Assembly: GCA_031581195.1 (NCBI GenBank)
Contig: JAVLCF010000009.1
Coordinates: 1 to 33,030, forward strand
Direction of reading: 5' to 3'
Length of the DNA: 33,030 nucleotides
From: Trueperaceae bacterium
Lineage (GTDB): Bacteria; Deinococcota; Deinococci; Deinococcales; Trueperaceae
Of the stretch, positions 1 to 33,030 are shown in pieces; the stretch's first letter is position 1, and every line of letters begins with the position of its first letter. Both the position numbers and the translations under genes were made by a program. The notes under the pieces were generated by a model. It was not told the origin of the DNA and did not search any database. It worked only from the letters and a program-made list of their open reading frames with translations.

Positions 1-24
1 GGGCACGTGCGGCGCGGCCGGGCG

Positions 25-450
25 TCAGGCGCCGCCCTGCCACGGGTCGACGACGTCGACCCCGGTGTCCCCGAACGCGTCGGGGCTGCGCGTCGCCAGC
101 GTCCCGCCGCGGGTGCGGCAGATCGCGGCGATCTGCGCGTTCGCGCGGGAGATCGGCCGCCCGAGGCGCTCCCGGCGGGCGACGACGTCGGCGTACTCGA
201 CGGCTTCCGCGGGGCCGAAGGGGTGGATGCGGCCGGCGAAGTAGTCGTCGAAGACGTCGCCGGCCGCCGTCAACAACGCCCGTTTGCGTTCGCCCTCGGG
301 CAGCGTCCCGAGGCCGGTGAGGACCTCGGAGACCGACACGGCGGTCGTGCCGATCTCGCGCAGAGGGTAGGCGTCGAGCCACCGCACGACGGCGTCGTCC
401 GGCTCCGCGCGCATGAGTTCGGTCAGCACCTCGGTGTCGAGCACGATCAC
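25..450 (-). CDS. PIN-domain toxin, FitB/VapC type, catalytically degenerate
   Basis: PIN-domain proteins of this type are Mg-dependent ribonucleases neutralised by an RHH antitoxin. The 141-residue product has the FitB-like order: VLDTEVL at the N-terminus with Asp5, SVSEVLTG with Glu42, then a helix ending in IAAI and the strand LATRS. The GTG start at 450 overlaps the antitoxin stop as GTGA, so the pair is translationally coupled. Oddity seen directly: the third acid, normally Asp in the motif before IAAI, is Asn104 (codon AAC), and the residue after ATR, normally Asp or Asn, is Ser122. By my recollection of FitB numbering these are the positions of D104 and D122. Length is normal and there is no frameshift, so the protein is probably made but may lack nuclease activity. 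Family assignment is firm; loss of activity is inference. Confidence 0.88.
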   Translation of the reverse strand: MIVLDTEVLTELMRAEPDDAVVRWLDAYPLREIGTTAVSVSEVLTGLGTLPEGERKRALLTAAGDVFDDYFAGRIHPFGPAEAVEYADVVARRERLGRPISRANAQIAAICRTRGGTLATRSPDAFGDTGVDVVDPWQGGA

Positions 451-701
451 GAGGCGGCGTCCTCCTCCGTCCCGCGACGGGGCGGGTCGCTGCGCTCGGG
501 CAGCTCGAGGTCCGCCGCGCCCGCCTCCAGGAAGCGGGCGTGGATGCGGCTGGCGAGGCGGGCGGGCTCCGGGTCGGGCCCGAGGGCGTCGCGCAGGATG
601 AGGCGCGCCTCGGCCTCCATCGAGCGGTCGTGCGACGCCGCGCGGGTCCGCAGGCGGACCTTCAGGGCGTCGTCGAGGTTGCGGATGATCAGGCTCGCCA
701 T
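447..701 (-). CDS. FitA/VapB-type ribbon-helix-helix antitoxin
   Basis: Antitoxin and autorepressor of the adjacent PIN protein. The 84-residue product begins MASLIIRNLDDALK, the typical FitA-class N-terminal beta strand of an RHH dimer, followed by two helices (about residues 10-40, with the RSMEAEARLIL motif), and a C-terminal tail that would wrap the toxin. The ATG at 701 is chosen because GGAGG lies 6 bases upstream and the conserved MASLIIRN starts exactly there. An in-frame extension further upstream reads through the operator and has no family similarity. It shares a GTGA overlap with the toxin gene. Expression should be controlled by the inverted repeat at 725-743. Confidence 0.9.
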   Translation of the reverse strand: MASLIIRNLDDALKVRLRTRAASHDRSMEAEARLILRDALGPDPEPARLASRIHARFLEAGAADLELPERSDPPRRGTEEDAAS

Positions 702-724
702 CGCGCGCCTCCGTTCCACGTCGT

Positions 725-743
725 GTGCTAGCGATGATAGCAC
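725..743 (-). promoter_or_regulatory. Operator and -10 region of the fitAB-like operon
   Basis: A perfect inverted repeat, GTGCTA-N7-TAGCAC, lies 24 bases upstream of the antitoxin start. On the minus strand it contains TGCTATCA, which matches the FitA half-site known from Neisseria gonorrhoeae as I remember it, and TATCAT (739 to 734), which could be the -10 hexamer. Binding of the antitoxin-toxin complex here would cover the promoter. No good -35 is visible. Confidence 0.65.
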
Positions 744-894
744 CGGGCGCTTCGTCGTCCCCGCCGACCGCACGTCGGCCGGGCGCGGGAGGGCGCGGTC
801 CACCATGCCCCACACCAGCGCAGGTGCGCAGGCCGCGCACCGCCTCCCGGGGGTCCGGTCGGGCCGCCCCTCGGCAGCGGACGGGGCGGCGCGG

Positions 895-900
895 TACCCT
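895..900 (+). promoter_or_regulatory. -10 hexamer of leaderless gene at 908
   Basis: TACCCT (context GGTACCCT) ends 7 bases before the ATG at 908. No Shine-Dalgarno sequence lies between them, so transcription should start at or next to the A of the ATG. No -35 recognised. Confidence 0.6.
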
Positions 901-907
901 GGCCGGC

Positions 908-1147
908 ATGTGGATCTGGCTCCTGGCCGTGCTGGCGCTCGGCGTGTTCATCGGGGTCCGGCTCGCGGGGCGGGTCGGGCTGCGTCGCGGCGCGGGCGGC
1001 CCCGACCTCGAGCGCGAGGCGTACCTCCGCGGGCGCGCCTACGAGCAGGGGCTCGAGGAGGGGCGGCGCCGCGAACGCGAGGCGTGGGAGACCGCCCGCG
1101 CGCGCGGCGAGGTGCCGCCCGCGCTGTCCGACGGCGACGCCCGCTGA
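908..1147 (+). CDS. Small single-pass membrane protein
   Basis: A 79-residue protein with one N-terminal hydrophobic helix (about residues 3-20, WIWLLAVLALGVFIGVRLAG) followed by a basic, Arg- and Glu-rich tail predicted to be helical and cytoplasmic. No family recognised. The ATG at 908 is preferred over upstream in-frame starts because it places the hydrophobic segment at the N-terminus and sits 7 bases after a TACCCT hexamer. The next gene is convergent, 7 bases away. It could be a small envelope or membrane-stress protein, but nothing in the sequence says so. Confidence 0.7.
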   Translation: MWIWLLAVLALGVFIGVRLAGRVGLRRGAGGPDLEREAYLRGRAYEQGLEEGRRREREAWETARARGEVPPALSDGDAR

Positions 1148-1154
1148 CCCCCGC

Positions 1155-2120
1155 TCAGCGCAGGAACGGCGCGGCGCCCTCGAGGGTGCCGTCGCGGCGC
1201 CAGGCGACGGTCGCGGCGATCCCGAGCTCGAGGCGCGTGGCTTTGAGGGCGTAGACGGCGTCGATGCGGCGGGCGTCGACGTGGAACGCCGTCATCCGTG
1301 CCGGCAGCGTCTCGAGCGCCGCGCGCGCGTCGCGCCGGAACCACGCCGCGAGGCGCAGCGCGAGCGGGCCGACGGCGCGCATGCGCGGGGCGTCGAGGTC
1401 GGCGGCCTCCGCCGCGGCGCGCAGGAACGCGCGCGGCGGGACGGCGGGGGCGTGCGGCGCGATCCAGGTGCGCCCGAGCGCCGACGCGTACGTCGCGAGC
1501 TCCGCGGCGGCGCGACCGACGTCGGGGGCGTACGCCACCGCCTGCGGGACGTCCGGTTCCCCGATCCACCGCACCGCCCGACCGGCTTCGAGCGGACCGA
1601 ACAGCGCGTCCCCGAACGACGAGCGCGCGACGCCGGGCCCGTACGCCTCCGCCGTGCGGAGGGTGACGGCGCGGACCCGGCCCGCGGCGTGCGCCGCGGC
1701 GAGGTCCTCCGCGAGGCGGGCCTGCAGGGCGCCGCGAGGTCCGGCGGGCGCGACGCGACTCTCTTCGTTCACCGGCGGGGCGGGGTCGTAGAGGGTGAGC
1801 GGTTCGATGGCGAGGAGCGTCGCGTCGTGGGCCGCGGCGGCGGCGCTGGCGGCCGCCCGTAGCGCGGGCAGCGCCTCCGTCCGCTCGGGCGCGGGGACGT
1901 CGGCGGCGTCGATGATCGTGCGGGCGCCCGCCGCGGCGGCGTGCAGCGCGTCGCCGTCGCGCGCGTCCAGCGCGACGACCTCGACCTCGTCGGGCAGGAG
2001 CGGGGGACGGGCGCCGCTGCGGTTCACCGCCCGCACGGCGTGCCCCTTGGCCCGGAGGGCGCGCGCCGTCCAGGCGCCGAGCGCGCCGGTCCCGAGCACG
2101 AGGTGCAGCGGCGCGCTCAC
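1155..2120 (-). CDS. NAD(P)-binding extended-SDR/epimerase-like protein
   Basis: A 321-residue Rossmann protein of the NAD-dependent epimerase/dehydratase group. The nucleotide-binding loop VLGTGALGAW is at residues 7-16, with an Asp strand end (ALDARDGD) and the C-terminal substrate-domain pattern RTAEAYGPG. In ordinary SDRs a YxxxK catalytic pair sits in the helix before that pattern; here the equivalent helix reads GALQARLAEDL, with no Tyr and Arg in place of Lys. It therefore looks like an atypical SDR that may bind a nucleotide without classical redox catalysis. The GTG start overlaps the stop of the glycosidase gene upstream as GTGA, so the two are one operon and probably act on related carbohydrates. 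Substrate unknown. Confidence 0.75.
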   Translation of the reverse strand: MSAPLHLVLGTGALGAWTARALRAKGHAVRAVNRSGARPPLLPDEVEVVALDARDGDALHAAAAGARTIIDAADVPAPERTEALPALRAAASAAAAAHDATLLAIEPLTLYDPAPPVNEESRVAPAGPRGALQARLAEDLAAAHAAGRVRAVTLRTAEAYGPGVARSSFGDALFGPLEAGRAVRWIGEPDVPQAVAYAPDVGRAAAELATYASALGRTWIAPHAPAVPPRAFLRAAAEAADLDAPRMRAVGPLALRLAAWFRRDARAALETLPARMTAFHVDARRIDAVYALKATRLELGIAATVAWRRDGTLEGAAPFLR

Positions 2121-3379
2121 GCGTCGCTCCCGGCGAACGTCGCGTCGACCCGGTCGGGGTCGTAGCGCTCCAGGTAGCGGCGGTAGAGCCGCGCGGCGTG
2201 ACGGGCGGGATCGGCGTGGTACGCCTCCGGCGTGACGTCCAGGTCGACGACGCGGGCGGGCGTCTCGGGCACGGTGGGGGGGTCGGCGGCGACCCGCCGC
2301 ACGACGTCGGCGTGGGGTTTGGGGGTGCCGTCGGCGCGCACCAGGCCGAAGGTCCGTTCGTGCCCGGTCGTGTCCAGCGGTGGGCGGTCGGTGAGGGCGG
2401 GGTCGTAGTCGGCGTAGTTCCACGTCATCGACCCGGGCGCCCCGACCTCGACCAGCTTCGCGAGGACCGTCTCGACGTACGCCGCGAGGTCGGCCTCCGA
2501 CGCCATGAACTGCGTGTAGGGCCCGTCGGGGCCGGGCCACGTCGCGACGTGCGAGCGTTCGCCCGGCGCGGCGGTGCAGCCCCCCCACTCCTCCATCCAG
2601 ACCGGCATCCCGCCGGTCAGGGCGCGCGTGAGGGCGTTCAGGAACGGCACGAGGTCGGGGTCCAGCGGACCGCGGGCCATCGACAGGTACGCCGGGTAGG
2701 CGTGCATGACCGCCAGGTCGGTCTCGGCGAACACGTCGTGCGGGCGGAGCCCGACCTCGCCGAGGAGCGCGTCGGCGTGCAGCCCCAGCGTGACGGGGTG
2801 GTGCGGGTCGACGGCGCGGACGACCTCCACCATTCGGCGGGTCCAGGCGCGCCCCGCCGCCGCGTCGCGCGGTCGGGCGAACAGGTCGGGTTCGTTGCCG
2901 AGGTTCCACGCCCACAGCGCGTCGTGCTGCGCGAAGGCGCCCACCACGGCTTGCAGAAGCGTCGTTTCCGCGGCGAGGGCGACCGGGTCGTGGAACGGGT
3001 TGCGGTACGACGCCGTCGTCGCCCGCCCCGCGCTCACGCGCGGGCGGGGCGAGGGCAGCGGTGCGGCGTCGTCCAGCAGCCACCGCGGCACCCAGTTGGG
3101 GCCGCTCATGTGCCCGACGAAGAACGTCACGTCCAGGCGGAGGCCGGCGTCGTGGGCGGCGTCGAGGGTCGCTTCGAGCTCGTGCAGGCGGCGGGTCGGG
3201 ACGCGGTCGGGGTCGGGCTGCCAGTCGTCCCACAGCAGGAAGATCCGGACGATCTCGAGCCCGAGGTCGGCGATCTGCGCGAACTCCTCGCGGACCTCGC
3301 CGGCGTCGAAGTCGCTCCACCACGCCATCGCCTTGCGCCGCGGCCAGTAGTTCACGCCCTGCACGAAGCGCTGCGTCAC
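2117..3379 (-). CDS. GH-A clan glycoside hydrolase (GH5-like cellulase/mannanase fold)
   Basis: A 420-residue TIM-barrel glycosidase. The GH-A pattern is visible: RIFLLWDDW near residue 45 (beta-2), WNLGNEPDLF with acid/base Glu163, HAYPAYL near 226 (beta-6), and VWMEEWGG with the nucleophile at Glu263 or Glu264. No signal peptide is present, so it should act in the cytoplasm on an imported oligosaccharide. The GTG at 3379 is chosen because a minus-strand TACGCT ends 6 bases before it; the TTG two codons upstream lies between that hexamer and the GTG. It overlaps the SDR-like gene downstream. Exact GH family and substrate cannot be read from motifs alone. Confidence 0.82.
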   Translation of the reverse strand: MTQRFVQGVNYWPRRKAMAWWSDFDAGEVREEFAQIADLGLEIVRIFLLWDDWQPDPDRVPTRRLHELEATLDAAHDAGLRLDVTFFVGHMSGPNWVPRWLLDDAAPLPSPRPRVSAGRATTASYRNPFHDPVALAAETTLLQAVVGAFAQHDALWAWNLGNEPDLFARPRDAAAGRAWTRRMVEVVRAVDPHHPVTLGLHADALLGEVGLRPHDVFAETDLAVMHAYPAYLSMARGPLDPDLVPFLNALTRALTGGMPVWMEEWGGCTAAPGERSHVATWPGPDGPYTQFMASEADLAAYVETVLAKLVEVGAPGSMTWNYADYDPALTDRPPLDTTGHERTFGLVRADGTPKPHADVVRRVAADPPTVPETPARVVDLDVTPEAYHADPARHAARLYRRYLERYDPDRVDATFAGSDA

Positions 3380-3385
3380 CCCCAA

Positions 3386-3395
3386 AGCGTACCCT
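3386..3395. promoter_or_regulatory. Overlapping divergent -10 elements
   Basis: AGCGTACCCT holds two -10 hexamers that share the central TA (3390-3391): TACCCT on the plus strand, 7 bases before the biotin-ligase ATG at 3403, and TACGCT on the minus strand, 6 bases before the glycosidase GTG at 3379. Both genes should be leaderless and each -35 region would fall inside the opposite gene. Neither start has a Shine-Dalgarno sequence. Confidence 0.65.
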
Positions 3396-3402
3396 TGGGG
3401 CG

Positions 3403-4326
3403 ATGCGCGTGCTCGCCGACGCCCCCCCCACCCTCGCGGCGTTCGCGCCGCCCGTCACCCCGCACGAGAGCGGGGGGAGGTCGGCGGACCTCCCCCCGCC
3501 CGACGCCGCCGCCTACGCCGCCCTCGTCGGGACCGCGCGCGTCTGGCGCGGGGAGGGCCCCGCCGGCCTGCGGGGCCCGCTCGTCCTCACCGCCGAGGCC
3601 CACCGTCCGCAGCTCGCCGCCCTCGCCGACGCCGCGGAGGCCGGCGCCCCCGAGGACGTCGCGACCGTGGCGTTGGGGGGGACCTTCGTCGGGCAGCGCG
3701 GCCGGACGTGGCACGCCCCACCCGGGAACCTCCAGCTGGCGGTGCGGCTGCGTCTGGGCGGTCCGGCGCGGGCGCTCCAGGCCGGCCTGGCGGCGCTCGG
3801 CAGCGTCGCGGCGGCGGAGGCGATCGAGGCGGTGAGCGGGGGGCGGGTCGCGCCCGGCACGAAGTGGGTGAACGACCTGGTGTTGGGCGCGCCCATGCGC
3901 AAGGCGGCGGGCGTGCTGGTGGCGGCCGACGTGCAGGGGGACGCGCTGCCGGCGGCGCGGATCGGGATCGGCGTGAACGTCGCGGTCGCTCCGACGCTCG
4001 ACGCGCCCGACGCCCTCCCGGCGGTCGCCCTCGCCGACGCGGACGCGGCGTTCGCCGCGCCCCGCGCCCGCGCCGACCTGGCGTTCGCGATCCTCGGTCG
4101 ATTGGCGGCGTGGCGCGACGTGCTCGTCGAGCGGGGCTCCGCGCCGCTGGTGGACGCCTACCGGGCGCGCGCGGCGTTCCTCGGGCGGCGGGTCGAGGTG
4201 CGGCCCGCCGCCGGCGGGCCGCCGTTCGCGGTGGGCGTGGTGGAGGCCCTCACGCCGGACCTGTACCTCCGTCTCGCCGGGCGGGCCGCGCCGGTCGCGA
4301 CCGGGCGGCTGCGGGTCGTCGCGTGA
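3403..4326 (+). CDS. birA: Biotin-[carboxyl-carrier-protein] ligase
   Basis: Joins biotin to a lysine of biotin-dependent enzymes through biotinyl-AMP. The 307-residue protein has the ligase signature GQRGRTW (97-103) followed by APPGNL, KWVNDL at 154-159 (the usual KWPND with Val for Pro) and GIGVNV at 188-193, then a small C-terminal SH3-like domain. There is no DNA-binding HTH, so it is a class I, non-repressor form. The N-terminal 90 residues before the core are poorly conserved. A likely substrate is encoded 6 kb downstream, the decarboxylase alpha subunit with a biotin domain. The start is fixed by the TACCCT hexamer 7 bases upstream of the ATG. Confidence 0.88.
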   Translation: MRVLADAPPTLAAFAPPVTPHESGGRSADLPPPDAAAYAALVGTARVWRGEGPAGLRGPLVLTAEAHRPQLAALADAAEAGAPEDVATVALGGTFVGQRGRTWHAPPGNLQLAVRLRLGGPARALQAGLAALGSVAAAEAIEAVSGGRVAPGTKWVNDLVLGAPMRKAAGVLVAADVQGDALPAARIGIGVNVAVAPTLDAPDALPAVALADADAAFAAPRARADLAFAILGRLAAWRDVLVERGSAPLVDAYRARAAFLGRRVEVRPAAGGPPFAVGVVEALTPDLYLRLAGRAAPVATGRLRVVA

Positions 4327-4414
4327 GGACGCGTCGGCGTGAGGGGGCCCGGCCGTGCCGGCGCGACGTCGTGGCACGGCGCTGACCTGACGCCGGTATA
4401 CGTGAGCGCACGCG

Positions 4415-4450
4415 TCCCGGGGGTCCCGGGGGTGCCGGGGGTGCCGGGCG
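4415..4450 (+). repeat. 9-bp tandem repeat with G-quadruplex potential
   Basis: Four 9-base units (TCCCGGGGG twice, then TGCCGGGGG, then TGCCGGGCG) begin at 4415, 4424, 4433 and 4442. The non-template strand has three G5 runs and one G3 run separated by 4-base loops, which satisfies the usual G3+N1-7 quadruplex pattern. It lies about 30 bases before the -10 of the phn operon in a 188-base gap. Confidence 0.7.
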
Positions 4451-4480
4451 CGCAGGCGAGGTCGGCCCGGCCCGGGGCGG

Positions 4481-4507
4481 TACCCTCCGCCGGGACGGAG
4501 AAGGGAG
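4481..4507 (+). promoter_or_regulatory. Promoter -10 and ribosome-binding site of the phn operon
   Basis: TACCCT (4481-4486) is followed by a short leader with GGAG and GGGAG (4498-4507), 7 bases before the GTG of phnG at 4515. Unlike most genes here this one has a Shine-Dalgarno leader of about 22 bases. No -35 and no Pho box were recognised. Confidence 0.55.
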
Positions 4508-4514
4508 TCCGGAC

Positions 4515-4991
4515 GTGCACGACGACGCGACACGACCGCAGGGGGCCTCCGCGGCCGCGTGGCCCCGCCGCGAACGCACCCGCGTCCTCGTCGAGGGCGA
4601 TCCCGCGCTGCGGCGGGCATTCGCGGACGAGATCCGCGCGGCGTACGCGACCGAGGAACCGCCGGCCACGCGGGGGTTGGCGATGATCGACCTGCGCGAG
4701 ACGGCGCAGCGCACGCGTTTCCTGATGGGGGAGGTCCTGATTCAGGAGGCGACCGCCCGCGTCGCCGGCACCCTCGGGCGCGGCCTGATCCGGGGCGACG
4801 ACCCGGCGGCCGCCACCGACCTCGCCGTCGTCGACGCCGCCCTGCGCGCGGGCCTGCCGGAGACCGCCTCGTGGGCGGCGCGCCTGCGCGCCGAGGACGC
4901 CCGGCTGGCCGCCCGACGGGCGGCGGAGGCCGCCGTGTTGCGCCGCACGAAGGTCCGCTTCGACGTCATGCAGGAGGAGGACCCCACGTGA
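4515..4991 (+). CDS. phnG: C-P lyase core subunit PhnG
   Basis: Subunit of the PhnGHIJ core complex, which transfers alkylphosphonate to the ribose C1 of ATP (with PhnI) and presents it to PhnJ. The 158-residue product shows the PhnG pattern: R-rich helix near residue 20, then ETAQRTRFLMGEVLIQEA (62-79) and the conserved C-terminal helix. The GTG start has a good Shine-Dalgarno sequence; it is the first gene of the operon. Its stop overlaps phnH as GTGA. Length is close to the family norm of about 150. Confidence 0.9.
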   Translation: MHDDATRPQGASAAAWPRRERTRVLVEGDPALRRAFADEIRAAYATEEPPATRGLAMIDLRETAQRTRFLMGEVLIQEATARVAGTLGRGLIRGDDPAAATDLAVVDAALRAGLPETASWAARLRAEDARLAARRAAEAAVLRRTKVRFDVMQEEDPT

Positions 4992-5614
4992 GCTTCGATC
5001 CGGTCCACGACCTGCAGGCCGCCTTCCGGACGCTGCTCGACGCCTTCGCGCGACCCGGCACCGTGCACGACCTCGCACCGATCGCGCGGCGCCTCCCCGG
5101 GCCGGAGGGCGCCGCCCCGCGCGGGGCGTGGGGCGTCGTCACCCGCACGCTGCTCGACGCCGACGCCCCGTTCGCGGTGGCGGCGGACGCCCCGGCGGGG
5201 TTCGCGCGGGCGGTGCGCGAAGCGACCGGCGCTCCGGTCGTTCCCCTCGACGACGCGGGGCACGTCCTGGTGCCCGACCCCACGAGCGATCCCGCGCCGC
5301 TCCTCCGCACCGCTCGCCGCGGGACGCTCGAGGACCCCCACCTCGGGGCGACGGTGCTGCTGGCGGTCGAGCGGCTGTACGGCGACGGCCCGCGCGGTGC
5401 GGAGGCGGCCGGCGCGACCGGGTACCGCCTCGAGGGGCCCGGCGTCGACGGGACGCGGTCGGTGTGGGTCGCGCACCCCCACGCCTGGGCGCCGGCCCGC
5501 GACGCGGCGGTGGCGGACGTCCCGCTCGGGGTGGACGTCCTGCTCCTGGACGCCGAGGACCGCATCGCCGCGATCCCGCGCAGCAGCCACCCGATCGCCG
5601 GCGGGGGGCCCTGA
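4988..5614 (+). CDS. phnH: C-P lyase core subunit PhnH
   Basis: Structural partner of PhnJ in the C-P lyase core. The 208-residue protein opens with DPVHDLQAAFRTLLDAFARP followed by GTVHDL, the typical PhnH N-terminus, and ends with a hydrophobic strand (GVDVLLLD) and a short tail PRSSHPIAGGG. The GTG start overlaps the phnG stop (GTGA), and the stop is directly followed by the phnI start, so the genes are translationally coupled. Confidence 0.9.
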   Translation: MSFDPVHDLQAAFRTLLDAFARPGTVHDLAPIARRLPGPEGAAPRGAWGVVTRTLLDADAPFAVAADAPAGFARAVREATGAPVVPLDDAGHVLVPDPTSDPAPLLRTARRGTLEDPHLGATVLLAVERLYGDGPRGAEAAGATGYRLEGPGVDGTRSVWVAHPHAWAPARDAAVADVPLGVDVLLLDAEDRIAAIPRSSHPIAGGGP

Positions 5615-6868
5615 GTGGGGTACGTCGCCGTCAAGGGTGGCCGCGACGCGATCGTCGCGTCGCAGGCGCGCCTGACGTACGAGCGGTTGGCGGAGGGACG
5701 CGTCCTCGACGTCGCGGACGTCCGGGCGGGCCTGCGCGGGGCGATCGATCAGGTGATGAGCGAAGCGAGCCTCTACGACGAGGACGTCGCCGCGCTCGCC
5801 CTCAAGCAGGCGGAGGGCAGCCCCGAGGAGGCGGTATTCCTGTTGCGCGCGTTCCGCTCGACGCTGCCACGTCTCCACCACACCCGCACCGCCGACACGC
5901 GCCCCATGCACGTCGAGCGACGGATCTCCGCGACGTTCAAGGACGTGCCCGGCGGACAGCTGTTGGGCGCGAGCTATGACTACGTCCACCGGCTCCTCGA
6001 TCCCGACCTGCGCTTTGAAACCGACGCGGACGCGCGGGCGTGGCTGGCCCGCTGGCGCGCCGAAGCGGAAGCCGCCGCGTCGGCCGTCGGGACCCCGGAG
6101 GGTGGGGACGCGGAGGCCGGGGAGGGCCCGGACGGCGCGTCGGACGCGCTGCCGAAGGTCCTCGATTACCTCCGGACCGAGGGGTTGATGGAGGCTCGCG
6201 CCGACGACGACCGTGCGCCGGGCGACGTCACGAAGGCGGCGTTGTCGTTCCCGGCGGGGCGCAGCCGCCGGCTGCAGGTCCTTACGCGCGGCCAGACCGG
6301 CGTCGTGACGGCGCTCGGGTACGCCTCGTTGCGCGGGTTCGGGCCGATGCTCCACCCGACCGTCGGGGAGTTGCGGGTGGGCCGGCAACCCCTGAGTGTG
6401 CCCGACCCCGACGCCGTCGCGGACCAGATCGACGACCCGGAGGAGGACCACTACCTGGGGACGGTCCGCCTCACCGAGGTGGAGACCGTCGTCCCGGTCG
6501 CGGTCTCCGCCGCGGGGCCGCAGGACGCGGAGCGCACGGCGCTCGGCTTCGACCTCGGCTACGGCGCCTGCTTCGGGCGCAACGAAACGAAGGCGATCGC
6601 GATGAGCCTGCTGGACCAGACGCTCGAGCATCCCGACCCGCGCGCCCCGACGCACGACGAGGAGTTCGTGCTGCTGCACGTCGACGCGGTCGAGGCCAGC
6701 GGCTTCATTTCGCACCTGAAGCTCCCGCACTACGTGACGTTCCAGTCGGAGCTCGATGCGGTGCGGCGCACCCGCGCCGCGGCGTTGGGGGGCGCAGGGG
6801 ATGCGGACGACGCGGGGGTCGCGGGCGACGCCCCCGACGCGCCCACCGACGGGGAGGGAACGCCGTGA
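5615..6868 (+). CDS. phnI: C-P lyase core subunit PhnI (ribophosphonate-forming nucleosidase)
   Basis: With PhnG, H and L, PhnI replaces the adenine of ATP by alkylphosphonate. The 417-residue product matches the family along its length: N-terminal GYVAVKGGRDAI, ALALKQAEGSPEEAVFLLRA near 65, LERRISATFKD-like segment with PGGQLLGASYDY near 115, and C-terminal DEEFVLLHVDAVEASGF followed by SHLKLPHYVTFQSEL. Family members are often about 350-370 residues; the surplus lies in an Ala/Gly/Asp-rich linker near residues 150-185 and a low-complexity tail after about 390. GTG start abuts the phnH stop. Confidence 0.92.
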   Translation: MGYVAVKGGRDAIVASQARLTYERLAEGRVLDVADVRAGLRGAIDQVMSEASLYDEDVAALALKQAEGSPEEAVFLLRAFRSTLPRLHHTRTADTRPMHVERRISATFKDVPGGQLLGASYDYVHRLLDPDLRFETDADARAWLARWRAEAEAAASAVGTPEGGDAEAGEGPDGASDALPKVLDYLRTEGLMEARADDDRAPGDVTKAALSFPAGRSRRLQVLTRGQTGVVTALGYASLRGFGPMLHPTVGELRVGRQPLSVPDPDAVADQIDDPEEDHYLGTVRLTEVETVVPVAVSAAGPQDAERTALGFDLGYGACFGRNETKAIAMSLLDQTLEHPDPRAPTHDEEFVLLHVDAVEASGFISHLKLPHYVTFQSELDAVRRTRAAALGGAGDADDAGVAGDAPDAPTDGEGTP

Positions 6869-7719
6869 GCGTCGATGCGAACTTCGCCTTCCTCGACGAG
6901 GGCTCGAAGCGCGAGATCCGGCGCGCGGCGTTGAAGGCGGTGGCGATCCCCGGCTACCAGGTGCCGTTCGCGTCGCGCGAGATGCCGATCGCGCGCGGGT
7001 GGGGCACCGGGGGGCTGCAACTGACGTTGGCGTTGATCGGGCGCGACGACGTCCTCAAGGTCATCGACCAGGGCAGCGACGAAAGCGTCAACGCCGTCAA
7101 CATCAAGGCCCTCGTGCAGGCCACGACCGGCGTCGCGACGTGCGAGGACACCGGCGAAGCGACCCTCGTCCAGTCGCGGCACCGCATCCCCGAGCGACCG
7201 CTCCGGCGGAACCAGATCCTCGTGCTGCAGGTGCCGATCCCCGAGCCGTTGCGGCGGGTCGAGCCGCGCGAGAGCGTCACGAAACGCCTGCACGCCGAAG
7301 CGGACTACGCGGGGGCGTACCTGCAGCTGTTCGAGCGGATCGTGCGGCACGGCGACGCATCGGCCGGTGCGGATCACCCCGTGCGGGTCGATGGGCGCTA
7401 CGTGATGGCACCGAGCCCGGTCCCGCGCTTCGACAACCCGAAGCTGCACCGGGCCGAGGCGTTGGTGCTGCTCGGGGCGGGCCGGGAGAAGAAGATCTAC
7501 GCGGTGCCGCCTCACACCGACGTCGCCTCGTTGGCCTTCGACGACCACCCGTTCCGGGTCGAGGACGTCGCGGGGCGCGCCTGCGCGGCGTGCGGGGCGA
7601 CCGGCGTGTTCCTCGACGAGGTGGAGGGGGACGACGGGACGGCGACGTTCCTGTGCAACGACACCGCCGAATGCCGCGCGCGGCGCGTGGGCGCCGCACC
7701 GTCGGGGGGCGGGCCGTGA
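6865..7719 (+). CDS. phnJ: C-P lyase PhnJ, radical SAM alpha-D-ribose 1-methylphosphonate 5-phosphate C-P-lyase
   Basis: Catalyses the radical cleavage of the carbon-phosphorus bond, releasing the alkane and a cyclic ribose phosphate. The 284-residue protein carries the unusual PhnJ iron-sulfur motif at C240-x2-C243-x20-C264-x5-C270 (one residue shorter in the middle than E. coli as I recall it), with Cys270 in the position of the catalytic thiyl cysteine. Gly30 in AIPGYQVPFAS matches the catalytic glycine. GTG start overlaps phnI as GTGA. All visible catalytic residues are present, so the enzyme should be active. Confidence 0.95.
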   Translation: MSVDANFAFLDEGSKREIRRAALKAVAIPGYQVPFASREMPIARGWGTGGLQLTLALIGRDDVLKVIDQGSDESVNAVNIKALVQATTGVATCEDTGEATLVQSRHRIPERPLRRNQILVLQVPIPEPLRRVEPRESVTKRLHAEADYAGAYLQLFERIVRHGDASAGADHPVRVDGRYVMAPSPVPRFDNPKLHRAEALVLLGAGREKKIYAVPPHTDVASLAFDDHPFRVEDVAGRACAACGATGVFLDEVEGDDGTATFLCNDTAECRARRVGAAPSGGGP

Positions 7720-8549
7720 GTGCGCCGGTGCTGCGCGTCGAGCGGCTGCACCGGCGCTACGGCGCGGGGTGTCCCGCCTGCCGTGGCGAGGGGGCGGCGC
7801 TGGACCGTAACCGCTGTCCCGCCTGCGGGGCGGTGCACGCGGTGCGCGACGTATCGTTCGAGGTGCACGACGGCGAGGTGCTCGGCATCGTCGGGGAGAG
7901 CGGGAGCGGCAAATCGACGCTGCTGAACGCGTTGGCGTTCGACGACGCCCCGACGTCCGGCGCGGCCTACCTGGCGGGGTACGAGGGGGGTGCGGCGAAC
8001 GTGTTCGACGCCAACCGGCGGGCGCGCCGGCGCATCCGCAACGAGCTGCTCGGCAAGGTCTACCAGCACCCGGCGGCGGGCCTGCGCATGCAGGTGAGCG
8101 CCCTCGCGAACGTCGCGGAGAAGATGATCGCCGCCGGTGAGCGCCGCGTCGGCGTGATGGACGCGCGCGCCCGGGAGCTGCTGGACGCGACGCGCATCCC
8201 CGCGGCGCGCGTCGGCGAGCCGCCGCAGCGGTTCTCGGGCGGCATGCAGCAGCGCGTGCAGATCGCCAAGGCGCTCGCGACCCGCCCCCCGCTGGTGCTG
8301 CTCGACGAGGTCACGACGGGGCTCGACCTGTCGGTCCAGGCCCGCGTCCTGGACCTCGTCAAGACGATCCAGCGGGACCTGGGGGTCGCGATGGTGCTCG
8401 TCTCGCACGACCTGGCGGTCGTGCGGATGCTCGCCGACCGGACCCTCGTGATGCTGGACGGCGTCGTCGTCGAGCGCGGCCTGACCGATCAGATCCTCGA
8501 GGACCCCCAACACCCCTATACCCAGGAGCTCGTGTACTCGCTGGTATGA
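7716..8549 (+). CDS. phnK: C-P lyase ABC-type ATPase PhnK
   Basis: PhnK is an ABC ATPase that docks on PhnJ in the C-P lyase complex and is not a transporter subunit. The 277-residue protein has Walker A GESGSGKS (60-67), a Q-loop VYQHPAAGL, signature FSGGMQQR (173-180), Walker B LVLLDE (193-198) and the switch His in VSHDL. Oddity: between the first strand and Walker A there is a Cys4 insertion, C19-x2-C22-x11-C34-x2-C37 (CPAC and CPAC), like a zinc knuckle. E. coli PhnK lacks it as I recall. GTG start overlaps phnJ (GTGA); the stop overlaps phnM (ATGA). Confidence 0.92.
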   Translation: MSAPVLRVERLHRRYGAGCPACRGEGAALDRNRCPACGAVHAVRDVSFEVHDGEVLGIVGESGSGKSTLLNALAFDDAPTSGAAYLAGYEGGAANVFDANRRARRRIRNELLGKVYQHPAAGLRMQVSALANVAEKMIAAGERRVGVMDARARELLDATRIPAARVGEPPQRFSGGMQQRVQIAKALATRPPLVLLDEVTTGLDLSVQARVLDLVKTIQRDLGVAMVLVSHDLAVVRMLADRTLVMLDGVVVERGLTDQILEDPQHPYTQELVYSLV

Positions 8550-9781
8550 CCCGCGACCTCGCCCCCACCCGCGCCGCCGTCGACGACGCGCCCCGCCGCT
8601 GGCGCCTGCACGGCGGCCGCGTCGTCACGCCCGACGCCGTCCTCGACGGCGCGGTCGTCCGCGTCGAGGGTCGCCACGTCGCCTCGGTCGAGGCGGTCGA
8701 GGCGGCCCCCTCGGAGGCCGACGAGGTCGACGTCGACCTCGCGGGCGCGTACCTCCTGCCGGGCTTGATCGACGTCCACGCCGACTACATCGAGCACATG
8801 GCGGCGCCCCGCCCGACCGCGATGCTGAACTTCCGGTTCGCGTTGCGCGAGGCGGAGCGGGAGTTGATCACGCACGGCATCACGACGATGTTCCACAGCC
8901 TCGCGCTGTACGGGTTCGACGCCTTCGCGACGAACCCGGTGCGGCGGCCGGGGCCGACGAGGGCGTTGATCGACGTCGTGCACGCTTCGCACCGGTTCGA
9001 GCACGTGCTGCATCACCGCCTGCACGCCCGGTTGGAGATCGACGACGCCGGCCGCGTCGAGGAGCTCGCCGGCTACCTCCGGGCCGGCAAGGTGCACCTG
9101 CTGTCGTTCATGGACCACACCCCCGGCCAGGGGCAGTACCGCGACCTGGAGGCGTTCCGGGAGGCGGTGAAGGGCTACGGGACCCTCGACGATGCGGGCG
9201 TCGACGCGCTGATCGCCCGCAGCCGCGACCGCGCGCTGCTGGACGCCGACACCCTCGCCGCGCTCGCGCGGGTGGCGACGGAGCACGGCGTGGCGGTCGC
9301 GTCGCACGACGACGACGGCGAAGCGAAGGTCGACCTCGCGGCGAGCTTCGGGACCACGATCAGCGAATTCCCCATCACCCTCGACGTTGCGCGCTACGCC
9401 CGAGCGAAGGGCCTGCACACGGTCGCGGGCGCCCCCAACGTGCTGCTCGGGGGGTCGCACTCGGGGAACCTGTCGGCGGAGGCGGCGGTCCTCGACGGGG
9501 CGGTCGACGTGTTGTGCAGCGACTACTACCCCGCCGCCCTGCTGCGCGCGATCTTCGCGTTGCACGCTCGGCACGGCGGCGACCTCGCCCGCTTCGTGCG
9601 GCTCGCGACGACGAACGCCGCGGTCGCGACCCGCATCGATCACGAGACCGGCGCGCTGGTGCCGGGCCTACGCGCGGACCTGATCGCCGTGCACGTCCTC
9701 GGGGACGGCTCGCCGGCCGTCACCGACGCCTTCGCCGCCGGGGCGCCGGTCTACCGCGCCCGCTACCGCACGCACCCCTGA
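8546..9781 (+). CDS. phnM: PhnM, alpha-D-ribose 1-methylphosphonate 5-triphosphate diphosphatase
   Basis: An amidohydrolase-fold enzyme that removes pyrophosphate from the ribose triphosphate intermediate before PhnJ acts. The 411-residue protein shows the metal motif GLIDVHADYIEHM (HxD form), DHTPGQGQYRD near residue 191, SHDDDGEAK near 253, EFPITL near 273, and GAPNVLLGGSHSGNLS with the late SDYYPAALL segment, all typical of PhnM. It overlaps phnK by ATGA. The gene order K-M-L differs from the E. coli order K-L-M. Confidence 0.93.
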   Translation: MTRDLAPTRAAVDDAPRRWRLHGGRVVTPDAVLDGAVVRVEGRHVASVEAVEAAPSEADEVDVDLAGAYLLPGLIDVHADYIEHMAAPRPTAMLNFRFALREAERELITHGITTMFHSLALYGFDAFATNPVRRPGPTRALIDVVHASHRFEHVLHHRLHARLEIDDAGRVEELAGYLRAGKVHLLSFMDHTPGQGQYRDLEAFREAVKGYGTLDDAGVDALIARSRDRALLDADTLAALARVATEHGVAVASHDDDGEAKVDLAASFGTTISEFPITLDVARYARAKGLHTVAGAPNVLLGGSHSGNLSAEAAVLDGAVDVLCSDYYPAALLRAIFALHARHGGDLARFVRLATTNAAVATRIDHETGALVPGLRADLIAVHVLGDGSPAVTDAFAAGAPVYRARYRTHP

Positions 9782-9792
9782 TCGGAGGGACC

Positions 9793-9900
9793 ATGGACCA
9801 CGACCCCCGCCCCCACCCTCACGCCCGCGTCCGCCGGTCCGAGCTCGGGACGCCCCAGGCGGGCGCACGCCCCCGGGGCGGCGCGGTGGGGCGGACGTGA
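9793..9900 (+). CDS. 35-codon ORF between phnM and phnL, probable coupling leader
   Basis: A short ORF fills the only gap in the phn operon. It starts with ATG 4 bases after GGAGG (9784-9788) and ends in a GTGA overlap with the phnL start. The product is basic and His/Pro/Arg-rich (MDHDPRPHPHARVRRSELG at its start) with no recognised domain. The phnL GTG has no clear Shine-Dalgarno sequence of its own, so translation of this ORF may serve to bring ribosomes to phnL. It could also be a remnant of a lost gene. Confidence 0.45.
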   Translation: MDHDPRPHPHARVRRSELGTPQAGARPRGGAVGRT

Positions 9901-10598
9901 GCCCGCCCATCCTGCGGCTGGAGGCGGTCACGAAGACGTTCACGGTGCACGCGCTCGGAACGCGGATCGAGGCGGTCAAGGACGTCGGCTTCGACGTCGA
10001 GGAGGGCGCCTTCGTGGGGTTGACCGGCCGGAGCGGGAGCGGCAAGTCGACGGTGCTGAAGTTGGTGTACCGCACGTACCGTCCGCAGAGCGGATCGATC
10101 CGCTACCGCTCCGCGGGGTTCGGCGAGGTGGATCTGGCGGAGGCCGACGACCGCACGGTGCTGGCGTTGCGGCGCGGCGAGATCGGCTACGTCAGCCAGT
10201 TCCTGCGCGTCGTGCCGCGCACGACGGCGCGCGACGTGGTCGCCGCCGCCGCCCTGGAGGCGGGCGCGACGGTGGACGCCGCGGCGGCGGAGACCGAACG
10301 GTTGTTGGCGCACTTCGAGCTGCCCGAGGCGCTCTGGGACACCTACCCGCAGACGTTCTCCGGGGGGGAGAAGCTGCGGCTGAACGTCGCGCGGGCGATG
10401 GTGAAGCGGCCGCGCATCCTGCTTCTCGACGAGCCGACGGCGAGCCTCGACGCGCCCAGCAAACGCAAGGTCGCGGACCTGCTCGGGCGCCTGAAGGCGG
10501 AGGGCACCACGATGCTGGGGATCTTCCACGACCTGGCGTTCATGCGCGACCTCGCCGACCGGGAGATCGCCATGGAGCCCGGCGTCCGGGTGTCCTGA
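9897..10598 (+). CDS. phnL: C-P lyase ABC-type ATPase PhnL
   Basis: Second ABC-type ATPase of the pathway, needed with PhnGHI to make ribose 1-alkylphosphonate 5-triphosphate. The 233-residue protein has Walker A GRSGSGKST (44-52), a Q-loop YVSQFLRVVPR, signature FSGGEKLR (154-161), Walker B ILLLDEPTASLD and IFHDL as switch His. Length matches the family (about 225-235). No membrane partner is encoded nearby, supporting the non-transport role. It is the last phn gene; a new promoter follows. Confidence 0.9.
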   Translation: MSPPILRLEAVTKTFTVHALGTRIEAVKDVGFDVEEGAFVGLTGRSGSGKSTVLKLVYRTYRPQSGSIRYRSAGFGEVDLAEADDRTVLALRRGEIGYVSQFLRVVPRTTARDVVAAAALEAGATVDAAAAETERLLAHFELPEALWDTYPQTFSGGEKLRLNVARAMVKRPRILLLDEPTASLDAPSKRKVADLLGRLKAEGTTMLGIFHDLAFMRDLADREIAMEPGVRVS

Positions 10599-10648
10599 GC
10601 GGAGCGCGTGCGTCCGCCGCTGCGGCCACGCGCCGTCGCGCCGGGGGC

Positions 10649-10654
10649 TACGAT
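10649..10654 (+). promoter_or_regulatory. -10 hexamer of the decarboxylase operon
   Basis: TACGAT (context GCTACGAT) lies 48 bases before the GTG at 10703. The leader then carries GGGGAGG (10690-10696), 6 bases before the GTG, so this transcript should be leadered. No -35 recognised. Confidence 0.45.
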
Positions 10655-10702
10655 GGTCGGAACCACGTCGCGGCGCCGGGCGCCGTGCAGGGGAGGCGCA
10701 CC

Positions 10703-10948
10703 GTGAACGAACCGGACCTGTGGATGCTTTCGCTCAACGCCTTCGCGGCGGTCGTCGTGCTGTTGTCGGCGCTCGCGCTCGTCCTCGCGGCGCTCGTGCG
10801 GGTCTTCCCGGCGGACGCGAACCCGCGCGCCGCGGAGGCGGCGCCGGACCCGGCGTACGAGGCGGCGATCCGCCGGGCGGTCGAGCAGGTCGCGCCGGGT
10901 GCGCGCGTGACGGCGGTGCGCGAGGTGCACGAGGGGGGGCCGCGATGA
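10703..10948 (+). CDS. oadG: Sodium-pump decarboxylase gamma-subunit-like protein
   Basis: A small 81-residue protein with one N-terminal transmembrane helix (about residues 9-34, MLSLNAFAAVVVLLSALALV) and a soluble tail. Size, topology and position directly before an alpha subunit match OadG, which holds the alpha and beta subunits together. Sequence similarity in this family is low, so the call rests on context. The GTG at 10703 follows a strong Shine-Dalgarno sequence; it overlaps the alpha gene by ATGA. Confidence 0.72.
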   Translation: MNEPDLWMLSLNAFAAVVVLLSALALVLAALVRVFPADANPRAAEAAPDPAYEAAIRRAVEQVAPGARVTAVREVHEGGPR

Positions 10949-12795
10949 TCCACGCGTCGAGCCCGAAGCGCGTGGCGGTGATGTTGACGGCGTTCCGCGA
11001 CGGGCTGCAGAGCGTGTTCGGGGGGAAGGTGCGCGTCGCGGACGTCCTCCCGGCGATGGAGGCGGCGTCGGCGGCGGGGGTGCGGCACTTCGAGTTCGGG
11101 GGCGGCGCGCGCTTCCAGGCGCCGTTCTTCTACGTCGGCGAAGACCCGTTCGAGGCGATGGACGCCATGCGCGCCGCGGTCGGTCCCGACGCGGACCTGC
11201 AGATCCTGACGCGCAGCATCTCCGGCGTGACGTTGACCAGCCAGACGCCGGAGGCGTTGGCGTTGCAGGCGCGGTTGATGGCGAAGCACGGGACGACGAT
11301 CGACCGGAACTTCGACTTCATGAACGACGTCGGGAACCTGCTCGCGACCGGGCGGCCGATCGTGGAGGCGGGGATGCACCACCAGGCGACGGTGGCGTTG
11401 ATGGGGTTGCCGTACGCGTCGGAGCGGGTGCACACGCCCGCCTTCTACGCCGACGTCGCGCGAGGCCTGCTGGACGGCGACGTGCGGATCGATTCGATCG
11501 CCCTGAAGGACGCGTCGGGCACGACCGACCCGGCGACGGTGTACGAGACGGCGAAGCGCGTGAAGGCCCTGACGGGGTCGGAGGTGCCGGTGTGGTTCCA
11601 CACGCACGACACCGCGTCGATGGCGGTCGCCTGCACGATGGCGGCGATCCACGGCGGCGTGGACGGCGTCGACCTGTCGGTCCGGCCGTTGGCGTCGGGG
11701 ACGTCGCAACCGGACGTGCGCAGCGTCGCGCACGCCCTGAAGGGCACCGGCTACGGTCTGGATCTCGACGCGGACGCGGTGGGCGCGGTGGAGGGGGAGC
11801 TGGAGGCGGGTCTGGCGGACTACGCGTTCGACCCGATCACGTTGGCGGCGGACGCGCGGGTGGTGGGTTTCCCGATGCCGGGGGGCGCGATCGGTCCGAA
11901 CGTGTTGATGATGAAGGAGGCGGGGATCCTGGACCGGTACGCGGAGGTTCTGGCGGAGTTCCCGGTGGTGGTGGAGGCCGGGGGGGCCTGGACGAGCGTG
12001 ACGCCGGGCTCGCAGCAGTACTGGTTGCAGGCGTTCGACAACGTGCTGTACGGGCGATGGACGAAGATCGACGCGGGGTACGGGCGGTCGGTGTTGGGGT
12101 ACTTCGGGCGCCCGCCGGAGCCGCCCGACCCCGAGGTGGTGCGGATCGCGTCGGAGCAGTTGGGGCTCGCGCCGTTCGACGGCGACCCGTCGGAGGTGGC
12201 GGAGGACGGCCTGGCGCCGGCGCGCGAGGCGCTTCGCGCGCGGGGCCTGCCGGAGACCGACGAGCACGTCTTTCTGGTGGCGGCGGCGATCGTGCCGGGC
12301 AAGGCGATGGACCTCAACGAGGGGATCCGGCTGCTCGAGGGGCGGCCGCGGATCAAGCTGCCGCTCCGGACGCCGGAGGGCGCGGAGGTGGCGTCCGGGC
12401 CGGCGTCGGGGTCCGCGGCGCCGTGGACGACGCCGGTCACGCGCCGGGTGACGGTCACGGAGGGCGGTGCGACGCGGACGTTCGACGTGACGTTGGCGCC
12501 GCCGGGCGCGGCGCCGGAGGCGGCTCCGGCCCCCGTGCCGGACGCCGCCCCGGCGCCGGCCGCGGGGGGGCCGGCGACGCCGGTGCACTCGCCGTTCGGG
12601 GGGACGGTGGAGGTCCTCGCGGTGCGGGTGGGGATCGGCGAGGCGGTCGCGGAGGGGCAGGTCGTCGCGACGGTGGAGGCGATGAAGGCGGAGCACGACG
12701 TCCGCAGTCCGGTGGCGGGCGTGATCGCGTCGGTCGACGTGCGGCCGGGCGACGAGGTCGGGCCGGACGTGGCGATCGTGACGGTCGGGGGCTGA
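10945..12795 (+). CDS. oadA: Biotin-dependent decarboxylase alpha subunit (OadA-like carboxyltransferase plus biotin domain)
   Basis: Moves a carboxyl group from a 2-oxo acid, probably oxaloacetate, to biotin; the beta subunit then releases CO2 and pumps Na+. The 616-residue protein has an N-terminal carboxyltransferase barrel: RDGLQS with metal Asp19, the catalytic Lys in ALKDASGTT, metal ligands in FHTHDTAS, and LASGTSQPD. A PYC/OadA conserved region follows, then an Ala/Pro linker (about 525-550) and a biotinyl domain with VEAMKAEHD, Lys581. The first third is divergent from classical OadA (GGGARFQAPFF and LTRSISGVT in place of the usual ETWGGATFD and LLRGQN regions), so the substrate may differ. 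It overlaps oadG (ATGA). Confidence 0.85.
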   Translation: MIHASSPKRVAVMLTAFRDGLQSVFGGKVRVADVLPAMEAASAAGVRHFEFGGGARFQAPFFYVGEDPFEAMDAMRAAVGPDADLQILTRSISGVTLTSQTPEALALQARLMAKHGTTIDRNFDFMNDVGNLLATGRPIVEAGMHHQATVALMGLPYASERVHTPAFYADVARGLLDGDVRIDSIALKDASGTTDPATVYETAKRVKALTGSEVPVWFHTHDTASMAVACTMAAIHGGVDGVDLSVRPLASGTSQPDVRSVAHALKGTGYGLDLDADAVGAVEGELEAGLADYAFDPITLAADARVVGFPMPGGAIGPNVLMMKEAGILDRYAEVLAEFPVVVEAGGAWTSVTPGSQQYWLQAFDNVLYGRWTKIDAGYGRSVLGYFGRPPEPPDPEVVRIASEQLGLAPFDGDPSEVAEDGLAPAREALRARGLPETDEHVFLVAAAIVPGKAMDLNEGIRLLEGRPRIKLPLRTPEGAEVASGPASGSAAPWTTPVTRRVTVTEGGATRTFDVTLAPPGAAPEAAPAPVPDAAPAPAAGGPATPVHSPFGGTVEVLAVRVGIGEAVAEGQVVATVEAMKAEHDVRSPVAGVIASVDVRPGDEVGPDVAIVTVGG

Positions 12796-12796
12796 C

Positions 12797-13948
12797 GTGG
12801 AGGCGTGGAGCGAACTCCTGGCGGGGAGCGGGCTGCTGGCGTTGTCGTGGCGGAACGGCGTGATGTTCGTCGTCGCCGGGGTGTTGATCTTCCTGGCGGT
12901 CCGCTACAAGTACGAACCGTTGTTGTTGGTGCCGATCGGGTTCGGGGCGGTGCTGGCGAACCTGCCGGGGGCGGACCTGGCGGCGTCGAGCACCGCGGTC
13001 GCGGGGGAGGGGAAGCTGCCCCTGATGCAGTTGATCTACGAGGCGGGCATCCGCACGGAGCTGCTGCCGCCGTTGATCTTCCTGGGGGTGGGGGCGCTCA
13101 CCGATTTCCGGCCGCTGTTGGCGCGGCCGTTCACGTTGATCCTGGGGGCGGCGGCGCAGGTCGGGATCTTCGTCGCGGCGCTCGGGGCGCACTACCTGTT
13201 CGGCTTCACGCCGGAGGAGGCGGCGTCGATCGGCATCATCGGGGGGGCCGACGGGCCGACCTCGATTTTCTTGACGGCGATCCTGGCGCCGGAGTTGTTG
13301 GGGGCGGTGGCGGTCGCGGCGTACAGCTACATGGCGTTGGTGCCGGTGTTGCAGCCGCCGGTGTTGCGGGCCCTGACGACGCCGGCGGAGCGGGCGATCC
13401 CGGTGGGGGAGGCGCGGCGCGTGTCGCGCACGGCGGTGATCCTGTTCCCGATCGTCACGACGGTGCTGGTGTCGTTGCTGATCCCCGCCGCCGCGACGTT
13501 GGTGGGGCTGTTGTTGTTCGGCAACCTGTTGCGGGAGTCGGGCGTCACCGACCGGCTGGCGAAGACGGCGGCGGGGCCGTTGATCAACGTCGTGACGATC
13601 CTGTTGGGGTTGGTGGTGGGCTCGACGATGGCGGGCGCCTCGTTCCTGGCGCTCGAGACGGTGTTCATCCTGGTGTTGGGGGCGGTGGCGTTCGTGGCCA
13701 GCACCGCGGGTGGGATCCTGCTCGCGAAGGCCGTGAACGTGGCGCTGCCGCCGGAGCGCCGCATCAACCCGTGCCTGGGGGCGGCGGGGGTGTCGGCGGT
13801 GCCGATGTCGGCGCGGGTGGTGCAGGGGTTCGTGAGCGAGCACACGCAGGGGCGGGTGAACCCGTTGATGGCGGCGATGGGGCCGAACGTGGCGGGGGTC
13901 ATCGGGTCGGCGGTGGCGGCGGGGGTGTTCCTGGCGATCCTGCGTTGA
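12797..13948 (+). CDS. oadB: Sodium-pump decarboxylase beta subunit
   Basis: Integral membrane subunit that decarboxylates carboxybiotin and exports Na+. The 383-residue protein has about nine to eleven hydrophobic segments and the family hallmarks GGADGPTSIFL followed by TAILAPELLG (the essential Asp near residue 153) and NPCLGAAGVSAVPMSARVVQ in the last quarter. The GTG starts 1 base after the alpha stop. Together with the two genes before it, it forms a complete gamma-alpha-beta operon, ended by hairpins at 13950-13983. Confidence 0.92.
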   Translation: MEAWSELLAGSGLLALSWRNGVMFVVAGVLIFLAVRYKYEPLLLVPIGFGAVLANLPGADLAASSTAVAGEGKLPLMQLIYEAGIRTELLPPLIFLGVGALTDFRPLLARPFTLILGAAAQVGIFVAALGAHYLFGFTPEEAASIGIIGGADGPTSIFLTAILAPELLGAVAVAAYSYMALVPVLQPPVLRALTTPAERAIPVGEARRVSRTAVILFPIVTTVLVSLLIPAAATLVGLLLFGNLLRESGVTDRLAKTAAGPLINVVTILLGLVVGSTMAGASFLALETVFILVLGAVAFVASTAGGILLAKAVNVALPPERRINPCLGAAGVSAVPMSARVVQGFVSEHTQGRVNPLMAAMGPNVAGVIGSAVAAGVFLAILR

Positions 13949-13949
13949 C

Positions 13950-13983
13950 GCCCCGACCGGGGCTGCGGTGCGGAGCGCACCGC
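13950..13983 (+). terminator. Paired hairpins after oadB
   Basis: Two adjoining inverted repeats follow the oadB stop: GCCCC-GACC-GGGGC (13950-13963) and GCGGTGCG-GAG-CGCACCGC (13965-13983, an 8-bp perfect stem). There is no T tract, so termination would be hairpin-only, or the hairpins act in mRNA stability. The second stem ends 8 bases before the next promoter hexamer. Confidence 0.45.
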
Positions 13984-13991
13984 GCCGGTGC

Positions 13992-13997
13992 TACCCT
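13992..13997 (+). promoter_or_regulatory. -10 hexamer of leaderless gene at 14004
   Basis: TACCCT (context GCTACCCT) ends 6 bases before the ATG at 14004; no Shine-Dalgarno sequence lies between. Confidence 0.6.
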
Positions 13998-14003
13998 GGC
14001 GTC

Positions 14004-14282
14004 ATGTCGTCCAAGACGCGCCTGACGCCGTTCACCGTCCGCCTTCCGGAGGCGGATGCGGCGCGCTTGCGCGCCGAAGCGGAGGAGCTGGGGGTGTCGG
14101 TGGCGGTGCTGCTGCGCATCCTGGTGCGGCAGAGCCTGCGCGGCGGTCGTTCGGTCGTCGGTCCACCGGCCGGCACGCCGGGCGGCGGAACGCGGGATCT
14201 GCTCGGCGCGGCCGGCGCGGCGGCGCTGGACGAGGACGAGGTGGCGGCGGTCCGCCGGGCCGGCGTGCGCGACGACGCCTGA
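14004..14282 (+). CDS. Ribbon-helix-helix (CopG-like) protein
   Basis: A 92-residue protein whose residues 4-45 form a typical RHH unit: strand TPFTVRLPEADAARL, then helix AEELGVSVAVLLRILVRQSL. The rest is a flexible Gly/Pro-rich and acidic tail. It has no toxin partner in either direction, so it is probably a stand-alone regulator or an orphan antitoxin. The ATG at 14004 is fixed by the hexamer 6 bases upstream and by the RHH strand. Its end is 6 bases from the end of the convergent ArsR-type gene. Confidence 0.7.
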   Translation: MSSKTRLTPFTVRLPEADAARLRAEAEELGVSVAVLLRILVRQSLRGGRSVVGPPAGTPGGGTRDLLGAAGAAALDEDEVAAVRRAGVRDDA

Positions 14283-14288
14283 GCGGCG

Positions 14289-14591
14289 TCAGGCGCCGGC
14301 CTCGCGGCCGCCGAGCGCGCCGAGCCGCGCACCGAGCTCCTGGAACCGGTCGCGGTCGAGTTCGTAGTAGACGTAGCGCCCGCGGCGTTCGGCGCGCACG
14401 AGGCCGGCGTCGACGAGCTGCTGCATGTGGTGGCTGACGGTGCCCTGCGCGAGCCCGAGGGTCATCTCGATGTCGCAGCTGCAGATCCCCGCGTCGTGGC
14501 GGTCGCAGACCTGGACGGGATCCTCGAGGTAGCCGAGGATCCGCCAGCGGGTGGCGTCGGCCAGGACCTTGAAGACGTGGACCTCCTCCAC
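14289..14591 (-). CDS. ArsR/SmtB-family winged-helix regulator with three cysteines
   Basis: A 100-residue repressor-type protein. It has the ArsR fold order: FKVLADATRWRILGYL at the N-terminus, recognition helix GLAQGTVSHHMQQLVDAGLV and the wing RAERRGRYVYYELD. Cysteines lie at VCDRHD and CSCDIE; the CSC pair at the start of the helix before the recognition helix corresponds to the ELCVCDL site of arsenic-sensing ArsR. A thiophilic metalloid, metal or reactive-sulfur ligand is therefore likely. It is transcribed away from the molybdoenzyme operon and is the obvious candidate regulator of it. The GTG start sits 6 bases after minus-strand TAGGAT. Confidence 0.85.
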   Translation of the reverse strand: MEEVHVFKVLADATRWRILGYLEDPVQVCDRHDAGICSCDIEMTLGLAQGTVSHHMQQLVDAGLVRAERRGRYVYYELDRDRFQELGARLGALGGREAGA

Positions 14592-14597
14592 GCGCCA

Positions 14598-14603
14598 ATC
14601 CTA
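14598..14603 (-). promoter_or_regulatory. -10 hexamer of the leaderless ArsR-type gene
   Basis: Minus-strand TAGGAT (context GGTAGGAT) ends 6 bases before the GTG at 14591; no Shine-Dalgarno sequence intervenes. Confidence 0.55.
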
Positions 14604-14692
14604 CCACGACGCTCAGGTATTGCGTGCTGGACGGCGTTCGCCCAGCGCGCCGGCGGGACGTTCGCCCTTGCCCCTCCCCGGGCCGTATCGAC

Positions 14693-14708
14693 TACCTTCG
14701 ATATCGAA
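14693..14708 (+). promoter_or_regulatory. Probable promoter with 12-bp palindrome before the molybdoenzyme operon
   Basis: A perfect palindrome TTCGATATCGAA (14697-14708) overlaps a possible -10 TACCTT (14693-14698). TTGCCC at 14668-14673 could be a weak -35 with 19-base spacing. A dimeric regulator bound to the palindrome would block the promoter; the divergent ArsR-family protein is the nearest candidate. Confidence 0.5.
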
Positions 14709-14711
14709 CGG

Positions 14712-14729
14712 TCGTGAACGGATTCACGA
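14712..14729 (+). promoter_or_regulatory. Crp/Fnr-like palindrome in the molybdoenzyme leader
   Basis: TCGTGAACGGATTCACGA is an inverted repeat with 7-bp arms and contains GTGA-N6-TCAC, the core of Crp-type sites. It lies 33 bases before the ATG at 14763. If the upstream hexamer is the -10, it falls just downstream of the transcription start, which would suit a repressor or an RNA hairpin. Confidence 0.45.
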
Positions 14730-14762
14730 GATGCCGGGACCCGAGGAAGGAAAGGGGATTCC

Positions 14763-17303
14763 ATGTCCGAACGCACACCGCACGTCTCGCGAAGGGGCTT
14801 CCTGCTCGGCTCCGCCGCGGCCGCCTCCGGCGCCCTGCTGGCCGACCGCGGCTTCGTCGACGCGCAGCGCTTCTTCACCGACGACGGCCTCGACGTCGCC
14901 GGCCTCCGCGACGCCGGCTACGAGGTCCGCCACACGATCTGCCACCAGTGCGGCGCCGGCTGCGGCCTCACCGCCCTGGTGAAGCCCGCCCCCGACGGCG
15001 GCGCCCCGCAGTTGCTGGTCCTCCCCAACCAGGACCCCGAGCACCCGCAGCGCGGCTACTGCGGGCGGGGCGCCACCGCCGCCTACACGTGGGACGGCCC
15101 CCAACGCCTCCGCACGCCGCTGAAGAACGTCGGCGAGCGCGGCGAAGGCCGCTTCGAGGCGGTCTCCTGGGAGACCGCCCTCGACGAGATCGGGGACCGC
15201 CTCGCGGCGCTCCTCGAGCGCGACGGGCCCGAAGCGCTCGCCGCCACCACCCACGACTTCAAGGGCGACCTGCAGTGGCTCATGACGCCGCTCGGCGCGC
15301 CCAACGTCGTCAAGCAGTCCAGCACCTGCAACACCGCCGGCGTCGTCGGGCGCAAATGGACGATGGGGAGCGCCTACGCCAAGCACTCCACCGTCGACCC
15401 CGACTACGACAACGTCCGCTACGTGCTGTTCCCCGGCCGCAGCCTCAACGCCCCGATCGGCGCGGTGCACCGCCTCGCGAAGGCCCGCGAGCACGGCGCG
15501 AAGGCGGTCTTCCTCAACCCCGCCATGCCCGACGTCGCCTTCGCCGACGGCGAATGGCTCGCCTGCTACCCCGGCACCGACGCCGCCTTCCTGCTCGGGG
15601 TCGCGAAGGTCCTGATCGACGAGGACCGCTACGACGACGCCTTCGTGCGTCGCTACACCGACCTGCCCTTCCTCATCCGCGAGGACGGCCTCCCGCTCAC
15701 CGAAGCGGACGTCCGCCGGGACGGCGCCGACGACCGCTACGCGGTCCGCGCCGCCGACGGCCGCCTCGCCTTCGCGGACGAGGACGTCGAGGTCGAGCTC
15801 GCCTGGGAGGGCACCGTGCGCGGCGCCGACGGCGCCGACCTCCCGGTCCGCACCGCCTGGGCGCGCCTCCTCGAACACCTCGGCGACTACGACGTCTCCC
15901 GCGTCGGGCGCATCACCGGCCTCTCGGCCGACGACGTCCTCCGCGTCGCCCGCGGGCTCGCCATCAACCGCGGCGTCGTCGAGGACACCTGGTACAACAC
16001 CCGCAACGGCAACGACACCGACGCCATCATGGCGCTGATGACCGTCAACGCCCTGCTGGGCAGCATCGACACCGTCGGCGGGCTCGGCTTCAAACCCAGC
16101 GCCAAGGTGCCCGGCGTGATGGCCACGCACGAAGGGCGCCTCGAGACGATCCGCGGCGACGGCTTCACCCTCCCCGACACCGACACCAGCGTCGACAAAC
16201 GCCGTTACCCCGAAGCGAACGCCACCTTCGACGCCGTGATCGACGCGATCCTCGACGAGGACCCCTACCCGATCACCGGCCTCATCGCGCTCGGCGCGAC
16301 GATGTTCCACCGCGATCCGAACACCGCCCGCCTCGAACGGGCGCTGCGCAAGCTGGACCTGATCGTGAACATCGACATCGTCCACCAGGAGTTCGACGAC
16401 TGGGCGGACTACGTCCTCCCCGCCGAGATGTTCCTCGAGCGCGAGGACCTCGGCCAGGTCGGTTGGTCGATGGAGGGCGTCGTCGCCCTCCAGCACCGCG
16501 TCACCGCACCCCCCGAGGGCGTCGAGGCCCGCCCGCACCTGTGGATCATGCTCGAGCTGCTGCGCCGCATCGAGCCCGGCCTGGCGCGCGCGATGGGCTA
16601 CGAGGACCGCTTCGCCGACGTCGACGTCTTCCGCCGCGACTTCCTCGCCCCCCTCCAGGACGCCCGCATCGAGGCGCTGGCCGAGACGTGGGACCTCGAC
16701 CCCGCGCAACTCCGCGAGGAGCTCGACGCCCGCGGCTTCAAGACCGTCGTCCCGCAACGCTACGGCCGCATCCCCTACCAGGAGCCGTTCGACACCCCCA
16801 GCGGCCGCCTCGAGGTGTACGCCCTCGCGCCGGTCCTGAAGGGCTACCGCGCGCACGGCTTCGCCGAGTACTTCCCGCCCCCCGCCTACACCGCGCCGTC
16901 GGCCGACGACGAACTGTTCCTCGTCAACGGCAAGAGCCCCATCGGCTCGTCCGGCGTCGCCAGCGTCGCCTTCCCCACGCAGTACCTCGTGGACAACGCC
17001 CTCTGGATCCACCCCGACGACGCCGAACGCCTCGGCCTCGCCGACGGCGACGACGCCGAGGTCGAGGGGCTCGACACCGGCTGGGTCGCCACGACCGAGG
17101 TCCGCGTCACGCCCCGCGTCCGCCCGGGCGTCGGGTACGTCTACAGCTACGCCGGCGGGAACCGCGGGTCGTTCGAACGGCGCGACGACCGCTTCGCGAA
17201 GCGCGCGAAGGGCCTCAACCCCCACTGGTTCGCGACGTCCACCATCGACCCCGTCACCGGCTCGAACGCCAACAACGCCTCGATCCGGATTCGGCGCGCC
17301 TGA
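14763..17303 (+). CDS. Tat-exported molybdopterin oxidoreductase catalytic subunit (Psr/Phs/Ttr/Arr-type)
   Basis: Catalytic subunit of a complex iron-sulfur molybdoenzyme acting outside the cytoplasmic membrane. The 846-residue protein begins with a twin-arginine signal (SRRGFLLGS at 9-17), then a [4Fe-4S] site C60-x2-C63-x3-C67-x32-C100, the two bis-MGD domains, and the C-terminal cap domain with NNASIRIRRA at the end. The probable Mo ligand is Cys189 in SSTCN, which excludes Ser-type (DMSO reductase) and Sec-type enzymes and favours the polysulfide, thiosulfate, tetrathionate or arsenate reductase branch. Length is nearer ArrA-type (about 850) than PsrA (about 760) as I recall. GAGGAAGG lies upstream of the ATG. 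Substrate cannot be settled from sequence by eye. Confidence 0.88.
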   Translation: MSERTPHVSRRGFLLGSAAAASGALLADRGFVDAQRFFTDDGLDVAGLRDAGYEVRHTICHQCGAGCGLTALVKPAPDGGAPQLLVLPNQDPEHPQRGYCGRGATAAYTWDGPQRLRTPLKNVGERGEGRFEAVSWETALDEIGDRLAALLERDGPEALAATTHDFKGDLQWLMTPLGAPNVVKQSSTCNTAGVVGRKWTMGSAYAKHSTVDPDYDNVRYVLFPGRSLNAPIGAVHRLAKAREHGAKAVFLNPAMPDVAFADGEWLACYPGTDAAFLLGVAKVLIDEDRYDDAFVRRYTDLPFLIREDGLPLTEADVRRDGADDRYAVRAADGRLAFADEDVEVELAWEGTVRGADGADLPVRTAWARLLEHLGDYDVSRVGRITGLSADDVLRVARGLAINRGVVEDTWYNTRNGNDTDAIMALMTVNALLGSIDTVGGLGFKPSAKVPGVMATHEGRLETIRGDGFTLPDTDTSVDKRRYPEANATFDAVIDAILDEDPYPITGLIALGATMFHRDPNTARLERALRKLDLIVNIDIVHQEFDDWADYVLPAEMFLEREDLGQVGWSMEGVVALQHRVTAPPEGVEARPHLWIMLELLRRIEPGLARAMGYEDRFADVDVFRRDFLAPLQDARIEALAETWDLDPAQLREELDARGFKTVVPQRYGRIPYQEPFDTPSGRLEVYALAPVLKGYRAHGFAEYFPPPAYTAPSADDELFLVNGKSPIGSSGVASVAFPTQYLVDNALWIHPDDAERLGLADGDDAEVEGLDTGWVATTEVRVTPRVRPGVGYVYSYAGGNRGSFERRDDRFAKRAKGLNPHWFATSTIDPVTGSNANNASIRIRRA

Positions 17304-17320
17304 GCGCGGAGAGGAACGCC

Positions 17321-17932
17321 ATGGCTCGTGTCAACGAAATGAAGGGAAGCGAACCCACCCGGCGCCTCGCGCACGTCTGGGACGAGAGCCTGTGCATCGC
17401 CTGCGGCGCCTGCGTGATGGCCTGCACCATGACGAACCAGCCCGAGATGATGCACCGCAAGGAGAAGGGTTGGGATTCGGTCGCCTCGAACATCCGCCGC
17501 ATCGACGGCGTGAACGCCACCGGCAAACCGTCGGTCCTTCTCGTGCAGTGCCAACACTGCCAGGACGCCCCCTGCGTTGCCAACTGCCCGTTCGGGGCGG
17601 TCTACCGCGACGACGACGGCCTCGTCCGGCTCGACGCCGAGCAGTGCGCCGGCTGCAGCTACTGCGTCACCAGCTGTCCCTACAACGTCCGCTGGTTCCA
17701 CCCCGACAGCAAACTGCCGATGAAGTGCATGGGGGAGGGCTGCCTGGACCTCGTCGCGCAGGGCGAGGACCCCGCCTGCGTGCAGGCCTGCCCGGCGATG
17801 GCGCGCGACTTCGGGGACCTCAACGACCCCGCCAGCAGCGTCTCCGTCACGCTCCGTTTGAAACGCAGCCGCCGCCTCCTCGAGGAGGCCGGCACCGACC
17901 CGACGTACTTCGTCGTGGAGGGAGGGCTCTGA
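17321..17932 (+). CDS. Four-cluster ferredoxin-type electron-transfer subunit (PsrB/NrfC-like)
   Basis: Carries electrons between the membrane anchor and the molybdenum subunit. The 203-residue protein has four cysteine groups: CIACGACVMAC, CQHCQDAPCVANC, CAGCSYCVTSC, and a split group CMGEGC followed by CVQAC. The first three have standard spacing. In the fourth the first two cysteines are four residues apart (C-x4-C) where C-x2-C is usual in this family. No signal peptide is present; such subunits are exported with the Tat-bearing catalytic subunit. GGAG precedes the ATG at 17321, and the stop overlaps the next gene by ATGA. Confidence 0.9.
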   Translation: MARVNEMKGSEPTRRLAHVWDESLCIACGACVMACTMTNQPEMMHRKEKGWDSVASNIRRIDGVNATGKPSVLLVQCQHCQDAPCVANCPFGAVYRDDDGLVRLDAEQCAGCSYCVTSCPYNVRWFHPDSKLPMKCMGEGCLDLVAQGEDPACVQACPAMARDFGDLNDPASSVSVTLRLKRSRRLLEEAGTDPTYFVVEGGL

Positions 17933-18840
17933 TGACCCCCGCCGACCTCACCTTCCAACTGGACGTCGCCCACTGGGGCTGGTCGATCGCCGCGTTCCTG
18001 TTCTTCGTCGGCATGGCCGGCATGGGCTCCGTCGCCTACGCCTTCGTGCGCCGCACCGCCGTCATCGCCACGATCTTCGTCTCCCTCGTCGTCGGGCTGC
18101 TGCTCGTCGTCAGCCACCTGGGGCGCTGGTGGAACCTCCCGCGGACGCTGTTCCTGATGGTCCGCGACCTCGAGCTGAACTTCGGGTCGTGGATGCTGAT
18201 CGGCATCACCGTCCTCTCCATCCACCTGGTCCTCGCGCTGATCGCCCTCGTCGCGCACCTCCCGTTCCTCACGAAACGCCTGCCCTGGCTGGCGTGGACC
18301 GAGCGGGTCGACGCCTCGAGGGCGTTCCTCGGGGCGTTCGCCTTCGTTGGCTTCTTCGCCACCGTCTACAGCGGCTTCCTGATCACGCAAGCGGTCGGCA
18401 TCCCGCTGTGGAACAACGCCCTCATTCCGGTGTTGTGGGTGATCAGCGGCTCGATCGCCGCCATCGCCATGCTCGAGCTGCTGTACGTCGTCGGCGCCGT
18501 CGACGCGAAGGTCTCGTCGTTCGGGGTGCGCCTCGGGATGGTCCTCGACGGCATGAAACTCCTCGCCGTGCTCGGGTTCCTCCACGTCGCGACGTCCTAC
18601 GGCAGCGCCGGCGCGCGCTACGGCGCGACGCTGATGACGAGCGGCGACCTGGCCTGGATGACGTGGGTCGGCGTCGTCGGCGTCGGCATCCTCGTGCCCC
18701 TCGCCATCGGGGCGTACACCCTGCTGCGCGAGAAGAACAAGGCGCTGTTGACCGTCTCCGCCCTCTCCGCCCTGGTCGGCGTGTTCTTCCTGCGCGCGAC
18801 CGTGCTGCTCGCCGGCACCTTCGAACCGTTGGTGCTGTGA
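17932..18840 (+). CDS. NrfD/PsrC-type membrane anchor subunit
   Basis: Quinone-interacting membrane subunit of the molybdoenzyme. The 302-residue protein has about eight hydrophobic helices, beginning WGWSIAAFLFFVGMAGMGSV, with the NrfD-family SHLGRWWNLPRTLF segment and the late helix TVSALSALVGVFFLRATVLL. It overlaps the ferredoxin gene, so the three subunits are made in one translational block. NrfD-type anchors normally exchange electrons with the quinone pool without haem. Confidence 0.88.
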   Translation: MTPADLTFQLDVAHWGWSIAAFLFFVGMAGMGSVAYAFVRRTAVIATIFVSLVVGLLLVVSHLGRWWNLPRTLFLMVRDLELNFGSWMLIGITVLSIHLVLALIALVAHLPFLTKRLPWLAWTERVDASRAFLGAFAFVGFFATVYSGFLITQAVGIPLWNNALIPVLWVISGSIAAIAMLELLYVVGAVDAKVSSFGVRLGMVLDGMKLLAVLGFLHVATSYGSAGARYGATLMTSGDLAWMTWVGVVGVGILVPLAIGAYTLLREKNKALLTVSALSALVGVFFLRATVLLAGTFEPLVL

Positions 18841-18911
18841 CCGTGGCCCCGCGGGCGCCCGCCCCCGGCGGCGCCCGCCGGCCTCCCCCCGTTCGCCCCC
18901 CTCCTTTCTCG

Positions 18912-18973
18912 GCCGGTCGGGCCCCACCCGACCGGCGACCTCCCCACCCGCCGGCCCCCCCGGGGCCGGCGGG
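18912..18973. terminator. Two strong hairpins between convergent genes
   Basis: The 149-base gap between the anchor gene and the convergent secreted-protein gene holds GCCGGTCGGG-N5-CCCGACCGGC (18912-18936, 10-bp stem) and a 12-bp stem with a CCC loop (18947-18973). Both are perfect. Neither has a proper T tract on either strand, although TGTCT follows the second. They are probably a bidirectional terminator for the two convergent genes. Confidence 0.6.
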
Positions 18974-18989
18974 CGTGTCTCGGTGGGGG

Positions 18990-19544
18990 TCAGTCGACCG
19001 GGAAGCGCCAGGCGTCGAACGTCGTGACGAACCGCCCGCGGACCGGCACGAAGGCGATGCGGGCTTCGAAGTCGCCGATCGCTTCGCGCGGCACCCAGCG
19101 CGCCCCGAGCGGCGCGAACGTCAGGTTCCAGCCGGTCACCGGACCGTCCTCGACCGGCGGCAGCGTCATCACCACGTCGCCCGTCGCGGTCGTCTCGAGC
19201 GCCGCGCCGTCGCACCCGAGCCCCAACTCCGCGAAGCCGCCGTCGGGCCCGTCGCCGCCGGTCCCGGGCGGGCGCGGCAGCCCCCGACGCTCCAGCGTCT
19301 CCGTCGTCCAGGTGCCGTCCTCGGCGCGTTCGGCGCGCTGCAACTGGTAGGCGATCTCCCGCTCGCCCTGCTCGATCGCGACGCCCAGCTCGTACGACCG
19401 GGCCTCCTCGAACGACGTCTCGAGCGACGTCAGCAACGTCTCGCACGTCGCCTCCGGCGGCTGCGCCGCCGCGACGCCCCCGAGGGCGGCGGCGAGGACG
19501 AACGCGAGGGGGGCGACGGACGAACGCAACGTGGAGCGCATCAT
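18990..19544 (-). CDS. Secreted protein of unknown function
   Basis: A 184-residue protein with a clear signal peptide (basic start, hydrophobic VAPLAFVLAAALGGVA, cleavage near AAAQ at 25-28). The mature part has two cysteines (in ATCETL and LGCDG), an acidic Gly-rich loop in the middle and a C-terminal beta-rich half. No family recognised. The ATG at 19544 sits 6 bases after a minus-strand TAGCCT, so the gene has its own leaderless promoter, which overlaps the end of the membrane-protein gene upstream. Confidence 0.72.
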   Translation of the reverse strand: MMRSTLRSSVAPLAFVLAAALGGVAAAQPPEATCETLLTSLETSFEEARSYELGVAIEQGEREIAYQLQRAERAEDGTWTTETLERRGLPRPPGTGGDGPDGGFAELGLGCDGAALETTATGDVVMTLPPVEDGPVTGWNLTFAPLGARWVPREAIGDFEARIAFVPVRGRFVTTFDAWRFPVD

Positions 19545-19550
19545 GCCTCG

Positions 19551-19556
19551 AGGCTA
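19551..19556 (-). promoter_or_regulatory. -10 hexamer of leaderless secreted-protein gene
   Basis: Minus-strand TAGCCT (context GCTAGCCT) ends 6 bases before the ATG at 19544. Its TAG is also the stop codon of the gene upstream. Confidence 0.55.
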
Positions 19557-20000
19557 GCGCCCCCGTCGGGCCGACACCGCGAGCCCCGCGACGCTGGCCA
19601 CCCCCAGGGGCAGCGTCGCGAGCGGCAGCTCCACCGCGAACGTCGCCAGCAGGTTCGTCGGCGTCGCCAGCAACGCCGCCCGCACCAGCCCCGGGACGCC
19701 CCACCCCCCGAGCCACGTCAGGTCCGCCGCGCCGGCCAGGACGCCGGCCAGGAACGGGAACGTCGCGACGTGCGCGAGCGCCGCCCCCCACGCCGCGGCG
19801 CGGCCCCCGCGCCGCCAGGCGCGGTGGTGCCACTGCGCCGAGAGCGCCGCGGCGACGGCGTACGCCGCCGCATCCAGCGCCGGGGACGCCGTCAGACCGG
19901 TCAGCACCCCCTGGCTGCGGCCCACCACGTCGACGGCGGCGAAGCCGAGCAACCCGAGCGCGGGCGCCAGCAACAGCGCGCGGGTCCGGGAGGCGCTCAT
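19554..20000 (-). CDS. Four-helix membrane protein of unknown function
   Basis: A 148-residue hydrophobic protein with about four transmembrane helices (near residues 8-28, 42-55, 72-92 and 105-140) joined by Arg-rich loops. No motif recognised. The ATG overlaps the stop of the solute-binding protein gene (ATGA), so it is the last gene of the Ugp-like operon. Position suggests a role linked to that uptake system but the sequence does not show one. Confidence 0.7.
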   Translation of the reverse strand: MSASRTRALLLAPALGLLGFAAVDVVGRSQGVLTGLTASPALDAAAYAVAAALSAQWHHRAWRRGGRAAAWGAALAHVATFPFLAGVLAGAADLTWLGGWGVPGLVRAALLATPTNLLATFAVELPLATLPLGVASVAGLAVSARRGR

Positions 20001-21244
20001 TCGACGAGCGCCTCGGCGCGGGCCTGCGCCTCCATCAGCGCTTCACCCGGGTCGCGCCCCCCGCGCAGGACCCGCTCCAGCATCTCGTCCACGATCCCCC
20101 GCATCGCGTCGAACGCCGCGATGCGGGGGCGCGGGACCGCCCGGTCGAGCTGCGCCAACGCCGCCCCCCGTCCCGGCTCCTCGGCGTAGAACGCCTCGAG
20201 GAGGGGGCGTGCCGCCCCGCGGACGGGGAGGTAGTACGACCCCTCCACCCACGTCGCGACCTGCTCGGGCTCCATCAACCACCGCCAGAACCGCCACGCC
20301 GCCGCGCGCGCCTCGGGCGCGGCGTTGCGCATCACGACGAGCTGCGCCCCGCCCAGCGGGACGCGCCCCCCGTCGGCCATCGGGACGGGCACCGCGGTCA
20401 GATCGAAGGCGACGGAGAAGCGGCGCACGTCGGGCCAATTGGCGATGCTCGCGAACGCCATCAACGAGCGCGTCCGCACGAACCCGAGGATCGCCGGCGT
20501 CGTTTCGTCCGCCCCGTAGAACGCCAACGACCCGCGCGCCTCCAGGTCGGCGAGCAACGTCAGCGCCTCGCGCGCCTCGGGCGTGTCCAGGGTCGGGCGG
20601 CCGGCGTCGTCGACCAGCGCCCCCCCGAGGCTCCGCACCATCATCTCGAACAACCAACTGTCGCCGACGAACACCACCCCCCGCGCGCGGCGGGTGGTGA
20701 GGGCGTCGGCGGCGTCGGCGAACGCCGGCCAGGTCGTCGGCGGCTCGACGCCGGCCCGCTCCAACGCCGACGCGTTCAGGTACAGCGCCGGCGTCGACGC
20801 GTTCCACGGCAGGCCGTAGCGGCGGCCGTCCAGCACCCCGTAGGCCCACAGGCCCGGCACGAAATCGTCGGTGAACGCCGCCGGCAACGACGCCGCCTCC
20901 GCCGTGAGGTCCTGCACCGCGCCCTCCGCGACGAGGCGGGGGAAGAAGGCGATCTCCGCCTGGAACAGGTCCGGTTCGTCCGGCCCGCCGAACGCCGCGA
21001 GCAGCTTCGTTTGCGCTTCGCGGTAGCTGCCGACGTACCGCGCGTCGACGCGGACGTCGTCCTGCGTTTCGTGGAACCGCTCGACGAGCGCGTCGACCGT
21101 CTCCTGGGCGGAGTCCATCGAGTGCCAGAAGGTGATCTCGGTCTGCGCACTCGCCGCGCCGGCCAGCGTCAGGGCGAGCGCGAGGGCGGCGGCACGGACC
21201 CGCCGGAGCGGAGGGGTGGGGGGACGGGGGAACGGCGTCGGCAT
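19997..21244 (-). CDS. UgpB-like ABC solute-binding protein
   Basis: Periplasmic substrate-binding protein of the carbohydrate-uptake 1 family. The 415-residue protein has a signal peptide (AALALALTLAGAASAQ), then EITFWHSMDSAQETVDALVE, PWNASTPALYLN, the GSYYLPVRGAA region and IVDEMLERVLRG near the end. These segments resemble E. coli UgpB (FWHSM, NSSTPVLYYN, GYLP) more than maltose-binding proteins, so sn-glycerol-3-phosphate or a glycerophosphodiester is a plausible ligand. GGAGG precedes the ATG at 21244. It follows two permease genes, an order unlike the usual binding-protein-first layout. Confidence 0.85.
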   Translation of the reverse strand: MPTPFPRPPTPPLRRVRAAALALALTLAGAASAQTEITFWHSMDSAQETVDALVERFHETQDDVRVDARYVGSYREAQTKLLAAFGGPDEPDLFQAEIAFFPRLVAEGAVQDLTAEAASLPAAFTDDFVPGLWAYGVLDGRRYGLPWNASTPALYLNASALERAGVEPPTTWPAFADAADALTTRRARGVVFVGDSWLFEMMVRSLGGALVDDAGRPTLDTPEAREALTLLADLEARGSLAFYGADETTPAILGFVRTRSLMAFASIANWPDVRRFSVAFDLTAVPVPMADGGRVPLGGAQLVVMRNAAPEARAAAWRFWRWLMEPEQVATWVEGSYYLPVRGAARPLLEAFYAEEPGRGAALAQLDRAVPRPRIAAFDAMRGIVDEMLERVLRGGRDPGEALMEAQARAEALVE

Positions 21245-21259
21245 GCGGACCTCCTCGAA

Positions 21260-22033
21260 TCAGGAACGGAACCCGGCCTCGAACGTCGCCAGGATGCGCT
21301 TCTCGAACACGGCGTACACGATCACGATCGGGAGGCTCGCGACCAACGCCGCGGCCCCCAACACCCCCCAGTCGAACGGGCGGGTGCGCAGGAGGTCGGC
21401 GAGCACGACCTGCACCGTCCAGAGCGACTCCGGGGTCGTGACGCGAGGGTAGAGCACCAGGTTCCAGTGCGCCGCGAACGCCAGCACCCCCGCCGCCAGC
21501 AACTCCGGACGCAGGGTCGGCGCCACGATCCGCAGCAGGATGGTGCGCTCCCGCGCCCCGTCGAGGCGGGCCGCCTCGATCATCTCCCACGGCACCCGCC
21601 GCACCGCCTGCAGCAGCAGGAACGTCACGAGCGGGCTCGCCAGGAACGGCGCGATCAACGCCGCGAAGGTGTCCAGCAGCGACAACACCTGCAACAGCCG
21701 GTAGAGCGGCACCAGCAGCAACTCCGTCGGCAGCGCCAACAACAGCAGCACGACCGCCCGCAACGGCGCGCCGTTGCGCATCGCGTACGCCGCCGCCAGC
21801 CCGAACGCCAGCTGCACCGCGACCGTCAGGCCCGACGCGGCGAGGGAGATCCCGAGCGCCCGGAACAGGCCCGTCCCCGGCAACGCCGCGAGGTTCTCCA
21901 GGGTGAAGCCGAACGTCAGCAGGTCGGCCTGCAGCAGCGCGTCGGCGGGCAGGAACGCCGCGTACGCCAACCACGCCAGCGGCGCGGCGACGAACGCCGC
22001 GAACGCCGCGGTCGCGATCCGCAGCGCGGTCAC
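21260..22033 (-). CDS. ABC transporter permease, UgpE/MalG type
   Basis: Inner-membrane permease of 257 residues with six hydrophobic helices and the EAA loop EAARLDGARERTILLRIVAP, which docks with the ATPase. The GTG start at 22033 overlaps the stop of the partner permease as GTGA. With the other permease it forms the channel for the UgpB-like binding protein. Confidence 0.88.
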   Translation of the reverse strand: MTALRIATAAFAAFVAAPLAWLAYAAFLPADALLQADLLTFGFTLENLAALPGTGLFRALGISLAASGLTVAVQLAFGLAAAYAMRNGAPLRAVVLLLLALPTELLLVPLYRLLQVLSLLDTFAALIAPFLASPLVTFLLLQAVRRVPWEMIEAARLDGARERTILLRIVAPTLRPELLAAGVLAFAAHWNLVLYPRVTTPESLWTVQVVLADLLRTRPFDWGVLGAAALVASLPIVIVYAVFEKRILATFEAGFRS

Positions 22034-22902
22034 GCCGCCCCCCGCCCGGCGGCGGGACGGCCACCGGTCCGCGCCGCCAACGCCCGCGCCTGCAGCGCCG
22101 CGACCAGCAACGTCACCGCCAGCACGAACAACGTCACCGCCGCGCCGTACCCCAGTTCGAAGCGTTCGAAGGCGACCTCGTACAGGTAGTACCCCAGGAC
22201 CCGCGTCGTGCCGTACGGCCCCCCACCGGTCAGCAGGTACACCGCGGTGTACGCCTGCAGCGACAACACCGTCGCGACGACCGTCAGGAACGTCAGGGTC
22301 GGGCGCAACAGCGGGAGGGTGACGAAGCGGAACACCGCCCGCTCGCCCGCCCCGTCGAGGCGAGCCGCCTCCTGCACGTCGGCGGGAATGCCGCGCAGGG
22401 CGGCGGAGACGACCAGCACCCCGTACCCGGTCTGTTGCCACAGCGTGAAGGCGACGACGTACGCGAGCGCCGCCCACGGCTCCGTCGTCCACGGCAGCCG
22501 CAGCCCCGTGAGCTCCGCCACGACCCCGAAGTCGGGGGCGTACAGCAGGTACCAGGCGATCGCCGACCCCCCCACCGTCACGAGGCCCGGGGCGAACAAC
22601 AGCGCCTTGACGAACCGCTCGGCGCGCGTCCCGCGGATCGCGACGGCGATCCCCAACGACAACGCCAGGAAGGTCGGGATCGTGATCCCCGCGAACGCCG
22701 CGGTCGTCCCCAGCGAACGCCAGAGGTCGGCGTCGCTCGCGAGGCGCAGCAGGTTCTGCGCGCCGACCGGCTCCGGGTCGCCGATCCCGCTCCACGACCA
22801 GGTGGCGTAGCGCAGCACCGCCAGCAGCGGCACCGCCCCGAACAGGGCGAAGGCGAGGGCGGCCGGGAGGGCCCACAGGCGGGCGCGGAGGCGCGTGGAC
22901 AC
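22030..22902 (-). CDS. ABC transporter permease, UgpA/MalF type
   Basis: Inner-membrane permease of 290 residues with about six helices and the EAA loop EAARLDGAGERAVFRFVTLP; LLTGGGPYGTT after it is typical of the MalF/UgpA side. The GTG at 22902 is chosen because a minus-strand TAGCCT ends 8 bases upstream and the helix-bearing N-terminus starts there. No ATP-binding gene follows in the operon, so a shared MsiK/UgpC-like ATPase must come from elsewhere. Confidence 0.85.
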   Translation of the reverse strand: MSTRLRARLWALPAALAFALFGAVPLLAVLRYATWSWSGIGDPEPVGAQNLLRLASDADLWRSLGTTAAFAGITIPTFLALSLGIAVAIRGTRAERFVKALLFAPGLVTVGGSAIAWYLLYAPDFGVVAELTGLRLPWTTEPWAALAYVVAFTLWQQTGYGVLVVSAALRGIPADVQEAARLDGAGERAVFRFVTLPLLRPTLTFLTVVATVLSLQAYTAVYLLTGGGPYGTTRVLGYYLYEVAFERFELGYGAAVTLFVLAVTLLVAALQARALAARTGGRPAAGRGAA

Positions 22903-22910
22903 GACGGCGT

Positions 22911-22916
22911 AGGCTA
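22911..22916 (-). promoter_or_regulatory. -10 hexamer of the Ugp-like operon
   Basis: Minus-strand TAGCCT (context GGTAGCCT) ends 8 bases before the GTG at 22902, so the first gene is leaderless or nearly so. Confidence 0.5.
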
Positions 22917-22984
22917 CCGCGGCGCGTGTCAGGTCGCCATCACGCCCTGACGCCGTCCTGACCCACCGCCGGACCGTGCGGGCG

Positions 22985-22990
22985 TACCCT
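22985..22990 (+). promoter_or_regulatory. -10 hexamer of leaderless phosphodiesterase gene
   Basis: TACCCT (context CGTACCCT) ends 6 bases before the ATG at 22997, with no Shine-Dalgarno sequence between. It diverges from the Ugp-like promoter 70 bases away. Confidence 0.6.
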
Positions 22991-22996
22991 GCCGCC

Positions 22997-24241
22997 ATGG
23001 CGACCACGATCCTCGTGATGATCGACGGCCTCTCCGCCGACGACCTCCGCGACCACCCCCACGACCTGCCCACCCTGCACGCCGTCGCCGCCGACGGCCT
23101 GCGCGTCGACCGACTCGCCAGTCAGGTGCCCGCGACGTCGCTGCCCGGCCGGACCGGCATCGTGACCGGCGTCCCGCCGGCGGTGCACGGCGTGTACGGC
23201 AACGTCGTTCACGACGGCGAACGCTTCCGCTACGCCAACCCCGACGACGTGCGCGTCCCGACGCTGGCGCGACGCGCGCGCGACGCCGGCCTGGACGTCG
23301 CGGTCGCCGGCTACGGCATGGTCCGCCCCGAGGACGCCACGACGTTCGCGGGGCCGTGGTGGGCGAAGGAGATGCTGCAGCGCGCCCGCGACGCCGAACC
23401 CGTCCCCGCCGACGCCGGCTGGTTGCGGACGATGGAGGCGGCGGACGACCCCCGCCTCGCGCGCCTCGCGGCGGACGGCGTGCACGTCGAGACGCCCGAC
23501 GCCTACGACGGCGACCGCATGCACTACCTCATGCACGGCCTCGAGGGCGACCGGCGCCTCCTGCGCCTGAGCGCCGCCCTGGCGACCGACCCCACCCCGC
23601 CCGACCTGATCCTCACCGAGATCCTCATCCCCGACTCGGTGCAGCACGTCGCCGGCCCCCGGACGCCCGCCAGCGTCTGGTCGTTGGCGTTCGCCGACGC
23701 CCTCGTCGCGACGCTGCTGCAGGACCTCGACCGGGCGGGGCGGCGCGACGCGGTGAACCTCATGCTGCTCAGCGACCACGGGCACGGCGGCGTCGAGCGC
23801 GCCCTCCACCCCGAGCGGTTGCTGCCCGACCACCCGGCCGCCCCCGAGGGGGGCGCGCTGTTCGTGGCGGTGCCCGAGGGGCCCGAGCGGGCGGACGTCG
23901 ACGCCCGCCTCGCGGGGTACGGCATCGCGCCGCTCGAGCCCTCCCCGATCCCGGTGGAGGACCGCGCCCGCCTCGCGGCGTACGTCGCGCCGGCCGGCGC
24001 GGTGTTCGAGCGCGCGCCGGAGGGGGCGCCCGCGGACGCGACGTCGGGCCCGCCCGGCTACCGCTCCGCGCACGGCCTCCGGCCCGGCACGCCGAGCGAC
24101 GACCGCTTCCTCGTCGCGGCCGGGCCCCACGTGCCGACCGGGCGCCTCGCCGCCGCGGACGCCGAGGACGTGGAGGCGACCCTAGCGGCGTGGTTGGGCC
24201 TCGCGCCGGCCGGCATCGGCCGGCCTCTCGGGGACGCCTGA
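22997..24241 (+). CDS. Alkaline-phosphatase-superfamily phosphodiesterase (NPP type)
   Basis: A 414-residue member of the type I phosphodiesterase/nucleotide pyrophosphatase group. Two-metal site motifs are visible: VMIDGLS with Asp10, the nucleophile region ATSLPGRTGIVTG with Ser48 (or Thr47), HGVYGN, ILIPDSVQH in the middle, LLSDHGHGG for the second metal, and a late AHGL His. No signal peptide is evident, so it acts inside the cell. It is divergent from the Ugp-like operon; a job on imported glycerophosphodiesters or nucleotides would fit, but this is inference. Confidence 0.82.
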   Translation: MATTILVMIDGLSADDLRDHPHDLPTLHAVAADGLRVDRLASQVPATSLPGRTGIVTGVPPAVHGVYGNVVHDGERFRYANPDDVRVPTLARRARDAGLDVAVAGYGMVRPEDATTFAGPWWAKEMLQRARDAEPVPADAGWLRTMEAADDPRLARLAADGVHVETPDAYDGDRMHYLMHGLEGDRRLLRLSAALATDPTPPDLILTEILIPDSVQHVAGPRTPASVWSLAFADALVATLLQDLDRAGRRDAVNLMLLSDHGHGGVERALHPERLLPDHPAAPEGGALFVAVPEGPERADVDARLAGYGIAPLEPSPIPVEDRARLAAYVAPAGAVFERAPEGAPADATSGPPGYRSAHGLRPGTPSDDRFLVAAGPHVPTGRLAAADAEDVEATLAAWLGLAPAGIGRPLGDA

Positions 24242-24252
24242 GGGACGAGGGG

Positions 24253-24258
24253 TACGCT
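24253..24258 (+). promoter_or_regulatory. -10 hexamer of leaderless HAD gene
   Basis: TACGCT (context GGTACGCT) ends 6 bases before the GTG at 24265; no Shine-Dalgarno sequence between. Confidence 0.6.
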
Positions 24259-24264
24259 GCGCGC

Positions 24265-24945
24265 GTGACGCGAACGCCGACCCCCGACGACGTCGCCCGC
24301 TTCGACGCGGTGCTGTTCGACATGGACGGCACGCTGGTGGACAGCGAACCGATCTGGTTCGCGGTCATGCAGGAGGTCGCCGCGCGGTTCGGGGCGCCGC
24401 TCCCCGACGACGCCCACGCCCGCCTCCGAGGCGTCGATCGCGACGCCAGCATGGCGCTCCTGCGCGCGCACTACGGCCTCGAGGTCGACCCGCCCGCCTT
24501 CTGGGGCGCCGTCATGGAGCGCCTCGTGGACGCCGTCGCGGCGGTGCCGGCCATGCCGGGCGCCGCGGCGTGGGTCGAGGCGCTCGCGGCGGCGGGCCGG
24601 CCGCGGGCGGTGGTGTCGAACTCCCCGCGCGCGATGATCGAGGCGTCGTTGGCCCCGCACGCGTGGGGGGCGCACGTGACGGTGCGCCTCGGGGCGGACG
24701 AGGTGCCGCGCCCCAAACCGGCGCCCGACGGCTACCGCCTCGCCGCGACGCGGCTGGGGGTGGCGGCGGAGCGGTGCCTGGTGCTGGAGGACAGCGAAGC
24801 GGGCGTCCTCGCCGCCCGCGCCGCGGGGGCGGCGGCGTTGTTGATCACCCGCGGCGAGACGCCCTCCCGCGCGGCGCGCGAGGCGGCGACGTGGGAGGTC
24901 GCCTCGCTCGACGCCGTGCACCCGGCGTTCCCGCCGCCCACCTGA
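24265..24945 (+). CDS. HAD-superfamily phosphatase/phosphomutase (beta-PGM-like)
   Basis: A 226-residue haloacid-dehalogenase-fold enzyme. Motif I is FDMDGTLVDSEP (nucleophile and general-acid Asp), motif II is VVSNSPR, motif III is the Lys in RPKPAPDGY, and motif IV is VLEDSEAGVLAA. The helical cap between motifs I and II places it in the subfamily of beta-phosphoglucomutase and phosphoglycolate phosphatase. Substrate unknown. The GTG start is set by the promoter hexamer and gives an N-terminus only 12 residues before motif I. Confidence 0.85.
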   Translation: MTRTPTPDDVARFDAVLFDMDGTLVDSEPIWFAVMQEVAARFGAPLPDDAHARLRGVDRDASMALLRAHYGLEVDPPAFWGAVMERLVDAVAAVPAMPGAAAWVEALAAAGRPRAVVSNSPRAMIEASLAPHAWGAHVTVRLGADEVPRPKPAPDGYRLAATRLGVAAERCLVLEDSEAGVLAARAAGAAALLITRGETPSRAAREAATWEVASLDAVHPAFPPPT

Positions 24946-24994
24946 GCGACGCCGTATCGCGCGCCAGGACGCAGTGCGTCCGCGAACGGTGCCG

Positions 24995-25013
24995 TACGCT
25001 TTCGCACGGAGGG
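24995..25013 (+). promoter_or_regulatory. Promoter -10 and ribosome-binding site of the H-NOX operon
   Basis: TACGCT (24995-25000) is followed by GGAGGG (25008-25013), 5 bases before the GTG at 25019. The leader should be about 12 bases. Confidence 0.55.
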
Positions 25014-25018
25014 TTGCC

Positions 25019-25564
25019 GTGCTCGGACTGGTCTTCACGGAACTGCTGGCGGAACGGGAGCGAACCGCGTCGCTCGATGCGGTGGACCGCGTCCTGGCGA
25101 AGGCGGGCGTGCGCGGGGCGTACACGGCGTACGGCGTCTACCCCGACGCGGAGGCCCACGCGCTGATCCACGCGCTCGCTGCGGAGCGCGGCGAGGCGCC
25201 CGAGGCGGTGCAACGTTCGTGTGGGCGGCGGTTGTTCACGCGGTTCGCGGCGCACCACCCCGAGTGGGTCGACCCCCATGCCGACCCGATCGCGCTGCTC
25301 GAGCGACTCGAGGACCACGTGCATGCGTCGGTCCGCATGGTGTACGCCGACGCCGACCCGCCCCGCTTCGACGGCGTGCGTCTGGACGGCGGCGGGTTCC
25401 GCCTGACGTACCGCTCGCACCGCGGGATGGCCGCCCTCGCCGAGGGGTTGCTGCGCGGTGCCTTCGATCACTACGGGCTGGACGTCCGCCTCGAGACGCA
25501 GGGGCTCGCGCCGCACGACGGGACGCACGCGCGGTTCGACGTGTGGCCCGAGGGGGCCGCGTGA
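25019..25564 (+). CDS. H-NOX (heme-nitric oxide binding) sensor protein
   Basis: A 181-residue stand-alone gas sensor. Counting from the GTG start, the conserved residues fall at their classical numbers: proximal heme ligand His102 (EDHVHASV), Pro115 (DADPPRF) and the YxSxR propionate-binding motif at Tyr131, Ser133, Arg135. This agreement fixes the start. Position 140 is Leu, so the distal Tyr that stabilises O2 is absent and the protein should prefer NO. It overlaps the following diguanylate cyclase gene (GTGA), the common arrangement in which H-NOX governs a c-di-GMP enzyme. Confidence 0.9.
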   Translation: MLGLVFTELLAERERTASLDAVDRVLAKAGVRGAYTAYGVYPDAEAHALIHALAAERGEAPEAVQRSCGRRLFTRFAAHHPEWVDPHADPIALLERLEDHVHASVRMVYADADPPRFDGVRLDGGGFRLTYRSHRGMAALAEGLLRGAFDHYGLDVRLETQGLAPHDGTHARFDVWPEGAA

Positions 25565-26604
25565 GCGACCCCGGCGACCGGCGGGACGACGCCGCCGATG
25601 CGGTCGACGTCGTCACCTGGCGGGCGCGCTTCGAGCGGGAACGCGAGGCGCGCGAGGAGGCGGAACGCCTCCTGCGCGACGTCTCCCGGGCGCGCCTCGA
25701 GGCGCAACGCGAGGCGGAACGCCAACGCGCCCTGCTCGACACGATGCTCGACAACGCCGACGCCTACTTCTACGTCAAGGACGAGGCGGGCCGTTTCGAG
25801 TACGTCAACGCCAAGGGCGCGCGGCTGTTCGGCCTGCCGCGCGACGCGATCGTGGGCCGGCACCAGAGCGAGATCCTGCCGCCCGAAATGAGCGAGGAGT
25901 TCGCGCGCAGCGACCGGGAGGTGTTCGAGACCCGCCGCTCGGTCGTGCTGCGCGAGCGCGGCGTCGACGAGCACGGCGAGCCGGTCACGTTCTGGACGAC
26001 GAAGGCGCCGTTCACCGGGCCCGACGGAAGCTGTCGGCTGGTGGGCTTCTCGACCGACGTCACCGAACTCGACGACCTCCGCGCCGAACTCGAGCGGCTC
26101 GCGACGCTCGATCCGCTGACCGGGTTGCCGAACGCCCGGTCGTTCGACGCGTCGGCGGAGGCGGCGCTCGCCCGCGCCGAACGCGCCGGCGAGCCGCTCT
26201 CGGTGCTGCTGATGGACCTCGATCACTTCAAGACGGTCAACGACCGATTCGGGCACGCGGCCGGCGACGCGGTCCTCGCGCACGTCGCCGGCCTCCTGCG
26301 TGCGGGGGCGCGGACCGGGGACGTGCCCGCCCGGTTGGGGGGCGAGGAGTTCGTGGTGCTGTTGCCCGACATCGACCCCGCCGGCGCCCGACGCGTCGCG
26401 GAGCGCCTCCTCGCGACGCTGCGCGAGGCGCGGGTCGAGGTGGAGGGGAGCGAGGTCGCCGTGACCGCCAGCGTCGGGGTGGCCGCCTGGCGGCCGGGCG
26501 AAGCGAACCTGAGTCCGGCGCTGCGCCGCGCCGACCGCGCGATGTACCGCGCGAAGGACGCGGGCCGCGACGGCGTCGCGGGGGGCGAGGACGGGGCGTC
26601 CTGA
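25561..26604 (+). CDS. PAS-GGDEF diguanylate cyclase
   Basis: Makes c-di-GMP from two GTP. The 347-residue protein has an N-terminal coiled coil (about 20-60), a PAS domain (about 58-170, ADAYFYVKDEAGRFEYVNA through VGFSTDVTEL) and a GGDEF domain (about 180-340). The active-site loop is GGEEF at 260-264, a functional variant, and the substrate loop MDLDHFKTVND is intact. The inhibitory site RTGD (251-254) lies five residues before GGEEF, so product inhibition is expected. No membrane segment: a cytoplasmic enzyme, coupled in translation to the H-NOX gene and probably its partner. Confidence 0.92.
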   Translation: MSDPGDRRDDAADAVDVVTWRARFEREREAREEAERLLRDVSRARLEAQREAERQRALLDTMLDNADAYFYVKDEAGRFEYVNAKGARLFGLPRDAIVGRHQSEILPPEMSEEFARSDREVFETRRSVVLRERGVDEHGEPVTFWTTKAPFTGPDGSCRLVGFSTDVTELDDLRAELERLATLDPLTGLPNARSFDASAEAALARAERAGEPLSVLLMDLDHFKTVNDRFGHAAGDAVLAHVAGLLRAGARTGDVPARLGGEEFVVLLPDIDPAGARRVAERLLATLREARVEVEGSEVAVTASVGVAAWRPGEANLSPALRRADRAMYRAKDAGRDGVAGGEDGAS

Positions 26605-26683
26605 GGGGTCGGGCGGCGCATCGAGGGCGGGCCCGAGGGCGGGCCCGAAGGGGGTGTGGACGATCTCACGTTCCACCCGACCC

Positions 26684-26714
26684 TTGGCACGAGCGGCACA
26701 AGATGTAGTACGCT
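26684..26714 (+). promoter_or_regulatory. Probable promoter of the riboswitch-nrdAB operon, with NrdR-box-like sequence
   Basis: TTGGCA (26684-26689) and TACGCT (26709-26714) form a -35/-10 pair with 19-base spacing. Between them, CAAGATGTAG (26699-26708) matches 8 of 10 positions of the NrdR-box core CWATATATWG. A second box at the usual distance of three helical turns was not seen. The 80 bases before this, from 26605, hold only a duplicated 12-base unit (GAGGGCGGGCCC, 26623-26646) and an imperfect hairpin. Confidence 0.5.
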
Positions 26715-26739
26715 CCCCTTCACGGCCAACCACCCATGG

Positions 26740-26925
26740 CCCTGGCCGCGCGTCCTTCCATCCGGAAGGGCCCGCCGCGATCGCCCCTCAGGGCGCTCCG
26801 GCCGACCGGGGGAAGCCGGTGCGAATCCGGCGCTGTCCCGCAACGGTGACGCGTACGCGCGAAGCCCGACCACCCGGCGCGCGACCCACCCCTCAGCCCT
26901 CGGTCGAAGGGCGGAAAGAGGTTCC
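26740..26925 (+). promoter_or_regulatory. Cobalamin riboswitch in the nrdAB leader
   Basis: An mRNA aptamer for adenosylcobalamin or a related corrinoid. The diagnostic core is at 26808-26849: GGGGGAAGCCGGTGCGAATC, then CGGCGCTGTCCCGCAACGGT, which matches the B12-box consensus almost base for base. GAAGCCCGACCACCC (26861-26875) fits the conserved 3' part. GCGCG (about 26748) and CGCGC (about 26877) may close P1. The expression platform holds a small hairpin GCCCT-N7-AGGGC (26896-26912); its loop CGGTCG is complementary to CGACCG at 26803-26808, a possible long-range contact. AGAGG at 26917-26921 is the ribosome-binding site 7 bases before the GTG, so translational control is likely. Outer borders are approximate. 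Confidence 0.9.
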
Positions 26926-26928
26926 ATC

Positions 26929-28662
26929 GTGGATGCATCCCTCCGCGTGCCTTCGCCGCACGCGCCCCAGCCCACCCCGCCCGGCGGCGAGGTGCGTCAC
27001 CGCACCCCCGCCCGCGAACCGTTCGCCTGGCTCAACGAGGACAGCCGCACCTTCCTGTCCAACGGCTACCTGCTGCCCGGCGTCACGCCCGAGGCCCGCA
27101 TCCGCCAGCTGGCGGACCGCGCGGAGTCGTTGCTGCCCGGCATGGACGGCTTCGCGGACCGCTTCTTCGACTACATGAGCCGCGGCTGGTACTCGATGTC
27201 CAGCCCCATCTGGGCGAACTTCGGGCTGGCGCGCGGCCTGCCGATCTCCTGCTACGGCTCGTACGTGCCCGACAGCATGGACGGCATCCTGAACACCGCC
27301 GCGGAAGTCGGCATCATGAGCAAGTACGGCGGCGGCACCAGCGCCTACTTCGGGGACGTCCGGCATCGCGGCGCTGCGATCAAGGACAACGGCGAGTCCG
27401 AGGGCTCCGTCAACTTCATGCGGTTGTTCGACACGCTGATCGACGTCACCAAGCAGGGCGCGACCCGCCGCGGCTCCTTCGCGGCGTACCTCGACATCGA
27501 TCACCCCGACGTCGCGGAGTACCTGGAGATCCGCAAGGAGGGCAACCCCATCCAGAACCTGTTCTTCGGGGTCGTCGTCTCCGACGCCTGGTTGCGTTCG
27601 ATGGTCGACGGCGACGCGGAGAAGCGGGCGCTCTGGGCGAAGGTCCTGCAGACCCGCAGCGAGGTCGGCATGCCGTACGTGCTGTTCCAGGGCAACGCCT
27701 CCGCCGGCCGGCCCGACGTCTACCGCGACCAGGGGTACGAGGTGCGCTCCAGCAACCTCTGCAGCGAGATCATGCTGCCGGTCGGGGAGGACGAATCGTT
27801 CGTCTGCGACCTGGCCAGCATGAACCTGCGCTACTACGAGGAGTGGAAGGACACCGACGCCGTCCAGCTCCTGACCGCCTTCCTCGACGCCGTCATGAGC
27901 GAGTTCATCGAGTCGACCGCCGACATCCCGCACTTCCATCGCGCCCACCGGTTCGCGAAGCGCCACCGCGCGCTCGGCATCGGCGTGCTCGGCTGGCACT
28001 CCTACCTCCAGGAGCAACGCATTCCCTTCGGCAGCCTCATGGCCAGCCTGAAGAACAAGGAGATCTTCGAGCACATCCAGGCCGCCGCGCTCGAGGCCAG
28101 CGAAGACCTCGCCGACCGCTACGGCGAACCCGACGTCCTCGAGGGGTACGGCCGCCGCAACACCACCCTCACCGCCGTCGCCCCCACCACGAGCAGCAGC
28201 TTCATCCTCGGGCAGGCGTCGCCGTCGATCGAACCGATCCGCAGCAACTACTACGTCCGCGACCTCGCCAAGAGCGTCACGACGTTCCGCAACCCGGTGC
28301 TGCAGGAGGTCCTCGCCGAACGCGACCTCGACACCCCCGAAACCTGGCGCGACGTCCTCGAGCACGACGGCAGCGTCCAGCACCTCGACGCGCTCGGCGA
28401 CGACGAGAAGGAGCTGTTCAAGACCTTCGCCGAAGTCAGCCAGCTCGACGTGATCGTGCAGGCCGGCCAACGCCAGGCGTTCATCGACCAGTCGCAGTCG
28501 CTCAACCTCATGATCCACCCCGACACCCCCGCCAAGGACCTCAACACCCTCCACCTCGAGGCGTGGGAGCGGGGCGTGAAGACCCTCTACTACCAGCACT
28601 CCATCAACGCCGCCCAGGCGTTCAGCCGCGAACTCCTCACCTGCACCGTCTGCGAGAGCTGA
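26929..28662 (+). CDS. nrdA: Class I ribonucleotide reductase, large (alpha) subunit
   Basis: Reduces ribonucleotides to deoxyribonucleotides using a radical passed from NrdB. The 577-residue protein has the redox pair Cys108 (ISCYG) and Cys293 (VCDLASMNL), the active-site set Asn276, Cys278 (thiyl radical) and Glu280 in SSNLCSE, the radical-relay Tyr554-Tyr555 (TLYYQHS) and a C-terminal CTVC for reduction by thioredoxin or glutaredoxin. It starts directly with FAWLNEDSR at 32, so the N-terminal ATP-cone is missing and it is shorter than typical NrdA (about 700-760). GTG at 26929 is the only in-frame start at the right distance from AGAGG. Expression should fall when B12 is plentiful. Confidence 0.93.
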   Translation: MDASLRVPSPHAPQPTPPGGEVRHRTPAREPFAWLNEDSRTFLSNGYLLPGVTPEARIRQLADRAESLLPGMDGFADRFFDYMSRGWYSMSSPIWANFGLARGLPISCYGSYVPDSMDGILNTAAEVGIMSKYGGGTSAYFGDVRHRGAAIKDNGESEGSVNFMRLFDTLIDVTKQGATRRGSFAAYLDIDHPDVAEYLEIRKEGNPIQNLFFGVVVSDAWLRSMVDGDAEKRALWAKVLQTRSEVGMPYVLFQGNASAGRPDVYRDQGYEVRSSNLCSEIMLPVGEDESFVCDLASMNLRYYEEWKDTDAVQLLTAFLDAVMSEFIESTADIPHFHRAHRFAKRHRALGIGVLGWHSYLQEQRIPFGSLMASLKNKEIFEHIQAAALEASEDLADRYGEPDVLEGYGRRNTTLTAVAPTTSSSFILGQASPSIEPIRSNYYVRDLAKSVTTFRNPVLQEVLAERDLDTPETWRDVLEHDGSVQHLDALGDDEKELFKTFAEVSQLDVIVQAGQRQAFIDQSQSLNLMIHPDTPAKDLNTLHLEAWERGVKTLYYQHSINAAQAFSRELLTCTVCES

Positions 28663-28667
28663 TCCCC

Positions 28668-29765
28668 ATGGCCCTGAGCACCCCCACCCCCACGACCGCC
28701 CCCGTCCCCCCGCGCCCGTCCGACGCCACGCACGCGCCCGACGCCGCGCACGCGCCCGACGCGCCGCGCCGCGACCGCGACCTGCTCGCCCCGCGCCTCC
28801 ACATGCGCCCCGCGGAGTACCCCGAGCTGCTCGAGTACCGCGACGCCGTCCGGCACGCCTACTGGCTGCACACCGAGTTCAACCTCGCCGACGACGTGCA
28901 CGACTTCCACACCCGCGTGAGTCCCGCCGAACGCGGCGCGATCACGAACGCGACGCTCGCCATCGCGCAGGTCGAGGTGGCCGTCAAGGCGTTCTGGGGG
29001 GACCTCATGAAGCGCCTCCCGAAGCCGGAGCTCGGCGCGGTGGGCTACACCTTCGCCGAATCCGAGGTGCGGCACCAGGACGCCTACGCGCACCTGCTGC
29101 ACCTCCTCGGCCTCGACGCCGCCTTCGAGCGCATCCACGAGATCCCCGCCCTCGCGCAGCGCATCGAGGTGCTCAACGCCGTGAACGCCCGGATGCCCGA
29201 CCCGGGCGCGGTCGAGGAGAACGGCCGCGACTTCGCCGCGTCGCTGCTGTTGTTCAGCAGCTTCGTCGAGCACACCAGCCTGTTCTCGCAGTTCCTCATC
29301 ATGAAGTCGTTCCAGCGCCACAAGGGCCTCTTCAAGGGCGTCAGCAACGTCGTCGACGCGACCAGCCAGGAGGAGCAGCTGCACGGCCTGTTCGGCTACG
29401 AGCTCGTGCGCCAGCTGCAGCACGAACGCCCCGAATGGTTCGACGCCGACTTCGAAGCGGAGATCCGTCAGGGGGTCCGCGACGGCTACGAAGCGGAACG
29501 CGGCATCGTCGACTGGATCTTCGAGGCCGGCGAACTCGACTTCCTGCCCAAGGCCGACGTCCTCGCCTTCATCCAGCACCGCTTCGACACCGCCCTCGAG
29601 GCGGTCGGCTACGCCCCGGAGTTCGGGCCCGACCGCGCGGCGGTGGAGCGCACCCAGTGGTTCGAGGAGGAGATCCTCGCCGGCAAGCACGTCGACTTCT
29701 TCCACAAGCGCCCCACGGCGTACGCGAAGAAGGCGAAGAGCTTCAGCGGCGACGACCTGTTCTGA
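28668..29765 (+). CDS. nrdB: Class I ribonucleotide reductase, small (beta) subunit
   Basis: Holds the dinuclear metal centre and stable radical for NrdA. In the 365-residue protein the metal ligands are visible: Asp76 (LADD), Glu133 and His136 (ESEVRHQ), Glu201 (FVEHTS), Glu236 and His239 (EEQLH). Tyr140, four residues after His136, is at the position of the radical Tyr122 of E. coli, so this is a tyrosyl-radical type and not a class Ic protein. The first 35 residues are low-complexity (THAPDAAHAPDAP). The ATG is 5 bases after the nrdA stop with no clear Shine-Dalgarno sequence. The C-terminus ends SFSGDDLF, typical for binding to NrdA. Confidence 0.93.
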   Translation: MALSTPTPTTAPVPPRPSDATHAPDAAHAPDAPRRDRDLLAPRLHMRPAEYPELLEYRDAVRHAYWLHTEFNLADDVHDFHTRVSPAERGAITNATLAIAQVEVAVKAFWGDLMKRLPKPELGAVGYTFAESEVRHQDAYAHLLHLLGLDAAFERIHEIPALAQRIEVLNAVNARMPDPGAVEENGRDFAASLLLFSSFVEHTSLFSQFLIMKSFQRHKGLFKGVSNVVDATSQEEQLHGLFGYELVRQLQHERPEWFDADFEAEIRQGVRDGYEAERGIVDWIFEAGELDFLPKADVLAFIQHRFDTALEAVGYAPEFGPDRAAVERTQWFEEEILAGKHVDFFHKRPTAYAKKAKSFSGDDLF

Positions 29766-29777
29766 CGCCCGGCGCCC

Positions 29778-30921
29778 TCACGGGCGCGCGAAGCGAAGGT
29801 CCCACGCCAGGCCCCACGCGAACCGCGCGTGGGGCCCTTCGCCGGCCCGGTCCTCCTGCGGACGCCAAGTGACGACCTCGACGCGGTCGCGCGTCCCCCC
29901 GGCCCCGCCGGGCACGACGCGGACCCGGCGGACCGCGTCCGCGTCGGGACCGGTGCGCGCCTGGAAGTTCGCGAGGACCTCCAGGACCTCCAGGCCGGCG
30001 TCGTTGCGCACCAGCCGTTGCGCTTCCCCGCTCACGTCGACCGGAGCGGCGTGGGCGTGCCCCCCGATCACCAGGAACACCGCGTCGAACGGCGCGACCA
30101 GGCGCCGGAACAGCGTGGCGCCGCCCACCCCCACGCGGGGGCTGTCGCCGTCGCGATCGACGACCTCGCCCACCCGCTCGGACGGCGGGAGGTAGGCGAC
30201 GCCCGACGCGTCGTCCGCCGTCACGGCGCCGTCCCACAGGTAGGCGTGCGTCGTGATGACCGTCGGCACGCCGGCGTAGTGCCACAGGACGCGCTCGGCC
30301 CACGCGAGCGGCCCCTCGTCGTCCCGCGCGTCGCCCCCCTCGAAGGGGACGCTCAGGTGCAGCAGCGTTCGGCCTCCCGCGGCGAACCAACGGACCGACG
30401 CGCGCCCGTCGGGCGACGTCGCCAGCAGGCCGCTCGCGCCGGGCGGACCGTCGCCCCGCGCCGCCGACCCCGGCCCGAAGCGGGCGCGCCACGCGCGCGC
30501 GTCCCCGTCGAGGCGGTTGAGGGGCGTCACGTCGTGGTTCCCGAGCGTCCCCGCGTACGGCACGACGCCCTCCAGCCGCGCCAACGCGGCGTCGGCGCGC
30601 GCCCACTGCGCGGCGTCGCCCGCGTCGCGCACGACGTCCCCGACGTGCGTGACGAAGGCGACGTCGCCGGCGCGCGCCGCGTCGGCGATCCAGGCGGTCA
30701 TCCCCTCGAAACGCCCGTCCCCCGGGCCGACGAGCGCCTGCGTGTCGGGAAGGATCACGATCTCGAACGGCTGCGGGCCCGTCGGACGCCCCCGGCAGCG
30801 CCTCGGGCGGCGGGAGGCCCACCCCGGGGGCGACGCCCGGATCGGCGTGGCAGGCGGGCGCGACCAGCAGCGTGAGGGCGGCGAGCAGGCGACGCAGCCG
30901 CGGCGGACCCGGTGGGCGCAT
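29778..30921 (-). CDS. Exported calcineurin-like metallophosphoesterase with apparent frameshift
   Basis: The metallophosphoesterase motifs are in one frame: ILPDTQ, HVGDVV, LGNHD, TTHAYL and GGHAHA, ending at 29778. That frame has no plausible N-terminus. The signal peptide is in another frame, from ATG 30921: MRPPGPPRLRRLLAALTLLV then APAC and a Pro/Gly-rich linker up to about 30780. The two frames differ by one base (one extra base, or two missing), and the change lies between about 30775 and 30830, where runs of five C/G occur (30789-30793 and 30826-30830). Either the gene is a recent pseudogene, or the assembly has a homopolymer error. The gene ends 12 bases from the end of nrdB, convergent. 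Confidence 0.75.
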
Positions 30922-30988
30922 GCCTCAGCATGACCGGCGGCCGGCGGGCGCGCCGGCCAGGCGTCACCGCCCGATCCCGCGCAGGCGG

Positions 30989-31012
30989 TAGCGTACGGAC
31001 GCCGAGAGGAGG
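30989..31012 (+). promoter_or_regulatory. Promoter -10 and ribosome-binding site of the Gfo/Idh gene
   Basis: TAGCGT (30989-30994) is followed by a leader with GAGAGGAGG (GGAGG at 31008-31012), 5 bases before the GTG at 31018. Confidence 0.5.
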
Positions 31013-31017
31013 CCGCC

Positions 31018-32022
31018 GTGCCCGACGTCGTCCGATGGGGCGTCCTGAGCCCCGCCAAGATCGCCGTGAAGAAGGTCGTCCCCGCCATGCAGGCGGGCGT
31101 GCACGCCGAGGTGGTCGCCATCGCCTCGCGCGACGGGGCGCGCGCCCGCGCCGCCGCGGACGCCCTGCACCTCCCGCACGCCTTCGGCGGCTACGACGCC
31201 CTGCTCGCCAGCGACGCCGTCGACGCGGTGTACGTGCCGCTCCCGAACCACCTGCACGTCCCCTGGGCGGTCCGCGCGCTCGAGGCCGGCAAGCACGTCC
31301 TCGTCGAGAAACCGCTCGCGCGGAGCGCGGCGGAGGCCGCGCCCCTCCTCGACGCCGCCGCGGCCCACCCGCACCTCAAGATCATGGAGGCGTTCATGTA
31401 CCGCTTCCATCCGCAGTGGCGCCGCGCGAGGGCGTGGATCGAGGCGGGCGAGGTGGGGCGCCTGCGCACCGTCCACTCGCACTTCAGCTACCACAACGTG
31501 AACCCCGACGACGTCCGCAACCGCCCCGAGACCGGCGGCGGGGGGCTGTTGGACATCGGCTGTTACGACGTGTCGCTGTCGCGCTTCCTGTTCGGCCGGG
31601 AGCCGCTGCGCGTCGCGGCGCAGGTGGACGTCGACCCGGACTTCGGCACCGACCGCCTGGCCTCCGCCCTCCTCGACTTCGGGGACGGCGCCACCGCGAC
31701 GTTCTCGTGCGCGACGCGCCTCGCCCCCCACCAGCGGGTCGAGGCGTCGGGGGAGGCGGGCCGCGTCGAACTGGACGTCCCCTTCAACGCCCCACCCGCG
31801 GGCGCCGTCCGCGCCCGCCTCGAGCGCGGCGACGCCGTCGTCGAGCACGTCGATCGCGACGTCGACCAGTACACCCTCCAGGGCGACGCGCTAAGCCTCG
31901 CCATCCTCGAGGACCGGCCGGTGCCGACCCCCCTCGCCGACGGCCTCGCCAACATGCGCGTCCTCGACGCGATCCGCGACGCCGCCGCGACCGGCGCGTG
32001 GGCGGACGTCCCGCGCGGCTGA
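31018..32022 (+). CDS. Gfo/Idh/MocA-family NAD(P)-dependent oxidoreductase
   Basis: A 334-residue two-domain dehydrogenase. The Rossmann domain begins RWGVLSPAKIAVKKVVPAM and includes YVPLPNHLH and the family hallmark HVLVEKPLA near residue 100. The substrate domain has the GGGGLLDIGCYDVSLSRFLFG segment (about 178-198) with the catalytic Asp/Tyr positions. It resembles the sugar or dihydrodiol dehydrogenase branch. Substrate unknown; a sugar or polyol is likely from the family. No signal peptide. The GTG is fixed by GGAGG 5 bases upstream. Confidence 0.87.
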   Translation: MPDVVRWGVLSPAKIAVKKVVPAMQAGVHAEVVAIASRDGARARAAADALHLPHAFGGYDALLASDAVDAVYVPLPNHLHVPWAVRALEAGKHVLVEKPLARSAAEAAPLLDAAAAHPHLKIMEAFMYRFHPQWRRARAWIEAGEVGRLRTVHSHFSYHNVNPDDVRNRPETGGGGLLDIGCYDVSLSRFLFGREPLRVAAQVDVDPDFGTDRLASALLDFGDGATATFSCATRLAPHQRVEASGEAGRVELDVPFNAPPAGAVRARLERGDAVVEHVDRDVDQYTLQGDALSLAILEDRPVPTPLADGLANMRVLDAIRDAAATGAWADVPRG

Positions 32023-32029
32023 CGCCGCC

Positions 32030-33030
32030 TCAGCGCAGCTGCGCCAGACGCAGGTCCACCTCCGCCAGGAGGCGCGCATGCCGCGCGGCGTCGCGCGACG
32101 CGACGACCTGCGCGTGCGACGCCTCCGCCTCATCGAGCGTCGCCTCCGCGATCGTGCCCGCCTCGAACCGCGCGCGGCTCGCCTCGAGCGAGGCGGCGGA
32201 CGTCGCGACGGCGTCGCGGGCGTCGGCGAGACGGTTGGCCGACGCGACGAGGGCCGCATGCGCGCGCCGCACCGCATCGTCCACGGCGGTCTCGGTCCGT
32301 GCGAGGCGGGTCCGGGCGTCGGCGAGCGCCGCATCGGCGTCGGCCCGCTCGTTGGCGCTGGAGAGCGGCGTCGCCAGGCCGGCGCGCTCCGCTTCGCGGC
32401 GGGTCACGTCGCGCCGCGCGGCGCGCAGCGACGCCGACGCCGCCCGCGCCTCCTCCCGTGCGGCGTCGAGCGCCGGAACGGGGGGGAGGGCGTCACGAGC
32501 GATCGGGGCGAGCGCCCCGACGGGACGCCCGATCGCTTGGCGGAGGTCCGCTTCGGCCAACGCCCGGTCGGCGGTCGCATCCGCGCGGGTCCGCGCGCGG
32601 GCTGCGGCGTCGTCCTGGGCGCGCGCGACGTCGAGATCGGTCGCGGCGCCCGCCTCCAGACGGACGGTCTCGGCGGCGAGCACGGCGTCGGCGAGGCGTG
32701 CGCGCGCCTCGGCGTCGGCCAGCGCGGTGCGCGCCTCGAGGACGGCGACGTAGAGCGCGGTCGCCGCGCGGCGGGCCTCGGCCTCGGCGACGCGCACGTC
32801 GTCCGCCGCCGCCGCGGCGGCGGCGCGCGCCGCCTGGCGGGCGAGGGCGGTGGCGGTGGGGTCGGCCTCGGCGCGCTCCGCGTCGCGGGCGGCGTCCTCC
32901 CGCGCGTCGCGCGCGTCGAGGACCGCCTCGTCGCGGGGGACCGCGAGGCGAACCGCGGTCGCGAGATCGAGGGGGCCGGCGTCCTGCGCCGTCGCCACCG
33001 GCGCGACGAGCAGGGGAACGAGGAGGACGA
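32030..33030 (-). CDS. TolC-family outer membrane efflux protein, cut at the window edge
   Basis: Long Ala/Arg/Glu/Asp-rich helices with heptad character (ARTALADAEARARLADAVLA and similar) arranged in two repeats match the outer membrane efflux protein family, which forms trimeric export channels. The C-terminus, ending LLAEVDLRLAQLR, is present. The gene continues past 33030: the codons before the GTG at 32998 read VLLVPLLVAPVATAQDA, the hydrophobic part of a signal peptide, so the true start lies just outside the window. The product is shorter than classical TolC (about 335 visible residues against 450). Confidence 0.75.
   Translation of the reverse strand, partial: VLLVPLLVAPVATAQDAGPLDLATAVRLAVPRDEAVLDARDAREDAARDAERAEADPTATALARQAARAAAAAAADDVRVAEAEARRAATALYVAVLEARTALADAEARARLADAVLAAETVRLEAGAATDLDVARAQDDAAARARTRADATADRALAEADLRQAIGRPVGALAPIARDALPPVPALDAAREEARAASASLRAARRDVTRREAERAGLATPLSSANERADADAALADARTRLARTETAVDDAVRRAHAALVASANRLADARDAVATSAASLEASRARFEAGTIAEATLDEAEASHAQVVASRDAARHARLLAEVDLRLAQLR

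Follow-up and report, generated by a model that had tools for sequence, protein, structure and literature searches.

The window analyzed here (the whole stretch of 33,030 nucleotides from a Trueperaceae bacterium) carries a molybdoenzyme operon at positions 14763-18840, which is divergent from an ArsR-family gene, the intergenic region between them amounting to 171 bp. The initial annotation had described a three-cysteine ArsR gene diverging from a molybdoenzyme operon, and the gene calls, the profile matches and the presence of exactly three cysteines confirm this arrangement. The host is a little-known alkaline-lake bacterium; alkaline lakes are described as rich in polysulfide, and phsA has been reported in Trueperaceae (PMC6704655, in the sections available). 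The features of the locus are as follows:

14591-14289, minus strand: ArsR-family repressor gene (100 aa; three-cysteine region PVQVCDRHDAGICSCDIE; HTH_5 and NF033788 above cut-off)
14686-14703, no strand: predicted ArsR operator TATCGACTACCTTCGATA, TATCGA-N6-TCGATA (0 mismatches to TATYGA-N6-TCRATA in this genome, G004 and G003)
14693-14698, plus strand: candidate -10 element TACCTT, inside the predicted ArsR operator, suggested by its position and by TATACT/TATCCT at the equivalent place in orthologs
14697-14708, no strand: first palindrome of the initial annotation, TTCGATATCGAA, overlapping the predicted ArsR operator and probably incidental
14712-14729, no strand: predicted Rex-type operator TCGTGAACGGATTCACGA, TCGTGAA-CGGA-TTCACGA, conserved in 7/7 orthologs
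14745-14757, plus strand: purine-rich ribosome-binding region, read from the sequence
14763-17303, plus strand: catalytic molybdoenzyme subunit (846 aa; RR Tat motif; PF00384)
17321-17932, plus strand: Fe-S electron-transfer subunit (203 aa; PF13247 and relatives; probably four clusters, the number being that of the family)
17932-18840, plus strand: NrfD/PsrC-type membrane quinol subunit (302 aa; PF03916, 86.5 bits)

The Fe-S subunit is 73-96% identical in all the seven other ortholog loci (7/7), which also carry the gene encoding the NrfD-type membrane subunit (7/7). The catalytic subunit shows the Fe-S motif C60-x2-C63-x3-C67-x32-C100, and residues C60, C63, C67, C100 and C189 are invariant in 11/11 sequences. 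Judging from the alignment, Cys189 is likely to be the Mo ligand of this subunit, the aligned cysteine being the Mo ligand in PsrA. The part of a MopB survey that was available also gives "Cys" as the ligand for the PsrA family (PMC10100899).

The spacing of the Fe-S motif, the aligned cysteine and the NrfD-type partner are all shared with PsrA/PhsA (T. thermophilus 2vpw), which form the sister lineage: in the tree, the 11 enzyme sequences make up one clade with 100/100 support. Its sister relationship to the 20 Psr/Phs rows is supported at 90/85, and the Psr group on its own reaches only 86/70. However, the identity is ~31% at best, a stretch comprising residues ~300-365 is absent from 2vpw and can be aligned with ethylbenzene dehydrogenase, and the NCBIfam PhsA profile gives 243 bits, below the curated cut-off of 694, under which the canonical PsrA of the same genome likewise falls (510 bits). 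The Psr-type character proposed initially holds as far as the Fe-S motif and the cysteine are concerned, whereas membership of PsrA/PhsA is excluded by the tree, the identity and the cut-off. The ArrA and TtrA families, which had also been envisaged, are excluded by the profile scores: 79.9 bits with the ArrA profile NF041714 (versus 1048.7 for the Trueperaceae ArrA of G035) and 82.4 bits with the TtrA profile NF011567 (cut-off 1750). The initial idea of a new type of respiratory enzyme resembling Psr and Arr is supported. On sequence grounds, the enzyme represents a separate and as yet unnamed branch within the DMSO-reductase superfamily. The AlphaFold model (mean pLDDT 61.1, pTM 0.50) is too poor for any argument about the active site, and the Foldseek ranking obtained with it, in which perchlorate reductase was the top hit, PsrA number 5, acetylene hydratase number 8 and ArrA number 9, all at TM ~0.5, separates no families. 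By description only, the enzyme fits the unnamed Cys-ligated MopB branches whose best hits are AH-, PsrA- or DmsA-like (PMC10100899, available part), with which it shares the Cys ligand and the PsrA-like and acetylene-hydratase-like best structure matches.

The distribution was assessed in 39 family genomes, 42 order-level genomes and one contig scan, which used two peptide patterns only and may have missed relatives. The lineage is also present in Wenzhouxiangella and Elioraea. The rex gene (PF06971) was identified in 36/39 family genomes, including all eight carrying the enzyme.

Both palindromes reported initially are present as described, each occurring once in the window. The second, TCGTGAACGGATTCACGA, was never matched at <=3 mismatches in 100 shuffles of the whole window (0/100), nor in 2000 resamplings of the 171-bp intergenic region (0/2000). 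It does contain the string GTGA-N6-TCAC, for which it had been attributed to Crp/Fnr regulators, but Rex fits better, in view of the TYGTGAA half-site and the nuoA genes (see below). The published Rex operators are TTGTGAAW4TTCACAA and TTGTGAAN4TTCACAA (PMC2883068, PMC5355995, in the parts available); TCGTGAACGGATTCACGA differs from the latter by two symmetrical changes (T2C and A17G), and both forms occur among the sites of the family, T/C and A/G swapping between the nuoA sites. The Rex-type motif was found in the enzyme promoters of 7/7 Trueperaceae orthologs, with 0, 0, 1, 1, 1, 1 and 2 mismatches. It precedes nuoA at all 30 Trueperaceae loci (30/30 at <=3 mismatches, 0.50 expected) and ndh at nine (9/30 at <=2 mismatches, 0.04 expected), the 21/30 ndh promoters without the motif including those of G019, G032 and G035. 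In G035, it also occurs before the arrA-arrB and torD-psrA operons. Of the unrelated gene starts, 3/151 carry it, all three belonging to one orthologous gene. The exact pattern TCGTGA-N6-TCACGA is present at 44 places in the 39 genomes, as compared with three for the reversed pattern, and molybdoenzyme operons lie downstream of seven of these 44 places.

These features are shared with the Rex regulons of Streptomyces and Staphylococcus, as described in the available parts of PMC5355995 and PMC2883068: the operator form is the same, nuo and ndh (ndh2) are targets, rex is present, and the site likewise lies within the promoter or beyond it, as at cydA1, where Rex binds past the start site. The differences are that many Trueperaceae sites read TCGTGAA instead of TTGTGAA and that the targets include metalloid/sulfur molybdoenzymes. 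Rex is thus very likely to be the protein binding the second palindrome, and the site geometry, assuming the promoter to lie as predicted, suits a repressor.

Control by a Crp/Fnr-family activator or repressor responding to cAMP, redox state or NO would be compatible with the core GTGA-N6-TCAC retained in 6/7 orthologs, with the six proteins of the Crp/Fnr family that exceed the Pfam cut-off in this genome, and with the symmetrical variant ACGTGAA-N4-TTCACGT adjoining a Crp-family gene in 3/3 same-genus genomes inspected. The match with the consensus TGTGA-N6-TCACA involves two mismatches (p 0.013). The proteobacterial orthologs also have FNR-like boxes, such as TTGATGTGCATCAA in W. limi; at the Wenzhouxiangella and Elioraea loci, these boxes occur in place of the Rex and ArsR sites, and the best match to a Rex-like site in these promoters shows 5-7 mismatches. 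However, the extended half-site TYGTGAA is Rex-like and is present in most sites, and the motif precedes nuoA, a published Rex target, at 30/30 loci. Besides, the end of the site and the ATG are 22 nt apart in G019 and G034; an activator at -41.5 would place the start inside the gene there, and this distance rules out class II activation in these two genomes. Control by Crp/Fnr is therefore quite improbable. The second palindrome might also be read as an RNA hairpin in the 5'-UTR, with a 7-bp stem and a 4-nt loop directly upstream of the ribosome-binding region, and G003 has in addition a longer-looped CTCGTGA-N12-TCACGAG. But in front of ndh in G003, the motif occupies the spacer of TTGACT-N17-TAGTCT and is therefore promoter DNA; unrelated operons all show the same spacing, and the sites in front of nuoA lack symmetry. 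The hairpin was rejected on the grounds of this -35/-10 spacer location, and we regard it as extremely unlikely.

The palindromes had been expected to be retained in close relatives: the second is conserved, whereas the first, TTCGATATCGAA, is lost in G003, where TATYGA-N6-TCRATA persists. The first palindrome was therefore rejected as the ArsR operator; the conserved operator is the overlapping TATCGACTACCTTCGATA, which had been overlooked. Each of them gave 0/2000 resamplings of the 171-bp intergenic region, but over the whole window, TTCGATATCGAA was matched at <=2 mismatches in 19/100 shuffles, which makes it weak alone. The predicted ArsR operator is kept, with a compensatory change, in 3/3 same-genus orthologs; sites of this type precede 20/27 other ArsR-relative genes (<=2 mismatches), and the enzyme promoter of G034 carries two copies with two mismatches each. 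The location of the first palindrome at the likely -10 is plausible, although it depends on weak hexamers.

The ArsR protein has a winged HTH of the ArsR/SmtB type (NF033788, 74.5 bits versus a cut-off of 55), and its cysteines are residues 29, 37 and 39 in this genome, G004 and G003. Read by eye, the relatives linked to arsM or acr3 retain the CxC together with at least one cysteine of a CC pair. The search for arsenic and sulfur genes elsewhere in the genome, as recommended initially, yielded a canonical PsrABC (C57) and an arsM-arsR-acr3 operon containing a paralog of this ArsR (ACR3, 425 bits, above the cut-off of 282.8; ArsM-like, 213.5 bits, below that of 263). Of the 30 loci found with this ArsR, at least 10 have acr3 and/or arsM within ~1.5 kb, as judged by tblastn. 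At the ArsR locus L082, an arsC-like gene was noted by eye. Because of the genes accompanying its close relatives, arsenite is favored over polysulfide as the predicted ligand, and As(III)/Sb(III) is probably the signal. The enzyme does not inherently come with arsenite control, since the ArsR gene is missing beside it in G019, G032 and G035 and at 4/4 proteobacterial loci.

SqrR and BigR sense persulfide or polysulfide. The present ArsR might do so too, and the enzyme might in effect be a polysulfide/thiosulfate reductase: PsrA/PhsA are its closest families, in G019 and G032 the operon adjoins psrABC and a gene for an exported rhodanese, which argues for sulfur, the BigR profile matches the ArsR weakly, and polysulfide is abundant in alkaline lakes (PMC6704655, available part). 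However, the genome already possesses a canonical PsrABC, the Cys pattern and the operator of the ArsR are those of its arsM/acr3-linked relatives, and the BigR score is 25 against a cut-off of 155. We consider this reading rather unlikely.

The suggestion made at the outset, that a thiol-type ArsR and a redox-responsive regulator both control the operon, is supported; both operators are conserved in the relatives. The best explanation, which we consider reasonably likely, is an AND gate formed by two repressors and governing a respiratory reductase whose acceptor is of the arsenic or sulfur type. ArsR would occupy TATCGACTACCTTCGATA over the -10 region and would be released once Cys29/37/39 had bound a trivalent metalloid, arsenite being the most likely one. 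Rex would occupy TCGTGAACGGATTCACGA, around +1 to +20, and be released as NADH/NAD+ rises, i.e., when the usual electron acceptor is exhausted. With both repressors off, the operon would be transcribed, and the exported quinol-linked complex (catalytic, Fe-S and NrfD-type membrane subunits) would pass menaquinol electrons to a chalcophilic acceptor. Given two off-switches, probably reading arsenite and NADH, the enzyme would therefore be expected only when both signals coincide.

The enzyme might instead work oxidatively on arsenite or sulfur compounds in an aerobic or microaerobic host: induction by arsenite would suit such an enzyme, Wenzhouxiangella AB-CW3 is described as aerobic (PMC7691419, available part), and a Soe-like enzyme is the proposed agent of As(III) oxidation by Thioalkalivibrio from soda lakes (PMC6620896, available part). 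But Rex-like or FNR-like control fits expression under acceptor shortage, and the nearest lineage consists of reductases, which makes oxidation improbable. As regards the acceptor of the presumed reductase, arsenate, thioarsenate or antimonate can tentatively be put first, a sulfur compound is a possible second, and another acceptor such as selenite a doubtful third. It is conceivable, though still speculative, that this is a new molybdoenzyme family for As/Sb species outside the range of ArrA (e.g., thioarsenate or antimonate), AND-gated by ArsR and Rex in response to arsenite plus high NADH. Arsenate respiration without ArrAB has been described in a paper of which the available part mentions neither psr nor Rex (PMC9751042).

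The literature search, the coverage of which was partial, yielded no report of this enzyme lineage, of dual ArsR-Rex control, or of an ArsR plus CRP precedent at arr. In Shewanella ANA-3, ArrAB is reportedly controlled by ArsR and cAMP-CRP. The logic is the same, in that an arsenite-sensing ArsR acts together with a global metabolic regulator on the genes of a respiratory molybdoenzyme, but the enzyme here is not ArrA and the second regulator is most likely Rex. An ArsR of the arsenite type would thus be tied to a molybdoenzyme outside ArrA/ArxA. A probable Rex operator can be named for Trueperaceae, linking NADH dehydrogenase with alternative respiration; if this picture is right, the Rex regulon would bring complex I and the respiration of metalloids and sulfur under one control. 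The lineage is small (11 sequences), and one of its carriers is a named strain, Wenzhouxiangella limi C33, where a new respiratory activity could be put to a direct test.

The window corresponds to contig C9 of a draft genome 2.45 Mb in size. On it, an ArsR gene diverges from a three-gene molybdoenzyme operon across a gap of 171 bp:

14591-14289, minus strand: ArsR gene (100 aa), divergent from the molybdoenzyme operon
14763-17303: catalytic molybdoenzyme gene, first in the operon
17321-17932: Fe-S protein gene of the same operon
17932-18840: NrfD-type membrane protein gene, third in the operon

Both palindromes reported in the initial annotation are present in this gap, along with a third, overlapping one which it had missed. 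OadA-like and OadB genes (Na+-pumping decarboxylase; 10720-13948), kept in the relatives G003 and G004, lie upstream of the ArsR gene; at 8546-10598 a phosphonate C-P lyase cluster is represented by PhnM- and PhnL-like genes.

By the molybdoenzyme gene, Trueperaceae MAGs are closest, at 92% and 68% identity. Orthologs were identified in 8 of 81 genomes (this one and 80 relatives; 59-100% identity), the remaining matches being local and at most about 40% identical, and a profile search on all 39 family genomes gave the same eight carriers. A single scan of GTDB contigs yielded 10 loci: six of these eight carriers, and a gammaproteobacterial MAG, Wenzhouxiangella limi C33, another Wenzhouxiangella and an Elioraea MAG (52-56% identity). 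Fe-S and membrane protein genes follow the catalytic gene at all eight Trueperaceae loci and all four others. A HemN-like radical SAM gene (NF006385) directly precedes the enzyme at the three gammaproteobacterial loci (identified by score in L058 and by eye in L057 and L060).

The enzyme had been suggested to be a new type of arsenate, polysulfide or tetrathionate reductase. Its novelty is upheld by a 38-row tree, where 11 sequences group together with 100/100 support on a long stem of 1.73 changes per column; its membership of the named families is not borne out by the HMM scores (PhsA 243 of 694 bits, ArrA 80 of 1600, TtrA 82 of 1750). The clade comes out as sister to PsrA/PhsA (90/85), a placement that is provisional given the long branches and the absence of ArxA, SrrA, SrdA and SoeA from the tree. 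Four cysteines of the catalytic subunit fit a [4Fe-4S] site, and Cys189 aligns with the corresponding cysteine of 2vpw (Thermus thermophilus PsrA/PhsA-type structure); 2vpw lacks an equivalent of residues about 300-365, which can be aligned with ethylbenzene dehydrogenase. Excerpts of PMC10100899 describe branches, unnamed and with a Cys ligand, whose best hits are PsrA-like and AH-like; this lineage may belong among them.

The second palindrome (14712-14729), previously read as Crp/Fnr-like, is more probably a Rex-type operator, the published Rex operator being TTGTGAA-N4-TTCACAA (excerpts of PMC2883068 and PMC5355995). The motif TCGTGAACGGATTCACGA is kept, with 0, 0, 1, 1, 1, 1 and 2 mismatches, in all seven orthologs whose promoter could be read, and rex is carried by 36 of the 39 family genomes, including all eight enzyme carriers. 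The motif also occurs upstream of nuoA at 30/30 loci (up to three mismatches; 0.50 expected) and of ndh at 9/30 (up to two; 0.04 expected), while among 151 unrelated gene starts it was found at three, all belonging to one orthologous gene. Comparison of the nuoA sites shows that position two (T or C) tends to change along with its paired base (A or G), the pattern expected of a protein that reads a palindrome; about seven sites are mixed (e.g., TTGTGAAAACGCGCACGA). Judging from these sequences, complex I looks to be under family-wide Rex control. The nuoA site type (L262-L291; 30 Trueperaceae-family genomes) is TYGTGAA-N4-NGCACRA. Exact matches to the 12 fixed bases number 44 in the 39 genomes (reversed control: 3), seven of them before molybdoenzyme operons; most of the others that were inspected lie inside coding sequences, so the bare pattern alone is no proof of a site. 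In genus g16, TCGTGA-N6-TCACGA adjoins proS or a lipoprotein/DCC-type gene (L063, L071, L072 and L141; genomes G019, G035, G032 and G029), and ACGTGAA-N4-TTCACGT is conserved in the present genome, G003 and G004 (L216, L223, L224), with a LexA-like regulator gene on one side and a Crp-family gene on the other.

The Rex-type site ends 33 nt upstream of the ATG in the window and 22 nt upstream in G019 and G034, so near in those two that a class II activator is unsuitable: transcription would begin within the coding sequence. The spacing suits a repressor bound at the start site or beyond it, and excerpts of PMC5355995 give a Rex-type precedent, a footprint so placed at cydA1 of S. avermitilis. 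TACCTT, under the ArsR operator, is our guess at the -10 element.

The conserved ArsR-type element (TATCGA-N6-TCGATA, 14686-14703) reads TATCGACTACCTTCGATA here, TATCGATTACCTTCGATA in G004 and TATTGATTACGGTCAATA in G003, where T and A replace C and G, both arms being changed. The first palindrome initially proposed, TTCGATATCGAA (14697-14708), overlaps it and is not conserved: it is TTCGATATCGAT in G004 and absent in G003. The form TATYGA-N6-TCRATA precedes 20 of 27 other genes of the same ArsR group (up to two mismatches), and acr3 and/or arsM were detected by tblastn at 10 of its 30 loci. Elsewhere in the genome there is a canonical PsrA, and the gene of an ArsR paralog (61% identity over 72 aa) has an arsM-like gene on one side and acr3 on the other. 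The window ArsR has Cys29, Cys37 and Cys39, and PVQSCCRREDGVCGCDLE of the paralog corresponds to its PVQVCDRHDAGICSCDIE. The ArsR of G034 is more distant (44%), with cysteines at other positions, and two candidate operators with two mismatches each separate its gene from the enzyme gene; the enzyme loci of G019, G032 and G035 have no ArsR.

At the four proteobacterial loci, neither an ArsR nor a Rex-like site upstream of the enzyme was found, and all four carry FNR-like boxes (exact in W. limi, one mismatch in each of the others; p between 0.001 and 0.013). Redox control would thus be the constant, the regulator protein changing with the phylum; arsenite control would be an addition made in two genera of Trueperaceae.

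Anaerobic respiration is suggested by the predicted redox gating and by the reductases neighboring the clade in the tree. As to the substrate, ArsR points to arsenic or antimony, and the psrABC-rhodanese genes adjoining the enzyme in G019 and G032 point to sulfur. Since this genome has its canonical PsrA and at least one carrier has a genuine ArrA, the enzyme should, by an argument from redundancy, do what neither does.

An exact Rex-type motif also precedes an arrA-arrB operon in the Trueperaceae MAG G035:

L126 (G035:C304), 3056-5629: arrA-arrB-torD operon

Its ArrA scores 1048.7 bits over the full length, torD adjoins, and acr3 and an ArsR gene are nearby. The motif likewise precedes a putative torD-psrA operon with a presumed torD start codon, here differing from the extended form by one mismatch. 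The contigs of this assembly (completeness 79%, contamination 6%) should be read with caution. Partial arrA genes occur in G034, G037 and G014.
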